64,000 nt of DNA, from contig NZ_JASISP010000010.1 of assembly GCF_030063185.1 (NCBI RefSeq), forward strand, positions 1-64,000, written 5' to 3'. The notes under the pieces were generated by a model, which saw only the letters and a list, made by a program, of their open reading frames with translations, ran no database searches and had not been told where the DNA came from. Below, in pieces: positions 1-64,000 of this stretch. The first letter of the stretch is position 1, and each line of letters opens with the position of its first letter. Position numbers and translations under genes: made by a program. Source of the stretch: Arthrobacter sp. H35-D1. GTDB lineage: Bacteria; Actinomycetota; Actinomycetes; Actinomycetales; Micrococcaceae.

Positions 1-69
1 TTGCCCGCCGCACGCGGCAAGGGCCAGCCCGGCCGGTTCCTGCATGCCCTCCAATGTCTCCTGATCCAT
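1..69 (-). CDS. N-terminal end of an unidentified gene leaving the window
   Basis: An open minus-strand frame starts with ATG at 69 and runs off the left edge after 23 codons (MDQETLEGMQEPAGLALA..., Gly/Ala-rich). I see no strong Shine-Dalgarno before it and 23 residues are too few to name a family. It would lie just outside the accessory island and so may be the first core gene on that side. It could also be chance. Confidence 0.3.
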   Translation of the reverse strand, partial: MDQETLEGMQEPAGLALAACGGQ

Positions 70-114
70 CCAAACAGCCTATCACATCTCAACTGATTTC
101 TGATCATCTTAAGC

Positions 115-139
115 AAAGAAAAACCCCGCAATCGCGGGC
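115..139 (-). terminator. Rho-independent terminator, minus strand
   Basis: Read on the minus strand this is a stem CCCGC / GCGGG with a four-base loop followed by a T-rich tail (TTTTTCTTT). It would end transcription coming from the right. No convincing gene is seen directly to its right, so it may once have ended a gene displaced by the island. Confidence 0.55.
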
Positions 140-350
140 TTCATCCCACGTACTTGCGGAGGTCTGAGACTTCGAAAAATCGCGGTTTTCCCACCCTCCA
201 GTTGAAAAACGTCACGACAACGGGGGCGGAATTGGCCCTTAGCAAGCCAAAGCCGTGACCAACTTTTCGTTCAAAAACGTGAGTAACGCGTGATTGGGCC
301 CCTCTGCGCACCTGTCCGGTGAAGTAAAACCGCAGGTCAAAGCCCCTTTT

Positions 351-387
351 GGTGCCCTGGGCGGGAATTGAACCCACGACCAAGAGA
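351..387 (-). repeat. att-like copy 1: 3' end of tRNA-Arg(UCU)
   Basis: These 37 bases match 5,708-5,744 and 14,808-14,844 with one mismatch (T for C in the acceptor stem). In the intact tRNA-Arg gene the same segment runs from the anticodon stem through the T arm to the acceptor 3' end. There is no 5' half here, so this is not a working tRNA. Just left of it, 327-340 keeps the AACCGCAGGTCA motif of the tRNA terminator. It is read as the outermost attachment site of an element integrated at the tRNA 3' end. Confidence 0.75.
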
Positions 388-1077
388 AACTCAGGACTCT
401 CATGCCAACAGTCTCCGTTGAGCGCCAAAGACCGCCAGTTTTCGGGGAGAGCGGGACAATGGGCCCCTCGCCAGGGTTTGCGGATACTGGTCACGGCCCG
501 TGAATCCATGGCCAAGGACCGGACCAGATCAATCAACGCCCTGAATGCTTTAACGCGCAGTAGCGACCTCGGAATCGATGCCCGCAAGAAGCTCACCGCT
601 GCCCAGATGGAGGAGATCTCACGATGGCGTGAACGCGAAGAAGAACTGGCGTTGAGAATCGGTCGGACCGAGGCCATCCGCCTCGCCAAGCACATCTTAG
701 ACCTCGGCGAACGGCTGGAATCCAATGAGAAGCAGCTGGCTGATCTGGTCAAGGTCAGCGAGGCTGCACCTCCGCTACAGGAGAAAGGCTTCAGAGCCGT
801 GACCGCGGCGAAGTGCGTCGTGGCTTGGTCCCATGAAGGACGGGTCCGTGACGAAGCGGCTTTTGCTTGCCTAGCGGGAGTGAACCCCATCCCCGCGTCA
901 TCGGGCAACACGGTGCGGCATCGCTTGAACCGTGTAGGCGATAGAAGGCTCAACAGCGCCCTACACATGGCTGCGATCACCAGGATGACCCACGACGCTG
1001 AAACCCGTGACTACGTCGAGAAACGCCGTGCTGAGCGCAAAACCGATAAGGAAGTTCGGCGCTGCATCAAACGCTAC

Positions 1078-2170
1078 CTAGTGCCCCGCGCCGTTAATTC
1101 GTTTTAATAGTCGTCCCAGTGATTCGAGGATGCCTTCGGCGGTCTTCGTCCAGATGAACGGCTTGGGATTCTCGTTCCATCCCTTGACCCAGTTGCGCAG
1201 GTCTTTCTCCAGCGTCTGTACGTTCCTGTGGTCGCTGCGCTGGAGTAGTTCCCGGGTCACTTCGGCAAACAGCCGCTCGACCTGATTGATCCAGGACGAG
1301 TATGTAGGGGTGAAGTGCATCGTGAACCGCGGGTGTTTGCCAAGCCACGAGACAATGGTTGGACTCTTGTGCGTCCCGTAGTTGTCGCAGACGATATGCA
1401 CGTCCAAGTCCGCCGGGACCTGCGCATCGATCTTGGTCAGGAACTTCTTGAACTCCACGGCCCGGTGCAAGCGGCAGGTGGAGGCGATCACGGTCCCATC
1501 AGAGACGTTCATTGCCGCGAACAGGCTTGTGGTGCCATGGCGTGCATAGTCATGGGTGCGCTTCTCGGGCATGCCCGGCATCATCGCCGAATGCCGGCTG
1601 TGACCGGGACAGGGCCTGGACCTGAGATTTTTCATCGACGCTGAGGACCACCGCGGATTCGGGCGGGTTCAGGTAGAGACCCACGATGTCGTAGACCTTC
1701 TCCACGAAGAACGGGTCGTTGGAGAGCTTGAACCCGTCGGTGCGGTGGGGCGTCAGGCCAAAAGCCTTCCAAACCCGCCCGATGGTGGACTTTGACAACC
1801 CGGCGCGTTCGGCCATCTTGGAACGGGGCCAATGGGTCGCGTTTTCCGGAGTGCTTTCCAAGGTGGCGACCACGATATCTTCGACCTGCTCGGTGGTGAT
1901 CGTTGCCGGTCTCCCAGGGCGTGGATCATCGCTGAGCCCATCCAAGCGGTGCTGCACAAACCGTGAGCGCCACTTCGTCACCGTCGGGGCCGAGCACCCG
2001 ACCAAGACGGCGACGTCCTTGTTCGCCATCCCCTCAGCGCAGGCCAGTACGATCCGCGACCGCAGCGCCAGCGCTTGGGCGGTCTTGCGCCTGCGGGTCC
2101 ATCGCGACAGCTGCTCGCGCTCTTCATCGCTGAGGTCCAGTTCGGACTTGGGCCGTCCGGTGCGTGCCAT
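1078..2170 (-). pseudogene. IS630-family transposase, frameshifted
   Basis: The first frame (ATG at 2,170) encodes the N-terminal HTH region and the first catalytic Asp in SVDEKSQVQAL. The second frame carries MMPGMPEKRTHDY, the second Asp in VCDNYGTHKS and the catalytic Glu in NQVERLFAEVT, ending in LLKRINGAGH. The join needs a one-base shift near 1,580-1,592. No A-rich or other obvious slippery site lies there, so I favour a mutation over programmed frameshifting. The stop codon TAG is made from the target TA plus the next host base, so the coding frame reaches the very end of the element. Confidence 0.85.
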
Positions 2171-2215
2171 TCACCAATTTTAACACTTATTGAACGAATT
2201 TACGACGCGGGGCAC
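1081..2215 (-). mobile_element. IS630-family insertion sequence, 1,135 bp
   Basis: Terminal inverted repeats of 23 bp, 1,081-1,103 and 2,193-2,215, match at 21 positions and begin GTGCCCCGCG. A TA dinucleotide lies on each side (1,079-1,080 and 2,216-2,217), the target duplication expected of the IS630/Tc1/mariner group. It is inserted in an IS110 transposase gene. The single transposase gene on the minus strand carries a frameshift, so the copy is probably unable to move on its own. Confidence 0.92.
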
Positions 2216-2283
2216 TAGCCCGACGGGTGTTCAGCATACTGAATGCCGCCTCTCACTCGAACATGGTTCAAGAAGCGACTTGA

Positions 2284-2648
2284 CAGACATAGAAGAGTCG
2301 TAGGGACATGCCAGCCACCGCCCGCGCCGCCGTGGAAGACGCTATAACGCTTGCCGTGACGGGTGTGGATGAGAACCGCCCGGTTGCGCTCTTGGTTCTT
2401 TTGAGGAGCACGATCAAAATAGACGATGTCCTGGGACGGTACCTTGTATTTTGCCTGCACAGGCGCATTCCCACATGATTCTTCGATACCGTTATGCCCG
2501 CATTTTTTCTGAGTCAACGCGCACACTATCGAATTAGCGCGTCGGGTCGTATCATCACCTTAGGAAACCTCACCGAGCGGTTGGGTTGACTATTCGCAAT
2601 TAAATCCCAAGGCTTCGGCGATCCCGGGCCACTCCGTGGAGGTGCGTC
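2284..2648. other. Spacer between IS110 remnant and secreted protein gene
   Basis: No gene is supported here. An open minus-strand frame (start 2,526) overlaps the IS110 tail antisense and has no recognisable motif. A strong ribosome-binding region (GGAGG near 2,638-2,642) at the right end belongs to the next gene. Confidence 0.4.
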
Positions 2649-4352
2649 ATGTACAAGTTAAGATTGCTGACGGCGGCGGCTGCCGCCGTCCTTTTAGTAC
2701 CGATTCTCCCCGCAGCCGCAGCGGTCACGGGCGACCAGCTCGTGAACACCGGCAGCACTTCAGCACCATTCTCCCAGAACAAGCAGAATGAGCCTGGTCT
2801 CGCCGTCGACGCCGCGCACCCCACGGTGCTCGCGGCCGGTGCAAACGACGAAATCGACATGGAGGCTTGCGCCGCGGGCGCGCCGAACACCTGCCCGTTC
2901 ACCCAGGGTGTGGGCGTCTCCGGAATCTATTTCTCCATGGACTCCGGACACACTTGGACCCAGCCCACGTACAGTGGTTGGACCGCACGAGACTGTGTGG
3001 GACCAGCGGTGTGTGCACCCCACGTCGGTCCGATCGGAACTCTGCCGGGCTACTACGAAAAGGGTCTGGTTTCCAATGGTGATCCCGAGTTGGCATTCGG
3101 GCCGCGCAGGGGCGCGGACGGAGCCTTCTCCTGGGCGGCCGGCTCCCGGCTCTACTACAGCAACATCGCCACCAACTTCGGGACAACTCGCAGCGATCAG
3201 GCGTTCAAGGGATCCGGGGCGATTGCGGTGTCACGCACCGACGACGTGGCGGCCGCTGCGAACAACGATGCCAGCGCATGGATGGCTCCCGTCATTGTGA
3301 GCAAGCAGAGCAGTGCCACTTTCAGCGATAAGGAGCAGATCTGGGCTGACAACGCTGCCAGCAGTCCCTTCTTTGGGAATGTGTACGTTTGCAACGTCAG
3401 CTTCCGCAGCAACGGCCACGGGGGTGCTCCGGAGCCGGTTATGCTGCACCGCTCGTCAGATGGGGGCGATAACTGGACTACCCGCCAGATCTCCGCCGCA
3501 GTGAATAACGCTCAGATTAGCGGGCGTCAGGGTTGTGCTGTACGCACAGACGGCGCAGGCCGGGTGTACGTGGTCTGGTCCGGCTTTACGCCAGCAGGCG
3601 CAAGTGTCTTCTACCAGGCGACTTCGGACAACGGCGGCGCCAACTTCACACGGCCTAGGGTCGTGATGGCAATCGGTGGTATCGGCCAACTGGATCCCGT
3701 CACCGGGCGATCCACCATTGACGGCGTCGCAGGTTCGCGGACCGACGTCTTTCCGAGCATCGATATCGCAAATGGTGCGCCTACCGGCGTAGGGGCCCTG
3801 AACACGGTGGTACTTGGTTGGTCCGACGACAGCGCAGGAACCAATATGGAGCGGGCATATGTCTCCTTCTCCAGCGACCGCGGCGCGAGCTATAGCTCAA
3901 AGCAGGCGGTATCTACCACCGGCGACCGCGCTAACCAGCCGGCGGTTGCCATCTCGCCCAATGGAGGCACGGTCTACATGACCTATAACGCCTGGCACGC
4001 TGCCTGGCAGACGACCACTGCCAACGCGCGCCCGATGGAGGGGGTCGTGCTCAGCGGCCCGACACGGGGCACCCTCGCGGAAGTTCACCGTGGAGTCTCG
4101 GGCGACGCCCGCGGCTCGAGCGCCAATTCACTGACGGCGGAGTTCCTCGGCGATTACAACTACGTGGTGGCGACCGACAGCTACGGTGCGGCCCTCTGGA
4201 ACGATGTGCGTAACGCGACCGATTGCCCCGCGGTGGATGCGTACCGCGAGGCGCTGGCCAACGGCGGCACGCCGACCCCGCCCGTGCCGTGCCAGTCCCC
4301 GATGACCGCCTTCGGCAATACGGACATCTTCGGTTATACCTCGGCACCGTAG
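2649..4352 (+). CDS. Secreted Asp-box (BNR) sialidase-fold protein
   Basis: A 567-residue protein with a Sec-type signal peptide (residues 1 to about 24: Lys/Arg, an Ala/Val/Leu-rich core, AAAA before the likely cut). Several Asp-box motifs of the S-x-D-x-G-x-x-W type follow: [25 protein letters not shown] and SSDRGASY. These mark a six-bladed beta-propeller as in exo-sialidases and related extracellular glycosidases. I cannot place the sialidase catalytic arginine triad or Tyr/Glu pair with certainty, so enzymatic activity is inferred from the fold only. The start is supported by GGAGG about eight bases upstream. It stands alone inside the island, is intact, and is probably cargo. Confidence 0.75.
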
Positions 4353-4471
4353 ACTGATCCGAGGTCGCTCGACCGGGCCGTCGCGCTTCCGCGGCGCCCC
4401 GATCGTGCGGCGTGCCGTCACCTTGCTGCTCTCGCTCGGCTGGAAACTACCGGCATGCTTAGGCTAGGTCC

Positions 4472-4729
4472 ATGACAGCACAGTTCACACACGACGACTG
4501 GGCCAGCACGGCCGAGACCCTAGACCTCGATGCGTTGCTGTTGGACGAGCACTTCCAAAGGATTTTCGGCTGGACCAAGGAAATGGCCGGAGATCCACGC
4601 ACCATCGTGGATCTGGGTGCCGGCACCGGCACTGGCACCTTTGGTTTGGCACGCACGTTCCCGAAGGCCACCGTGGTAGCAGTCGATCAATCGGAAACTA
4701 TGCTCAACCGGCTTCGGGGACGGAGATAG
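4472..4729 (+). pseudogene. Truncated class I SAM-dependent methyltransferase
   Basis: The 85-residue frame contains helix alpha-A and motif I (VDLGAGTGTGTFGLA) plus the acidic end of beta-2 (VVAVDQSE), the S-adenosylmethionine-binding half of a Rossmann methyltransferase. Family members are usually 200-280 residues, so about two thirds is gone. The frame ends at 4,729, inside the 3' end of the convergent GIY-YIG gene, which marks a deletion or recombination junction. Not expected to work. Confidence 0.7.
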
Positions 4730-5189
4730 TCTCCAGATACTCATTGCAGTCGGCTTCCAGCGGTGCTGGGGTGTAACGATTGGAAGCGGCGTTGCCGTTC
4801 ATGAGCGGGAATCGAGCGGCCTGGGCAGCCCGGGAAATGGCTTCCCATTCCATGAACCCCACATGAGTATCAGTCCAGGTATTGGTCAACGAAACCGCAA
4901 CGATGGCTCGTTCCCAAAAGTCCTTGCCAGTAACGTGTTGCTTGAGCTTGCCACCGACGTTACCGGTTTGTCCGATGTAACAGGAAACGCGTTCCTCCGA
5001 ATCACCGCCAAACAGGAAATAGAGTCCCACCTGCGATGCTTCAGGCGTCGAGAGGAAACCACCAAGCAATGACCGGTGCGCGTCGAAAACGCGAACCGTT
5101 CGTGTAGTTATTTCTGCCATGCGGATACCGGAAGGGTCACCGTGAGGTAGAAAAATCTGGATCGTTTGGGGACGTGAACTGGCCCGCAT
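4704..5189 (-). CDS. GIY-YIG nuclease family protein, short form
   Basis: The 161-residue product has an N-terminal beta strand pair (TIQIFLPHGDPSGIRMAEIT) as found in the GIY-YIG proteins that carry a C-terminal DUF4357, then the nuclease core with GLYFLFGG and CYIGQTGNV and a downstream Glu in FMEWEAISRA. The start at 5,189 is chosen because GGAGGAG lies eight bases before it. An upstream in-frame ATG at 5,216 has no such site. Relatives of this type are close to 300 residues, so the C-terminal half is probably lost at the junction with the methyltransferase remnant. Phage and island genomes often carry such genes. DNA cleavage is possible but not shown. Confidence 0.7.
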   Translation of the reverse strand: MRASSRPQTIQIFLPHGDPSGIRMAEITTRTVRVFDAHRSLLGGFLSTPEASQVGLYFLFGGDSEERVSCYIGQTGNVGGKLKQHVTGKDFWERAIVAVSLTNTWTDTHVGFMEWEAISRAAQAARFPLMNGNAASNRYTPAPLEADCNEYLETISVPEAG

Positions 5190-5216
5190 TTCGGGTTCTC
5201 CTCCGGAAGACGGCAT

Positions 5217-5655
5217 ACGAGGTCAAACTTACCCCCAGAACAGACTGGACTTGGGTCTGCCTCGGCTTTGGGTGACTCACCACCTCCCTTGGGGTCGGCG
5301 AGCGGCTCGTTCCACGGTCCCGGCAACAATTAGCTTTACGGGCCTGAGAGCTAAGTCCTGAAGGCGACGAAAGCAGTCAAGCGGCGGTCCGTGCTATGCA
5401 TCGACTGCCGCCCGACGTTGTGTGCCTGAACACCCTTCTCGTGGAACGGCAGCAGCGAGGAGGCCTGCCCAACTGGGGATTCAACGAACCAAGTATCTCA
5501 AACGGATGGCTTGTCGCGGGCGCATGCCACCGTCTGCTTGCGTTACAGACCGCCATGGGCCTCGATGGCGTCGGTGTGGCGTGAAAAGGGGGAGTGATTT
5601 CTGAAGAAAATTTCGCTGAATTGGGGGAGTCAAGGGGGAGTTGGGCCGTTTTTGG
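5217..5655. other. Spacer without a supported gene
   Basis: Short open frames occur on both strands (for example 5,396-5,584 plus) but none has a good ribosome-binding site or a recognisable motif. The right part, 5,590-5,650, is rich in GGGGGAG and AATTT stretches. It could be degraded island DNA. Confidence 0.4.
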
Positions 5656-5744
5656 CCTTAAACGGTTCTGAGCTGCGGAACATAACCGCAGGTCAGAGCC
5701 ATATTTAGGTGCCCCGGGCGGGAATTGAACCCACGACCAAGAGA
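5656..5744 (-). repeat. att-like copy 2: tRNA-Arg 3' end plus terminator
   Basis: This 89-bp segment aligns without gaps to 14,756-14,844 (offset 9,100) with about ten mismatches. Its last 37 bases (5,708-5,744) are identical to the tRNA-Arg(UCU) 3' part. The left part keeps the tRNA's hairpin terminator with one stem mismatch. The anticodon and 5' half are missing. Its position between two outer copies fits the internal attachment site of two elements integrated in tandem. Confidence 0.85.
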
Positions 5745-6447
5745 ATGTCACCATCTGAGCGTCACGAGGTGTCGATGACTATCATAATTCGCGTATTCTC
5801 GGGTGTTTTGGTCCTCTTTGGCGCCCACGACATGTCAACAATTGCCGTAGTTTTCGGTTGAATTAGATGGGTAAAAGATGAGCGACGATCCAGCATCTGT
5901 TGACACCATTCAGCTTCACATTGGCGTATCTGTCAAATCAGGTCCGTCAGCGCCTTGCAATCGGGTGTAGACCCGCGTCAATGGCTACCATTTTACGCTT
6001 GAAAGATTGGTCAGTCTATTGACCGTTGGCCCAGGATCGAGTCGCCGTCGGTGATGATAGGGGACTGGTCGGCCATCGTGATTTTGTGTGTGGATAGGGG
6101 CTTGGTGAATCTCTGAGGTGTCAACTGTGGCCTCATGTAGCCGAGCGCTACTGCAAGGACTACAGCCAACCCACAGTGATCGATGGGCGGATCCAGAGGC
6201 CCGTTTTGGGTTTTGAGGGTCGGAGCCCTTGAATTGGCGTGTCCAAGTTGCCCGCGCTGCACTTTCTGGTTCAGACCCGAATCAGGGACTATTTGCCAAG
6301 CTTGCCCGGCAGGGCTATGAGAATGGGATCACGGGGCTTGAAAACCTGTCCCGTATAAGGCCGGGCTTTTTTGAGGGCGGGTCGAGGAGGTGCGTTGGAT
6401 GCACACCATAATCAGTGGCGGGTCAATGGAGATGTAGGCGTAGGAGT
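5745..6447. other. Spacer inside the island
   Basis: No gene is recognised. A 30-codon frame at 5,878-5,970 (MSDDPASVDTIQLH...) looks protein-like but has no clear ribosome-binding site and no family. A minus-strand frame at 6,011-6,262 is also unassigned. A GC stem followed by TTTTTT at about 6,350-6,373 could be a plus-strand terminator. The stretch may hold remains of deleted genes. Confidence 0.4.
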
Positions 6448-6687
6448 TCACGGACCTTCTGGGTCTCATCCCTGTACACCGGACCCATTGCCGTGGCATT
6501 CCCGGATGCCGGAGACCTGAGCATGTTCGTCGCAGCAGCCATCGCCGCCATCGTTCATCTGGCTACCTACCGGCTCCGCCCGCTGTCCAAACCCAGGAGA
6601 TCAGCAGAAGACCTGGACCCCGCCGTGCAAAAAGCTTCTGCCGAAGTCGGCCAACCCTTGGCCGTCGCCCCACAGGCGGGGAAGTGA
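6448..6687 (+). pseudogene. C-terminal remnant of an NCS1-type permease
   Basis: Only the last 75-80 residues remain: LYTGPIAVAFPDAGDLSMF, one hydrophobic membrane helix (VAAAIAAIVHLATYRL) and a charged cytoplasmic tail. The YTGP...GD/ADLS pattern is found at the last helices of nucleobase:cation symporters of the cytosine/allantoin permease group. The other ten or so helices are missing. Its TGA overlaps the GTG start of the hydrolase gene, so the two were once an operon. Confidence 0.6.
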
Positions 6688-7268
6688 GCACATCCGCAGG
6701 CAACCGCCAGCGCACGCTCGTGGCGATCGACGTGCAGCACTACTTCCGCGACGAGACCAGTCAATGGTCCGTCCCACGTTACGCCGACATCGTGCCGGTG
6801 ATTGACACTCTGAGGAAATCCCTGCCAGACCCGGCCATCTTCACGAAGTTCGTTGCCGGCCCCAGGAACACGGGGCCTGAGGCAGCTATTATCCAGCGAT
6901 GGAACCAGATGCGGTTGCCGGAAGACGACCTCGGGTGGGCCCTCACAATGGACACCGCAACCGGCGACCACACCTTCGCCAAGGGCACGTTCTCCAAATG
7001 GGGGCATGAACTCGCCGACCTCATCCCGCCCGGCGCGGAAATGGTGCTGACGGGCGTAGCCACGGACTGCTGCATCCTCGCCACCGCACTCGGTGCCGTC
7101 GACGCCGGACGCTACGTAACCGTAGTAACCGATGGCTGCGCCGCCGTCAGCGATGAGGCCCAGGACCAAACCCTGGGCCTGCTGGAACTGCTGTCACCAA
7201 TGTGCACCGTCGTGGCCAGCACAGAATTGCTGGCCGGGATTGCCTCGACGACCGCGGTCGGCGGGTGA
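6684..7268 (+). CDS. Isochorismatase-family cysteine hydrolase
   Basis: The 194-residue product has the isochorismatase fold and the Asp-Lys-Cys triad: Asp in LVAIDVQHYF (about residue 15), Lys in HTFAKGTFSKW and the nucleophile Cys in GVATDCCILATAL. Members cleave amide or vinyl-ether bonds in small molecules (nicotinamide, ureido compounds, isochorismate). Next to a nucleobase-type permease remnant, an amidohydrolase step in N-heterocycle or ureide use is a fair guess, but the substrate is unknown. The GTG start overlaps the stop of the permease remnant by four bases (GTGA), which points to translational coupling. All key residues are present. Confidence 0.85.
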   Translation: MSTSAGNRQRTLVAIDVQHYFRDETSQWSVPRYADIVPVIDTLRKSLPDPAIFTKFVAGPRNTGPEAAIIQRWNQMRLPEDDLGWALTMDTATGDHTFAKGTFSKWGHELADLIPPGAEMVLTGVATDCCILATALGAVDAGRYVTVVTDGCAAVSDEAQDQTLGLLELLSPMCTVVASTELLAGIASTTAVGG

Positions 7269-7382
7269 CCTGACGGGGGAGTAGCCCGCCCTGCAGGCCG
7301 AACAGCCTCCACTCCGGAAGTACTGGCGGCTGCGAAGGCAGGCGTCCGCAGGTCGCAGTGCAGAGAAAAGTAGGAGGACAAG

Positions 7383-7700
7383 ATTGCCATTATCAGCCGT
7401 TCCGGAGGGACGCTTGAGGAAGCCCAAGACACCAAAAGGCTCCACGTCGAAGTCAGCGACGGACTAAGCGAACTCCAAATTGCCGCGGCCTTGAAGCAGT
7501 CAGGGCTGGGCACGCTGGCCGAAGGTCGCGCTTTTCTTCGGATCTTCTGCCTGCGGCACCTGACCGGGCCGCCGGCAACGCCGGAATGGGATACGGCGTT
7601 CACAGCCATGGCAGATTATGCCAGTTCCAAGGGATGGACCAACACTGAAGGGGAACTACAGGCCCACCTTCAATACACAGCAGCGGGCGAAACCGAATAG
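7383..7700 (+). CDS. Unidentified 105-aa protein, apparent ATT start
   Basis: An open frame follows the hydrolase and encodes a soluble, helix-rich protein (IAIISRSGGTLEEAQDTKRL...GWTNTEGELQAHLQY). A perfect AGGAGG lies at 7,372-7,377, five bases before ATT at 7,383. An in-frame TAG at 7,371 excludes an upstream start. The next usual start (TTG near 7,491) would lose a third of the protein and has no such site. ATT initiation is known but very rare, so a mutated ATG is also possible. No family is recognised. The position suggests the same operon as the hydrolase. Confidence 0.55.
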   Translation: MAIISRSGGTLEEAQDTKRLHVEVSDGLSELQIAAALKQSGLGTLAEGRAFLRIFCLRHLTGPPATPEWDTAFTAMADYASSKGWTNTEGELQAHLQYTAAGETE

Positions 7701-7711
7701 CGCCCGGGCGG

Positions 7712-7735
7712 TGGCGACATTTGGCGGTGTCGCCA
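7712..7735 (+). terminator. Hairpin after the hydrolase operon
   Basis: A perfect eight-base stem TGGCGACA / TGTCGCCA with an eight-base loop begins 12 bases after the stop codon at 7,700. The T tail is weak (TTTG), so it is a terminator or an mRNA-stabilising hairpin. Confidence 0.5.
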
Positions 7736-8272
7736 TTTGCCCGTGAGAGGGAGCCATAGTGAACAATCATCCGTGGGTAGCGCGTTGTCAGAGCTTCTCG
7801 CTATTTGACTGAACCGCGTGATCGGTCACCCGATAGATGACTCGCAAGATACGTTGGGAAAGCCGTGACTGCCAAGAAACTCCAGTCGATGGAGGGCGGT
7901 GACCTGTGCTGTCACTTCGATTTCCGTGACTATCGGGTCCGATGATATGCGTGTCAGAAGAGAGCGTACACAAACGGGAGCGCCCATCCTCCTCAAGGCG
8001 TGGCCTCTTACGCGTGTCCGCAGCCGGTAAGGTTTAACAGTCCGAGCAACAAAGAGGTGCCAACGCACGGGGCGCCTACCAGCGTCCCGGCGTTTACTTA
8101 TCTCGTGGGCGCGTTCACACCGGTCCGCCAAGTTATTTTCAAGGGGCTCAAGTCCTGTCAGCGTCTTCATCGCCAGCCCCATAGAACGCCCCCGTAAGTC
8201 TTTTCTGGACTGTATCATTGGCATAGGTTTCGACATGATTTGTCCAGCGCTGGTGTGACTAGAGGAGGACAC
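7736..8272. other. Spacer before the acetyltransferase gene
   Basis: A minus-strand open frame (about 7,826-8,302) crosses this region and overlaps the next gene antisense; it has no motif and no ribosome-binding site. I see no gene, RNA or mobile-element end that I can support. Compared with flanking genes the base composition is lower in GC, as elsewhere in the island. Confidence 0.35.
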
Positions 8273-8995
8273 GTGCGGGCTTTGGAATGGACGGCACCCC
8301 ATGGTTTCTCAATCCGCGCGGCCGGACAGGGAGAGATCGCCGAGTTCAAGCGGCTTGTTAAGGCAATGAACGTTCCTTTTGAGCCGACTGAAGCCGAAAT
8401 CGAGGACGGATCAACCGGTGCTTTCCTTCGGGCCGCTTTCCTCGATGGCAAACGCATGGCAGTGCTCGAAGCAGCAAGCCGGGTATTAGTCGACAGTGAC
8501 TCCTATCGATCCTTTTATGCAGGTGTTTCCCTGGCACTTGTGGCGGTCGACAGTTCAAGCCGCGTTGTAGGGTTGCTCCAAGCCATACCTCCAGGACAAG
8601 TCATCAATGGCCTGCTTGAGAGCGGGTGGCCGCTACAAGACTCGATTCCGCTGGGCATCAAGGTCGCAAAAGTGTCAGCCCTTTGGGTGGACGAGGAGGC
8701 TCGCCGAGCGGGCTTGGGCTCAGCCTTGCTGGACAGCTGTTGCGACGTATACTTCGCGGCTGGCTTCAGCCTCGTCTACGGCAATTTTCGTCTATCCTCT
8801 CCGATCGATCTCGAGAGCTTCTACGGCGCCACAGGATTTCGGATTCTGCCTCCGGGGGATCGTATCCCCGTGGGAACAGGACAAGGCCGCATCGTGGACA
8901 TAGGTACGGAACCGGACCAGAAAATCTTTTACATGACTCGCGGGAATTGGGCGAAGCTCGACCGTTCAAAGCCGAAGTTAGACGAGCCGATCTGA
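8273..8995 (+). CDS. GNAT-family N-acetyltransferase
   Basis: The product has 240 residues with a GCN5-type acetyltransferase core in its C-terminal half: beta-4 VSALWVDEEAR, then the acetyl-CoA pyrophosphate loop RRAGLGSALLDSC and SFYGATGFRIL. GTG at 8,273 is chosen because AGGAGG ends four bases upstream. A TTG at 8,240 in the same frame has no such site. The N-terminal 110 residues are less typical. The substrate (amine, antibiotic or protein) cannot be read from the sequence. It is intact and alone, likely island cargo. Confidence 0.75.
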   Translation: MRALEWTAPHGFSIRAAGQGEIAEFKRLVKAMNVPFEPTEAEIEDGSTGAFLRAAFLDGKRMAVLEAASRVLVDSDSYRSFYAGVSLALVAVDSSSRVVGLLQAIPPGQVINGLLESGWPLQDSIPLGIKVAKVSALWVDEEARRAGLGSALLDSCCDVYFAAGFSLVYGNFRLSSPIDLESFYGATGFRILPPGDRIPVGTGQGRIVDIGTEPDQKIFYMTRGNWAKLDRSKPKLDEPI

Positions 8996-9325
8996 TTCAC
9001 CTGCAGCAGCACGAGAAGACTTTCCTCCAATTCGTCACACTTAAGTGGAGTCAGAATCCTCTGGCTTTTCCATCCGGAAGGATCCCCAGATGTCCGTCCT
9101 TTCCAGCACTGAGCTAAGCCCTATTGCCGGTTTCGCTGTCATCTGCGGTTAGCCCGGATTTTGCATGGTGGCTGGTTTGGCTGCGCGATCAGCATTTGAT
9201 TTCTAGCGGCGCTGTGTTTGTTGTTTGGGGCGTGCGTTCGGGGCCTGTTGTCGCTGGCTGGGCGCCGGTGTCCACGGTGTCCGAGGTGTCGTTCGGGATG
9301 ATCGAAGGGGCCGGCCGTGTGGTTC

Positions 9326-9556
9326 TCAGGCCAGCAATGATGACTGTTTTCGGCGGGTTTTCTTCAGCTCCGTGATGGTTGCCAGTAGCGTGGTGATCGT
9401 GCCGGCTTCGGGCGCTTGGTCGGGGATGAGTAGCCAGGTGCGGCGCGCCCGGGTGATGAGTTTTCCCGCGGTGGCGAAGAGCCGGTATCACCACCGTTTC
9501 ATATCCCAACCCCGCGCAGCGTGTCCGTTGGGCAGTGCGGCGAGTTGCAGCCATTA
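9326..9556 (-). pseudogene. C-terminal fragment of a transposase (IS1380-like)
   Basis: Minus-strand translation gives LQLAALPNGHAARGWDMKRW, an in-frame TGA, then YRLFATAGKLITRARRTWLL and a short Lys/Arg-rich end before TGA at 9,326. The RLFATAGKLI-RAR-TW pattern resembles the C-terminus of IS1380-type DDE transposases; the family call is tentative. The catalytic part is absent and a nonsense codon replaces a probable Trp. The flanks 8,996-9,325 and 9,557-9,702 hold no gene I can support. Confidence 0.45.
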
Positions 9557-10465
9557 TGTAGTGCCCGCGGTTATGCAGAAAAGGGTCACCGAGGGGTTAC
9601 CGGTCCGGCTCGTTGTCTGTTCTTCCCTTTCGTGGCTACTTTCCTGCTTTCTACATAAGAACCCGAGGCGCATGCTGGTCTTCCCAACGAGGGAAGGTGA
9701 GCATGATGGTGAACCATTCACCGGGGCCCATAGGCGGTCCCCTTTCGACCTACGTACAGGGTTTCGTGAGGCCCTGCACGATCTAGGGTATGCCGAGTCG
9801 AGAATCTGCCAGCTGACGGCCTTGGTAAGGCGTTTGGACCGATGGCTCCAGCACAAGGGGCTGGACGTTGCGTCGCTGGATGACCACGAACTGCAATTGT
9901 TCCTTGACGCCCTGAGCGCAGAGACTCAGGGACCTCACCCAACAGCGGCTTCGTTCACCTTCTTACTGGAGTATTTGCGCACTGTTGGTGCAACCCCGTG
10001 GCTCGCGGCTGACAAGGAACCGGAGAGCCTAGAGGAAACTATTATCGATGGTTTTGGGCGCTATCTCCGTATTGAACGGAGGCTCGGTACCCAGTCTGTC
10101 ACCGGCTATGGGAAGACGGCAGGTTCTTTCATGCAGTGGTTGGAAAGGTCTGCCAAGACACTGCAGTCGATGGACGCTTCAGATGTCATTACCTTTGCCA
10201 CAAGCTTCTACAGTGCCGAGCAAAGCCTCCACGCGAAAAAAGTGCTGACGGGGCTGCGGTCATTCCTACGGTGGGCATATTTGGAAAACCTGACGGAGCG
10301 AATTTGGGTGGAGGTAGTTCCCTCTGCTGCGAGCCATGGCGCAAACCTGCCAAAGGGGTTCAAGCAAAAGGAAGTCAACGCATTGCTGGCAACATGCGAC
10401 CGCGAGACCGTGACGGGGCTGAGGAACTACGCAATGTTGGTTCTTATGAGCAGGCTGGGGTTACG

Positions 10466-10916
10466 TGTCAGCGGCCATGAGAAAGTGCCCATACGCGGCC
10501 AACAGGAGAGCCACGATTCGATGGCCGTCAGTGGGCTCGTAACTCGCCATTCCGGCGCCAAAATCTCGATTTTGCATTGTCTGCGGGGACTGACAAAAAA
10601 TCGTCTTGGCGATACAGCTACGGCATCCCTCTACGGCATGGGCCAGGAAGACGCCCTTGGGCCTCCGATCCGTGCATTCCCGTGCCATCGGCGATCCTCT
10701 GGACGTTCAGGAGCATGCGGCAGGTCCTCGACGCAATGGTCGCCAAGCGATTCTCGTCCTGCATGAGCGACGGCGTATCGATAGTTGTTTTTTGGGTACA
10801 TTGACGGCGAAACAGGAGCGATGTGCCTGGCCGCCAGCGGGCACGCTTCGTGGCCGTCCAGCGCCTTTCTTGAATCCTATTGGCCGCCAGTGGGCACTTT
10901 CTCATGGCCGCTAACA
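10466..10916. mobile_element. 451-bp MITE-like element with IS21-type ends
   Basis: The element starts TGTCAGCGGCCATGAG and ends with the inverted form (CTCATGGCCGCTAACA). The outer 22 bases of both ends share GCGGCCATGAGAAAGTGCCC. A second, diverged repeat (GCGGGCACGCTTCGTGGCC) lies at about 10,838, as in the multiple terminal repeats of IS21-family elements. A six-base target duplication GTTACG is present at 10,460-10,465 and 10,917-10,922. It is far too short for istA and istB, so it would have to be moved in trans. Its centre has open frames but none I recognise. Confidence 0.85.
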
Positions 10917-11001
10917 GTTACGAGCCGGCGAAGTGTCGGCCTTGCGGCTGAAGGACGTGGACTGGCGGTCGGGGGAGATCCTGATCCGTGGCAAGGGACC
11001 C

Positions 11002-13482
11002 CAGGGCTCCGGATATGGCGATTTATTCTATGTAGGAGTGCGCCTTGTTTTTGACGGTGAATCTGAGGACGAGGTCGGTGCCGGGGTAGCGGGTTTTCGT
11101 GGTGGTGAGGTGCTCACACAGTTCGGCGGCGGCATCGGTTTTTGCTTGGGTGGGCAGCCGATCGAGGGTGATCGTGAGGAATCCTGGAACGGTGGGGTCG
11201 ATGTCGCCGGACTGATTGAACAATTGCCGCATGAGCGCGTGGGCTTCATTGCCGGCTTTGGCATAGCCGGTGTTGGTGCGGATCTCCCTCGCGATCGTCA
11301 TGGCGGTGTTGTAGGCGGCCATGCGGATCCCGGTATGGATCAACTTGACCTCGGTATCCAGGACTTGCTGGCCGGGGGATAGTTTCCCGAGCATGATTTT
11401 CGCAGGGATCTTCTTATGTGCCTTCTCGGCCGCTAGCAAGTCTTTCTCGGCTTTCCACAACGGCTTCGTGATGGTGTTGTGCATGGTGCTGGTCACCACG
11501 ACCTTCAACTCCTTCGCCCCCACCGGCGGGGTTCGCAGGGCGGCCAAGGCTGCGTCAACCTCTGCGGCAACTTCGGCATGGTGTTTCCTGGCGGTGAGGA
11601 CTTTTTGATACGAGGCATTCTTCGCCGGATTCGGCACCAACCGCTTTGCATCATCGTCACTGCTGGCGTAAGAATCGTGGGAGTCAAGATCGAAGTGCAT
11701 GCGTGCGTAGCGGAATTGGTTTTCCTGCCGCCACCTGTTGCCCATACGCCATACCGCTTCCCCGGCGGGCAGTGTGCGGTTGGTGGTGAGGATGTGGATC
11801 TGCCGTGTTCCACCGCCCTTGCCCTTGGCGGGAACGATACGGCTGAGCTGGCGCATCGGGTACATTTCCCCGGTTTTCTTCGTCGTGGGCAGTACCAGGT
11901 CAACGATCGTGTCCGCGACCGACCAGGTCTTCTCTTCGCCGTGCTCATCACTATGGGAGACCTCGGTGAACTTTGACTCATCAATGTCGGCGGTGGTGCC
12001 TTTGCGCCAGGTGAGCACATCGAAACCATTCTCATCCATGTGCTTGAACAAGGCCGGTGACCAGCCACCACGATCGAAGCCGACGAGGACACGCCGCTCG
12101 TCCCCCACCGCTTTGCGTAGTTCAGGCAGCAGGTTACGGAGTTCACCGGCTAGGGACGCCCCGGGCTCGGCCATGACCACGAACACGGGGGAACCGTGGG
12201 CGTCGGTGACCCAGGTTTCCTCCGTCGCCGGGACCGGGAACTTCAACCGGGTGGAGTAGAGCTTGCCGATCTTTTTCGTACCCTGGTACGCGCGCACGTG
12301 CCCGTCCACGTAGAGGATCGCGGCAAGGTTCTCACCGTTCGGGCCGGTACCGTTGAGGTGGTGGGCGGCCAAGGCTGAGATCAGCTCTTGGGCTTTGCTG
12401 GTAGCGGCGAGTTGGTTGATCCGGCGGCGGATTGTTTTTACTTCAGGGGTGCGATCCAGCCCCAACACCCGCCCGAGTTCTTCCGGGTTGAACCGGGTCG
12501 CGCCCTCGGCCCGTGTTTCTCCGGCCAACGCCCGCACCACCGCATCAATCAGGATGGCATTCAGCCCGTAGAAACCATCCGGTAAAGCACCAAAGACGTC
12601 TTTCGAACACGTCAGCAGGCCTGTGGTTTCCAACGCGGGCATCGCCAGAAACAACCCGGCATAAGGGACTTTCGCGGCAGGTGCGAACACCGGGGCAGCC
12701 TCTGCCAGCAGCCCGGCCCTCGCTGCCGAACGTTCCCCCGCACGCGGCACGGCCACAGGCAGTATCGGCAGCTCCGGCTGCATCGGTGCCGGCCCTTGTT
12801 CGCTGACCGGCGCCGGCGCGGAGAACTCGGGCAACGCTTGGGGGCCCTGTATATTCGTCGCAGCCTCGACGGTGACCGGCTTCGGGACTGCGACTGTTTT
12901 CAGGGCACGGCGAACACTGAATTCAGACACGCCCACCGCGGCGCCGACTGCTCGCAGAGAAAGTCCCATTGCCCGTAGTTCCGTGATCCGTTCCACGACG
13001 TCCTCACCGAGGCGGGACGGTCCCTTCGGACCCATGGCTTCCGGAACCAGTCCCGCAATCCCGGTCGTCTCCAGCACCTGGCGCCACCGCCATAACGTCA
13101 CCGCGTCCACCCCGAACCCGGTGGCAATCTGTGCGACCGTGGCGGCCTGGATCCCAACCAACGTCGCGGCAGCAAAACGACGGGTGGCAGCATCACCAAC
13201 ATCCCAAACGTAGGCGAGCTGGCCATGAATGAATACCCGACCGCCTTCGGCGTTCTCCACCAGCGACGCCGAGCCGCCCAAGGACACGACACCGGCCGCC
13301 ATGGGCACCGGAAGTGGAGGCTGCGAAGTCATTATGACCATCACTCGAGACCCAACGCAAGAAATTTATCCATACAATTATTATATCGCAAACAAGACAA
13401 AATTAACAGTTCTCACGCCACCAAAAACACCGGAAAATCAACGAACTGCCAAACCCATCATCCTGCTATGACCGGAGCCCTG
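11002..13482 (-). mobile_element. Insertion sequence, 2,481 bp, with 773-aa transposase
   Basis: The ends are perfect 11-bp inverted repeats, CAGGGCTCCGG at 11,002-11,012 and CCGGAGCCCTG at 13,472-13,482. A five-base target duplication GACCC flanks them (10,997-11,001 and 13,483-13,487). It sits in the catalytic domain of the integrase gene. A single intact transposase gene fills most of it. The 13,345-13,471 end is A/T-rich compared with the rest and may hold the promoter. The IS family is not certain. Confidence 0.9.
11023..13344 (-). CDS. Large DDE transposase of the 2.5-kb IS
   Basis: The 773-residue protein begins with a helix-turn-helix region (residues 65-150, including IATGFGVDAVTLWRWR and a second SLRAVGAAVGVSEFSVRRAL). 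A Pro/Ala-rich linker leads to a catalytic domain with Asp in LYVDGHVRAY (about 345), Asp in VGFDRGGWSP (about 423) and Glu in WRQENQFRYARMH (about 538), a DDE arrangement like IS4-type enzymes. It is about twice the size of common IS4 transposases. The frame is intact and the element may still be active. The stop codon lies only 21 bases from the IS end. An upstream second Met (13,332) is an equally good start. Confidence 0.85.
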   Translation of the reverse strand: MMVIMTSQPPLPVPMAAGVVSLGGSASLVENAEGGRVFIHGQLAYVWDVGDAATRRFAAATLVGIQAATVAQIATGFGVDAVTLWRWRQVLETTGIAGLVPEAMGPKGPSRLGEDVVERITELRAMGLSLRAVGAAVGVSEFSVRRALKTVAVPKPVTVEAATNIQGPQALPEFSAPAPVSEQGPAPMQPELPILPVAVPRAGERSAARAGLLAEAAPVFAPAAKVPYAGLFLAMPALETTGLLTCSKDVFGALPDGFYGLNAILIDAVVRALAGETRAEGATRFNPEELGRVLGLDRTPEVKTIRRRINQLAATSKAQELISALAAHHLNGTGPNGENLAAILYVDGHVRAYQGTKKIGKLYSTRLKFPVPATEETWVTDAHGSPVFVVMAEPGASLAGELRNLLPELRKAVGDERRVLVGFDRGGWSPALFKHMDENGFDVLTWRKGTTADIDESKFTEVSHSDEHGEEKTWSVADTIVDLVLPTTKKTGEMYPMRQLSRIVPAKGKGGGTRQIHILTTNRTLPAGEAVWRMGNRWRQENQFRYARMHFDLDSHDSYASSDDDAKRLVPNPAKNASYQKVLTARKHHAEVAAEVDAALAALRTPPVGAKELKVVVTSTMHNTITKPLWKAEKDLLAAEKAHKKIPAKIMLGKLSPGQQVLDTEVKLIHTGIRMAAYNTAMTIAREIRTNTGYAKAGNEAHALMRQLFNQSGDIDPTVPGFLTITLDRLPTQAKTDAAAELCEHLTTTKTRYPGTDLVLRFTVKNKAHSYIE

Positions 13483-14019
13483 GACCCTGCCAAGAGAAAC
13501 TGCCGTCGCCGCACGACGTAGGATCCGCTTTGGCTGATTATCTGCACCAGGGACGTCCTCACGGATGGGGAAACGCCATGTTTTTGAAGCTCTATGCTCC
13601 CTTGAAAAGCCTGACTTCAGGCGACGTTACAAACGTCGTACTGGTCGCTTCAAAGCGCGCCGGAATTCCAGGAGCTTGTGCGCACCGACTACGGCATACT
13701 ACCGGGACGCAGCGCTTACGATCTGGCTCGTCACGGGCCGAGGTCGGGCAAGTCCTGCGTCATCGAAGTCCAGCCAGCACCGCACTGTATGGTTTTATTC
13801 CACGGATGCGGCCCAAATAGCTATCCGACCTACAGCGGCTTCCCCCTCGGAGGTGGTGCCGACCCAGCGGCGATGCCCCTGCACTTCTGTGTCTTCTTCC
13901 ATTCTCGTCAGCATATGCCTTGAAACGGCGGTTGATGTTCAACGCTCTACCGGCTCGCTAGACGCGCGATCCCGTTCCCTTACTACTGAGATCCCTGGTC
14001 AATTCGGGTCCGGAATCGG

Positions 14020-14430
14020 CTATTGGAGGTCATCGCGAAAGTCAATCGATCCATCACGGCTGACACTAAAGGTGAAACCTGATGCATCTCTCCAACTCAG
14101 TACCGGGATTGCATTGTTGCTGCTCCCACGAATGATCCGGGCGTTCTCTCCATCCGTGGCATTCTTCCAAATCCCTTGGAAGGTGTGCGCGATGGTGGCG
14201 TCGAGCCACTTCAACCGAGTAGTTGTGCCTGGCGTCGCATCCCATCGCACCTCCGGTTCAGCCTGCAGAAGTGCCGCGCCAGATATTGCGACATCAAAAA
14301 TTGGACCTGTGCCGACGTTTGCCACCCTGAAACTCCCATATGCAATGTGGACATCTCCTGAATCCATAGTGCTGCCAGAGGACATCCAGCATACCGAAGT
14401 AGCGACGGCAAGGGCCCGTGATCGATTCAT
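14020..14430 (-). CDS. Unidentified 136-aa protein, coupled to a membrane protein
   Basis: The ATG at 14,430 overlaps the TGA of the upstream gene (ATGA), so translation is probably coupled. The N-terminus (MNRSRALAVATSVCWMSSGS) could be a short signal peptide, possibly with a lipid-modified Cys. The rest is beta-rich with a repeated pattern of small residues (YGSFRVANVGTGPIFDVAIS, ASGFTFSVSRDGSIDF). No family is recognised. A longer start at 14,457 exists but lacks support. It lies between the integrase remnant and the tRNA and is island cargo. Confidence 0.5.
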   Translation of the reverse strand: MNRSRALAVATSVCWMSSGSTMDSGDVHIAYGSFRVANVGTGPIFDVAISGAALLQAEPEVRWDATPGTTTRLKWLDATIAHTFQGIWKNATDGENARIIRGSSNNAIPVLSWRDASGFTFSVSRDGSIDFRDDLQ

Positions 14431-14693
14431 TCGATTCTCACTTTTGACCGCCTCCAATCGGGCACGACCGTCACGACGAAAGCCCCAGACCCGGTTCCTA
14501 AAGCCATCACCGATCCCCCTACAAGCGAGATAACTAGTAGTCCATACCAGTGCTTGCGGATTACGGGCTCTTCCGAATGCAGGGTGTAATCGGGGTTGCT
14601 CGGTGATGAATCCGGGCGGGGAGCTCGTTTGGGCGTAGGTGAGGGCCTTGGTAGAGAATCAGATTGTCTACCAAGGCCCTCACCTCTACCCAA
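14427..14693 (-). CDS. Small membrane protein of unknown function
   Basis: The C-terminal 45 residues form one membrane helix (WYGLLVISLVGGSVMALG) followed by a short basic tail ending DWRRSKVRIE. The start is unclear: ATG at 14,693 places the first 40 codons inside a large palindrome (14,563-14,758), and that part (Pro/Arg/Ser-rich) does not look like protein. A later, non-ATG start close to VIRKHWYGLL is possible. It overlaps the next gene by ATGA, so the two form a unit. Confidence 0.45.
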   Translation of the reverse strand: MGRGEGLGRQSDSLPRPSPTPKRAPRPDSSPSNPDYTLHSEEPVIRKHWYGLLVISLVGGSVMALGTGSGAFVVTVVPDWRRSKVRIE

Positions 14694-14758
14694 TCAACGC
14701 TGCACCCGGAATCATCACAGAGCAACCCCGACTACACTCTGCATTCTGAAGAGCCCCT
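14563..14758. repeat. Long imperfect palindrome, about 93-bp arms
   Basis: The left arm (to 14,655) and the right arm (from 14,667) are inverted copies with about 85 % identity by eye. The inner 18 bases are perfect (GGTGAGGGCCTTGGTAGA and its complement) around an 11-base loop. The left arm overlaps the 5' part of the small membrane protein frame; the right arm ends where the third att copy begins. It could form a very long hairpin in DNA or RNA, or be an inverted duplication made at integration. Confidence 0.8.
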
Positions 14759-14844
14759 TAAACGCTTCTGACCTGCGGAGCATAACCGCAGGTCAGAAGG
14801 TGTTTTGGGTGCCCCGGGCGGGAATTGAACCCACGACCAAGAGA
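14756..14844 (-). repeat. att-like copy 3, within the intact tRNA-Arg gene and its flank
   Basis: This is the copy that overlaps the complete tRNA (14,808-14,844 is the tRNA 3' part plus two bases). It aligns over 89 bp to 5,656-5,744. It marks the tRNA-side attachment site of the island. Confidence 0.85.
14768..14796 (-). terminator. Terminator hairpin of tRNA-Arg
   Basis: A perfect 11-base stem, CTGACCTGCGG and CCGCAGGTCAG with a seven-base loop, lies 14 bases past the tRNA 3' end on the minus strand. The T tail is poor. The hairpin is duplicated with the att copy at 5,668-5,696. Confidence 0.65.
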
Positions 14845-14882
14845 TTAGAAGGCTCCTGCTCTATCCGCTGAGCTACCGAGGC
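14810..14882 (-). tRNA. tRNA-Arg(UCU)
   Basis: A 73-base minus-strand cloverleaf: acceptor GCCTCGG with CCGGGGC (one G-T pair), D arm GCTCAGCGGATAGAGC, anticodon loop CTTCTAA with anticodon TCT, variable region, T arm GTGGGTTCAATTCCCGC and discriminator A. CCA is not encoded. It reads rare AGA codons. Its 3' part is the target copied at two positions in the island. Confidence 0.95.
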
Positions 14883-15064
14883 GTGGCCCAAGTAAGGGCC
14901 GCATCTAAAATATCAGGTTTATTGGTTGATCTCCTCCTCCACAGGTTCCCCGGGCCAGATCTCATCCACAATCGCGGTGTTCTCACTGGCAGCAGCGCCC
15001 GGAACGGCGTTTGCTGGAAGCAAGTGAACATCGCCGCAGCTGCGGCCCAGTGAAAGGCAGTGCC

Positions 15065-15721
15065 ATGGCTAACCACGTCAGTATCAGGGGCTTCATGTCC
15101 TCAGAGTTCGAGATGCGCAACACCCCCAATGGTCTTGTCATCGGAAATTTCCGCATGGGTTCCACCGAGCGCCGCAAGGACCCCGTCACCAACGCGTGGG
15201 TCGACGGGCACACCAACTGGTATCACATCAGTGCCTTCCGCTCCCTTGCCCAGAACGCCGTCTCCAGCATTCACAAAGGTGACCGCATCTTGGTCATCGG
15301 AAGGCTGAGTATCAAGACGTTCCTGCGCAAGGACGGCACAACCGGCACCAATGTGGAAATCGAGGCCGACAGCATTGGCCCGGACCTGCAGTTCGGCACC
15401 TCGCACTACACACGCATGGCAAGCGCTCGTCCGGCAGGCCAACCAGGCGATTCGCATGAGACCGGCGATGCCTCTCAAGAGGGGCATCTGTCCGTTGCGG
15501 CCAACCACGGAGAAGTGCCCGAAGATTCCCTGCCCGCGAGTAGCGGCCAAGACGGTGAAGACGGTGATGACGGTGGGGACGACGACAACCTCGACGGCGA
15601 CGCTGCAGCCGTCATGGACAACCGTGAGCACGGTGATCACGACGATGGAGGTGGCCTCCGAGACGGGGAACTCGCCGATCTGGAGACGGGGGAGATATTA
15701 AAGGAAGCTGCACCCTTCTAG
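15065..15721 (+). CDS. ssb: Single-stranded DNA-binding protein
   Basis: A 218-residue protein with the bacterial SSB OB-fold in residues 1-110 (VSIRGFMSSEFEMRNTPNGL, GHTNWYHISAFRSLAQNAV, DRILVIGRLSIKTF). It binds single-stranded DNA during replication and repair. The long tail is Gly/Asp/Glu-rich and ends EILKEAAPF instead of the usual DDDIPF-type tip, so partner binding may differ. ATG at 15,065 is chosen because the OB fold starts there and AAAGG precedes it. It is the first core gene after tRNA-Arg and could be a second SSB of the genome. Confidence 0.9.
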   Translation: MANHVSIRGFMSSEFEMRNTPNGLVIGNFRMGSTERRKDPVTNAWVDGHTNWYHISAFRSLAQNAVSSIHKGDRILVIGRLSIKTFLRKDGTTGTNVEIEADSIGPDLQFGTSHYTRMASARPAGQPGDSHETGDASQEGHLSVAANHGEVPEDSLPASSGQDGEDGDDGGDDDNLDGDAAAVMDNREHGDHDDGGGLRDGELADLETGEILKEAAPF

Positions 15722-15763
15722 TGCGGTGGGGCAATGCTCCGGTGGTCATGGCAGAATGGCGGG

Positions 15764-16279
15764 GTGACTTTGGAAAAGATGACATCCCGCCACCAGCCCG
15801 CATCACGGCACGTGAACGTGCGTGCTGTTGGAGTGTCCGTTTTACTGGCTGCGACCATGGCCCTGGGCGGTTGCGGCTTGCTTCCAGAAGAAACGACCGC
15901 CCCTGTTCCCACAACAGACTCGAGCACCGCAGCTCCTGCCAAGGAAGTCGCAAAGGAAACGGATAAGCCAGCTCAACCGGTGACCGCTGCCGAAGAGTTC
16001 TCCAAGAAACTCACAGGAATCCTCACCACACTGGCCGCCGGCACCAAGGCGCCCAACCGTGAACAAATGAAGGCGGCCATGCTCGACGCCGGGGCTGTCG
16101 AGGAAAAAATTGAGATCTCCATCGACATCACACCAACGGGCCTTGCCGTGGATGCCATCGAGGCGGCGTCACCCGTCGCCGAAGAATGTGTCATCGGCCA
16201 GGTCAGGGACGGCAACGTTGCTGTCACCATCTTGCCGACGCTGGCCTCCGGCCGCTGCTTTGTTGGGGATGCGCACTGA
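15764..16279 (+). CDS. Lipoprotein of unknown function (DUF6993-like)
   Basis: The 171-residue precursor has a lipoprotein signal peptide: basic N-terminus, hydrophobic core VGVSVLLAATMAL and lipobox LGGC, so it should be anchored at the outer face of the membrane. A Thr/Ala/Pro-rich linker leads to an alpha/beta domain with two late cysteines (EECVIGQVRDG and SGRCFVGD) that may pair. The pattern recalls the DUF6993 lipoproteins of Micrococcales, from memory. GTG at 15,764 is preferred; ATG at 15,779 is possible. Confidence 0.65.
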   Translation: MTLEKMTSRHQPASRHVNVRAVGVSVLLAATMALGGCGLLPEETTAPVPTTDSSTAAPAKEVAKETDKPAQPVTAAEEFSKKLTGILTTLAAGTKAPNREQMKAAMLDAGAVEEKIEISIDITPTGLAVDAIEAASPVAEECVIGQVRDGNVAVTILPTLASGRCFVGDAH

Positions 16280-16371
16280 CCCGGTGGCTGGACCGGCATC
16301 GCCATGACGCTTGCCTCACAAATACGTCTGCGAATATGGGTTAAGCCGCTGCACCCACTAACCTTAGGGGT

Positions 16372-18054
16372 ATGGCGGAATTTATTTATACAATGTCCGA
16401 TGCCCGCAAGGCTGTTGGCGACAAACTCATTCTTGACAACGTAAGCATGTCTTTCTATCCGGGTGCCAAGATTGGCGTCGTCGGACCCAATGGTGCGGGA
16501 AAGTCCACCATTTTGAAGATCATGGCCGGCTTGGACACCCCCTCCAACGGTGAAGCCCGTTTGAGCCCCGGCTACACGGTGGGCATCCTGCTGCAGGAGC
16601 CGCCGCTGAACGAGGAGAAAACCGTTCTGGGCAACGTCCAGGAGGGCGTTGGCGAGATCTACGGCAAGATCACCCGTTATAACGAGATCTCCGAGGAAAT
16701 GGCCAGCCCAGACGCTGACTTTGACACCCTCCTCGAAGAGATGGGCAAGCTGCAGGAAGCCATCGACGCTGCCGACGCTTGGGACATCGACTCCCAGCTC
16801 GAGCAGGCCATGGACGCATTGCAGTGCCCACCGGGCGACTCGGACGTCACTATTCTCTCCGGTGGTGAGCGTCGTCGCGTTGCCTTGTGCAAGCTGCTGT
16901 TGCAAAAGCCCGATCTGTTGCTTCTTGATGAGCCCACTAACCACCTCGATGCCGAGTCCGTGAACTGGCTGGAACAGCACCTGAAGAGCTACGCTGGCGC
17001 CGTCCTTGCCGTGACCCACGACCGTTACTTCCTGGACCACGTCGCCGAATGGATCGCCGAAGTGGACCGCGGCAAGCTCTACCCCTATGAGGGCAACTAC
17101 TCCACTTACTTGGAGAAGAAGCGCGCCCGTCTGGAAGTCCAAGGCAAGAAGGACGCCAAGCAGGCAAAGCGACTGACCGAAGAACTCGAGTGGGTTCGCT
17201 CCAATGCCAAGGGCCGCCAGACCAAGTCCAAGGCCCGTCTGGCCCGCTACGAAGAAATGGCTGCCGAAGCCGACCGCACGCGCAAGCTGGACTTCGAAGA
17301 GATCCAGATTCCGCCGGGCCCGCGCCTGGGCGGAATCGTTCTGGAAGCTGAGAACCTCAAAAAGGGCTACGGCGACCGCGTCCTCATCGACGGACTGAGC
17401 TTCACGCTGCCCCGTAACGGCATCGTCGGCGTGATCGGTCCGAACGGTGTTGGCAAATCAACGCTTTTCAAGACCATTGTTGGCCAGGAAGAGCTCGACG
17501 ACGGCGTGCTCAAGGTGGGCGACTCGGTGAAGATTTCCTACGCGGACCAGAGCCGCGGCGGCATCGACCCGGACAAGACCCTCTGGCAAGTTGTTTCCGA
17601 CGGCTTGGACTTCATTCAGGTCGGAAACGTTGAAATGCCCTCCCGTGCCTATGTTGCCGCTTTCGGCTTCAAGGGCCCGGACCAGCAGAAGAAGGCAGGT
17701 GTGCTCTCCGGTGGAGAGCGCAACCGGCTGAACCTGGCGCTGACCCTGAAGCAGGGTGGAAACCTGCTGCTTTTGGATGAGCCCACTAACGACCTTGACG
17801 TGGAAACCCTCAGCAGCCTAGAGAACGCGCTGCTGGAATTCCCCGGCTGTGCCGTGGTGGTCTCGCACGATCGCTGGTTCCTAGACAGGGTCGCCACCCA
17901 CATCCTGGCCTACGAAGGCACCAACGAGAACCCGGCCAATTGGCACTGGTTCGAAGGCAACTACGACGCCTACGAGGAAAACAAGGTGGAGCGCCTTGGC
18001 GTTGACGCGGCACGTCCGCATCGCGTCACGCACCGCCGCCTGACCCGCGACTAA
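16372..18054 (+). CDS. ettA: ABC-F translational throttle protein EttA
   Basis: A 560-residue soluble ABC-F ATPase with two nucleotide-binding domains: Walker A GPNGAGKS (about 39) and GPNGVGKS (about 357), signature LSGGE twice, Walker B LLLLDEPTNHLD and LLLLDEPTNDLD. Between them lies the arm-linker rich in Lys/Arg that contacts the ribosome. EttA binds the ribosomal E site and gates the first peptide bond by ATP/ADP ratio. Length and motifs fit the family. It has its own AGGGG ribosome-binding site and a terminator right after it, so it is a single-gene unit. Confidence 0.93.
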   Translation: MAEFIYTMSDARKAVGDKLILDNVSMSFYPGAKIGVVGPNGAGKSTILKIMAGLDTPSNGEARLSPGYTVGILLQEPPLNEEKTVLGNVQEGVGEIYGKITRYNEISEEMASPDADFDTLLEEMGKLQEAIDAADAWDIDSQLEQAMDALQCPPGDSDVTILSGGERRRVALCKLLLQKPDLLLLDEPTNHLDAESVNWLEQHLKSYAGAVLAVTHDRYFLDHVAEWIAEVDRGKLYPYEGNYSTYLEKKRARLEVQGKKDAKQAKRLTEELEWVRSNAKGRQTKSKARLARYEEMAAEADRTRKLDFEEIQIPPGPRLGGIVLEAENLKKGYGDRVLIDGLSFTLPRNGIVGVIGPNGVGKSTLFKTIVGQEELDDGVLKVGDSVKISYADQSRGGIDPDKTLWQVVSDGLDFIQVGNVEMPSRAYVAAFGFKGPDQQKKAGVLSGGERNRLNLALTLKQGGNLLLLDEPTNDLDVETLSSLENALLEFPGCAVVVSHDRWFLDRVATHILAYEGTNENPANWHWFEGNYDAYEENKVERLGVDAARPHRVTHRRLTRD

Positions 18055-18080
18055 GCCACAACTCCGAGGGCCCACCTCGG

Positions 18081-18120
18081 ATGGCCGGTCCCCGCAAGGG
18101 AGCCGGCCATTCCTCTTTTA
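18081..18120 (+). terminator. Terminator after ettA
   Basis: A stem ATGGCCGG / CCGGCCAT, extended through GTCCC / GGGAG, is followed by TCCTCTTTTA, 26 bases past the ettA stop. It may also serve the convergent gene at 18,162. Confidence 0.75.
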
Positions 18121-18161
18121 AGATTGTCCAGCCATAGCGATGCCTGTCACGGGGATCTTTG

Positions 18162-18530
18162 TCACCGGGGTTCGTCGGCTTCGGTCATGACGGGGTAGAA
18201 CTCCACGTCGCCGCCGCTGTGGATCATGGTGGCCAGGGCGCGTGCGTCTGCCTCATCGGGGAGTTCCAGCAGATGGAAGCCGTGGTTGATTTCCTTCGTC
18301 TCGGCGAAGGGACCGTCGCTGAACACTGCCGGTTTGCCGTCGGAGCCCGGTGTGATGGCCACTGCGTTGCCGGCGTCCAGCCCGCCACTGAACAGGACGC
18401 TGCCACCGGCCTCTTCGACGGCTGCCGCCAACGCCGCGTGCGCTGCCATGGCGTCGTTCCACATTTTCTCCGTAACGAGCTTGGGATCGAACTCGGACTC
18501 GCGGATCACTGCAAGGTATTGCTTGGCCAT
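18162..18530 (-). CDS. YCII-related (DGPF) domain protein
   Basis: The 122-residue product carries the YCII-like fold with the motif SDGPFAETKE (residues 80-90) that names the DGPF subgroup, and an N-terminal AKQYLAVIRESE strand. Such proteins are small dimers of unclear role; many are encoded beside ECF sigma factors, but none is present here. ATG at 18,530 is chosen as AGGAG lies eight bases upstream; GTG at 18,539 would sit too close to it. Confidence 0.8.
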   Translation of the reverse strand: MAKQYLAVIRESEFDPKLVTEKMWNDAMAAHAALAAAVEEAGGSVLFSGGLDAGNAVAITPGSDGKPAVFSDGPFAETKEINHGFHLLELPDEADARALATMIHSGGDVEFYPVMTEADEPR

Positions 18531-18646
18531 GATGATCACTCCTGGGGATCGGCCGGCCCGCAGGGATGCGGTGCCGTGCGTCGATGGTGCCTCTACCCTT
18601 ACGACGAACCATACAGGCGGAAATCAACACACGGCATGAAAGATCT

Positions 18647-19552
18647 TTAGTCGGTGGGTGTCCCCTCCGGCACGCGCATCATGCCTTCTTGGGCAACTGA
18701 GGCGACCAGGACGCCGTCGCGGTTGAAGAAACGGCCCAGGTTCAGCCCGCGGGCCTCGGAAGCGCTGGGGGACTCGGCAACGTACAGCAGCCAGTCGTCG
18801 ACCTGCAGCGGACGGTGCCACCACATGGCGTGGTCCAGGCTGGCCACACTGATTCCGGGTGTTGCCCAGGCGATGCCGTGACGGCGCAGCGACGGCTCCA
18901 ACAAGGTGTAGTCGCTGGCGTAGGCCAGCGCGGCGCGGTGCAAGTTCTGGTCCGTGGGCATGGGGCCCAGCGTTTTCAGCCACACTGCCTGGTGGGCCAC
19001 GTGCTCGCCCTTGACGTCAAAGTAGATGTTGGGGCCAACATGGCGGATGTCGAAGGGACGCTCATAAGCCCAGGCCTGCGCCACCGGGTGATCGATGCCA
19101 CCGAGCAGCTGCGCCGACGTTGGCAGCGTTTCAGGATCTGGAATGCCCGCCGGCATGGTGTCCTGGTGCTCGATGCCGCTGTCCGGTCGCTGGAAGGAGG
19201 CGATCATGGAAAGGATGGGAACGCTGTCCTGATAGGCGTGGGTGCGGCGGGCAGAGAAGGAGCGTCCGTCACGCAGGCGCTGCACCCCAAACGTCAGGGG
19301 GGAAGCGGCGTCCCCCGGGCGGAGGAAATAGCCGTGCATGGAGTGCACCAGGTGGTCCTCACCCACCGTGCGGGCCGCCGCCACCAGCGACTGCGCCAGC
19401 ACTTGGCCACCAAAAAGCCGGGCCCGCGGGGAGGACTCGTCGCCGAGCCCCACAAAAACGTCTTCATCGGTCCGGGCCCCGTCGGCGTCGGACAGCTCCA
19501 AGATTCGCAGCAGGGATTCCATCGGGTCTGTTCTGGGAGGCGTCGCATTCAT
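18647..19552 (-). CDS. tesB: Acyl-CoA thioesterase II
   Basis: The 301-residue protein has the double hot-dog architecture of TesB. The N-terminal half contains LFGGQVLAQSLVAAARTV and the C-terminal half ASLDHAMWWHRPL with the catalytic Asp, and a Gln in ASVAQEGMMR. It hydrolyses medium to long acyl-CoAs to free acid and CoA in the cytosol. The length matches the family (about 285-300). It is divergent from a single hot-dog thioesterase gene starting at 19,690, so this is a thioesterase pair with a 137-base shared upstream region. The start at 19,552 is chosen by alignment to the family, as the ribosome-binding site is weak. Confidence 0.9.
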   Translation of the reverse strand: MNATPPRTDPMESLLRILELSDADGARTDEDVFVGLGDESSPRARLFGGQVLAQSLVAAARTVGEDHLVHSMHGYFLRPGDAASPLTFGVQRLRDGRSFSARRTHAYQDSVPILSMIASFQRPDSGIEHQDTMPAGIPDPETLPTSAQLLGGIDHPVAQAWAYERPFDIRHVGPNIYFDVKGEHVAHQAVWLKTLGPMPTDQNLHRAALAYASDYTLLEPSLRRHGIAWATPGISVASLDHAMWWHRPLQVDDWLLYVAESPSASEARGLNLGRFFNRDGVLVASVAQEGMMRVPEGTPTD

Positions 19553-19689
19553 AAGCGTGACTCTATGTGTCTTCCCGCCCCTGCGACAAATGGGCCGGCA
19601 GGCATGAATTCGGATGCTGCGACGCGCTTTGGCGTGATGTTGCCAACGTTGATTGGTGGCACTGCCTGCGGCTTTGACATGATGAAGGC

Positions 19690-20184
19690 ATGGCAACTGG
19701 CATCCGCATCTCCCAGCAAATCCGCTTTGGCGACATTGATTCCTACAACCACGTCAACAATGTTGTCTATTTGCAGTACCTCGAGGATGCGCGCGTCCAG
19801 CTGACTTACGCCGAACTGCCAGGCGGCGGCACCTTTCACGACTTGGTCGGCCAAGATTTGTTCACGTTGGTGGGACGCAACGAAATTGAATATCTGGCCC
19901 CGATCAGCTTCCGGCCGACACCCATTTTCGTGAACATCTGGGTCACCCACATTGGCGGCTCCAGCTTCGACTTTGGCTACACCGTCACCGAATCCGACGC
20001 CTCCATCATCTACGCCCAGGCATCCACCTCCATGGTGCTGGTCTCGCGCAGCACCGGCCGCCCCGTCCGCCTCACCGACGCGCAGCGGGCCGCCCTTGAC
20101 GCTTGGCGCGGGGCCCCCGTGCCTTTCAAACGCGGAGCCAATCGCCCCGCTGCCACACCCGCCACCGCAGAAGGAAGCCGCTGA
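19690..20184 (+). CDS. 4HBT-type acyl-CoA thioesterase
   Basis: The 164-residue protein has one hot-dog domain of the 4-hydroxybenzoyl-CoA thioesterase type: IRFGDIDSYNHVNNVVYLQY has the catalytic Asp and the conserved N-H-V-NN element, followed by the EIEYLAPISF strand. YbgC/FadM-like enzymes cleave short or long acyl-CoAs. AAGG precedes the ATG. Its TGA overlaps the next start (TGATG), so the two genes are a coupled operon. Confidence 0.85.
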   Translation: MATGIRISQQIRFGDIDSYNHVNNVVYLQYLEDARVQLTYAELPGGGTFHDLVGQDLFTLVGRNEIEYLAPISFRPTPIFVNIWVTHIGGSSFDFGYTVTESDASIIYAQASTSMVLVSRSTGRPVRLTDAQRAALDAWRGAPVPFKRGANRPAATPATAEGSR

Positions 20185-20852
20185 TGTCCACCGCCACGCA
20201 TACCGAAGAACTGCTCCTGGAAGACGCCGGGACCGCCAACGACCTGCGCACCTTTGTGACCCGGGCCCGTGCCGCGGACGACGGCGCCATCCGGCTTCAG
20301 GGGGCCGGTCGCGTCCTCGCGGCGTACGTGTGCGTCATGCGCTCGAAACTCCTGGGGGAAGGCACCCCCACGATCCTTGGGCTGCGCACCATGGCGCTGG
20401 CAACGCCGTCGACCCTTGACGTCACCGTGTCGCTGGCCTCGGTGGCCGACCGTCTGGCACGGATGGAGGCCAACGACACCACGCTGCCCATCCCTCCCAT
20501 GACCGTCAATGAATCCTGGGCGGCCGTCACGGCGCCGCGCGGGGCGTGGGAAGAACTGGGTACCGTTTCAGCGGACACGCTGATCGCCGCAGCAAAGACC
20601 GGAGTGCAGGAGATTGGGCAGATCATTCCCGTCAATCCGGGCGCGCTGATCGTCAACAACGCCCGCGCCGCTGTGTGGGGGCGGGAAATGGAAGGTGTGC
20701 CCGGCGAGATTCCCTGCGGTGCGGCCTTCGCTGCCTATGCTTTGGGCTTCGTGGCACCGGGGGAGAGCGGCACCATCTTCCGGTCCCACAAGTGGTTGCG
20801 GATCACCACCGGCCGCGGCCACATCCTCATCCGGCCCAAGGCGGTTCTCTAA
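20184..20852 (+). CDS. Conserved actinobacterial protein of unknown function
   Basis: A 222-residue soluble protein translated from ATG overlapping the previous stop (TGATG). It looks alpha/beta with a central NESWAAVTAPRGAWEELG and a C-terminal VPGEIPCGAAFAAYALGFV; no catalytic motif is recognised. Coupling to a thioesterase suggests a shared process in acyl-CoA metabolism, but that is guilt by neighbour only. Confidence 0.7.
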   Translation: MSTATHTEELLLEDAGTANDLRTFVTRARAADDGAIRLQGAGRVLAAYVCVMRSKLLGEGTPTILGLRTMALATPSTLDVTVSLASVADRLARMEANDTTLPIPPMTVNESWAAVTAPRGAWEELGTVSADTLIAAAKTGVQEIGQIIPVNPGALIVNNARAAVWGREMEGVPGEIPCGAAFAAYALGFVAPGESGTIFRSHKWLRITTGRGHILIRPKAVL

Positions 20853-20890
20853 ACCGCCGTTCCAAGCCTCCCGCTGAATTCGAAACGGGA

Positions 20891-20927
20891 GTAGTTGCCC
20901 ATGTTGAGCTGAAACATGGGCAACTAC
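20891..20927. terminator. Bidirectional terminator between convergent genes
   Basis: A perfect 15-base inverted repeat GTAGTTGCCCATGTT / AACATGGGCAACTAC with a seven-base loop lies between the stops at 20,852 and 21,026. T tails are weak on both sides. Confidence 0.65.
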
Positions 20928-21025
20928 TGCAAACTCGAGGACGGGAGCGGAGTGGAGCGGCCCGGCGTGGCCCGGCGCGAGGGCCGCACTATCGGACCCA
21001 AGGGTCGCCCCGGAGGCCGGAAAGC

Positions 21026-21613
21026 TTAGCTTTGGGGTTCCGAAGCGGCGTTGACCAGCGAATGTGCCGCCCGCTCCAAGTAATCCCACAACGTGGCTTC
21101 ATGCATGGGCGAGAGTTCCACGGCGTCGACGCCCTTGCGCATGGCGGCCAGCCAGCGGTCGCGCGCCTCGGGTGTGATGGTGAACGGGACGTGTCGCATG
21201 CGCAGGCGCGGATGGCCGCGTTCCTCAAGATAGGTGCGCGGGCCGCCCCAATACTGCTCGATGAACATCAACATGCGGTGCTCGGCCGGACCCAGGTCCT
21301 CTTCGGCGTACATGGCGCGCAGCACCGGATCGGCGGCAATGCCCCGATAGAACACGTGGATGATCTTCTTGAAGGTCTCATGCCCGCCCACCTGCCCGTA
21401 AAACGTGTCGGCATAGTCCACGAGTTCATCCGCGGCAGGGCCGCTGGTGGATGGCAGCGGGCGGCCCACCTTGGTGGGAATCGGCAGCATCGTTGCCAAC
21501 GGTTGGCCAAAGCGCGAGGGAATCGGTGTGCCTTTCGCCGCATCATTCTCTGCCGCATCATTTTGGGCCGGACCGTTGGCGAAGGGGGAGGAGGGGTTGT
21601 GCTCGTGGTTCAT
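21026..21613 (-). CDS. glbO: Group II truncated hemoglobin
   Basis: The 195-residue protein has a two-over-two globin domain from residue 65: FYGQVGGHETFKKIIHVFY, then YWGGPRTYLEERGHPRLRM and RHVPF with the proximal His. The Trp and Tyr pattern fits group II (trHbO), which binds O2 or NO and is linked to respiration in mycobacteria. The first 60 residues are Asn/Asp/Pro-rich and not part of the fold; a shorter start inside them is possible. The next gene upstream (MscS) is only 20 bases away, so the two are one transcript. Confidence 0.88.
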   Translation of the reverse strand: MNHEHNPSSPFANGPAQNDAAENDAAKGTPIPSRFGQPLATMLPIPTKVGRPLPSTSGPAADELVDYADTFYGQVGGHETFKKIIHVFYRGIAADPVLRAMYAEEDLGPAEHRMLMFIEQYWGGPRTYLEERGHPRLRMRHVPFTITPEARDRWLAAMRKGVDAVELSPMHEATLWDYLERAAHSLVNAASEPQS

Positions 21614-21633
21614 GGCTGTACTTTCTACGCTTT

Positions 21634-22371
21634 CTACTCTGCCGTCTCGGCGGGTTCGTTGCTGGTTGGAACGTTCGACGCCGGTGTGCTTGCGGCGGGT
21701 GCCTGAGGCGCCTGGGGCTCTGGCGCATCTGGCTGTGGCGGCACATAGTTGCCTTTGGACCGGTTGCCCAGGCGCAGTATTTCACCGTTGCGCAGGTACC
21801 ACACGGTGCCGTCCTCGGCCAGGACCCGGGTGATGCGCAGGCCAAGGTATTCCACCGTGCCCACCACCTCACTGGTCACAATCACGTCGCCGATCCCGTA
21901 CTGGTCTTCAAAAGTGATGAAGATGCCGGCGAGGAAATCTCGAATGAGCTGTTGGCAGCCGAAACCGATGGCGATGCCCACCACACCCACGCTGGCCAGC
22001 AGTGGGGCGATGTTGATGTTGAAGGCGAGCAGGATGTAGAAACCGGTCACCAGGGCCACTGTGGCGGTCAGGATGGAGTTCAGAAGGGATCCGATGGTGC
22101 GGGCGCGCAGGACGCGGCGTTCGTTGTCCAAAGCACGCATCATGGGGTCCATGTTGCGCAGCATGGGTGCGGCCCAACGCAGTGAGGCATGGTTCAGCGG
22201 TGTGCGTTGGATGCTGGCGCGCTTGACGAACAGGCGGATGCCGTAGTGACACACCAGCCACATCACCAAGCCAATGGCCAGAGCCACGCCGGCTTGGGTC
22301 ACACTGCGCCAAAATCCTTCATCAAAGCCGTCAAAGATCAATAGTGCTTGCACGCGTGGCTTACCTTGCAT
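21634..22371 (-). CDS. Small-conductance mechanosensitive channel (MscS family)
   Basis: The 245-residue protein has three to four membrane helices (residues 20-45, about 100-125 and 125-150) ending in the Gly/Ala-rich pore helix LLASVGVVGIAIGFGCQQLI, followed by the beta domain FEDQYGIGDVIV and GTVEYLGLRITRV. It releases solutes on hypo-osmotic shock. The C-terminal tail is Pro/Ala-rich and disordered. Length is at the short end for MscS. It is upstream of glbO and likely co-transcribed. Confidence 0.9.
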   Translation of the reverse strand: MQGKPRVQALLIFDGFDEGFWRSVTQAGVALAIGLVMWLVCHYGIRLFVKRASIQRTPLNHASLRWAAPMLRNMDPMMRALDNERRVLRARTIGSLLNSILTATVALVTGFYILLAFNINIAPLLASVGVVGIAIGFGCQQLIRDFLAGIFITFEDQYGIGDVIVTSEVVGTVEYLGLRITRVLAEDGTVWYLRNGEILRLGNRSKGNYVPPQPDAPEPQAPQAPAASTPASNVPTSNEPAETAE

Positions 22372-22429
22372 CGCTCGGGGAAGGGAACTGGGAACTTCAT
22401 CTCAACCCTAGCGCGGACAGCGCAGCAGA

Positions 22430-22912
22430 TCAGTCCTGCGTGGGCTCCAACACTCCAGGCTCGTGGTGAACTGGGAAGTTTACGCTTCTGGCAATGAAGC
22501 ATTTGCTGGCTGCTTCTGCATGCAGGGTCAGTGCCAGAGCCTCCGTGGAAGGATCCGCAACAAAGATTTTGGGGTGCAGGGTGATTGACTCAAACTGGCC
22601 GCTGCCGTCGGGATTTACCACCAATGTTCCAGTGGCAGTGTCTTCATACTTGGTGACGACCACCCCGTGCTTCACGGCCACGTGGAGGTAGGAGAGCATG
22701 TGGCATTGGGAGAGGGCGGTCACGAGCAGCTGCTCCGGATTCCAGCGATCCCAGTCGCCATGAAAGGTCTTGTCGGCAGAGCCCAGCAGCATGGGCAGGC
22801 CAACGGCCGTGACGCTGTGGTCGCGGCCGTAGGCCTTGTATCCGGAGGTTCCGCTTCCCCGGTTGCCGGTCCAAAATACATTGATCTCGTAATGGTGCTC
22901 GTTGGGTGCCAT
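22430..22912 (-). CDS. OsmC-family peroxide reductase
   Basis: The 160-residue product has the two redox cysteines of OsmC/Ohr proteins, in ALSQCHMLSYLH (about 76) and ASKCFIARSVNFPV (about 142), and the DWDRWNPEQLL loop. OsmC proteins reduce organic hydroperoxides in the cytosol, using dihydrolipoyl-type reductants. The fold and length match. It starts divergently to nothing close; the upstream 87 bases to 23,000 hold only the end of the next gene. Confidence 0.88.
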   Translation of the reverse strand: MAPNEHHYEINVFWTGNRGSGTSGYKAYGRDHSVTAVGLPMLLGSADKTFHGDWDRWNPEQLLVTALSQCHMLSYLHVAVKHGVVVTKYEDTATGTLVVNPDGSGQFESITLHPKIFVADPSTEALALTLHAEAASKCFIARSVNFPVHHEPGVLEPTQD

Positions 22913-22999
22913 GCGGCTAAGCCTAGCGAGCTTAGGGGAGGGCGGTAGGCGCTGGCGGCCGAGGGACCACGCCTGACGACTCTTCCCGGTACTACTTGC

Positions 23000-23869
23000 C
23001 TACCAGCGCAGGAATGGTTGCAGGGAGGCCGTGTAGCCGTCGAGGTAGCCGGTGGCGTTGGGGTGGAACGGGAACTCGCCGATTTGGAAGGGTGGCGGGT
23101 AGTTCAGCCATGGTTGGGCGGAGGGGATTGCGTGGCCGGCGAAGCGGTAGGCAACCGGCACGAACGCCACTCGGTTGGATAGGGCTGTGACGGCAATGAC
23201 CCCGTTGAGCAGGTCGGCTGCGCCGTTCAGGAGCTTGACACCGTTGACCTGGGTGGGAGTGAACGTCGGAGCTGCCATGTTCTCCGGTTCAAAGAGTCGC
23301 GGGTAGCCCAAATAGAGGATCCTCGCGTGCGGTGCCTTGGCCTTGATGGCCTTGAGCATCGTGGTGGCGTTCCGGGGTACTTTCTTCATGAGGTGGATGG
23401 AGTTGGCGACGGCGGTCTTGCACGCTGCCGCAGTCGAGGCCGGCGACAGGCAGGTGCCCACGGCCGTGGTCCACGCGACGTCGTTGCCGCCAGCGGTGAT
23501 GGTGACAAGCTTCGTGGCGGGTGAAAGCTGCGGCACTTGGGTCTGCGTGACGTCGGTGATGGTGTTGCCGGAGCACGCAATGTTTGTCAGCGCCGCACCG
23601 GTCAGTGCCGCGACGTCGTTGGCGTAGCCGGCTGTGCTCTGCCTGCACGGCCCGGTTTCGCCGCCGGCACCCGAGCCGGCCGAGTACGAGTCGCCCATGA
23701 CGGTGTAGGCCAGCGTGGTTTGGCCGGTGTGCGAATGGCCGGAGTGGCTCCGGGCAGTTTGTGTTTGGGCCATGGCCGGCGCTCCGGCCATGCCTGCAAC
23801 CAGGCCCAGTGACAGCAGTGTCACGGCGCCTGCACGGGCAGCAATGCCCCTAAAGTGATGAGTGAACAT
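23000..23869 (-). CDS. Secreted SGNH/GDSL hydrolase
   Basis: The 289-residue precursor has a Sec signal peptide (about 1-34, ending APAMA) and a SGNH esterase domain: block I MGDSYSAGSG with the nucleophile Ser, block III ITAGGNDVAW with Asn, and block V FHPNATGYLDGY with the catalytic His. Five cysteines could form disulfides outside the cell, as in the Streptomyces scabies esterase and Rv0518-type lipases. It hydrolyses ester bonds of lipids or acetylated polymers; the substrate is unknown. It has its own upstream region. Confidence 0.88.
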   Translation of the reverse strand: MFTHHFRGIAARAGAVTLLSLGLVAGMAGAPAMAQTQTARSHSGHSHTGQTTLAYTVMGDSYSAGSGAGGETGPCRQSTAGYANDVAALTGAALTNIACSGNTITDVTQTQVPQLSPATKLVTITAGGNDVAWTTAVGTCLSPASTAAACKTAVANSIHLMKKVPRNATTMLKAIKAKAPHARILYLGYPRLFEPENMAAPTFTPTQVNGVKLLNGAADLLNGVIAVTALSNRVAFVPVAYRFAGHAIPSAQPWLNYPPPFQIGEFPFHPNATGYLDGYTASLQPFLRW

Positions 23870-23976
23870 GCCCTCAAGATACCCCTGCCGGCGGGGCCTG
23901 ACTAGCGTAAAATGTAGCCAATTCTCCCGGGCGCCAGCCGCGTGGCGGGCTGCGCTGAAATGGGCAAAAACAGGCA

Positions 23977-24023
23977 GGAACGGGCGGGACCCAGCTAGGT
24001 TGTGGCTGGGTCCCGCCCGTTCC
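23977..24023 (-). terminator. Terminator of pepN
   Basis: A perfect 19-base inverted repeat starting GGAACGGGCGGGACCCAGC with a nine-base loop lies 23 bases past the pepN stop. On the minus strand it is followed by CTGCCTGTTTTTGCCC, a usable T tail. Confidence 0.85.
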
Positions 24024-24046
24024 TCTTGCCCGTTGGGGCGTGGCTC

Positions 24047-26608
24047 CTAGCTGGCGAGCAACCGGTCCGCGGCCTGCGCCGCCAAGGCGCGCACCACGCC
24101 GTCGCGGGATTCAACGAGCAGGCGGCGCAAGGCGGGGAACTTCCCGTCGAGCGTCGTCAAGAACGCGTCGGTGGCCTCCACGGTGGCCTGCGAAACCAAC
24201 TGCGAAGGGTAGAGCCCGGTGATGAAGGTGGAACTGGTCTCGTACGACTTTTCCTCCCACACCCGCAGGATCGAAGCGAAGTACTTCTCCACGTACGGTT
24301 CCAGCAACGCGGTGTCCCACACCTTGCCAAAGCCGTCGATCGCCGCCCGCTGCACAGCATTGGCTCCGTCGCCGCGTACGACGACGGCCTCCCACGTTTC
24401 AGCCTTGGCCTCCGCCGTGGGGATGGCGGCATGAGCCGAGGCGGCAGCAAGCTGTCCGGTCTGGGTGTTGTCCAGTGCCAGGGCCGCGTCAATGGCGGCG
24501 CCATCTGCCCGTCCGCCGGTTGCCAGGGACGCCAGCAGTTCCCAGCGCATGTCGGTGTCCACGGACAACGAATCAAGGACCACGGTGCCGTCCAACACCG
24601 CCTGCACAGCATTAAGCTGGGCTGGGCTTTGGGCGTGTGCGGCAAAGGCCTTGGTGAATTGCAGCTGCGCATCCGATCCTGCAGCGGCGGACTGCGCCAG
24701 CTCCCACAGGGAATCGGCGGCGGCAACGGCCGTGGCCTTTTGGTGTTCGCTGGCCACATAGAAGTGCAGGGCCGTGGTGAGCTGGCGCAGCAGCACCATG
24801 ATCACGGTTGAATCCGTTTCGTGGCCGATGGTTTCCAGCACAAAGTCCACGTACTCGCGGGCGGGAGTTTCGCCGTCGCGCATGGCATCCCAGATCGAGG
24901 CTGAAGCAATGGTGCGCGGCAGCGATTCCCTGAAGTCCTGCACATGGGCCTTGGCGGTGGCCAGCGAGACGTCGTCGAGGCGGATCTTGGCGTAAGCGAG
25001 ATCGTCGTCATTGAGCAGGACGAGGGCCGGGCGCACCAGACCGACCAGCTCCGGAACTTCGGTCTCGGGGCCGCGCACGTCGAGCTCCACCCGGTGAGTG
25101 CGGACCAACTTGCCGGCATCGTCGCCGTCGGTGGCCAGATTGTAGAAGCCCACAGCCATCCGGTGCGGACGCAGAACGGGGTGCTCGGCCACGGCGGACT
25201 GGAGGATCGAGAATGAGGTGATGGCGCCGTCGTCCGCCACGTCAATGGCGGGCTTGAGCGTGTTCACGCCGGCCGTCTCCAGCCACTTCTCCGTCCAGGC
25301 GGACAGGTCGCGGCCGCTGGCAGCTTCCAGCTCCACCATGAGGTCGGGCAATTCGGTGTTGGACCAGGCGTGCTTGGCGAAGTAGGCGCGTACGCCGGCC
25401 ATGAACTCCTCCTGGCCCACCCAGGCCACAAGCTGGCGCAGCACGGAGGCACCCTTGGCATACGTGATGCCGTCAAAGTTCACGAGCACGTCCTCGAGAT
25501 CGTTGATCTCAGCCTTGATCGGGTGCGTGGAGGGCAGCTGGTCCTGGCGGTAGGCCCAGCTCTTTTCCAGCGAGGAGAACGTGGTCCAGGAGTCCACGTA
25601 CTTCGTGTTTTCGGCGGCGGCGAGGGTGGACATGAACTCGGCGAACGACTCGTTCAGCCACAGGTCGTTCCACCAGCGCATGGTCACCAGGTCGCCGAAC
25701 CACATGTGGGCGAGCTCGTGCAAGATGGTGATGGCGCGGCGTTCCACCATGGCGTCGGTGACCTTGGAGCGGAACACGTAGCTCTCCAGGAACGTCACGG
25801 CCCCGGCGTTTTCCATGGCGCCGGCGTTGAACTCGGGCACAAAGAGCTGGTCATACTTCGGGAACGGGTACGGGGTGCCGAACTGCTTCTCAAAGAACTC
25901 GAAGCCCTGCCGGGTCAGCTCGAACACGTTCTCCGCATCAAGGTATTCCATGAGCGACTTCCGGGCGAACACAGCCAGCGGCACCGTGCGACTGTCCGAA
26001 CTTGTCAGCTCGCTGCGCACACAGCCGTACGGCCCGGCGATCAGCGCGGTGATGTAGCTGGAGATCTTCAGCGTCGGCTCAAAGTGCCACGTTGACTTGC
26101 CCGCACCGGCGGCAACCGGCTCTGGCGTGGGGGAGTTGGAAATGACTTCCCAGTGATCCGGCGCCGTGACGTGGAAAGCGAATTCGGCCTTCTGGTCCGG
26201 CTGTTCAAAGACGGGGAACATGCGGCGGGAGTCCGGCACTTCAAACTGGCTGTACAGATACGCTTCGCCGTCCACGGGGTCCACGAAGCGGTGCAGGCCC
26301 TCGCCGGTGTTCATGAAGAACGCGTCGGCCTTGATGGTGAGCACGTTCTCCGCGGCCAGGCGGGGCAGGGAGATGCGAACGCCGTCGGACACTTCCTTCG
26401 GGTCAAGTTCCTCGCCGTTGAGGGTGACTTGGTGGACGTGGGCCGTCACGGCATCAATGAACGACGACGCCCCCTCCTTGCCGCTGAACCGCACGGTGGT
26501 GGTGGTGGCGAACGTGGTCTCCGAGGTGGTCAGGTCAAGGGCCACGTCATAGCTGGAAACCGTCAAGGTGGCCGATCGCTCAATGGCTTCGGCGCGGGTC
26601 AAATTCAT
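24047..26608 (-). CDS. pepN: Aminopeptidase N (M1 metallopeptidase)
   Basis: The 853-residue enzyme removes N-terminal residues from peptides in the cytosol. Visible are the exopeptidase motif NAGAMENAG (about 264), zinc ligands in ILHELAHMWFGD (about 294) and NESFAEF, and the ERAP1-like C-terminal helical domain (about 530-850). Length matches actinobacterial PepN. ATG at 26,608 is chosen because family similarity begins at MNLTRAEAIERS; the frame stays open to 27,022 but that part is a GC-rich artefact. It stands alone and ends in a strong terminator. Confidence 0.93.
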   Translation of the reverse strand: MNLTRAEAIERSATLTVSSYDVALDLTTSETTFATTTTVRFSGKEGASSFIDAVTAHVHQVTLNGEELDPKEVSDGVRISLPRLAAENVLTIKADAFFMNTGEGLHRFVDPVDGEAYLYSQFEVPDSRRMFPVFEQPDQKAEFAFHVTAPDHWEVISNSPTPEPVAAGAGKSTWHFEPTLKISSYITALIAGPYGCVRSELTSSDSRTVPLAVFARKSLMEYLDAENVFELTRQGFEFFEKQFGTPYPFPKYDQLFVPEFNAGAMENAGAVTFLESYVFRSKVTDAMVERRAITILHELAHMWFGDLVTMRWWNDLWLNESFAEFMSTLAAAENTKYVDSWTTFSSLEKSWAYRQDQLPSTHPIKAEINDLEDVLVNFDGITYAKGASVLRQLVAWVGQEEFMAGVRAYFAKHAWSNTELPDLMVELEAASGRDLSAWTEKWLETAGVNTLKPAIDVADDGAITSFSILQSAVAEHPVLRPHRMAVGFYNLATDGDDAGKLVRTHRVELDVRGPETEVPELVGLVRPALVLLNDDDLAYAKIRLDDVSLATAKAHVQDFRESLPRTIASASIWDAMRDGETPAREYVDFVLETIGHETDSTVIMVLLRQLTTALHFYVASEHQKATAVAAADSLWELAQSAAAGSDAQLQFTKAFAAHAQSPAQLNAVQAVLDGTVVLDSLSVDTDMRWELLASLATGGRADGAAIDAALALDNTQTGQLAAASAHAAIPTAEAKAETWEAVVVRGDGANAVQRAAIDGFGKVWDTALLEPYVEKYFASILRVWEEKSYETSSTFITGLYPSQLVSQATVEATDAFLTTLDGKFPALRRLLVESRDGVVRALAAQAADRLLAS

Positions 26609-27114
26609 ACCAGGCAAGGTGTGCTGCCTTCCGTTCAAGGGCGGGTGGAAAGGCCGGACGAAATCGCTTTCGGCGCTTCGGCGGCGGTTGAGACGATTCT
26701 GCCACTGTAGCGCGCGACCGCCGGAGCGGTAAGGGGCCGTGTTCTCTGCGGGCCAAAGTGCTTTTCTGCCCGAGACCGCCCCTGGGACGCCAAACCGCAC
26801 CTTGCCCGCATCCCGTTCCTCCGAAACCGCGCCTTGCCCGCACCTGCGAGGGGTATCCACCGTGCTGTGTCCGCGTCTGGGGCGCTTCCCCGCGCCTTCG
26901 CCGCGAACCCGCTGATGCCCCGCAGCGGTTTTGCGGGCCAAGCGCGGGCACGCGGGCCGGACGCTGTTTCGCGGAGGGTTCGCAGTGGGGTCGCAGCGAA
27001 TCGCAGCGGGTAGGGGCGGCACGTGGCGGCTAAGCGGGGGAAAGCGGCAACCCAGGGCAAGTCAGGGCAAATCAGGGCAAAGAATTACGGCAACTCAGGG
27101 CAAATTGCGGCAAC
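26609..27114. repeat. Spacer with short direct repeats
   Basis: No gene is supported between the pepN start and the next gene. Two copies of a CCGC-CCTTGCCCGCA unit lie near 26,798 and 26,830. CAGGGCAA recurs at 27,053, 27,063, 27,073 and 27,096, three of them exactly 10 bp apart, i.e. on the same face of the helix. They could be protein-binding sites or slippage products. Promoters of both divergent genes must lie in this stretch. Confidence 0.5.
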
Positions 27115-28350
27115 TTGGGACGAAAGTTGTGCCCCGCAGAGTGCTGGTGCAGCATTAGTGAAGAAGTGCAAGAATTCGCGTCCGTGGACGGACTGGTGAT
27201 CGTGGGGAAGTGGGAATTCGTGGGGGAGCAAGTGCACGGTGCCAAGGATCGTGGTGCAGAAGGCCGCAGCGCCAAGGACCGCAGCGGCCAGAGCCGAGGC
27301 GGTGAAGCCCGCGGCGCAGAAGGCCGCAGTGCAGAGGGCGAAGCAAGCTACAACCGGCGATGGGTAATGGGACTCGTTGTGGGGCCGCTCTTGCTGGGCG
27401 CCTTGGCGGCTGCCTGGATATTCAGCGTCGCCGACAGGCTGCCCACCGAACTGGCATCGCACTGGAACAGCAAAAATGAGGTTGACGGGTACATGTCGGT
27501 CACCGGGACGGCGTTGATGGCGTTTCTGTTCGGCGGCGGCCTCGGTGCGCTTATGGCCCCTCTGGCACCCATGCTGCGGGCGCAGTCGGTGCTCTTTGCC
27601 CGCATTGGTGTAGGTTTCGGCCTGGCGTTCGGGGTTGCCATGACGGCACTGGCCGTTGCCGTGGTTGCCGGCCAGCTGGACCTTGCAGACGTCTCGCACG
27701 CGGAAATTTCCGGACCCGTCATGGCAGTCGGAATCGCTGCAGCATTTGTCGTTGGCTGTGTCGCGACCTGGCTGTACCGCCCCGGCGAGGTTGACAGGAC
27801 CCAGAGCAGCGAGGCCGCCGCAACGAACGCAGCGGCTGGCCAGGACCACACGGATCTTGGCCGCCAAGGAAGGGAAAGAGCATCCCGGGGCGAGACCCTG
27901 CACCTCCGCGTATCCATGGGCGCCTGGAAATGGTGCCTGAGCCTGGGCGTTGGTCTCATTGTCGCCGTCAGCACGTACTTCATTTTCCCGGGCCTCGCTT
28001 TGCTGGGTGTGGTGGTAGTCGGATTCATCTGGGTATTTTGCCAGGGAACGGCCGTGATCGGCCCCGACGGGGTCAAGGTGCTTGCCTCGGGCTTCTGGAA
28101 GGTTATGCCGCTGAACTGGCAGGAAATCAACAGTGCAGAGGTCCAGGAAATCAAGGCCATGGACTACGGCGGCTGGGGTTATAGGATGGGCGGCGGCAGC
28201 GTCGGCTTCATCATGGGCAACGGGCCGGCCCTGGTCATGAAGGGAGGATTCCACGAAACGTGGGTCATCTCCATGCCGAACCTTGAACTGGCCGGGGAAG
28301 CGGCCGCCCTGGTCAACGCCTATATTCATGCTGAAAAAATGAAAAGCTAG
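27115..28350 (+). CDS. DUF1648-type multi-pass membrane protein
   Basis: The frame encodes up to 411 residues with about six membrane helices. The first helix is followed by LPTELASHWNSKNEVDGYMS, the DUF1648 signature also found in SdpI-like immunity proteins. After helix four a charged loop, two more helices and a cytosolic beta domain with AMDYGGWGYRMGGGSVGF follow. The N-terminal 80 residues are a run of Gly/Ala/Arg/Glu repeats (GAEGRSAKDRS-like) and the start is uncertain; TTG 27,115 and several GTGs to 27,223 are possible. The last domain recurs in the next protein, five bases downstream. Confidence 0.7.
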   Translation: MGRKLCPAECWCSISEEVQEFASVDGLVIVGKWEFVGEQVHGAKDRGAEGRSAKDRSGQSRGGEARGAEGRSAEGEASYNRRWVMGLVVGPLLLGALAAAWIFSVADRLPTELASHWNSKNEVDGYMSVTGTALMAFLFGGGLGALMAPLAPMLRAQSVLFARIGVGFGLAFGVAMTALAVAVVAGQLDLADVSHAEISGPVMAVGIAAAFVVGCVATWLYRPGEVDRTQSSEAAATNAAAGQDHTDLGRQGRERASRGETLHLRVSMGAWKWCLSLGVGLIVAVSTYFIFPGLALLGVVVVGFIWVFCQGTAVIGPDGVKVLASGFWKVMPLNWQEINSAEVQEIKAMDYGGWGYRMGGGSVGFIMGNGPALVMKGGFHETWVISMPNLELAGEAAALVNAYIHAEKMKS

Positions 28351-28354
28351 GGCC

Positions 28355-29350
28355 ATGACATTCGACGGCAGCCACGATTCCACCGACGATCGGCCCGTCG
28401 ACGCCCGGGCACTGCGTTTCGCCCTCATTTTCCCGGTCCTGCTGGCCGCAGCTCTTTTCCTGGGTGGCTTCCTGATCAGGGCCCAGCTGCCCGACGGCGT
28501 GATGCTCCCGACAGGCGGTGAGCCGATCCCCGTTCCGTGGTTCTTGGGCCTTGGTGCCGCCGTGATTTTGGTGCTTGGCGCAGGCGTGGGCAGCCAAGGA
28601 GCGCGAACATCGCTGCCACCGCTGCGGCGGAGGATCCTCTTGGGACTCGGCATGACCCTGCAATTGGCAGCCTTCACGTTCTTTGTGGCAGCGCTGCTGG
28701 GCCAAGGTGCGCCCGGCGGGCTGCCGGAAACGCCCGTTGACGGTTTCGTCCTGCTCATGGGCTGCGGGTTGGCCATGGCCATGGGGGTGGTGCTGGCCAT
28801 GACGTTCAAGCCGGCGGAACAGTGGAGCGCCACCGATGACAAGGTGCTGGCCCAGCTGTTGGATGCGGAAGCGGACCCCACCGCCAGCAACGACATGATG
28901 GCCTACTTCGTGCACCCGAGAGGCTCCGTGACCATCATGATCCTGCTCGCTGCCATCTTGCCCGGGGCCATGTTGAGTGTGGTTTCACCGTGGATATTGC
29001 TGGGTGCGGTGGTACTGGCCCTGCTGGTGATTTCCACGCTCACGGCGACTGTCCAGGTGGATAGGCACCAGCTCAGCGTGAAACTGCTCGGGCTTCTCCC
29101 TGTGCTCGTCGTCCCCTGCGAGGGGGTGGACGCGGCAGTGTCCCTGGACATCAGTGCCAAGGACTACGGCGGCTGGGGCTTGCGCAAGCACAGCGGTTCC
29201 GCCACCTTTTTGACGCACTCGGGCGCCGCCGTCGTGCTTCGACAAAACAACGGCGGAAAGGTGGTGGTCAGTGCACCCGACCTTGACATTGCCGACGACC
29301 TGTCCGCGATCTTGAACCGTCGGGCCGGAAAGTCGCCCGACAAGCACTGA
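28355..29350 (+). CDS. Membrane protein paralogous to its upstream neighbour
   Basis: The 331-residue protein has about six membrane helices and a C-terminal domain with SAKDYGGWGLRKHSGSATF, closely matching the DYGGWG segment of the preceding protein, then a similar terminal VVSAPDLDIADDLSAILN. It lacks a clear DUF1648 SHWN motif but has the same helix plan, so the pair may come from duplication. They are five bases apart and form an operon. Function unknown; a pair of interacting subunits is plausible. Confidence 0.7.
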   Translation: MTFDGSHDSTDDRPVDARALRFALIFPVLLAAALFLGGFLIRAQLPDGVMLPTGGEPIPVPWFLGLGAAVILVLGAGVGSQGARTSLPPLRRRILLGLGMTLQLAAFTFFVAALLGQGAPGGLPETPVDGFVLLMGCGLAMAMGVVLAMTFKPAEQWSATDDKVLAQLLDAEADPTASNDMMAYFVHPRGSVTIMILLAAILPGAMLSVVSPWILLGAVVLALLVISTLTATVQVDRHQLSVKLLGLLPVLVVPCEGVDAAVSLDISAKDYGGWGLRKHSGSATFLTHSGAAVVLRQNNGGKVVVSAPDLDIADDLSAILNRRAGKSPDKH

Positions 29351-29435
29351 GGCCACCAACGCAGCGGCCGCAGCACGTGGCTGGCATGGGTAGGCTTGGA
29401 GCAGAAATAATCACCTCCACCACTAAGGACCCCTC

Positions 29436-29909
29436 ATGCGCGTTCACATCGCAACCGACCATGCCGGCATGGAGCTCAGCGCCCACCTCATCACCGCCCT
29501 GGCCGCCAAAGGCTACGAGATGGTGGACCACGGGCCCCAGGCCTACGACGCCGAGGACGACTACCCCTCCTTCTGCATCAACGCAGCCTTGGCAGTGGTG
29601 GCAGACCAGGCGGCCGGAGTGGATGCGTTGGGGATCGTGCTGGGCGGTTCAGGCAATGGAGAGCAGATCGCGGCCAACAAGGTCAAGGGTGCACGCGCGG
29701 CCTTGGCCTGGAACCTGTCCACCGCGAAGCTTGCCCGCGAGCACAACGACGCCAATTTGGTGGCCGTGGGCGGCCGCCAGCACAGCGTCGAGGAAGCCAC
29801 CGAGATCATCGAGGCGTTCCTCGCGGAGCCCTTCAGCGATGCCGAACGCCACGTCCGCCGGATCGGGAAGATCGCCACGTACGAGGCCACCGGCGAAGTC
29901 GACGGGTAA
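29436..29909 (+). CDS. rpiB: Ribose-5-phosphate isomerase B
   Basis: The 157-residue enzyme interconverts ribose 5-phosphate and ribulose 5-phosphate in the pentose phosphate pathway. RpiB hallmarks are ATDHAGMELS (phosphate-binding), the loop GIVLGGSGNGEQIAANKVKGARA with the Ser/Gly strip of actinobacterial enzymes (Ser in place of the Cys of E. coli RpiB), and NDANLVAVGGRQ. Length is normal. The next start is only three bases after its stop, so it shares a transcript with the DNA glycosylase. Confidence 0.93.
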   Translation: MRVHIATDHAGMELSAHLITALAAKGYEMVDHGPQAYDAEDDYPSFCINAALAVVADQAAGVDALGIVLGGSGNGEQIAANKVKGARAALAWNLSTAKLAREHNDANLVAVGGRQHSVEEATEIIEAFLAEPFSDAERHVRRIGKIATYEATGEVDG

Positions 29910-29912
29910 CTG

Positions 29913-31064
29913 ATGCCTGAGGGCCATTCCGTCCACCGACTGGCGCGGCAGTTCAATGACGTCTTTGGCGGGGCCGCGCTGACGGTGTCCAGCCCGCAGG
30001 GGAAATTCACTGCCGGCGCGGCCCGCATTGACGGCCACGTCCTGGAACGGGCCGAGGCCCATGGCAAGCAAATGTTCCTGTCCTTCTCCCACGATCTCGT
30101 GATGCGCGTCCACCTGGGCCTCTACGGTGCCTGGGACTTTGGCGGCGACTCCACCTTTTCCGGTGCCTCCAGCATCGGGGCGCCGCGGCGCATCGGCGAG
30201 CAGGAAGTTGGTGGCGACTCCGTTGCTCCTGGAAGTGGGTGGGGCCACGCGTCCGAGGGCCCCGCTGCGAGCTTGCGAGCTGGGGGAGGAAGTGGGTGGG
30301 GCCACGCGTCCGAGGGCCCCGCTGCGAGCTTGCGAGCTGGGGGAGGACGTGGGGAGTACGCAGGCCCGCCGGAACCCAAGGGAGCCGTCCGCGTGCGGCT
30401 TGTCTCCGACCACGGCTGGGCCGACCTGCGGGGACCCACGGCGTGCGAAGTTCTCACGCCCGCTGAAGCCGCGGCCGTGCGCAAGAAGTTGGGGCCTGAC
30501 CCGCTGCACAACTTCCCCGGCGACGCGGAAGAGTTTGCGCGCCGGATTCGAAAGAGCACCACCACCATTGCGCTGCAATTGATGAAGCAGGACGTCCTGG
30601 CTGGCGTCGGCAATGTGTACAGGGCTGAGGTCCTGTTCCGGCTGGGCCTGGACCCCATGCTTGCCGGCACAAGCCTGCAGGCAGAGGAGGCCATGGCGCT
30701 CTGGGTGGACATCACACGCATCATGGCCGACGGCGTCCGCGACGGGCGCATCATCACCACCGAAGTGGCGGACAGGCCCTCGGGCATCGGCGTTGGACCC
30801 GGTCTCGCGGCACAGTGGCGGGACGGCGGGGGCAGGCGGGCCGGCGGCGGGCAGGACGGAGGGCACGACGGCGGGCAGGACGACGGCGGCAGCCAGGGGA
30901 CGGCGTCGAGCCTCAACACCGTGAACAAGGACGTTCCGGTTGAAGACGCCCATTATGTGTACAAGCGAGAAGGCCTGCCCTGCCGTCATTGTGGCACCGA
31001 GATTGCCATGAAGGGCTTGGGTGGGCGGAAACTGTACTGGTGCCCGAACTGCCAAGGCGGCTAG
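29913..31064 (+). CDS. Nei-type Fpg/endonuclease VIII DNA glycosylase with internal repeat
   Basis: The protein removes oxidised bases and cuts abasic sites. It begins with the catalytic MPEGHS (Pro-2, Glu-3), has the H2TH segment (KKLGPDPLHNF... DVLAGVGNVYRAEVLF) and a C-terminal zinc finger CRHCGTEI...YWCPNCQ. At 383 residues it is about 100 longer than usual. Extra sequence lies in two places: residues 107-144, two exact 19-residue copies in the linker of the N-terminal beta domain, and a Gly/Asp/Gln-rich stretch at about 307-330. All key residues stay intact. The downstream hairpin probably ends the rpiB-nei transcript. Confidence 0.9.
   Translation: MPEGHSVHRLARQFNDVFGGAALTVSSPQGKFTAGAARIDGHVLERAEAHGKQMFLSFSHDLVMRVHLGLYGAWDFGGDSTFSGASSIGAPRRIGEQEVGGDSVAPGSGWGHASEGPAASLRAGGGSGWGHASEGPAASLRAGGGRGEYAGPPEPKGAVRVRLVSDHGWADLRGPTACEVLTPAEAAAVRKKLGPDPLHNFPGDAEEFARRIRKSTTTIALQLMKQDVLAGVGNVYRAEVLFRLGLDPMLAGTSLQAEEAMALWVDITRIMADGVRDGRIITTEVADRPSGIGVGPGLAAQWRDGGGRRAGGGQDGGHDGGQDDGGSQGTASSLNTVNKDVPVEDAHYVYKREGLPCRHCGTEIAMKGLGGRKLYWCPNCQGG
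30231..30344 (+). repeat. 57-bp tandem duplication inside the nei-type gene
   Basis: Two adjacent copies, 30,231-30,287 and 30,288-30,344, are identical apart from the last few bases. The unit holds the near-palindrome GCGAGCTTGCGAGC. The length is 19 codons, so the frame is kept (GSGWGHASEGPAASLRAGG twice). It may derive from a dispersed intergenic element. Confidence 0.9.
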
Positions 31065-31076
31065 CGCACAAAAATG

Positions 31077-31133
31077 CCGCCGTTTGACGCAAATGCCACA
31101 CTTCAAACCCTGGCATTTGCGTCAAACCTCGGC
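31077..31133. terminator. Hairpin after the nei-type gene
   Basis: A perfect 17-base stem GTTTGACGCAAATGCCA / TGGCATTTGCGTCAAAC with a 12-base loop, flanked by a further CCGCC/GGCGG pair. No T run follows on the plus strand, so it may be a factor-dependent terminator. Confidence 0.55.
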
Positions 31134-31222
31134 GGAAACCAAACCCGGGGCAACACGATTTGCGGCACGGGCAAAGTCGTTGATAGTGTTACGGAGTTGT
31201 TCGGCAGAAAGTCGAAACATCC

Positions 31223-31293
31223 GGGGGCGTAGCTTAATGGTAAAGCCTCAGTTTTCCAAACTGATGACGCGGGTTCGATTCCCGTCGCCCCCT
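31223..31293 (+). tRNA. tRNA-Gly(UCC)
   Basis: A 71-base cloverleaf: acceptor GGGGGCG / CGCCCCC, short D arm AGCTTAATGGTAAAGC, anticodon loop TTTCCAA with TCC, T arm GCGGGTTCGATTCCCGT and discriminator T. CCA is not encoded as such. Confidence 0.95.
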
Positions 31294-31433
31294 CCCAACA
31301 AGGATTCCTCGGTCAAGTGGCTGGGGAATTGTTGTTTCCCGGCAAGTCGCCCGCGCCACACCCCAAATGGCGTGTTCATAAAGGGCGATTGTGCATCCGG
31401 GAACATTTGCCCGTAGACTGTTCCGGGCAACTA

Positions 31434-31506
31434 CGGGGCGTAGCGTAGTGGCTAGCGCGCCTGCTTTGGGAGCAGGAAATCGCAGGTTCGAGTCCTGTCG
31501 CCCCGA
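31434..31506 (+). tRNA. tRNA-Pro(UGG)
   Basis: A 73-base cloverleaf: acceptor CGGGGCG / CGCCCCG, D arm AGCGTAGTGGCTAGCGC, anticodon arm CCTGCTTTGGGAGCAGG with TGG, T arm GCAGGTTCGAGTCCTGT and discriminator A. It lies 140 bases after tRNA-Gly and just before tig. Confidence 0.95.
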
Positions 31507-31595
31507 CTTCAGCATTATCCGGATCACGTTTGGTCAGTGACTGCCCATGTGCTGGGCCCAGATATCCATCTAGAGACCATCAGGAGTACCACGCT

Positions 31596-32972
31596 GTGAA
31601 GAGCGCTGTCGAAAACCTCACACCCACTCGGGTCAAGCTCGATGTTGAGGTTTCCTTTGATGAATTGAAGCCCAGCATTGCCGAGGCATACAAGACAATT
31701 GCCACACAGGTTCAGGTGCCTGGCTTCCGCAAGGGCAAGGTCCCCAACCAGCTGATCGACCAGCGCGTTGGCCGCGGCCACGTTCTGGAGACGGCCATCA
31801 ACTCCGGCCTCAACGGCTGGTACCAGGAAGCTGTCATCGAGAACAAGCTCACCCCGTTGAGCCGTCCCGAGGTTGAAATCACCGAGGTTCCCGATCCTTC
31901 CGGCACCGACGGCATCGTGAAGTTCCATGTTGAATTGGACATCCGTCCCGAGATCGAGCTGCCCGACTACGAAGGCATCGAAGTTGAGGTCGCCGCACTC
32001 GAGGCCTCCGAGGAGGACACCGAGACGGCACTTGACGAACTGCGCGGCCGCTTCGGCACGCTGAAGGTTGAAGACCGCCCGGCTGCCGATGGCGACTTCC
32101 TCACCATCAACATCGACGCCAAGATCGGCGACGCCGAAGTTGACTCGGCTTCCGACCTGTCCTACCAGATCGGTGCAGGCAACATGCTTGACGGCCTGGA
32201 CGAGGCTGCAACCGGCCTGTCCGCCGGCGAAGAAGCCATCTTCAACACCAAGCTCGCCGGTGGCGAGCACGCTGGCGAAGACGCCCAGGTCACCGTGAAG
32301 GTCACCTCCGTGAAGGTCCGCGAACTGCCCGAGGCAAACGACGACTTCGCCCAGCTGGCTTCCGAGTTCGACACCATTGGGGAACTGAAGGAAGACCTGG
32401 CCAAGCAGGCTGCGGAGTCCAAGACCGTTGAGCAGGGCGTCGAAGCCCGCGACAAGGTTCTCGAGAAGCTCGTTGGCCTCGTTGAGGTTCCCGTTCCGGA
32501 TTCCGTCGTTGCGGAACAGATGGAGCAGCACTTCAAGCCGGAGAACGCCCACGGCCCCGAAGAGCACGACACCGAAGAGCACCGCGCCGAGGTCAAGGAC
32601 AACACCGAGAAGGCGTTCCGCAACGAGATCATCCTCGATGCCATCGCCGAGAAGGAAGAGATCGGAGTCAGCCAGGCTGAACTGATCGACTACATTGTTT
32701 CCTCCGCCAGCCAGTACGGCATGGACCCGAACCAGTTCGCACAGATGCTGGATTCCTCGGGCCAGGTCAACATGATCGTTGGCGAAGTTCGCCGTCGCAA
32801 GGCGCTGGCTGCTGTTTTGGCCAAGGCCACCGTGAAGGATTCCGAAGGCGCAGACGTCGACCTGACCGACTTCGTCTCAGTTGCTTCGGAAGAAGAAGAC
32901 GAAGAAGTTGCCGGCGAGGACGAGGTCATCGAGCCTTCAGCCGTTGTCGATCCGGGCGAAGTGCGTATCTAA
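31596..32972 (+). CDS. tig: Trigger factor, ribosome-bound chaperone and prolyl isomerase
   Basis: The 458-residue protein binds nascent chains at the ribosomal exit. The N-terminal domain has the ribosome signature PGFRKGKVP (about 38-46), the central FKBP-type prolyl isomerase domain spans about 155-245, and the C-terminal helical arms follow. The tail is Glu/Asp-rich ([12 protein letters not shown]). GTG at 31,596 is chosen with CAGGAG nine bases upstream. It precedes clpP1P2-clpX as in many bacteria but is separated from them by a strong terminator, so it is its own unit. Confidence 0.96.
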
Positions 32973-33001
32973 GGCACACCTTTCCAAGGGTCGTTAGAAC
33001 C

Positions 33002-33050
33002 AAAAGCCGTTGCCGGTTCCTTGCACAAGGAGCCGGCAACGGCTTTTTGT
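33002..33050 (+). terminator. Terminator after tig
   Basis: A long stem AAAGCCGTTGCCGG(T)TCCTT / AAGGAGCCGGCAACGGCTTT with a four-base loop, ending in CTTTTTG, lies 30 bases past the tig stop. Confidence 0.95.
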
Positions 33051-33128
33051 GTGCCGGTCCGTCCACGTCCCCGCGTGCCACGCGGGGAGCGTTTTATTCC
33101 CACGCACACGGGGTCTTCGAGGATCGTG

Positions 33129-33142
33129 CGCCTACAGCGAAC
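33129..33142. promoter_or_regulatory. ClgR-like operator before clpP1
   Basis: The sequence reads GTTCGCTGTAGGCG on the minus strand, matching the GTTCGC-N5-GCG consensus for ClgR sites known upstream of clpP1P2 in Streptomyces and Corynebacterium. It lies about 118 bases before the clpP1 start, close to where the promoter should be. The regulator gene is not in this window. Confidence 0.7.
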
Positions 33143-33259
33143 AGTGTACGGATGGGCCCCAAAGCACCACCGAAAAGGGCTACTGTCCAAGTAGTGAACA
33201 TTAGTGATGGGCACGTTGGGCTCGCCCGGCGGCCCACACGAAGGAGAGGTAAACCCACC

Positions 33260-33880
33260 ATGGCACAGCACACCACCCCCACGATGGCCGGCGACGACCC
33301 GAACGCCCAGGACCAGTACATTTTCAACCGCCTGCTGAAGGAACGCATCATTTGGTTGGGCTCGGAAGTCCGCGACGACAACGCGAACGTGATCTGCTCG
33401 CAGCTGTTGCTGCTCTCGGCGGAGGACCCCGACAAGGACATCTTCCTGTACATCAACTCACCCGGCGGTTCGGTGACGGCCGGCATGGCCATCTATGACA
33501 CCATGCAATACATCCCGAACGACGTCGTCACGGTCGCCACCGGGCTGGCAGCCTCCATGGGGCAGTTCCTGCTCTCCTCCGGCACGAAGGGCAAGCGCTA
33601 TGCGACGCCCAACGCACGCATCCTCATGCACCAGCCTTCAGGCGGCATTGGAGGTACGGCGTCGGACATCAAGATCCAGGCCGAACTGATCCTGCACATG
33701 AAGAAGGTCATGGCTGAACTGACGGCCGAGCAGACCGGCCAAACGATCGAGAAGATTCTCGTCGACAACGACCGCGACAAGTGGTTCACGGCCGAGCAGG
33801 GACTTGAATACGGCTTCTTCGACAAAATTGCCCGCAGCGCCGGCACCGTTGCCGGCGGCGGCGGAACCAACGCCAAGTAG
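33260..33880 (+). CDS. clpP1: ClpP1 protease subunit
   Basis: The 206-residue serine protease subunit forms a heptameric ring. The catalytic triad is visible: Ser in [14 protein letters not shown], His in ILMHQPSGG and Asp in [27 protein letters not shown] is the substrate groove. Actinobacteria make a mixed ClpP1P2 tetradecamer driven by ClpX or ClpC. AAGGAGAGG lies ten bases before the ATG. clpP2 follows after 42 bases, so they are one operon, probably under ClgR. Confidence 0.96.
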
Positions 33881-33922
33881 AGACTCGCCAAAGCAAATCT
33901 TAGATTTCAGGAGCAACCGATC

Positions 33923-34597
33923 ATGACATACAACTTTGGCAGCACAGCTTTTGGCCAGACTGCCGGCACCATGCCCACCAGCCGCTATGTGCTTCCCCAG
34001 TTCGAGGAGCGCACCCCCTACGGTTTCAAGCGCCAGGACCCGTACACCAAGCTGTTCGAGGACCGCATTATTTTCCTGGGCGTCCAGGTTGACGATGCGT
34101 CCGCGGACGACGTCATGGCGCAGCTGCTTGTGCTGGAAGCCGATGACACGGACCGCGACATCACCTTGTACATCAACTCGCCCGGCGGATCGTTCACGGC
34201 CATGACGGCCATCTACGACACCATGCAGTTCATCCGCCCGGAAATCCAGACCGTGTGCCTGGGCCAAGCTGCTTCGGCGGCTGCCGTGCTGCTTGCAGCG
34301 GGCGCACCGGGCAAGCGCCTGGCACTGCCCAACGCACGCGTGCTCATCCACCAGCCGGCGCTGTCCGGCGGCCAGGGCGGCCAGGCATCCGACCTGGAGA
34401 TCCAGGCCAATGAGGTCATGCGCATGCGCGCTTGGTTGGAGAACACGCTCTCCTCCCACTCGGGCCGCACGCCCGAGCAGGTCAGCAATGACATTGAGCG
34501 GGACAACATCCTCACGGCCGCCCAGGCCAAGGACTACGGTTTGATCGACGAGGTTCTTGAACCCCGCAAGATCAAGCCGGCGGCCATCACCCGCTAA
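33923..34597 (+). CDS. clpP2: ClpP2 protease subunit
   Basis: The 224-residue second ring subunit has Ser in [14 protein letters not shown], His in [10 protein letters not shown] and Asp in IERDNILTA. The N-terminal 30 residues ([13 protein letters not shown]...) form the propeptide expected of this paralogue. CAGGAG precedes the ATG. It works with ClpP1, and the C-terminus is longer than in ClpP1. Confidence 0.95.
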
Positions 34598-34614
34598 GCA
34601 ATACCCCGCAAGCG

Positions 34615-34650
34615 CCGGAACGAGGGCGTAAAAATCCCTCGTTCCGGTGT
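34615..34650 (+). terminator. Hairpin between clpP2 and clpX
   Basis: A perfect 12-base stem CCGGAACGAGGG / CCCTCGTTCCGG with a nine-base A-rich loop, followed by TGTTTG. It could end or attenuate the clpP1P2 transcript before clpX. Confidence 0.65.
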
Positions 34651-34785
34651 TTGCCTTCCACCCAATGTCCGTGCCGTGGCCTAGAGTGGAATGTAATTCA
34701 CCGAACGTTCCCGGCACCAGTCGGGGACGCACACGTTTCAGAGGTAACTTTGCCGCCGGCAGGTTATGCGCGAGAGGACACATCA

Positions 34786-36072
34786 ATGGCCAGGATGGGC
34801 GAAAGCACCGATCTGCTGAAGTGTTCTTTCTGCGGAAAGAGCCAAAAACAAGTCCGCAAGCTCATCGCCGGCCCCGGGGTGTACATCTGCGACGAATGCA
34901 TTGAACTGTGCAATGAGATCATTGACGAGGAACTGGCCGAAGTTGCCGACCTCGACGCCTTTGAACTTCCCAAGCCGCGGGAGATTTTCGACTTTCTGCA
35001 GGAGTATGTGATTGGCCAGGAACCGGCCAAACGCTCCTTGGCGGTTGCCGTGTACAACCACTACAAGCGCATCCAGTCCGGCCACGCCGTCATCAGCAAC
35101 ACCATCTCCGCCGGCGTCCACGACGAAGTGGAAATCGCCAAGTCCAACATTCTGCTTGTGGGACCCACCGGCTGCGGAAAAACATATCTGGCCCAAACCC
35201 TTGCCCGGCGACTGAACGTGCCGTTCGCCGTCGCCGACGCCACGGCGCTGACCGAGGCCGGCTACGTGGGGGAGGACGTCGAGAACATCCTGCTCAAGCT
35301 CATCCAGGCAGCGGACTTTGACATCAAGAAGGCCGAACAAGGCATCATTTACATCGACGAAATCGACAAGATTTCACGCAAGTCGGAGAATCCTTCCATC
35401 ACCCGGGACGTGTCCGGTGAAGGTGTCCAGCAGGCGTTGTTGAAGATTCTTGAGGGTACCGTGGCGTCGGTTCCGCCGCAGGGCGGGCGGAAGCACCCGC
35501 ACCAGGAGTTCATCCAAATCGACACCACGAATGTGCTCTTCATCGTGGCTGGCGCCTTCGCCGGCCTGGAGGAGATCATTGGATCCCGTGCCGGGAAGAA
35601 GGGCATAGGTTTTGGTGCCCCGCTCAGTGCCCTCAAGCAGTCCGAGGCCAGCTACGCCGACGTCATGCCCGAGGACCTGCTGAAGTTCGGCTTGATCCCG
35701 GAATTCATTGGCCGCCTGCCTGTCATCACCACTGTCACGCAGCTGGACCGCACGGCCCTCATCCAGATCCTGACGGAGCCCAAGAACGCCCTTGTCAAGC
35801 AGTACCAAAAGATGTTCAAGCTCGACGGCGTCGAGCTTGAGTTTGATGACGAGGCACTCGATGCGATTGCTGATCAGGCACTAGCGCGGGGGACAGGTGC
35901 CCGCGGCTTGCGCGCCATTTTGGAAGAAGTCCTGCAACCTGTGATGTTCGACCTGCCCAGCCGGGAGGACATTGCCTCGGTGGTCATCACGGCCGCTGTT
36001 GTGGACAAGAAGGCCGAGCCGACGCTCATCCCCCACGAAGTGGTTGCCAAGCGCAGGAACAAGTCGGCCTAG
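34786..36072 (+). CDS. clpX: ClpX, AAA+ unfoldase of the Clp protease
   Basis: The 428-residue ATPase unfolds tagged proteins and feeds ClpP1P2. The N-terminal zinc-binding domain has CSFCGKSQ and CDECIELC; Walker A is GPTGCGKT, Walker [11 protein letters not shown], and the ClpP-docking loop KKGIGFGA is present. Length fits the family. ATG at 34,786 is chosen by alignment, with GAGAGG before it. The 190-base gap after clpP2 with a hairpin suggests its own promoter too. Confidence 0.96.
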
Positions 36073-36185
36073 AAGCGGGCTCGAGGCTGTCTTGCGGAAT
36101 AGTCTGCCAGCCCATTTGGTTGCACAAAGTAGCGGGCCAAGCCCGCGCAGGCTTCATTTTCCTTGCCCTACCCAGGAGGTTCTTC

Positions 36186-36812
36186 ATGACTGAAAATTCT
36201 GCAACTGCGGTTGAGACCGCTGATTTCTGGTTCGATCCCACGTGCCCCTTTGCTTGGGTGACGTCGCGCTGGATCGGCGAAGTGGAAGAAGTTCGCAATA
36301 TCAAGGTGGACTGGCATGTCATGAGCCTGTCGGTGCTCAACGAAAACCGCGACGACATTTCCGAGGCATACAAGGAGCACATCGAGAAGGGATGGGGCCC
36401 TGTCCGCGTCATCACGGCTGCTGCGCAGGAGCATGGCAAGGAGTTCATCAAGCCCCTCTATGACGCCATGGGGACGCAGATCCACAACAACGGCAACAGG
36501 GAACTGGACGACGTCATCGCCAAGTCTCTCGCCGAGGTGGGCCTGCCCGCCGAACTGGCCGCAGCGGCAACTTCGGACCGCTATGACACGGCCTTGCGCG
36601 CCAGCCACTCCGAGGGCATCAGTCAAGTGGGGCAGGACGTTGGAACGCCCATCGTGGCCTTCAACGGCACGGCATTCTTTGGTCCCGTCCTCACGCGCAT
36701 TCCGCGCGGAGAAGAAGCTGGCAAGCTGTGGGATGCCACCCTGACACTGGCCGGATTCCCCTACTTCTTTGAAATCAAGCGCAGCCGAAACGAAGATCCG
36801 CAGTTCGGCTAA
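36186..36812 (+). CDS. DsbA-like oxidoreductase (mycothiol-dependent Rv2466c type)
   Basis: The 208-residue protein has a thioredoxin-fold with helical insert. The N-terminal DFWFDPTCPFAWVTSRW matches the actinobacterial Rv2466c family (mycothiol-dependent nitroreductases), and the cis-Pro loop is GTPIVAFNG. The active site reads Cys-Pro-Phe-Ala, not the CPWC of Rv2466c, so it is a single-Cys variant that would act with mycothiol. No signal peptide is seen; it is cytosolic. CAGGAGG precedes the ATG, so this start is firm. Confidence 0.85.
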   Translation: MTENSATAVETADFWFDPTCPFAWVTSRWIGEVEEVRNIKVDWHVMSLSVLNENRDDISEAYKEHIEKGWGPVRVITAAAQEHGKEFIKPLYDAMGTQIHNNGNRELDDVIAKSLAEVGLPAELAAAATSDRYDTALRASHSEGISQVGQDVGTPIVAFNGTAFFGPVLTRIPRGEEAGKLWDATLTLAGFPYFFEIKRSRNEDPQFG

Positions 36813-36846
36813 CTCCGGCTGAGCCGCCCAGCGCGCATGAAGAGGA

Positions 36847-36884
36847 AAGTGCCGCCACCCGAGCAGGGGTGGCGGCACTTTTTA
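36847..36884 (+). terminator. Terminator after the DsbA-like gene
   Basis: A 14-base stem AAGTGCCGCCACCC / GGGTGGCGGCACTT is followed by TTTTA, 35 bases past the stop. Confidence 0.9.
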
Positions 36885-37220
36885 TGCGCTGATCGAGCAC
36901 CGATTATTCTGCGCCGCATCTATAGGCGAATGGTGCGCCACTGTGTCACTGGCGCCGCATCCGAAGGTGAATCGGACGCATAAGTTGAGTGGCGTGGGGG
37001 CATGCGGAGCGTTCCGGGTGTAGTCCGGCGCATAAGTTCAGTGCCCTGTGGCCAACTGGACACCCGTGCAATCCTGGCAGTTCTTGGCAACCCGTGGCTG
37101 CACGAGCGTGGTGCCTGATAGCGGCACAGTGCCCCATGGCCCAAGACAGTTGTGGCCGCCACTCTCAAGGAGTGGAGGCCACAGCTGGCTGGGTCTCAAC
37201 GAAGCAAGAGCACCACGAGA
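36885..37220. other. Spacer with repeats and the valS 3' hairpin
   Basis: No gene is supported. GCGCATAAGTTCAGTG and GACGCATAAGTTGAGTG are a diverged repeat (about 37,031 and 36,977). A hairpin at 37,151-37,183 (TGTGGCC, mismatch, CCACT / AGTGG, GGCCACA) lies 38 bases past the valS stop on the minus strand and is the likely valS terminator, without a T run. Confidence 0.5.
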
Positions 37221-39842
37221 CTAGGCCTGCGCGGGCTCCTCGGCCGGCGCCAGCTCGACGTCGGACACGCTCAGCTCACCCGCGCCCACGGCGATCGTAA
37301 TCTCCAGGGCATTCGCTGCGGCCTTTAGGTCGCCCAAGCCAGCGGCCAGCTGTGCCGCCCGGACTTCGCCGGCGGTGACAGTTGCCGAGAGCACTTGGGT
37401 GCGCTGCTTGACCTTTGCCTCGGACTTGGCCTTGCGGATACCGCTCAACGCGTCCCCGACCGTGGAGAGCAAGGTGGTGTCGCCGTCGTCCACGGCGACT
37501 TCCGTGGGCCAGGATGCGCGGTGCACCGAACCGGCACGCCACCATCCCCAGACTTCTTCAGTGGCGAACGGCAGGAACGGTGCAAACAAGCGCAGCAGCG
37601 AATCCAAGGTGGTGGCCAGCGCCGCCAAAACGGAGGCCTGGCCTGCGTCGCCGGCAGCACCATAGGCGCGGTCCTTGATGAGCTCCACGTAGTCGTCGGT
37701 GAAGTGCCAGAAGAAGCTCTCGGTGAGCTGCAGGGCCCGGGCATAGTCGTATTTTTCAAACGCAGCCGTCGAGGAGTGCACCACTTCGGCCAGTTGGGCC
37801 AACAGGGCGCGGTCCAGCGGGTTGCTCAGCACTTCACTGTCAACGCTGAGCACATTGGCTTCGGTGGCGCCAAGGTTCAGCACGAATTTGGAAGCGTTGA
37901 GCAGCTTGATGGCCAAGCGGCGGCCAATCTTCATCTGCGCAATTTCGTATGCTGTGTCGGCTCCGAGCTTGGCCGAGGCGGCCCAGTAGCGAACGGCGTC
38001 GGCGCCGAAGTCGTTGAGCACGTCGGTGGGGACCACCACGTTGCCCTTCGACTTGGACATCTTCTTGCGGTCCGGGTCGAGGATCCAGCCGGAGATGGCA
38101 GCGTGCTTCCACGGTGCGCTGTCCTGCAGTGCATCCGCGCGCACGGCGGAGGAGAACAGCCAGGTGCGGATGATGTCGTGGCCTTGCGGGCGCAGGTCGA
38201 AGGGGTAGACGGTGGAGAACAAGTCCTCGTCTACGCCCCAGCCACCCACGATCTGCGGTGTCAGCGACGATGTGGCCCAGGTGTCGAGCACATCGGCATC
38301 GCCGACGAACCCGCCCGCGGCGTTGCGCTGGTCTTCGGCGTAACCGGGCGCGGCATCGGCTGCCGGGTCAACGGGCAGCATCGCGGTGGTGGGGAGGATG
38401 GGGTGCTCGTAGTCCGGGTTGGCGTCCTCATCGAGCGGGTACCAGACGGGGACGGGCACGCCGAAGAAGCGCTGGCGGGAAACCAGCCAGTCGCCGTTCA
38501 GGCCGGAGATCCAGTTGTCGTAGCGCGATCGCATGAAAGCGGGGTGGAACTCGATCTGGGCGCCGCGGTTGATCAAGCGTTCGCGGCGGTCTTCGTCGCG
38601 GCCGCCGTTGCGGATGTACCACTGGCGAGAGCTGACGATCTCCAGGGGCTTGTCGCCCTTTTCGAAGAAGTTCACCGGATGCATGATCTGCTTGACGTCA
38701 CCGTCAAGCAGCTCCGCCTCGGTCAGCATCGCCACGACGCCTTCCTTGGCACTGAAGACAGTCTTTCCGGCGATCTTGGAGTAGTTCTCCCGGCCTTCTT
38801 CGGTGGCGATCCACTCGGGCGTCTCGCCCAGGATGCGGCCGTCGCGGCCCACAATTGCACGGGTGGGCAACTGCAGCTCACGCCACCAAGTCACATCGGT
38901 CAGGTCGCCGAACGTGCAGACCATGGCAATGCCGGAACCCTTGTCGGCCTTCGCCAGGGCGTGGGCGCGAACTTCCACCTCAACCCCGAAAAGCGGCGAG
39001 GTGACCTTCTTGCCAAACAGCGGCTTGTAGCGCTCGTCGTCCGGGTTCGCCACCAGTGCCGAGCAAGCTGCTAACAGTTCCGGACGCGTGGTTTCAATGT
39101 AGATTTTGGTGCCGTCTTCGGCGAAGAACGGGAACCGGTAATAAGCGCCGGGCATTTCCCTGTCCTCAAGCTCAGCTTGGGCCACGGCGGTGCGGAACGT
39201 GACATCCCACAGCGTGGGGGCTTCGGCCATGTAGGCGTCGCCGGCAGAAAGGTTCGCCAGGAAGCCCCGCTGGGACACCGCACGGGAGTGGTCGTCGATG
39301 GTGCGGTACGTCAGGTCCCAGTCAACCGACAGGCCCAACGTCTGGAACAGGTGCTCAAAGACCTTCTCGTCCTCGACGGCGAGTTCTTCGCACAACTCGA
39401 TGAAGTTCTTGCGCGAGATCACATCGAAATCACGCTGGTTCTTGGCCGGGGCAGCGGGAGGCCGGTAGTCGGCGTCGTACGCGGTCTTCGGATCGCAACG
39501 CACACCGTAGTAGTTCTGCACGCGCCGCTCGGTGGGCAGGCCGTTGTCGTCCCAGCCCATCGGGTAGAAGACGTTTTTGCCGCGCATGCGCTGGAAGCGG
39601 GCCAGCACGTCCGTCTGCGTGTAGGAGAACATGTGCCCCACGTGCAGCGACCCGGACGCGGTCGGCGGGGGAGTGTCGATGGAGTACACCTGCTCCCGCG
39701 TGGTCTCACGGTTGAACTTGTACGTCCCCTCGGCGAGCCAGCGTTTGGTCAGGGACTCTTCAAGTCCCTCCAGAACGGGCTTGTCGGGAACGTTGCTTGA
39801 GGAAGGTGCGGGCGTGTCTGTGCCCGGAATGATTTCAGCCAT
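37221..39842 (-). CDS. valS: Valyl-tRNA synthetase
   Basis: The 873-residue class Ia enzyme charges tRNA-Val. Seen are the HIGH-type motif TASGSLHVGHMFSY (about 60), the editing domain in the middle (ETTRPELLAACSALVA), the KMSKS motif RKKMSKSKGN (about 597) and a C-terminal anticodon-binding and coiled-coil region. Start ATG 39,842 is chosen by alignment; the open frame goes on to 40,055 but without similarity. It is divergent from the MepB-like gene. Confidence 0.95.
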   Translation of the reverse strand: MAEIIPGTDTPAPSSSNVPDKPVLEGLEESLTKRWLAEGTYKFNRETTREQVYSIDTPPPTASGSLHVGHMFSYTQTDVLARFQRMRGKNVFYPMGWDDNGLPTERRVQNYYGVRCDPKTAYDADYRPPAAPAKNQRDFDVISRKNFIELCEELAVEDEKVFEHLFQTLGLSVDWDLTYRTIDDHSRAVSQRGFLANLSAGDAYMAEAPTLWDVTFRTAVAQAELEDREMPGAYYRFPFFAEDGTKIYIETTRPELLAACSALVANPDDERYKPLFGKKVTSPLFGVEVEVRAHALAKADKGSGIAMVCTFGDLTDVTWWRELQLPTRAIVGRDGRILGETPEWIATEEGRENYSKIAGKTVFSAKEGVVAMLTEAELLDGDVKQIMHPVNFFEKGDKPLEIVSSRQWYIRNGGRDEDRRERLINRGAQIEFHPAFMRSRYDNWISGLNGDWLVSRQRFFGVPVPVWYPLDEDANPDYEHPILPTTAMLPVDPAADAAPGYAEDQRNAAGGFVGDADVLDTWATSSLTPQIVGGWGVDEDLFSTVYPFDLRPQGHDIIRTWLFSSAVRADALQDSAPWKHAAISGWILDPDRKKMSKSKGNVVVPTDVLNDFGADAVRYWAASAKLGADTAYEIAQMKIGRRLAIKLLNASKFVLNLGATEANVLSVDSEVLSNPLDRALLAQLAEVVHSSTAAFEKYDYARALQLTESFFWHFTDDYVELIKDRAYGAAGDAGQASVLAALATTLDSLLRLFAPFLPFATEEVWGWWRAGSVHRASWPTEVAVDDGDTTLLSTVGDALSGIRKAKSEAKVKQRTQVLSATVTAGEVRAAQLAAGLGDLKAAANALEITIAVGAGELSVSDVELAPAEEPAQA

Positions 39843-39947
39843 GGATCGATTCTTCCATGGTTTGCGCCTGTTCCCCGATTGCGGCGTGAATGGCCGCACG
39901 TTGATAGCATGCGGGCAACGAATATTGGTCCATGGAAGGGGAACACG

Positions 39948-40439
39948 GTGGCGCATGATGCACTGCGGGATCTGCAGGCGCTGGTCTGGAACCCTGCCGG
40001 GCTGGCCTGTGCCGACGTCCAAGCCGAGCCGGAAAGCGCCGACTATTGCGCCCATTCCCTGACCATCTCCGGCAGGCGCTCCGTGTTTCGCTCAGCGAAG
40101 ACCACACCCACCAAGGCTGGTCAGTTCGTCACGCTGTGGCAACGATCGGCCGATGGCCCCATCCGGCCCTTTGACACGAACGACGGCGTGGCGTTGTTCC
40201 TCGTCCAAGCCGGCTTTGGCGCGGGGCTGGGGCTGTTTGTGTTCCCGGCCAGTGCCATGGTCCGCCACGGTGTGGTGTCAGTTGACGGGACAGGGGGCAA
40301 GCGGGCCATGCGTGTGTACCCACCGGATATTGAGGTGGGCAGCAGCCAGGCCCGACGGACGCAGAAGTGGCAAGGTGATTACTTTCTGCCCACCTCTGGT
40401 CTGGACACGGTCCGGGCCCGGGCACTTCACGCAGACTGA
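39948..40439 (+). CDS. MepB-family protein
   Basis: The 163-residue protein has the MepB layout: an N-terminal region, RSVFRSAKTTPTKAGQFVTL in the core, then DGVALFLVQAGFGAGLGLFVF and a C-terminal RVYPPDIE. MepB is named after the Staphylococcus mepRAB locus; its molecular role is not settled. GTG at 39,948 with AAGGGGA six bases upstream is the best start. It is divergent from valS with 105 bases between starts. Confidence 0.75.
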   Translation: MAHDALRDLQALVWNPAGLACADVQAEPESADYCAHSLTISGRRSVFRSAKTTPTKAGQFVTLWQRSADGPIRPFDTNDGVALFLVQAGFGAGLGLFVFPASAMVRHGVVSVDGTGGKRAMRVYPPDIEVGSSQARRTQKWQGDYFLPTSGLDTVRARALHAD

Positions 40440-40447
40440 GTGGGACG

Positions 40448-40524
40448 CTCCTGCGCACCATTGTTCGGCAATGGTACGCAGCGGTGGCACTGGCCCTCCA
40501 TCCGGTGCCAATGGTGCGCAGGAG
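40448..40524. repeat. Inverted repeat spacer after the MepB-like gene
   Basis: CTCCTGCGCACCATTG (40,448-40,463) and its exact complement (40,509-40,524) bracket a third, near-complementary copy (AATGGTACGCAG, about 40,470). Two alternative hairpins can form. It may terminate the MepB-like transcript. Confidence 0.65.
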
Positions 40525-40572
40525 TTGAAGTGGCCCCTGCCGCGGGCCGCTCTTCCGCGCTAGGATGCGGAT

Positions 40573-40920
40573 ATGGGCACACTGCGGATTTTGCGTGTAT
40601 ATGAAGAGCCTGAACCGGGGGAGTACCGCGTTTTGGTCGATAGGCTGTGGCCCCGCGGTGTCAAAAAGGACAAAATTGACGTTTGGCTCAAGGAAGTGGC
40701 GCCCAGCACGGAGGTGCGCAACGCCTTTGACCACGTGGCGGAACGCTTCGAGGCTTTTGTGCGGGACTATACGGTGGAGTTGAAGGACAATCCGGCTGTC
40801 GCAGAGCTGCAGGAGGTCATCTCCAAGCACAAGAAGGTGGTGCTGCTCTACGGTGCCAAGGACCACCACGAAAATCAAGCGGCAGTCCTCTTGGACTTCC
40901 TCAACGGGGCCAACGGCTGA
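40573..40920 (+). CDS. DUF488-family protein (YeaO-like)
   Basis: The 115-residue protein has the DUF488 signature DRLWPRGVKKDKIDVWLKEV and ends with VVLLYGAKDHHENQAAVLLD. Family members are small cytosolic proteins without an agreed function. It is transcribed alone, toward the GMC oxidoreductase gene, with only 72 bases between the stops. Confidence 0.85.
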   Translation: MGTLRILRVYEEPEPGEYRVLVDRLWPRGVKKDKIDVWLKEVAPSTEVRNAFDHVAERFEAFVRDYTVELKDNPAVAELQEVISKHKKVVLLYGAKDHHENQAAVLLDFLNGANG

Positions 40921-40992
40921 CAACACCGGTTGGCTGCATTGGCTGGCAACACCGGGTGAGTGCGCTGGCTGGGCGCACCGGCGGTCCCAGAG

Positions 40993-42618
40993 CTACCAGC
41001 CCAGAATCAGTGCTGCTGCCTTCTCCCCGATGACGATGGCAGGGGCGTTGGTGTGTCCACGAATAATGTTGGGCATGATCGACGCGTCGGCCACCCGTAG
41101 TCCATTGACGCCACGCACTCTCAACTGTTCATCCACAACGGACGCCTCGTCCGTGCCCATCCGCGCGGTTCCCACCGGGTGGTACAGAGTTTGGGCATGC
41201 TGGTTGATGGCCAGTTCGTCGCGCTCCGCGAGCGGCAGGGTCCCGGCCCCTGCAGGCTGGATGAAGGTCCCCTTGGTGCTCTGGCGCATGGTGTCGTTGG
41301 CGATGATCTTTTCACACAAGGCAAGTCCTGCCATGAGTGTTGTCCGGTCCTTTCCGGCCGGGTCGCTGAGGTAGCGCGGGTCGATGAGCGGTTTGTCGAG
41401 AGGGTCGGCGGTGGCAAGTCGGATGGTGCCGGTGCTTTCGGGTTGCAGCAGGATGGCCCCCACGGAGATGCCGTGACCGGTGTGCTCGATGAGTCCTTCG
41501 CCAATGAAGGCGACCGGGCCGAAGACCAGCTCAATATCCGGAAGCTCCAATTCGGGGTCGGTGCGTACGAAGCCGTAGGCTTCAGCCGCATTCGAGGTGA
41601 GCATGCCCTTTTTCCGAGACAGGTAGTTGAATAGTTGCCCGGGTTTCCGGGCGAGGAACAAGGTATCTGCCGTCGCTTCAACAGCCAGCAAGGCAGCCAA
41701 GTGGTCCTTCAAGTTCTTGCCCACTTCGGGGGAGTGGGCCAGGACCTTGATGCCGAGGGCTTGCAGGTCCTCGCGATCGCCGATTCCGGATAGCAGGAGA
41801 AGTTGTGGGGTGTTGATGGCACCACCGCACAGGATCACCTCCTTCGCGGCACGGACTGTGCGGCTCACGCCGTCCTGCATGTATTCGACACCGACGGCAG
41901 TTGTCCCCTCAAAGAGAACTCGCGTGGCTTGGGCGCCGGTGCGCACCGTGAGGTTGGTTCGCTTCCGGGCGGGTTTGAGGTAGCCGTCGGCGGTGCTGAA
42001 TCGGGATCCCTTGGATTGGGACACCATCGTTTGGCTGAAACCCTCCTGGTTGTTGGAGTTGGCCGCAATGACTTTGTAGCCCAGTTCCTTTGCCGCGGCA
42101 AGGAAGGTTGCCGTGTGGGGGCGGGGGCTTCGCTGCACCTCGATGCTCATGGGGCCCGATGACCCGGTTTCCTGGTCGTCGGCTCCTTCGACTCGTTCCG
42201 TTCGAGTGAAGAACGGCAACAGTGATTTCCAGCTCCACCCTTGCCCTGCCGCCGCACCCCACGCGTCATAGTCTTCAGGGAACCCGCGCACCCACATCAT
42301 GGCGTTGATGGAGGACGACCCGCCCAGCACCCTGCCCCGAGGCCAGAAGACCCGGCGGTTGTTCAGCTCAGGTTGAGGTTCGGTGTCATAGTCCCAGTCC
42401 ACCTCGGAACGGAACAGGGAGGAGAATGCCGCGGGGATGTGGATTTCTGTTTTCTTGTCCACTGGCCCGGCCTCCAGCAGCAGCACAGTGTTCTTTTTAT
42501 CCTCGCTGAGCCTGCAGGCCAGTGCGGCCCCGGCTGAACCGGCGCCGACAATGACGTAGTCGGCCACATCTGTGGAGCCAGCGCGTTCATGGCCTGACGC
42601 CGTGGGCTTGGCACTCAT
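40993..42618 (-). CDS. GMC-family FAD-dependent oxidoreductase (alcohol/choline dehydrogenase type)
   Basis: The 541-residue flavoenzyme has the FAD-binding motif YVIVGAGSAGAALACRLSED at residues 22-40, GMC signature 1 around RGRVLGGSSSINAMMWVRG and signature 2 GGAINTPQLLLLSGIG. The active-site His lies in LYHPVGTARMG and a second polar residue in RGHTNAPAIVI. Such enzymes oxidise primary alcohols, choline or polyethylene glycol to aldehydes. It lies downstream of an aldehyde dehydrogenase in the same direction, so alcohol to aldehyde to acid is the likely path. ATG 42,618 is chosen; the frame extends upstream without similarity. Confidence 0.9.
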   Translation of the reverse strand: MSAKPTASGHERAGSTDVADYVIVGAGSAGAALACRLSEDKKNTVLLLEAGPVDKKTEIHIPAAFSSLFRSEVDWDYDTEPQPELNNRRVFWPRGRVLGGSSSINAMMWVRGFPEDYDAWGAAAGQGWSWKSLLPFFTRTERVEGADDQETGSSGPMSIEVQRSPRPHTATFLAAAKELGYKVIAANSNNQEGFSQTMVSQSKGSRFSTADGYLKPARKRTNLTVRTGAQATRVLFEGTTAVGVEYMQDGVSRTVRAAKEVILCGGAINTPQLLLLSGIGDREDLQALGIKVLAHSPEVGKNLKDHLAALLAVEATADTLFLARKPGQLFNYLSRKKGMLTSNAAEAYGFVRTDPELELPDIELVFGPVAFIGEGLIEHTGHGISVGAILLQPESTGTIRLATADPLDKPLIDPRYLSDPAGKDRTTLMAGLALCEKIIANDTMRQSTKGTFIQPAGAGTLPLAERDELAINQHAQTLYHPVGTARMGTDEASVVDEQLRVRGVNGLRVADASIMPNIIRGHTNAPAIVIGEKAAALILGW

Positions 42619-42848
42619 GCCGCCATCACCACGGCAAGCAGGGTTCTGCCTTGGGCGGTTCTGCCCTGGACGTCTCTGTCCTGGACAGCCCTGCCACGGA
42701 CGGCTCTGGCGTAAACGCTGCCGGTCGGTGCCGGAAAGATGTTGTTGATCATTATGGCCTGTCTCGCTTTCGTGGAGGGGCGTGCTGACTGGCTGGGATG
42801 GAGGGGGAAGCCCTTGGCATTTCCGTCCTGGTTCTTGCCGGTGCGGTT

Positions 42849-44567
42849 TCAAGCTCGGAAAGCGGCTCCGAAGACTGCCGGCATGCGCGCCCAGGACGGC
42901 TTGGCGGCAAACTCCGTCAGCAGCCTGCCCGTTGATTTCGCGCTGCGCGAGGTGACAAACCACGGTGGCTTGGGGAACAAGGCAAACTCTCCGTGGGCAA
43001 CAGAGCGCGGGAAGGGGCGGAACGGGCCCGTCACCACCGTCCGCTCGGGATCGCTGATAAGCAGCGCGTTGTGTACCACGCCAAGCCCGCTTTGCACGTC
43101 GTCCAGCGTGTGGCCGGGAAACGCTCCCCACGGGGCTGCAGCCGTCAGGAAGCCAACGCCCGTCCAAGCATTGACGGCAATGGTTCCATAGTGCAATTGT
43201 GCGATCGACCTACGGAACCCCTTGCCCATGGACTTGATGTCTTTCGGGTCGACAATAACATTGGCCCCAAGGGTTCCAAGGAAGTCTTGGTTCGCGGCTG
43301 AGATGGCAGCGTCCAGAAATGCCCGTCCTGTGCCAGCCAGTTCCATGACCCCGAGGACAGGGGAGAAGTACTCGGTGGTTTGCATTGTTTGCGCATTTTC
43401 CGCTGCCGTCAGCTCAATGAGCAAACGGCCCGCTCCGACTTTCTCGGCGTCCGGGTATGACTCGCAGGCCGCGGCAACCCTGTCGGCGCTGCCGGGGTAC
43501 CAAGGGGTGCGTTCGGGGGTGCGCGCCAAGGCGGCACGCAGCTCTTTCAGGAAGGCGTCCTTTTGTTTCCAGTCCCGGCTCATGAGCACTATTTGCCCGG
43601 CAATACAGTTGTAGCCGCCATTGTGAAGACGCATCGTGGCGATGTGCTCTGCCTGATAGCGCAAGTCCCGTGCCGTCCACTGGCCGGGAACCACGATGAT
43701 GGGAGAGACCCCGCCGAGTTCGCTGGTGATGGGCTTGTTCAGCAGTGGTGTGTTGGCGCCCTTGCGTGCCCGGCCTTCCGCGCCTGGACCGTAGACAACG
43801 GCGTCATGGGTCGCCGCGCTTCCCGTCATGTGGACATGGGAGATGCCGGGGTGGTGGGCCAGGTATCCGCCTTCCGCACCGCCGCCGTCGACTATCCGCA
43901 AGAGATTCGCTGCGATGAGAGGGGCCAATGCCACTTCGTACACAGCTTTCATCCTGGCCATCACGGGGTTGAGCTTGAGCAGCGTGAGCCGGTTGCTGGC
44001 GATGAGTTCATACAAGACGTCAAGGGGTGGAATGGAAGTGATGTTGCCCGCACCGAGCACCAGTCCCACCCCATGGGTCAGCGAGGGGCGGTGGGCCGAC
44101 AGTCCGGCATGCGAGCGCACTGTCGACGCAGCCACACCCGGTGGCATCCACACTTCGGCCTTGAACCCATGCAGCAGGATTGATTCATAGGCACTGTGCG
44201 GGAGCACGGGAACGCTGACCCGGCCACCAGGTGCCGTGCCGAACTTTACGCCCTCCAAGGGGCTCTTCTTCTGCGCCAGGGCACGCAGGCTGTGGGCCAG
44301 CATCGCACAGGCCGACAGCACCGGGTAGGGGCCGGAGATCCACTCTTCGCCGACGAGCTGCGAGTCCGGATCCAGGCCCTTGATGCTGCTTGCCGTGGCA
44401 ACCCAGCTTTCTGCGGATGCCGCCACGGCGTCGTGAACCCGGTCAAGCAGGGCGGCACGCCCAGTCAGTGACATTGCGGCCCAGGAGTTTTCTCCTTCGG
44501 CGAGCGCCGCCACTGCGCCGTCGAACATCTTTCGGTCCTGCTCAGTGGGGGCTGGTGTGACAGTCAT
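42849..44567 (-). CDS. Aldehyde dehydrogenase superfamily protein
   Basis: The 572-residue protein belongs to the NAD(P)-dependent aldehyde dehydrogenases. Visible are GLVLGAGNITSIPPLDVLYE, the segment SELGGVSPIIV and the nucleophile Cys in NGGYNCIAGQIVL, about residue 315. It is some 70 residues longer than typical enzymes and its middle is diverged. AGGGAGA precedes ATG 44,567. A 230-base gap with imperfect 16-bp repeats (42,640-42,710) separates it from the GMC gene. Together they suit oxidation of an alcohol substrate, controlled by the divergent PucR-type regulator. Confidence 0.85.
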   Translation of the reverse strand: MTVTPAPTEQDRKMFDGAVAALAEGENSWAAMSLTGRAALLDRVHDAVAASAESWVATASSIKGLDPDSQLVGEEWISGPYPVLSACAMLAHSLRALAQKKSPLEGVKFGTAPGGRVSVPVLPHSAYESILLHGFKAEVWMPPGVAASTVRSHAGLSAHRPSLTHGVGLVLGAGNITSIPPLDVLYELIASNRLTLLKLNPVMARMKAVYEVALAPLIAANLLRIVDGGGAEGGYLAHHPGISHVHMTGSAATHDAVVYGPGAEGRARKGANTPLLNKPITSELGGVSPIIVVPGQWTARDLRYQAEHIATMRLHNGGYNCIAGQIVLMSRDWKQKDAFLKELRAALARTPERTPWYPGSADRVAAACESYPDAEKVGAGRLLIELTAAENAQTMQTTEYFSPVLGVMELAGTGRAFLDAAISAANQDFLGTLGANVIVDPKDIKSMGKGFRRSIAQLHYGTIAVNAWTGVGFLTAAAPWGAFPGHTLDDVQSGLGVVHNALLISDPERTVVTGPFRPFPRSVAHGEFALFPKPPWFVTSRSAKSTGRLLTEFAAKPSWARMPAVFGAAFRA

Positions 44568-44683
44568 GAATCTCCCTTGATTAATGCCTCTGCCGATCAC
44601 ACGGCGATCGATGCCTGACACCGAGTGTATTCGGGTACAGGCCCCCGCACCATGGGCGTCAGCCGCCAATTGCCCGGCAAATG

Positions 44684-44699
44684 TTGTGCTGGGGCACAA
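44684..44699. promoter_or_regulatory. Candidate operator of the GMC/ALDH locus
   Basis: A perfect palindrome TTGTGC-TGGG-GCACAA lies 33 bases before the regulator start and 117 before the dehydrogenase start, in the shared promoter region. It is the best binding-site candidate for the PucR-type regulator. Inferred from position and symmetry only. Confidence 0.45.
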
Positions 44700-44731
44700 A
44701 AAGTGAAGGCGAAACGGCGTATCATTCACGC

Positions 44732-45967
44732 ATGACTGCTCACCAGCAAGAAACAGGGCCCGCAACAGCTGGCGCCGTCGAGTTGTTCGCCGATTTGCTC
44801 GGCGCCGTTGATGAGCTCAGCGGGGGCATAGTGGATGAGATTCTCAGTGGTGAGGAGGTTTATGCCGAGGCCACCCTGACACCTGACCAGCTCCTGAAGA
44901 TTGTTCGCGTCAATGTGCGCTCCCTGCTGGAAACTCTGGTGGGCGCCCCCGAGTCCTTGGACGCTGCGCGCATGGCGGGCAGGCTCAAGGCCGAATACGG
45001 GATTCCGATGGCGAGCCTGCTGCGGGCCTATCGAATCGCCGGGCTGACCCTGTGGGAGGAGATGATCTCCCGTTCGGCCGCATTGGGCAGTTCCGAGGCA
45101 CTGCTGCGGGTTTCATCGAACTTTTGGGGAATCATTGACGCGTTCTCCAGTGCGGCCGCCGAGACGTACCGTGAAGTGGTTGCCGACATTGACCGCCGTG
45201 ACCAGAGGGCACGTGGAGCCATGTTGTTGTCATTGCTCGAGGGCACTGCCGCCACACGAGAGGCGGAAGACCTGCTGCGCAGACTGGGGCTTCCCTTCCC
45301 CGCCACTTACCTTGTCGTTGCCGCGGAGTTCAACGGCACGGGTGCCGATCCGCTGCCATCGATTCGCAGCAGGCTGGGCGCTGCGGGAATCCCCTCCACG
45401 TGGACAACATGGACCGGTGAACATTTGGGTCTGGTGGGTTGCCCATCGCCGAACGAGGTTCCGGTGGCCGCAGGCATCATCGCGGCAGCAGCCACGTCCC
45501 GGGTGGGTGCAAGCAGGCCATTCGCCTCCGTTCAGTCTGCCAAGGACGCGGTCAGGCAGGCGCAGCTGGCCATGGAATGCGTTCCACCGCTGAGCGTTGG
45601 TTTTCACAGTTATGGTTCGGCTCCCATTGACACCTTGCTGGCGGCCCAGCCGAGCTACGCCAGCGAACTGCGCCTTGACGTGCTGGGCCCCCTCGCCGAC
45701 GCTGTCGATGCAGAACCCCTCCTTGACACGCTCGAAGCATGGTTTGCCGCCGACGGTTCGCCGGCACAGGCAGGAATCATGCTGCATTGCCACCGCAACA
45801 CCATCGGATACCGGCTGGGCCGCATTGCGGAGCTGACGGGAAGGAACGTGTCGCGGCCTGCGGACGCTGCCGAGCTGTATGTGGCGCTGCGTTCGATGCG
45901 CCTTGCCCCGGAATCCGGCACCTTCGGCAGCGCCAGGAACCTGCGCGCCGGGAACCTGCGCCGCTGA
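44732..45967 (+). CDS. PucR-type transcriptional regulator
   Basis: The 411-residue protein has an N-terminal helical sensor region, a central GGDEF-like fold region typical of CdaR/PucR proteins, and a C-terminal helix-turn-helix [19 protein letters not shown] (about 345-370). PucR proteins act on catabolic genes for purines, alcohols and sugars acids. It is divergent from the aldehyde dehydrogenase and GMC genes, which it probably controls. ATG 44,732 has only a weak ribosome-binding site; an upstream start at 44,681 is less likely. Confidence 0.85.
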
Positions 45968-46087
45968 AACTGCGGGCGAAACAGCGCAGGGACAAGAACC
46001 AGGAGCGGCTTGCGCTGCGGATCTCCAGTCCGCGGCGAGGTGCTGGCAAAATCTCTCCGGAGCAAGCTTGCGCGCTACATTTATTCC

Positions 46088-46858
46088 ATGGTTGAAAACA
46101 GTTCCCGCAATGCAGTAGTCACAGGCGCCAGCTCCGGCATTGGCGCCGCCACCGTCCGCGCACTGCGGGCCCACGGCTGGAATGTGGTGGCTGTCGCCCG
46201 CCGCGCGGACCGGCTGTTGGCCCTCGCCGCGGAAACCGGGGCCATTGCCTGCCCTGCAGACATTTCCAAGGACGACGACGTGGCCCGCCTCCGCAGCAAC
46301 GTCACCGACGCGTTTGCCCAGTTCGGCGGCGTCGACACCGTCATCAACATTGCCGGCGGGGCGCGCGGGGTGGACCCTGTGGGCAGCGCAAGTGTCCAGG
46401 ATTGGGAGTGGATGTACCAGGTCAACGTGCTCGGCACGCTGAAAGTCATCCAGGCATTCCTGCCGGAATTGCGCGCGCATGGCCGAGGCACCGTGCTTAA
46501 CCTGACCTCCACGGCCGGGCTCGTCGCCTATGAAGGCGGAGCCGGCTACAACGCGGCAAAATTCGGCCAGCATGCGCTGAACAACGCGCTGCGCCTGGAA
46601 GAGGCCGAGCACAATGTGCGCGTGATCGAGGTGGCGCCCGGACTTGTCCACACGGAGGAATTCATGCTGAACCGCCTCGGTGGGGACAAGGAAGCCGCAG
46701 CCAAGACGTACCAGGGCGTGGCCGAGCCACTGCTGCCGGAGGACGTGGCCGACGTGGTGCGCTACGCCGTCGAACTTCCCCAACACATCAACTTGGACCA
46801 AATTGTGGTCAGGCCCGTGGCACAGGCGGCCGCGCACAAACTGATCCGCAACCCCTAG
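46088..46858 (+). CDS. Short-chain dehydrogenase/reductase (YdfG-like)
   Basis: The 256-residue enzyme has a classical SDR Rossmann fold: TGASSGIGAAT for the cofactor, ARRADR after beta-2 (favouring NADP), NIAGG, Ser in LTSTAG and the catalytic YNAAK. The sequence around PGLVHTEEF resembles E. coli YdfG and Ser/3-hydroxy acid dehydrogenases. The substrate is not known. ATG 46,088 is chosen as the cofactor motif starts soon after; the frame is open further upstream. It is probably not part of the PucR locus since a 120-base gap lies between. Confidence 0.88.
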   Translation: MVENSSRNAVVTGASSGIGAATVRALRAHGWNVVAVARRADRLLALAAETGAIACPADISKDDDVARLRSNVTDAFAQFGGVDTVINIAGGARGVDPVGSASVQDWEWMYQVNVLGTLKVIQAFLPELRAHGRGTVLNLTSTAGLVAYEGGAGYNAAKFGQHALNNALRLEEAEHNVRVIEVAPGLVHTEEFMLNRLGGDKEAAAKTYQGVAEPLLPEDVADVVRYAVELPQHINLDQIVVRPVAQAAAHKLIRNP

Positions 46859-47165
46859 GAAAACCCCTGGTGATCGGTGCCGGACAGGTGGGGTGTGCCC
46901 AGCGCCGGCACGGACGACCTGGCCGCACGGCTGGCCGACGTCGAATCCGGTTTCCCCGATGAGGCGTGGGCCCGTGATCGGCGTGTGCGTTATCGCCTGG
47001 ATTCGGGCCCCGCACCCGAGCCGCCCCCGTGCTGGATGCCAGAAACTATCCGGTGCATGTGCGGGGCGCCGTCACCGGCCAGCCCGGATGCCGGACGCCT
47101 GGCCCGACGCTGACCGGCAGCCGAATGTGGCAGGTGGCTGCCGGGGCGCTAGACTTGTAGACAAA
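46859..47165. other. Spacer before the ileS leader
   Basis: The stretch is GC-rich with coding-like codon bias but no frame starts well or matches a family. A translation such as LDARNYPVHVRGAVTGQPG suggests remains of a lost gene. The ileS promoter must be near its right end. Confidence 0.35.
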
Positions 47166-47382
47166 GCGTTGAACCGGCCATCACCGGCGAGCTTCCGGAA
47201 GAACGCACCGCGCACAAGCATGAGGGCACGGTGCCAGTAGAACCGGCCGGGTAAGCCCGTCACAGCAGTCAATGAGCGGCCGGACCCGGCGTCGGAAGGC
47301 AAGGGGGACGGTTAGCGAGGTGGTACCGCGGCGCAAGCCGTCCTTGCATCCTGAAACGAACGCCCCCAACCAGGATGATGTG
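47166..47382 (+). promoter_or_regulatory. T-box riboswitch of ileS, translational type with short stem I
   Basis: The leader has a very short stem I (GCGTT 47,166-47,170 with AACGC 47,202-47,206) that exposes the isoleucine specifier ATC at 47,180-47,182. The T-box sequence GCGAGGTGGTACCGCGG is at 47,315-47,331. A sequestrator CATCCTG (47,347-47,353) pairs with CAGGATG (47,371-47,377), which holds the Shine-Dalgarno AGGA. Uncharged tRNA-Ile would pair with TGG(N)A, free the site and raise IleS. This design is known for ileS in Actinobacteria (Mycobacterium, Nocardia). Confidence 0.92.
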
Positions 47383-50300
47383 ATGACCCACTTCCCGAAG
47401 GCCTCCGCCGCCGCCGGCCTCCATGCCGAATCCAAGCACGTTCCCGCCTCCGTGAATTTTCCGAAGGTGGAAGAGCTCGTCCTGAAGTACTGGGATGAAG
47501 ACGGCACCTTCCAAGCCAGCATCGACGCGCGCGACGCCGGCCAGGACGGGTCCAACGAGTTCGTCTTCTACGACGGCCCTCCTTTCGCCAACGGACTGCC
47601 GCACTACGGGCACCTGCTCACCGGCTACGCCAAGGACTTGGTGGCCCGCTACCAGACACAGCGCGGTCGCCGGGTGGAGCGCCGTTTCGGCTGGGACACG
47701 CACGGTTTGCCCGCCGAACTGGAAGCCATGAAGCAGTTGGGCATGACGGACAAGGCCCAGATCGAGGCCATGGGCATCGACAAATTCAACGACGCCTGCC
47801 GCTCCTCCGTCATGAAGTACGCCGGCGAATGGCAGGAATATGTCACCCGCCAAGCCCGCTGGGTGGACTTCGAGAACGACTACAAGACACTTAACGTCGA
47901 GTACATGGAATCGGTGCTGTGGGCCTTCAAGCAGCTGCACACCAAGGGCCTGACCTACAACGGCTACCGCGTCCTGCCGTATTGCTGGAAGGATGAGACA
48001 CCGCTCTCCAACCACGAGCTGCGCATGGACGAGGACGTGTACAAGGACCGACAGGACCAGACTGTCACAGTCGCCTTCCCCATCCTGGCCGGCGAATCCA
48101 CGCTCTCGCAGGAGCTGGCCGGCGTGCAGGCGATCGCGTGGACCACCACGCCCTGGACCCTGCCCACCAACCAGGCCCTCGCCGTCGGACCCGACGTGAG
48201 CTACGCCGTGGTGCCCGTGGGTCCGGGTGGAACCAGCGCAACGGGGGAGCATTTCCTGCTCGCCTCGGATCTGGTGGGTGCCTACGCCAAGGACCTGGGG
48301 TACGACGACGGTGCTGCCGCGACTGCCGCCGTCACCGCCACCTACGCCGGTGCCGAGCTTGCGGGACTGAAGTACGAGCCGTTGTGGGACTACTTTGCCG
48401 ACGACGAAAAGTACGGCACTGCCAAGTCTTGGCAGTTCCTGCTCGCCGACTACGTGACCACCACCGACGGCACCGGCGTGGTCCACCAGGCCCCGGCCTA
48501 TGGTGAAGAGGACCAGAAAGTGTGCGAGCAACACGGGATCCCCGTGGTCCTGTCCGTGGACGAGGGCGCGAACTTCCTGCCGCTCTTTGAAGGCGGGCCG
48601 CTGAACGACATCGCCGGCGTGCAGGTCTTTGACGCCAACAAGACCATCACGAAGGTGCTGCGCGAGGCCGGGCGCCTGGTCCGCCAAGCCAGCTACGTGC
48701 ACAGCTACCCGCACTGCTGGCGCTGCCGCACACCGCTGATCTACCGCGCCATCTCTTCCTGGTATGTGGAAGTCACGGCGTTCAAGGACCGCATGGTGGA
48801 GCTGAACCAGGACATCAACTGGATCCCCGGCAACGTCAAGGACGGCCAGTTCGGCAAGTGGCTGGCCAATGCCCGCGACTGGTCCATCAGCCGCAACCGC
48901 TACTGGGGCAGCCCCATCCCCGTGTGGCAGTCCGACGACGAAGAATTCCCGCGCACCGACGTCTACGGCTCGCTTGCCGAGATGCAGGCCGACTTTGGCC
49001 GTCTGCCGGTGAACAAGGCGGGCGAAGTGGACCTGCACCGTCCGTTCATCGACGAGCTGACCCGGCCCAACCCGGACGACCCCCGCACGCCTGAGCAGGG
49101 ACAGTCCACCATGCGCCGCGTGGAGGACGTGCTGGACGTCTGGTTTGACTCCGGCTCCATGCCGTACGGCCAGGTCCACTACCCGTTCGAGAACGAGGAC
49201 TGGTTCAACACCCACAACCCGGCCGACTTCATCGTTGAGTACATCGGACAGACCCGCGGCTGGTTCTACATGCTGCACATCCTCTCCACCGCGCTCTTTG
49301 ACCGTCCGGCGTTCCGCAACGTCATCAGCCACGGCATCGTGCTCGGCTCCGATGGGCAAAAGATGTCCAAGTCCCTGCGCAACTACCCCGACGTCTCCGA
49401 GGTCCTGGACCGCGACGGCTCCGACGCCATGCGCTGGTTCCTCATGTCCAGCCCCATCCTGCGCGGCGGCAACCTGGTGGTGACCGAGCAGGGAATCCGC
49501 GACGGCGTCCGCCAGGTCATCCTGCCGCTGTGGAACGTGTACAGCTTCTTCACCCTGTACGCGAACACGGCCAACGGCGGCACCGGCTATGACGCGAAAC
49601 TGCGTTTTGACGGCTACACCGACCCCATGGACAAGTACTTGCTGGCCAACACCGGAGACCTGGTGCGCAAGCTGACGGGCATGCTTGACGGCTACGACGT
49701 TTCCGGCGCCTGCGAATCCCTGCGCGTGTACTTCGACATGCTCACCAACTGGTACGTGCGCCGCAGCCGCAACCGCTTTTTCGGCGAAAACGTGGACGCC
49801 TTCGACGCCTTGTACACGGCGCTGGAAACGGTGTGCCGCGTGGCAGCCCCGCTGCTGCCGCTTGTCACCGAGGAAATCTGGCGCGGCCTGACGGGCGGGC
49901 GCTCGGTGCACCTGACCGACTGGCCCAATGCCGAGCTGTTCGTCCCCAACGCAGCCCTCGTGGAGCAGATGGAGGCGATCCAGCAGATCTGCTCCACCGG
50001 ATCCAGCCTGCGCAAGGCCGCCAAGCTGCGCGTCCGCCTGCCCCTGCAGGAACTGACGGTGGTGGCGCCCAATGCCGCTGCGCTGAAGGACGGTGCGTCC
50101 ATGGTTGCCGAGGAACTGAACCTGCGTTCCGTGCGCTTCCTTGACGCCGCCGATGCCTCGCCGGAAGAGTTCGGCATCTCGCAAAAGCTCGTGGTCAACG
50201 CCCGAGCTGCGGGGCCGCGTCTGGGCAAGGACGTCCAGCTCGCCATCAAGGGATCCAAGTCCGGGGACTGGTCCGTCAACGACGGCACCGTGACGGCAGG

Positions 50301-50667
50301 CGGCCTGGAACTGCAGCCTTCCGAGTACATGCTGGAGACCGTTGTTGCCCAGAGCGACGACGGCGGCAACAGTGCGGTGGCCATGCTGCCGCACGGGGGC
50401 TTCGTGGTGCTCAACACCGAGCTGACCCCGGAACTCCTGGCCGAAGGCACGGCAAGGGACATGGTCCGGGCCATCCAGCAGGCGCGCAAGGACACCGGCC
50501 TGCAGGTCAGCGACCGCATCCGCACCATCGTCAGCGCCCCGCAAGAGGTGGTTGATGCCCTGCATGCCAACGCCGAGCTGGTGAAGGGCGAAACCCTGAC
50601 GTTGAAGCTTGAACTCATCCCCGGTGACGTTGAAACCACCATCACAGTTGAACGGAGCACCGTCTAA
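47383..50667 (+). CDS. ileS: Isoleucyl-tRNA synthetase
   Basis: The 1,094-residue class Ia enzyme charges tRNA-Ile and edits Val. Motifs: HIGH-type [11 protein letters not shown] (about 73), editing-domain [17 protein letters not shown] in [11 protein letters not shown] (about 660), and a long C-terminal anticodon region. This size is usual for the eukaryote-like IleS of Actinobacteria. ATG 47,383 lies five bases past the sequestered Shine-Dalgarno. The folC start follows at once (stop at 50,665-50,667, ATG at 50,668), so ileS-folC is an operon. Confidence 0.96.
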
Positions 50668-52050
50668 ATGAGCACCAATCACGATGAATTCTCGGTGGAA
50701 AGCGTCTATGCCGAACTCCTGGGACGAGCCCCGGAGAACAAGATGGAGCCGCGGCTTGCCCCGCTGTTCCGCGCCATGGATTTTCTGGGCGAGCCCAACA
50801 AGGCGTTCCCCATCATCCACATCACCGGAACCAACGGGAAAACCTCCACGGCCCGCATGATCGAAGCCGGACTGCTGGCCCACGATCTGCGCACCGGCCG
50901 CTACACCAGCCCGCACCTGACCCGCGTGACGGAACGCATCAGCATTGACGGGGCCCCCGTCAGCGACGAGACGTTCGTGCGGATCTGGGATGAAATCCGC
51001 CCCTACCTCGACATGGTCGACGCCGAACTCGTCTCTGCGGGCGAGGTGCGCCTGACCTACTTTGAGTGCCTGACCATCCTGGCTTTCGCCATTTTCGCCG
51101 ACGAGCCCGTGGACGTGGCGGTCATGGAAGTGGGACTGGGCGGCATCACCGACGCCACCAATGTGGGCGACGGCCAAGTTGCCGTCATCACCCCCATCTC
51201 CCTCGACCACACCGAGCTGCTCGGGGACACCACGGGACTCATTGCGCAGGAGAAGGCTGGCATCATCAAGGAAGGTGCGTTTGTGGTCAGTGCCGCGCAG
51301 CCCGCCGACGCCGCTCAGGTCATCCTGGACAAGGCCCGCTCGGTGAACGCGGACTTCCGCTTCGAAGGCGTGGAGTTCGGGGTGGAGTCGCGCACCATTG
51401 CCGTGGGCGGGCAAAGCCTTGACCTGCAGGGCCTGGCCGGGCGCTATCCCGGCATCCTGCTGCCACTGCACGGCGAACACCAGGCGCAGAATGCCGCCGT
51501 CGCCCTTGCCGCCCTGGAAGCGTTCCTTGGCGGCGGGGAAAAGGAACTCAACCTCGAATTGGTCCAGCAGGGTTTTGGGGCCGTCACCGCGCCTGGCCGC
51601 CTGGAAGTCATGCGCACCTCACCGACCATTGTGGTGGATGCCGCGCACAATCCTGCCGGAATCGCCGCAAGCGCCAAGTCGCTGCAAGAGTCCTTCGCGT
51701 TCAGCAAGCTGGTGGTTGTGCTGGGGGTCCTGGCGGAGAAGGACGCCGCGGAAATTCTGAACACCATCAAGGAATCCTATGGCGACGAAGCAGCCGAGAT
51801 CTGCCTGACCCAGTCAAACTCCCCGCGCGCCATTCCCGCCGCGGAACTGGCCGAACTGGCCGTTGACCTCGGCTGGGACGAAGCGGACGTCCACATTGCC
51901 GAGAGGCTCGACGACGCCATCGAATGGGCGGTTGAACGGGCCGAGTCCAACAACGACCTCGCCGGCGGAGTCCTCATCACCGGCTCCATCACGGTGGTGG
52001 GCGAAGCGCGCATCCTGCTTGGCCGCCCAGGCGAAAAGGCAGGTGCCTGA
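50668..52050 (+). CDS. folC: Folylpolyglutamate synthase / dihydrofolate synthase
   Basis: The 460-residue Mur-ligase-type enzyme adds glutamate to folates, and in bifunctional forms makes dihydrofolate. P-loop ITGTNGKTSTARM (about 53), the second motif EVGLGGITDATNV, and DHTELLGDT and VDAAHNP in the C-terminal domain are present. It starts directly after the ileS stop and is translationally linked to it. The DUF4233 gene starts one base after its stop. Confidence 0.93.
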   Translation: MSTNHDEFSVESVYAELLGRAPENKMEPRLAPLFRAMDFLGEPNKAFPIIHITGTNGKTSTARMIEAGLLAHDLRTGRYTSPHLTRVTERISIDGAPVSDETFVRIWDEIRPYLDMVDAELVSAGEVRLTYFECLTILAFAIFADEPVDVAVMEVGLGGITDATNVGDGQVAVITPISLDHTELLGDTTGLIAQEKAGIIKEGAFVVSAAQPADAAQVILDKARSVNADFRFEGVEFGVESRTIAVGGQSLDLQGLAGRYPGILLPLHGEHQAQNAAVALAALEAFLGGGEKELNLELVQQGFGAVTAPGRLEVMRTSPTIVVDAAHNPAGIAASAKSLQESFAFSKLVVVLGVLAEKDAAEILNTIKESYGDEAAEICLTQSNSPRAIPAAELAELAVDLGWDEADVHIAERLDDAIEWAVERAESNNDLAGGVLITGSITVVGEARILLGRPGEKAGA

Positions 52051-52051
52051 G

Positions 52052-52492
52052 ATGGCAAAGCTGACTCGTGCACAGCGCGAATGGAAGCCCAACACGCCCA
52101 AAAAGGTGCGGTCCACGAGGATGATGTTCGCCTCGGTCGTGTTGGTCCTGGAAGCTTTTGTGGCCCTCTTTGCCGGCCTGGCGCTCTTCGGCTTGAAGGA
52201 CAAGAACCCCCTCTTCCTGATCTTGGGCGTGGTGCTGGCAGTCCTGCTGGTCTCTGCGTGTGCGTTCCTGGCCAAAAAGTGGGGCCCGGCCTTTGGCTGG
52301 ATCCTGCAGCTGATCCTCATCGCCGGCGGCTTCTGGGAACCGTCCATGTTCGTTGTGGGCGTCCTCTTCGCCGTGGCCTGGTGGTACGCACTGTACGCAG
52401 GCGCCAGGATTGACCGTGAAAACGTGGCCCGGGCCCGGGTGCAGGCGCAATGGGATGCCGACCACCCCGACGAGGAACCCGCCGCAGAATAG
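52052..52492 (+). CDS. DUF4233 membrane protein
   Basis: The 146-residue protein has four membrane helices (about 27-47, 55-72, 78-95 and 100-118) and a Glu/Asp-rich tail. DUF4233 proteins sit between folC and ndk across Actinobacteria, with no known function. The ATG is one base past the folC stop, so translation is coupled. Confidence 0.85.
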   Translation: MAKLTRAQREWKPNTPKKVRSTRMMFASVVLVLEAFVALFAGLALFGLKDKNPLFLILGVVLAVLLVSACAFLAKKWGPAFGWILQLILIAGGFWEPSMFVVGVLFAVAWWYALYAGARIDRENVARARVQAQWDADHPDEEPAAE

Positions 52493-52555
52493 TTTCGCGC
52501 CCCGGCCAGTAAGCTGAATCTGAAAGTTCGTTACATCTAGTTGTTTGGAGTATCT

Positions 52556-52972
52556 GTGAGCATCGAGCGCACTCTTGTCCTGGTCAAGCCCGACGGCGTT
52601 GGCCGCAACCTTTCGGGGGCCGTGCTGGCCAGAATTGAAGCCAAGGGCTATGCCTTGGCCGAGTTGAAGAAAGTCAACGCCACGCGCGACCAGTTGGAAG
52701 CACACTACGCGGAGCATGCCGGCAAGCCGTTCTACGAGCCGCTGGTGGAGTTCATGCTGTCCGGCCCGGTGGTGGCAGCGATCTTCGAAGGCGAGCGCGT
52801 CATTGAAGGCTTCCGTTCCCTGGCCGGCACCACCGACCCCACCACCGCGGCCCCCGGCACCATCCGCGGAGACTTTGGCCGCGACTGGGGACTGAAGGTG
52901 CAGCAGAACCTTGTGCACGGCTCCGACTCGGTGGAGTCGGCCGAGCGCGAAATCGGTATTTGGTTCGCTTAA
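52556..52972 (+). CDS. ndk: Nucleoside-diphosphate kinase
   Basis: The 138-residue enzyme moves the gamma-phosphate between nucleoside di- and triphosphates. The phospho-His is in NLVHGSDSVESAE, the N-terminal ERTLVLVKPDGVGRN is diagnostic, and length is normal. GTG 52,556 with GGAG six bases upstream is the best start. It ends the ileS-folC operon with a strong terminator. Confidence 0.96.
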   Translation: MSIERTLVLVKPDGVGRNLSGAVLARIEAKGYALAELKKVNATRDQLEAHYAEHAGKPFYEPLVEFMLSGPVVAAIFEGERVIEGFRSLAGTTDPTTAAPGTIRGDFGRDWGLKVQQNLVHGSDSVESAEREIGIWFA

Positions 52973-52986
52973 GCACGCAGCGCAAT

Positions 52987-53031
52987 AAAAATGAGTGGGC
53001 ACCTTCCAAAGGGAAGGTGCCCACTCATTTT
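52987..53031 (+). terminator. Terminator after ndk
   Basis: A perfect stem of about 20 bases (AAAATGAGTGGGCACCTTCC / reverse complement) with a three-base loop and a T-rich tail begins 15 bases past the stop. Confidence 0.95.
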
Positions 53032-53044
53032 CATTGCCCCCGTC

Positions 53045-53287
53045 CCGACGCTCCTGCACTTTCCGGGGTGAAACGACCGACGCTCCTGCACCTTCCGGGG
53101 TGAAACCACCGACGCTCCAGCACTTTCGGGGGTGAAACACGGAACGCTCCTGCAGCAGCACGGGGACGACTCGACTACAGCCACCGATCGCGCCAGAGCG
53201 TTGAGGGAAAGTGCCCCGAAAGTGCTGGAGCGTTGGGATGTGCGCTGGGGGTGTGCGCTGGGGGTGTGCGCTGGGGGTGTGCGCTGG
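53045..53287. repeat. Repeat-rich spacer between ndk and vkor
   Basis: Three to four direct copies of a 32-bp unit (CCGACGCTCCTGCACTTTCC...) start at 53,045, 53,077, 53,109 and about 53,140. A diverged inverted copy lies at about 53,205-53,245. At 53,236-53,287 a 13-bp unit GTGCGCTGGGGGT is repeated four times. There are no unique spacers, so it is not a CRISPR array. It may derive from a dispersed intergenic repeat family. Confidence 0.85.
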
Positions 53288-53289
53288 GG

Positions 53290-53946
53290 CTAAGCGTTGG
53301 AGGGGATGATCAAATGCATGAACTTGAAGAAGATGGAGGCCAGGGTGGCTATGTAGAGCAGGCCCACAATGACCCAGGCCCAGTCGTTGAGGAACTTTGT
53401 CAGGGCGGCAGGGGCGGGAATGACGCCGTGGTTCAGGTTGCGCACGGTGAGCCAGACAAATAGCGGGATCATCACGGCCCACACGATCATGCAGTAGGGG
53501 CACAGGACTGCCAAGACATAGACGGCTTGGAACCAGAACCAGCCAACAAGGGCCATGCCCGCAGTGATTCCCGCCTGCAGTCCAATCCAATACCACCGGC
53601 TCATGCGTGCCCCGGCCAGCAGGACCATGCCCGTGGTGATCACGACGGCGAAGGCCGCAACACCAATGAACGGGTTGGGGAATCCCAAGATCGCTGCCTG
53701 CGGTGTCTTCATGACTTCGCCGCAGGAAATCCAGGAGTTGAAGTCGCAGCTGACCGTCGCGTCCGGGTTTGCGTACAACTGGAGCCGGTCAAGGACCAAT
53801 ACGAAGGAAGCGATCCAGGCGATGGCGCCGGCAATGACAAGGAACCAGCCGAAGGCCCGGGCCCGCACCATGGCGGGCTTGCCCAGTTCTGTCGGATCGC
53901 TCGTGGATACTTTGGTGCCGGGCATGGTGTCCTTATTCGTCGACAA
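53290..53946 (-). CDS. Vitamin K epoxide reductase family protein
   Basis: The 218-residue membrane protein has five helices and the VKOR cysteines: CDFNSWISC loop cysteines (about 67 and 75) and the CPYC site (about 152). Bacterial VKOR reoxidises DsbA with quinones, driving disulfide formation of secreted proteins. The C-terminal 30 residues hold an extra helix. A likely -10 TACAAT lies at 53,963-53,968 on the minus strand, 17 bases before ATG 53,946, with AAGGAC before the ATG. Opposite in direction to rne. Confidence 0.92.
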   Translation of the reverse strand: MSTNKDTMPGTKVSTSDPTELGKPAMVRARAFGWFLVIAGAIAWIASFVLVLDRLQLYANPDATVSCDFNSWISCGEVMKTPQAAILGFPNPFIGVAAFAVVITTGMVLLAGARMSRWYWIGLQAGITAGMALVGWFWFQAVYVLAVLCPYCMIVWAVMIPLFVWLTVRNLNHGVIPAPAALTKFLNDWAWVIVGLLYIATLASIFFKFMHLIIPSNA

Positions 53947-54294
53947 CGGTGATCGTTTCCTGATTGTAGCGTGAGTTTCTTGGCGCGCCGTGCGTGGAAT
54001 CGCACCACGTCAGGACGCATGTGAGACAATGAGTACGGCTGATTGGCGATCCACATGCGCCCCTCAGTCCGATGGCACGCCCAATGGCTGCCGGTGACGA
54101 CGCTGCCAGAGAAGGCAGCCATCCACCGGGCAACTTGCGCAAACCATTGGCTTCGCAGAGCTTGCGCACCCAGAAGTTGGTGCCGCCCGTGAAGTATTTA
54201 GACGACTTCCGTCAGCGCCCGCGGGGGCTGACACATCTGCCGCTTTTGGCGTTCGATGTGGGTGCGCTGAATCGGCGCGAAAGTAACGCCCACC
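53947..54294. promoter_or_regulatory. Divergent promoter region of vkor and rne
   Basis: The left end holds the vkor -10 (TACAAT, minus strand). A GACAAT at about 54,023 could be the rne -10, leaving an rne leader of some 260 bases. The leader has short repeats (TTGCGCAA, GAGCTTGCGC) that could fold, as RNase E genes are often feedback-controlled through the 5' UTR. No gene is supported here. Confidence 0.4.
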
Positions 54295-57200
54295 ATGGAT
54301 AAAGAACAAGCCTCCACAGACAATGCCGGGGCGGCCGAGGCAGCCCCCACCAAGGCAAGGACAACGCGGTCGCGTCGCGCCACCGCCGCGGTGACCAGTC
54401 CAGGGAAAACTCCCGTTGCCGCAGAAGCCGCAACGTCCGCCACAGGAACGTCCGCCACCGCATCGTCCGATGCCGCGGCATCGGACGCGGCTGCATCAGA
54501 TTCAGCCGCGGCGCCGGCCACAGCACCTCCGGCACGCCGCAGCAGGGCCAAGAGGACCGAAACCTCCCATGCCGCGGCCGCTGAAACCCCGATGATTGAC
54601 ATCCCGGATGCTGCGGGAGTTGCCGGCGCGGTGCCGGCGGAAGACAAGGCAGCGGCAGACAAGGCCCCGGCCGACAGTGCCCCGGCAGCGTCGGAACCAG
54701 CCGAGACGGCACCGACCGCTGTTGCACCCAAGAAGCGGACCGCGAGCCGGCGTGCCACGGCACCCGTTACCGCGCCCGGCCAAGGTGAACTGAGTCTCGG
54801 CGCAGGTGGAAGCATTCCCGAGTCGGGAAACGAACCCGCCAAGGCCCCCGCGAAGCGGACCCGCACCACCAAGACTTCCGCAACCAAAACGGCCACAGAC
54901 AGAGCGGCGGCGTCCAACGACGCCAGTTCAACGGGAGCCGATGCTGCCGTCAAGGACGAGACTGCATCCGTTTCGGCTGACTCCGCCTCTGTTGCCCGTG
55001 ACAGTGCCCCTTCCGCCGACGTGTCGGTCGAGGCAGCACAGCAGGAGCCGGCAAGCTCAGGCGCTGCTGCCGCCAAGGGCCGCTCCACGCGTCGGAGCAC
55101 AAGGAAGACGGCTCCCACGGACGCCCCCGCCACGGATGCACCCGCACAGGCCGGAACGCGGCAGGAGACCCTCGACGGTGCTCCCGCCGAAACCGCCACG
55201 GATGGCGAATCCGCCGCGCCCAAGGCAACGCGCAGCCGTCGCCGGACCACTGGAAAGGGTGCCCCGGCCGAGCCCGTCGCAGAAGCTGCCGCTTCCGGCC
55301 AAGCCGACCATACGGGAACGGGCGAGCCGGCAACCCAAGCAGTAGCGAATCCAGCGACCACAGCGACCACCGCAGCGGCAAGTACTGCCCCAGCGACCGC
55401 CACCGACACGGCGCCTGCCGACACGGCCCCTGCCGCCGAAGCCCCGTCCAGGGCTCCTGACACAGGCATTTCTGCGCTGTTCCTGGCCCCTGACCTCAGT
55501 CACAGCGTGCCCGTTGTCGTCTCGCACGGGCAGGAAGAGAATCCTGAAACAGGCGACGGGGACACTCACAACACGGACAGCCACAGCGGGGACAACGAGG
55601 GCGGGGATCGCCGCGGACGCAACCGCCGCAACCGCCGCAACCGCAGCTCCGAAAACGACGCAGCCGAAGTCCACAACGAGAGTGACGATCCTGCCGACGA
55701 AAATGACACTGAGGAAACCGACGACGGCGTGACGTCCCGCCGCCGGCGTCGTCGTCGCCGTGGTGACGCCGATTTGGAAATGGCCGGAGGCAGCGACGAG
55801 GACCCGCCCAACACGGTGACCCGTGTCCGTGCCCCGCGCACCGCTTCGGAGCCGAGCACCAGCTCCTCGAACCGGGTGACAAGCCTGCGCGGCTCCACCC
55901 GGCTCGAAGCGAAGAAGCAGCGCCGCCGCGATTCACGCGACTCGGGCCGCCGCCGCACCGTCATCACCGAAGCGGAGTTTCTGGCCCGCCGGGAATCCGT
56001 GGACAGGGTCATGGTGGTGCGCCAAAGCGACGACCGCATCCAGATCGGCGTGCTGGAAGACGGCATCCTGGCCGAGCACTTTGTCTCCAAGACGCAGCAA
56101 GACTCACTGATTGGCAACGTCTATCTGGGCAAGGTCCAGAACGTGCTGCCCAGCATGGAGGCAGCCTTCGTCGACATTGGCCGCGGCCGCAACGCAGTCC
56201 TGTATGCAGGGGAAGTCGACTGGGACGCCGCCAACCTCAACGGGCAGCCGCGCCGCATTGAGAACGCATTGAAGTCCGGGGACTCCGTGCTGGTGCAGGT
56301 GTCCAAGGACCCCGTGGGCCACAAGGGCGCCCGCCTGACAAGCCAAATTTCGCTGCCCGGACGCTATCTTGTCTTCGTGCCCGGCGGATCCATGACGGGC
56401 ATCTCACGCAAGCTGCCCGACGTCGAACGCAACCGGCTCAAGCGCGTCCTCAAGGACCACCTGCCGGAAAACGCCGGTGTCATTGTGCGCACAGCGGCCG
56501 AAGGTGCCAGCGAAGAGGAGCTGACCAACGACATCAACCGGTTGCGGGCCCAGTGGGAGGGCATCAGCGCCCGTGCTTCCTCGAACAAGACGCTCGCCCC
56601 GGAAATGCTCTACGCCGAGCCCGACCTGACCATCAAGGTGGTCCGCGACGTCTTCAACGAGGACTTCACCAAGCTTGTGGTCTCCGGTGAGGACGCCTGG
56701 GACACCATCGAGGCCTACGTCACCTACGTGGCCCCGGACCTGCTTGACCGCCTGGAAAAGTGGACCAATCCCGAGGACATTTTCACGGCGCACCGCATTG
56801 ACGAGCAAATCAACAAGGCCCTGGAGCGTAAGGTCTTCCTGCCCTCGGGCGGTTCGCTTGTCATCGACCGCACCGAGGCCATGACGGTGGTTGACGTCAA
56901 CACCGGCAAGTTCACCGGATCCGGCGGAAACCTCGAGGAAACCGTCACGAAGAACAACTTGGAGGCTGCTGAGGAAGTTGTTCGCCAGCTGCGCCTGCGC
57001 GACATTGGCGGGATCATCGTCATTGACTTCATAGACATGGTCCTGGAATCCAACCGCGACCTGGTGTTGCGGCGCCTGGTCGAGTGCCTGGGCCGGGACC
57101 GGACCAAGCACCAGGTGGCAGAGGTCACCAGTCTGGGCTTGATCCAGATGACGCGCAAGCGCATGGGCACCGGCCTGCTTGAGGTCTTTGGTGAGCAGTG

Positions 57201-58053
57201 CCCCAGCTGTGCCGGCCGCGGCATGGTCACCCACGAGATCCCGGTGGAGCACCACCGCGTCCCCGCCGTCCACACCGTCGTCGAGTCCGTGCCAAGCCAC
57301 CAGAACCGGCACGAACAGGGTGAACGCACCGCCAACCGCTCCACACGCAGCGAACGCAAGCGCAATCGCAACCGTGGACAGCAAAACGAGGCCGAGCAAC
57401 TCCAGGAGGCCTCGGAGACGCACGTGCCCGATGAAGTCGACGAGGCTGCGAAGGCACAAAAGGCCCATGAAGCGCGTGCGGCATTGGCCAACATTGCCGC
57501 AGCAGCGGCCGCATCGCACCACGAGCACGACGGCGAGCAGCCCCGCACCGAGGCCGCTGCGGCGACCGCCGAAGAAGTAACGCACGACGCCGCCACCCTC
57601 ACCTTGGGTGGGGAAGCCGTGGAACTCCCGCGGGGGCATCGCAGCGAAAGCAGCGGCTTCTCCGGCACTGCCCCACTGGACAGGGACGCAGCCTTGGCCG
57701 GTCTGACGCAGGCACTGGACCAGCTGGCGGCACCCGGGAACGAACACGGGTACGAGGCTGATGCCGAAACCGGCAACAGCCGCGCCCGTTCACGCAAGGG
57801 ACGGCGCAACCGCAGTGCCCGCAGCGCACAGGGCGGGTCCGACACGGCTGTGGAAACCAACACCGGCGGTTCAGGTGCCCAGGGGTCGGTGCAACACAGC
57901 AGTGCCACGTCCCAGGGGGAGCCGACACGGGGGGAGCCGGCCCAGAGCCTTGTGGCTCAGTCTGAGCCGGGACGGCCGGCGGAGCCAGCCGCAGTGAAAA
58001 AGAGTGCGGCGCCCATCATTTTGGGTGTGGGAGTCCCCGCCGCGGAACTCTAG
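54295..58053 (+). CDS. rne: Ribonuclease E/G with very long low-complexity N-terminus
   Basis: The 1,252-residue endonuclease initiates mRNA decay and rRNA processing. The catalytic core spans about 560-1,000: S1 domain LIGNVYLGKVQNVLPSMEAA (about 605), DNase-I-like active site with VVDVNTGKFTG (about 865) and DFIDM (about 911), and Zn-link CPSCAGRG (about 968). Residues 1-550 are Ala/Thr/Pro/Ser-rich with scattered RR/KR and a basic RRRRRRG run; 1,000-1,252 are charged and disordered. Actinobacterial RNase E has such flanks, where RNA and degradosome partners bind. The N-terminal part here is unusually long. Confidence 0.93.
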   Translation: MDKEQASTDNAGAAEAAPTKARTTRSRRATAAVTSPGKTPVAAEAATSATGTSATASSDAAASDAAASDSAAAPATAPPARRSRAKRTETSHAAAAETPMIDIPDAAGVAGAVPAEDKAAADKAPADSAPAASEPAETAPTAVAPKKRTASRRATAPVTAPGQGELSLGAGGSIPESGNEPAKAPAKRTRTTKTSATKTATDRAAASNDASSTGADAAVKDETASVSADSASVARDSAPSADVSVEAAQQEPASSGAAAAKGRSTRRSTRKTAPTDAPATDAPAQAGTRQETLDGAPAETATDGESAAPKATRSRRRTTGKGAPAEPVAEAAASGQADHTGTGEPATQAVANPATTATTAAASTAPATATDTAPADTAPAAEAPSRAPDTGISALFLAPDLSHSVPVVVSHGQEENPETGDGDTHNTDSHSGDNEGGDRRGRNRRNRRNRSSENDAAEVHNESDDPADENDTEETDDGVTSRRRRRRRRGDADLEMAGGSDEDPPNTVTRVRAPRTASEPSTSSSNRVTSLRGSTRLEAKKQRRRDSRDSGRRRTVITEAEFLARRESVDRVMVVRQSDDRIQIGVLEDGILAEHFVSKTQQDSLIGNVYLGKVQNVLPSMEAAFVDIGRGRNAVLYAGEVDWDAANLNGQPRRIENALKSGDSVLVQVSKDPVGHKGARLTSQISLPGRYLVFVPGGSMTGISRKLPDVERNRLKRVLKDHLPENAGVIVRTAAEGASEEELTNDINRLRAQWEGISARASSNKTLAPEMLYAEPDLTIKVVRDVFNEDFTKLVVSGEDAWDTIEAYVTYVAPDLLDRLEKWTNPEDIFTAHRIDEQINKALERKVFLPSGGSLVIDRTEAMTVVDVNTGKFTGSGGNLEETVTKNNLEAAEEVVRQLRLRDIGGIIVIDFIDMVLESNRDLVLRRLVECLGRDRTKHQVAEVTSLGLIQMTRKRMGTGLLEVFGEQCPSCAGRGMVTHEIPVEHHRVPAVHTVVESVPSHQNRHEQGERTANRSTRSERKRNRNRGQQNEAEQLQEASETHVPDEVDEAAKAQKAHEARAALANIAAAAAASHHEHDGEQPRTEAAAATAEEVTHDAATLTLGGEAVELPRGHRSESSGFSGTAPLDRDAALAGLTQALDQLAAPGNEHGYEADAETGNSRARSRKGRRNRSARSAQGGSDTAVETNTGGSGAQGSVQHSSATSQGEPTRGEPAQSLVAQSEPGRPAEPAAVKKSAAPIILGVGVPAAEL

Positions 58054-58224
58054 GGACTCTGGGAACTTCAGGCTCCCGTACCTCGGCTGCCTGAAGGCCC
58101 GGAAGCTTCAGGAAAGGGGACCGGCCCGCAGCAGACAGGAAGAAACACCGCCACCGGCGGAGTTCACAACTGTTTGTTGCGGGCCGGTTTTCGCTAAGCC
58201 GAGGAGGCGAGGCTAGGGTGAAGA

Positions 58225-58308
58225 GCGACACGGGGTGCCAGGACAAGAGGTCCGGCTGAGACAAGACCCGTTGAACCTGCCCGGCTAGCACCGGCGAAGG
58301 GATGTCCC
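58225..58308 (+). promoter_or_regulatory. TPP riboswitch
   Basis: The THI element shows ACACGGGGTGCC, GGCTGAGAC, ACCCGTTGAACCTG and ACCGGCGAAGGGATGTC in order, the conserved parts of P2, J3-2, P4 and P1. The last block contains GAAGGGA, the Shine-Dalgarno of the next gene, whose ATG is at 58,309. TPP binding would hide the site, so control is at translation initiation. Confidence 0.95.
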
Positions 58309-59892
58309 ATGGTCATCAACACTTTAACGTCAAACACCCCGGGCCTTGCCCCCGACACCAATGCCCACGGCGCCAGGGCCCGTGACGCCGCTGCGGCCAC
58401 GGCTGTGAAACACCCAAGAGTATTGAGCATTGCCGGCTCGGACCCATCGGGCGGAGCCGGCATCCAGGCGGACATCAAGTCCATTTCGGCCCATGCGGGA
58501 TACGCCATGGCAGCGGTCACCGCCTTGACCGCGCAGAACACCCGCGGCGTCAGCGGCGTCCACTTCCCGCCAGCTGAATTCCTTGGCAGCCAGCTGGACT
58601 CCGTGGCAGCGGACATCACCATTGACGCGGTCAAGATCGGGATGCTGGGCAGCGCGGAGGTGATGATCACCGTAGCGGACTGGCTGGTGCGAACCCGTCC
58701 CCCCGTCGTCGTCCTTGACCCTGTCATGGTGGCAACCAGCGGCGACGCCCTCATGGCACCGGAAGCCCACAGCGCCTTGGTGGGACTGCTGGGGCACGTT
58801 GACCTTGTCACCCCCAACATTCCGGAGCTGGCTGCGTTGCTTGGCGAGCCCGAGGCGCAGTCGTGGCCCGAGGCGGTGGATCAGGGCAGGGCGCTGGCCG
58901 CCGCCCACCAGCTCACCGTCCTCGTCAAGGGCGGGCACCTGCCGGGGGACCAAAGCCCCGACGCACTGGTGGCTCCCGACGGCACGGTGCACGAGTTTTC
59001 CGCAGCACGGATCGACACGGCCAACACGCACGGCACCGGCTGCTCGTTGTCCGCCGCCGTGGCCACCCTCCAGGTCAAGACAGGCGACTGGGAGTCCAGC
59101 GTGCGCCAGGCCAAGGCGTGGCTGAGCCGCGCGTTGGAGACCTCGGGGGAGCTGCAGGTGGGAGGCGGAGCCGGTCCGGTCAACCACCTGCATGCCTTGT
59201 GGGAAACGGCCGCACCCGGACTTGACGCGTTTAGCCGCGGTTTGTGGGCTGACACTGCACCCCAGCTGGAGGCCATCCTTGACCTCGACTTCATCAAGGA
59301 ACTGGCCGCCGGCACCCTGCAACGCAACCACTTCGCCTACTACCTTGCCCAAGACGCACTGTACCTGGGGGCCTATGCGCGGGTACTGGCCAGGGCCAGT
59401 GCCATCGCACCGACGGAAACCGAACAAAAGTTCTGGGCCGCCGGGGCGCAAAACTGCCTCGAGGTGGAGATGGAACTGCACCGGGACTGGCTGCGCCATT
59501 ATCCGCTGGATTCTTCCCAGGGACCTGTGACCAAGCACTATGTGGACCATCTGCAGGCAGTGGCATTTTCCGGCAGTTACGGGGAAGTGGTGGCGGCCGT
59601 GCTGCCCTGCTTCTGGCTCTACGCCGAGGTGGGACGCATCCTCCACGCCGACTACCAGCTGATGTCCGGCGACCACCCCTACGGCACGTGGTTGCAGACG
59701 TATGCCGACGAAGCCTTTGCCCAGGCCACGCAAACGGCGATTGCCATCACGGACGCCGCAGCACGGAGGGGATCGACACTGGAACGAGGACGCATGAAGG
59801 CGGCCTTTGCGCATTCGGCACAATTTGAAGTGGACTTCTTTGCCGCGGCCCATCAGGCTCTGCCGCCCCATGAAATCGCCATTGGTGATTAA
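58309..59892 (+). CDS. thiD: ThiD-TenA fusion: HMP(-P) kinase and thiaminase II
   Basis: The 527-residue protein joins two thiamine enzymes. Residues 36-290 form the ribokinase-fold ThiD (AGSDPSGGAGIQADIKS; anion hole NTHGTGCSLSAAV), which phosphorylates hydroxymethylpyrimidine. Residues 305-525 form TenA (RNHFAYYLAQDALYL; PCFWLYAEVG with the catalytic Cys), which salvages the pyrimidine from degraded thiamine. The fusion channels salvaged HMP to phosphorylation. It is under the TPP riboswitch just upstream. No other thi genes are in this window. Confidence 0.94.
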   Translation: MVINTLTSNTPGLAPDTNAHGARARDAAAATAVKHPRVLSIAGSDPSGGAGIQADIKSISAHAGYAMAAVTALTAQNTRGVSGVHFPPAEFLGSQLDSVAADITIDAVKIGMLGSAEVMITVADWLVRTRPPVVVLDPVMVATSGDALMAPEAHSALVGLLGHVDLVTPNIPELAALLGEPEAQSWPEAVDQGRALAAAHQLTVLVKGGHLPGDQSPDALVAPDGTVHEFSAARIDTANTHGTGCSLSAAVATLQVKTGDWESSVRQAKAWLSRALETSGELQVGGGAGPVNHLHALWETAAPGLDAFSRGLWADTAPQLEAILDLDFIKELAAGTLQRNHFAYYLAQDALYLGAYARVLARASAIAPTETEQKFWAAGAQNCLEVEMELHRDWLRHYPLDSSQGPVTKHYVDHLQAVAFSGSYGEVVAAVLPCFWLYAEVGRILHADYQLMSGDHPYGTWLQTYADEAFAQATQTAIAITDAAARRGSTLERGRMKAAFAHSAQFEVDFFAAAHQALPPHEIAIGD

Positions 59893-60285
59893 CACCACCT
59901 GTCATGAGCGCAAAAATACGGTGCGGCACGGGCATAAATGCCAAAGAATGCCGACTTCCGCGCTAAAGTTGCCAAGTGCGGTTTCGCGAATAACCCCAAG
60001 GTTTCGGAGCAGAGTTCACTCTTTCCCGGCACAGTTGGGGGCGCGCAGTCAGTCTCATTTGCTCCCGGAGCGAGAATTAGCGTATTCTTGATCTTCGGTG
60101 CTTACGCCAACACTTAGGGCAACCACTCCATGGCAGAACTCCATTGAGGTCCACGGCGTTGAGGCACATGCACGCACACCGTTCCTGTTCAGTTCCGAAC
60201 AGCGGGCGCATGTGGTTGGCAGTGGTCTAATATGATCCTGTCGGCATAAAACTTTGTAATAACGTCGAGAGAAGTGAGTTCCCCA
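59893..60285. promoter_or_regulatory. Promoter and leader region of rplU
   Basis: No gene is supported in these 393 bases. A TAATAT at 60,228-60,233 is a good -10 for rplU, about 50 bases before its start, with a weak -35. Further left, several short inverted repeats (GTTCCTGTTCAG / CTGAACAG-like near 60,180) could form a leader hairpin. Confidence 0.45.
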
Positions 60286-60594
60286 GTGGTGTACGCGATT
60301 GTCCGCGCAGGCGGCCGTCAAGAAAAGGTTTCCGTAGGAGACCACGTGACCATGAACCGCGTCCCCGGTGGAGTCGGCAGCACGCTTGAGCTGCCCGCTC
60401 TGCTCTTGGTCGATGGTGAGAAAATCACCACCGCCGCGAAGGACCTGGCTAATGTAAAGGTTACGGCTGAGAAGTTGGAGGACCTCCGCGGTCCGAAGAT
60501 TGTCATCCAGAAGTTCAAGAACAAGACCGGTTACAAGAAGCGTCAGGGCCACCGTCAGGAACTGTCCAAGATCAAGATCACTTCAATCGCCTAA
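60286..60594 (+). CDS. rplU: Ribosomal protein bL21
   Basis: The 102-residue protein has [17 protein letters not shown] at its N-terminus and the rRNA-binding [16 protein letters not shown] near the C-terminus, both diagnostic of bL21. GTG at 60,286 gives the usual length; GTG 60,289 is an alternative. It is followed after 59 bases by rpmA, the standard pair. Confidence 0.96.
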
Positions 60595-60653
60595 CTGGCG
60601 ATTCGAACGTAGATCCTCTTAGTAACTTTTAGTCAAAAGGCAGGCATTTTCAA

Positions 60654-60911
60654 ATGGCACATAAAAAGGGTGCGAGTTCCACTCGCAACGGTCGCGACTC
60701 CAACGCCCAGTACTTGGGCGTCAAGCGCTTCGGTGGTCAGGTTGTCAAGGCGGGCGAAATCATCGTTCGCCAGCGCGGCACACACTTCCACCCCGGCGTA
60801 AGCGTAGGCCGCGGCAAGGACGACACACTGTTCGCCTTGGACGCCGGCTCGGTCGAGTTCGGTACGCGTCGTGGACGTCGCGTCGTCAACATCGTTGAAG
60901 CTGCGGTCTAA
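60654..60911 (+). CDS. rpmA: Ribosomal protein bL27
   Basis: The 85-residue protein begins [19 protein letters not shown], the tail that reaches the peptidyl-transferase centre, and contains [15 protein letters not shown]. Unlike Firmicutes, there is no cleavable N-terminal extension. Length is normal. A terminator follows. Confidence 0.97.
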
Positions 60912-60926
60912 GACCAACGCTATTCC

Positions 60927-60964
60927 AGTGGAGCGGACCGCATGGTCCGCTCCACTGTCTTTTA
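60927..60964 (+). terminator. Terminator after rpmA
   Basis: A perfect 13-base stem AGTGGAGCGGACC / GGTCCGCTCCACT with a four-base loop and GTCTTTTA tail lies 15 bases past the rpmA stop. Confidence 0.92.
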
Positions 60965-61089
60965 ACAAGAATTGCGCACTGGATAAACCAGATCACTCGC
61001 GCAATTCCTTCGCTGGCAGCGCACAAGCCGTAGTCCCACAGCGGACTAGAATTAGTGCGAGACAGCAAGTTCTATTCAAGGAGATTTCA

Positions 61090-62706
61090 TTGGCCAGCTT
61101 TGTTGACCGGGTTGTATTGCATGTATCCGGCGGGACTGGCGGCCATGGCTGCGTCTCCGTGCACAGTGAAAAATTCAAGCCGTTGGGCGGGCCCGACGGC
61201 GGCAAGGGCGGCGACGGCGGCAGTGTCACCTTCCGTGTCAGTGACCAGACCACCACCTTGCTTGACTTCCACCACGCCCCCCACCGCCGCGGCGGCAACG
61301 GCCAGCCCGGCATGGGCGACTGGCGTGACGGCAAGGACGGCAATTCGCTGATCCTTGAAGTTCCCGATGGCACGGTCATCAAGGACAAGGGCGGTAATGT
61401 CCTGGCCGACCTCGTGGGCATCGGCACGGAATACGTCGCTGCCGCAGGTGGACTGGGCGGGCTCGGCAACAACGCCCTTTCCTCACTGAAGCGCAAGGCC
61501 CCGGGCTTCGCCCTGTTGGGAATCGCAGGCTCAGAGGCCGACATTGTCCTTGAACTGAAGTCCATTGCAGATATTGCCCTGGTGGGTTTCCCGTCCGCCG
61601 GCAAGTCCAGCCTCATCGCCGCCATGTCTGCGGCTCGGCCCAAGATTGCCGACTACCCTTTCACCACCCTGATCCCCAATCTGGGCGTTGTCCAGGCAGG
61701 CGAGGTCCGCTTCACCATGGCCGACGTTCCGGGCCTCATTGAGGGGGCCAGCGAAGGCAAGGGCTTGGGCCATAACTTCCTGCGCCACGTGGAGCGTTGC
61801 GCGGCCATTGTGCACGTCCTGGATTGCGCCGCGCTCGAGGTGGACCGCGACCCCATCAGTGACCTGGCCATCATTGAGCGCGAGCTTGACCGGTACGACG
61901 TCGACATGAGCTATGCCGGATCCGACGGCGATGTGGTGCCCTTGAATGCTCGCCCACGGCTGGTGGCCCTGAACAAGGTGGATTCACCCGATGGCCGAGA
62001 CATGGCCGAGTTTGTCCGCGGCGACCTTGAAGCCCGCGGCTACCGCGTGTTTGAAGTCTCCGCAGCAAGCCATGAGGGTCTGAAGACGCTGGGTTTTGCC
62101 ATGGCGGAGATTGTCAGCGCCGCGCGGCAGCAGGTCATCGACAGCCCCGTGAAGGTGGAACCTGTGGTGCTGCGCCCCCGTGCCGTCAACGCGACGCCCT
62201 TCACGATTGTGCGTGAAGAGCGAAACCTGGAACCCCTGTTTCGGGTGCGTGGCGACAAGCCCGAGCGCTGGGTTGAACAGACGGACTTCCAAAACGAGGA
62301 AGCCATTGGCTATTTGGCGGACCGGCTGGCCAAGGTTGGAGTGGAAACCGGACTGTTCAAGGCTGGTGCCACACCTGGCGACACAGTTGTCATTGGTGGC
62401 ACGGACGGTATGATCTTTGATTGGGAGCCCACGATGATGGGAGGCGCCGAACACTTGGCGGCACCCCGCGGGACAGACTTGCGCCTGTTGGATCTTGGGG
62501 ACCGTCCCACCCGATCACAAAAGCGGCAGGAACAGCAGGACCGCCGCGACGCAAAGGCAGCAGCTCGTGCCGAGCTGGAAGCCGAACGCAAGGCTGGCAT
62601 TTGGACTGAATCCACCAACCGCCACGCAGCCAAGACACAGCTCATCGAAGCTGATTTGGCTGCTGAAGGCGATGCCGGCGACAACACCACCCCTAAGGAC
62701 CTATGA
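61090..62706 (+). CDS. obgE: Obg GTPase (ribosome assembly)
   Basis: The 538-residue GTPase acts in 50S assembly and stress control. Residues 1-158 are the Gly-rich Obg fold ([13 protein letters not shown]), 160-340 the G domain with GFPSAGKSS (about 166), [16 protein letters not shown] (about 210) and NKVD (about 294), and about 360-440 the OCT domain; a charged tail rich in Arg/Ala/Glu follows. The start is TTG 61,090, with AAGGAG six bases upstream. proB overlaps its stop (ATGA), so obgE-proB are translationally coupled. Confidence 0.96.
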
Positions 62707-63869
62707 GCACGGAAGCAATGACATCCATGGAAAAGAACCAAGCACTCTCAATGTCGGCACGGCAGAACATTGCCACGGCATCCCGAATCGTGGTGAAAGT
62801 CGGCTCGTCGTCGTTGACGTCGGTGGCCGGTGGCATTTCAGAGGATGCGCTCACCAAGCTCGCGGACGTGCTTGCCGAGCGGCACCTGGCAGGAACAGAG
62901 ATCATCCTGGTCTCCTCCGGTGCCATCTCGGCAGGACTGCTGCCGCTCGGGCTGGGTCGGCGCCCCTACGACCTCGCCACACAGCAGGCAGCCGCCAGCG
63001 TTGGCCAGGGATTGTTGATGGCCCACTACAGCAACGTCTTCAGGTCCCACGGAGTTACCGCTTCCCAAGTGCTGTTGACGGCCGAGGACTTGGCCAAGCG
63101 ACGCCAGCACGTCAATGCCCACCGGGCGCTTGAACGCCTGCTCAACTTGGGCGTGATTCCCATTGTCAATGAAAACGACACCGTGGCGACGCGTGAGATT
63201 CGCTTTGGCGACAATGACAGGCTCGCGGCACTCGTGGCGCACCTGATCAAGGCCGACGCCCTTCTCCTGCTCTCCGATGTTGACTCCCTGTACGACGGTC
63301 CGCCATCCGAAGGGGCCACACGCATCAGCCGGGTGGACTCGCCTGACGACCTTGAAGGCATTGTCATCGGCAGTGCCGGCAAGGCGGGAGTGGGCACCGG
63401 CGGCATGGCCACCAAGGTCCAAGCCGCCATGATTGCTGCGGAAACCGGGATTCCGGCGCTTGTCACTTCCACGGCGCAGGCTGCTCAAGCCTTGGCCGGG
63501 GAGGACGTGGGAACGTGGTTTGGCGACAACGGCAACAGGCGCTCCGTGCGCATGTTGTGGCTGGCACACCTGGCGGACATTCGTGGCCGGCTGGTGCTGG
63601 ACGACGGTGCTGTCCGGGCCGTCAGGGAACGGCACAAGTCCGTGTTGCCTGCAGGGATCACAGCCGTCAACGGCGAATTCGTTGCTGGCGACGCGGTTGA
63701 AATCTGCGATTCGCAGGGCAACGTGTTCGCCCACGGTCTAGTGAACTTCCGCAATTCAGACCTGCCCCAGATGCTTGGACACTCAACCAAAAACCTGGCA
63801 AAAGTCATGGGACAGCAGTTCGAGCGCGAAGTTGTCCATGTCGACGACCTGGTGGTTCTGAACGTTTAG
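62703..63869 (+). CDS. proB: Glutamate 5-kinase
   Basis: The 388-residue enzyme phosphorylates glutamate in the first step of proline synthesis. The amino-acid-kinase domain has [29 protein letters not shown] and [12 protein letters not shown]; residues 290-388 form the PUA domain ([14 protein letters not shown]). The ATG overlaps the obgE stop as ATGA. The next gene is proA, the second step. Confidence 0.96.
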
Positions 63870-63930
63870 CGTTCAGCGTACGGAGATCTATGCCACAGCC
63901 GCAGGCTCTCCGTTGCCCTAGACTGGGTAG

Positions 63931-64000
63931 ATGACCGAACAGATTGTAAAAGAAAACATTTCCGCTGAAGTTCAGGCCATCACAGAGCGCGCCCGAAAGG
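63931..64000 (+). CDS. proA: Glutamate-5-semialdehyde dehydrogenase, 5' end
   Basis: Only the first 23 codons are inside the window (MTEQIVKENISAEVQAITER...). The name rests on the N-terminus and position directly after proB. The 61-base gap from proB is long enough for a ribosome-binding site but no strong one is seen. Confidence 0.75.
   Translation, partial: MTEQIVKENISAEVQAITERARK

Follow-up and report, generated by a model that had tools for sequence, protein, structure and literature searches.

Three matched end types at a tRNA-Arg(UCU) gene suggest that integrase-less islands in Arthrobacter may depend on enzymes from larger mobile elements

The window, by which we mean the whole 64,000-nt stretch of Arthrobacter sp. 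H35-D1 DNA that was analysed, carries a tRNA-Arg(UCU) gene whose 3' half recurs twice to its left, and all three 37-bp cores lie in the same orientation (Table 1). The first-pass annotation had reported these copies, which ARAGORN and the core matches (37/37 and 36/37) confirm to be real. It had also described a gapless alignment of copies 2 and 3 over 89 bp at a spacing of 9,100, and this was borne out (5656-5744 versus 14756-14844, 88.8% identity). The CCGCAGGTCAGAG half of the hairpin that adjoins the tRNA is found again next to most cores. The tRNA gene looks essential, and its T-arm allele differs among sister species.

Base 1 of the window is base 1 of contig C1, and the chromosome left of position 350 is therefore outside our view. 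The left 350 bp were rejected as chromosomal flank because bases 204-350 form the arm region of a further element; the flank at 181-343 matches C5:81295-81457 of the same genome at 78%. Flank DNA of the relative G012 had its sole match in the H35-D1 genome on C66 (65% over 447 bp), and C66 was likewise rejected as the left chromosomal flank, as the match falls in a different gene. Three further cores lie in this genome (C34:11126-11162, C5:81466-81503, and C5:72057-72090); according to ARAGORN, neither C34 nor C5:68000-87000 contains a tRNA.

Table 1. Features of the window around the three attachment cores
Feature	Position	Strand	Remark
Class A arm pair left of copy 1	277..294	+	15/18; end of element beyond left contig edge
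Open frame	349..1107	+	IS110-family transposase remnant from about 470 onward (profile 120-331 of 343)
att core copy 1	351..387	+	36/37 identical, E 2.6e-11
Unit 1, 5.4 kb, between cores 1 and 2	388..5707	.	A-type left end, G-class right end
A-type right-arm sequence, left end of unit 1	388..467	+	nearest neighbours all class A
Transposase, two overlapping frames	1078..2170	-	Pfam: 1078-1635 DDE_3; 1550-2170 HTH
567-aa protein	2649..4352	+	no Pfam or NCBIfam match
Methyltransferase fragment, 85 aa	4472..4729	+	profile match
Class G arms left of copy 2	5588..5640	+	single site 5588; pair 5623-5640, 17/18
att core copy 2	5708..5744	+	37/37 identical, E 1.1e-12
Unit 2, 9.1 kb, between cores 2 and 3	5745..14807	.	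left end of class D, no right arms
Class D arm pair at left end of unit 2, on right side of copy 2	5865..5882	+	17/18
Isochorismatase-family hydrolase, cargo	6684..7268	+	profile match
GNAT acetyltransferase-like protein, cargo	8240..8995	+	profile match
Front part, broken XerC/D-like tyrosine recombinase	9675..10502	+	Phage_int_SAM_1 38.4 bits; XerD-type partial, below cut-off
Transposase inside recombinase gene	11023..13344	-	Pfam Transposase_29; IS1380-type below cut-off
End part, broken recombinase	13530..13820	+	PF00589 positions 101-165, 25.2 bits, below cut-off 27.1
192-bp inverted repeat at expected place of unit 2 right arms	14565..14756	.	halves 83% alike
Terminator-like hairpin directly downstream of tRNA	14765..14799	-	-33.4 kcal/mol, z -7.4 (strong)
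tRNA-Arg(UCU), attachment gene	14808..14882	-	ARAGORN tRNA-Arg(tct); Rfam RF00005 61.8 bits
att core copy 3, within tRNA gene	14808..14844	+	sequence search
SSB-family protein, first gene on tRNA's undisturbed side	15083..15721	+	profile match; kept beside tRNA in relatives

Cores across the genus are flanked by iterated arm-type sites at fixed distances, which fall into classes A (ACGTGAGT), G (GGGGGAGT), and D (AGATGAGT). In the attP layout, the core (the tRNA 3' half including the T-arm) has left direct arms at about -156, -110, -86, and -75 and a right arm pair at +121 and +132; these arms share a single orientation and a single class. Seventy-nine of the 81 arm pairs with at most one mismatch in 1.424 Mb of fetched stretches have a core on their own strand at the expected offset. 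Arm patterns were found 52 (A), 28 (G), and 20 (D) times in 23 genus genomes, one per species and mostly those richest in copies, and backward-read control patterns gave 0 for each class in the same genomes.

Classes were called in stretches around the core matches listed for 22 of the 23 genomes (without G009), with a null rate of 18 calls in about 20,000 random windows. Among these listed matches, the right side was unclassed at 34 of 89 cores, 21 of them being the tRNA gene itself, and the left side at 21 of 89; 16 of the 21 tRNA-linked cores had classed arms. Forty loci were scanned in other named genomes, where the 14 plus-strand tRNA-Arg-like matches scored reached an arm score of 10/18 at best. 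A conserved protein gene common to all unit ends was considered and rejected, as the core-side clusters are mostly conserved non-coding arm-DNA frames or native tRNA flank.

Among the core matches listed, 33 of the 37 core-to-core units with both ends classed have the same class at both ends and 4 have unlike ends. Shuffling the end classes 20,000 times gave a mean of 14.5 matches (maximum 26) globally and 21.8 (maximum 32) within genomes. The two sides of a single core are parts of different units, and their classes agree in only 21 of 41 listed cases. The matching of ends thus marks the units as discrete elements.

A PF00589 integrase is absent from 27 of the 33 matched units (3.7-33.4 kb) and present in 6 (19.5-60.5 kb) among the listed core matches, and 4 of these 6 also carry a TrwC relaxase. 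A search set of 74 ORF entries representing the relaxase-bearing backbone left no trace in 24 of the 27 integrase-less matched units, including all 21 under 15 kb. The array integrases are of the PF00589 tyrosine type with tRNA-Arg as target, and integrase type tracks arm class, with 11 of 12 testable units in agreement and 1 mixed. No class D integrase was found in the 23 genomes despite 20 D arm pairs. Integrases of about 37-42% identity were rejected as the class D enzyme, since 9 of 13 scanned loci lie beside tRNA-Thr(UGU); of the others, L201 lies beside tRNA-Ala and three have no tRNA, and all of the loci lack A, G, and D pairs at up to 1 mismatch.

Comparison with relatives, which the first-pass annotation had proposed as a check, supports insertion: the distance from the tRNA to the same gene is 175.8 kb in G012 versus 0.85 kb in G015. 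The arrays at tRNA-Arg in relatives likewise support its view of the cores as att sites with same-orientation tandem accretion, and the site-specific integration at a tRNA gene that is expected of integrative conjugative or mobilizable elements (ICEs/IMEs). Recent movement of unit ends is seen in G001 and G005, which share 4.65 kb at 98.6% from unit base 3, and in G017 and G021, with 1.88 kb at 93% versus 79% and 70% in the tRNA flank.

In the window, both units have cores at both ends and arms that are incomplete or unlike. The left end of unit 1 lacks the +121/+132 arm pair and was assigned to class A by nearest neighbours, a procedure that was correct in 51 of 55 leave-genome-out tests. A G-class integrase-less unit of G005 shares 95.6% identity with the DNA at 2520-4464, which holds the gene for the 567-aa protein; the transposase to the left of this DNA is presumably of the IS630-like family. 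No integrase or backbone match was found in unit 1. Its ends are unlike while 33 of 37 classed units elsewhere match, and for this reason unit 1 is best read as a probable fusion of two elements, A and G.

Unit 2 can be read as a putative D unit that lost one arm set. The first-pass annotation had placed the only integrase gene here and called it dead; the break is real, and the gene is XerC/D-like and unlike the array integrases. It gave no tblastn match at E 0.01 in 15 fetched stretches, array integrases included, so that it was rejected as the enzyme of this site and provides no evidence on what that enzyme is. Neither a relaxase nor a cognate integrase is present in either window unit.

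We consider it probable that tRNA-Arg(UCU) is the attachment site of genus-wide tandem tyrosine-integrase elements, and that the integrase-less units are moved in trans by class-matched integrases. Each large-element integrase would recognise its own arm class and would integrate and excise integrase-less units of the same class, so that the array may behave as a set of giant cassettes in three interleaved compatibility groups. On this view the window would contain degraded remains of an array, namely a fused A/G unit and a D unit minus one arm set. As no class A or G integrase was found in the H35-D1 genome, both remains are expected to stay in place unless a helper comes in.

Tandems of this type are usually explained, in the available sections of PMC5704250 and PMC3146451, by decay into cis-mobilizable elements (CIMEs), in which complete integrase-bearing elements entered and later lost integrase and backbone, with any movement only in cis together with an intact neighbour. 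Broken or partial integrases do exist in units (G014, G012 2118709, and G020 C34:259186), backbone traces remain in three integrase-less matched units (G002, G020, and G021), and matched ends would outlast internal deletion and also fit the loss of integrase and whole backbone in one deletion. However, the lack of any backbone trace in the other 24 of 27 listed units argues against decay, as do related integrase-less units that have core-anchored left ends in common and occupy array positions that differ between genomes (G017/G021 and G012/G019). We regard this explanation as unlikely, though it deserves serious weight.

The proposal of the first-pass annotation, two complete elements of about 5.4 and 9.1 kb and nothing more, we find very improbable. 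Both stretches are core-bounded and the four listed units with unlike ends provide a precedent, but the A-type left and G-class right end of unit 1 with IS remnants between them count against it, as do the missing right arms of unit 2. Least probable, to the point of being nearly negligible, is a reading of the cores as ordinary repeats that homologous recombination or insertion sequences have spread. Insertion sequences are plentiful, and cores occur away from the tRNA gene, in the arrays on C5 and C34 of the H35-D1 genome and in those of G012 (2.64-2.68 Mb) and G005 (1.26-1.33 Mb). Ordinary repeats would nevertheless leave unexplained the fixed arm spacing on both sides, the matched classes, the phage-type integrases within the same units, the tRNA itself as terminal member, and the scarcity of arm-like pairs off cores (2 of 81 in the 1.424 Mb).

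A bolder version of trans-mobilisation by class-matched integrases, which we put forward tentatively and hold to be possible, is a genus-wide integrase-sharing system at one tRNA-Arg gene. The arm classes would be compatibility groups, and the small units, consisting of class-specific ends and cargo with often a defence-like gene beside the left end, would never have been complete elements; moved in trans by the integrases of same-class relaxase-bearing elements, they would be a large-scale counterpart of integron cassettes without an integrase. Because the core carries its own T-arm, integrations under integrase sharing would also swap the tRNA-Arg(UCU) 3' half between alleles, an effect with which the T-arm variation between sister species agrees.

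Islands that lack an integrase occur widely, and it is difficult to judge how mobile they are. Arm class is readable at both unit ends, independent of cargo, and matched to integrase, so that it may predict the acting integrase and makes trans-mobilisation directly testable. It also separates units from fusions and remnants, such as the putative A/G fusion of the window. Judged from sequence, the three matched end types suggest that integrase-less islands may rely on enzymes encoded by larger mobile elements. Island and CIME accretion is already known as a kind, and what is new is the arm system with its three classes; a full-text literature search, as far as titles and abstract openings go, returned no description of the tRNA-Arg array or of three arm classes.

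By their description alone, tycheposons, cargo-rich tRNA-associated integrative elements proposed to be satellites, resemble the tRNA-Arg array units. The Dehalococcoides ssrA islands, as described in the available sections of PMC3146451, stand in tandem at one RNA gene within 100 kb, each bounded by the repeat of its 3' end, and 16 have an integration module and 15 lack one, the latter being suggested to be cis-mobilizable. The likeness lies in repeat-bounded tandem islands at one RNA gene, many without an integration module. The Dehalococcoides islands use a serine recombinase and tmRNA, whereas the tRNA-Arg array has a tyrosine integrase and three end-marking arm classes, which go unmentioned in those sections; the array is thus not of the type with a serine recombinase module next to attL and ssrA as target.

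CIMEs such as those related to ICESt1 have attL and attR, lack integration and transfer genes, stand in tandem with intact elements, and are viewed as products of decay that move in cis (PMC5704250, available sections). The array units are similarly att-bounded (33 of 37 with matched arms) and mostly without integrase or backbone among the core matches listed, and in the window unit 1 has no integrase or transfer gene and unit 2 only the broken XerC/D-like gene. They differ from CIMEs in that 24 of 27 listed units lack a backbone remnant and in having three classes of ends. CALINs and MITEs are "hitchers", site-bounded cargo without an enzyme that is mobilised in trans (PMC11389934, available sections); the array units would work alike but are probably not members, their sites being tRNA cores with arm sites and the units themselves measuring 3.7-33 kb. 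Among phage proteins, the class A integrase is most closely related to the integrases of Arthrobacter phages such as Galaxy (up to 45.5% identity over 93%), whereas the array units have TrwC relaxases and are not demonstrated prophages.

Three copies of the tRNA-Arg 3' half lie in one orientation in the window, as the first-pass annotation had claimed, and the second and third do align over 89 bp (88.8% identity) at an offset of 9,100. The hairpin adjoining the tRNA gene folds at -33.4 kcal/mol (z -7.4). The window starts at base 1 of contig C1 in an assembly of 86 contigs, and three additional att cores occur on contigs C34 and C5 of the same genome; scans of C34 and of C5:68000-87000 detected no tRNA. 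The tRNA query had matches in 54 of 58 genomes examined, with at least 11 in a single genome of the window's genus among the matches listed. In nearly finished genomes, cores form long one-orientation runs adjoining tRNA-Arg, e.g., in relatives G012 (2.10-2.24 Mb) and G021 (2.80-3.01 Mb). Additional runs in G012 (a second run) and G005 contained no tRNA by ARAGORN. One record that ranks among those of Arthrobacter, with an SSB-like gene at 46% identity to that of the window, bears the title Vibrio cholerae strain 35D (WNZI01000002.1:108222-128716); record or title looks mislabelled.

Coordinates of features in the window and in array loci
Feature	Location	Remark
Class A arm set, worn	window 277-294	15/18; left of copy 1
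Core copy 1	window 351-387	36/37 identical to tRNA 3' half
Stretch shared with a G unit of G005	window 2520-4464	95.6% identity
Class G arms	window 5623-5640	17/18; left of copy 2
Core copy 2	window 5708-5744	37/37 identical to tRNA 3' half
Class D arms	window 5865-5882	17/18; right of copy 2
Broken recombinase	window 9675-13820	XerC/D-like
192-bp inverted repeat	window 14565-14756	where arms are expected left of tRNA
tRNA-Arg(tct)	window 14808-14882	minus strand; ARAGORN
TPP riboswitch	window 58221-58319	Rfam RF00059, 61.7 bits; unrelated to islands
tRNA-Arg-free core array	G012:C1:2641936-2677623	2.64-2.68 Mb run
Tyrosine-recombinase cluster	G012 2632097-2634419	just beyond this array
tRNA-Arg-free core array	G005:C1:1255111-1335063	1.26-1.33 Mb run
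Tyrosine-recombinase cluster	G005 1250067-1253186	just beyond this array
tRNA-Arg-free core arrays	own C5 and C34	
Class D unit, 33 kb	G002:C1:3450070-3483181	no PF00589 match; carotenoid-type, photolyase-like and MMPL-type genes by eye

The sample comprised 36 stretches with 89 cores from 22 of the 23 genus genomes (without G009), chosen around core matches among those listed. Iterated direct sites left of the cores follow one layout in three spellings, ACGTGAGT (class A), GGGGGAGT (G) and AGATGAGT (D), typically with four left sites (about -156, -110, -86 and -75) and a right pair (+121 and +132). Many cores scored 15-18 of 18 against the 18-base pair templates; the class threshold was 14, a score that about 20,000 random 55-bp windows reached 18 times. 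Allowing one mismatch at most, 81 pairs occurred in 1.424 Mb; 79 of them were at the expected core offset and strand, and two arm pairs in the fetched stretches (G005 and G019) lacked an adjacent core. Whole-genome counts across 23 genomes were 52 A, 28 G and 20 D pairs, with 0 occurrences of the backward-read controls. By sequence, the pairs look like arm-type sites of a tyrosine integrase, which would presumably bind them.

If a core-to-core stretch is one element, its two arm sets derive from a single attP, and their classes should agree. Both ends were classed in 37 of 53 such units and matched in 33 (17 A, 11 G and 5 D), compared with a mean of 14.5 (maximum 26) in 20,000 global shuffles and 21.8 (maximum 32) when shuffled within genomes. 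The two sides of one core, which belong to different units, agreed in 21 of 41 cases. Core-to-core units are thus elements, and the four unlike-ended ones (G002, G006, G010 and G021) read as fusions via core loss.

The three att copies had been read as implying two insertions of about 5.4 and 9.1 kb, which is not borne out. The worn A arms left of copy 1 are part of an element extending past the contig edge. Rightward of copy 1, the first 80 bases are A-type by a method correct in 51 of 55 leave-genome-out tests, with an IS110 remnant in place of the arm pair; since the arms left of copy 2 are class G, the 5.4-kb stretch links an A-type end with a class G end. The 9.1-kb stretch starts with D arms and none were found left of the window tRNA, indicating a D element whose right end is damaged. 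The window carries traces of at least four elements. Of the dead integrase proposed for the second unit, the damage stands, as the gene is interrupted by a transposase gene and upstream also by a segment carrying 42-bp inverted repeats, but its product scores under NCBIfam cut-offs and was unrelated at E 0.01 to the subset of array integrases compared.

Integrases of the arrays belong to the phage-type PF00589 proteins, have a Phage_int_M domain, are up to 45.5% identical to their nearest phage relatives, Arthrobacter phage integrases, and fall into two types about 71% alike. Seven units with A at their classed ends carry the A type (two in G021, one each in G001, G010, G012, G014 and G004), and four with G at theirs carry the G type (two in G012, one each in G022 and G020). 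In a twelfth unit, from G002, the G type goes with class G at the left end and class A at the right. Another four relatives (G013 C6, G007 C5, G004 C28 and G010 C122) were not assignable to a classed unit. No class D integrase was recognised in the 23 genomes. The window's own genome has neither type, its single homologue being 40% identical and adjoining tRNA-Thr. A further family of integrases, at about 37-40% identity to the G type, adjoins tRNA-Thr(UGU) at nine genus loci, own contig C9 included.

PF00589 (E 0.001) was absent from 27 of the 33 matched units (3.7-33.4 kb) and present in six (19.5-60.5 kb), four of which carry a TrwC relaxase. A backbone set, 74 of 202 ORF entries common to at least three of these six, was searched in all units; of the 27 without an integrase, 24 had no match, including all 21 under 15 kb, and matches were found in G002, G020 and one unit of G021. 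Accretion in tandem that includes members lacking an integrase has been described for Streptococcus (PMC5704250) and Dehalococcoides (PMC3146451). New here is that the arms fall into three classes which match at the ends of a unit, that integrase type tracks arm class, and that integrase-less units are mostly free of backbone remnants. We favor movement of the integrase-less units in trans over their origin by decay, and movement in trans is a testable reading.

Cargo of integrase-less units is metabolic (hydantoinase-like, carotenoid-type, agmatinase and sugar ABC, all by eye, and amine oxidase), and a defense-like gene is frequent beside their left end. A 236-aa Abi-like protein (PADLOC PD-T4-5, E 4e-8; Pfam Abi_2 under cut-off) is encoded in five A units, at about +620 to +645 in four and +2076 in one, and two D units encode a Fic protein (PADLOC SoFic, E 1.7e-61) at about +440. 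Five units, three of which are classed G, have at +313 to +427 a 188-aa protein that looks RelE-like by eye only. Loci L115, L070, L075 and L059 show a single such gene (Abi-like in A, Fic in D) about +440 to +645 right of cores.

Left ends of units, starting within a few bases of the core, are shared between genomes: 4.65 kb at 98.6% (G001/G005), 1.76 kb at 89.5% (D units of G012/G019), and 1.88 kb at 93.0% between integrase-less units of G017 and G021, where the tRNA's own flank is at 79% and 70%. Internal cargo moves too, as seen in the window stretch shared with G005. The gene for protein MQTYLPYPDFQQSAAALDTTRLGKQ... and the tRNA core are 0.85 kb apart in G015 and 175.8 kb apart in G012, which points to accretion at the tRNA; the G015 site is not pristine, with a partial core-like match and an arm-like remnant in between.

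Core T-arms have three spellings, found at 15, five (G003, G011, G016, G017 and G019) and one (G006) of 21 tRNA-linked cores. They differ within sister pairs on the tRNA-flank tree (G010/G019 and G003/G014, support 1.000 each; G006/G021, 0.988). Integration importing its own T-arm and replacing the tRNA 3' half would account for these differences. The G017 gene, the one scanned among the six variants, is still tRNA-Arg by ARAGORN, and the spellings of all six also occur in array cores.
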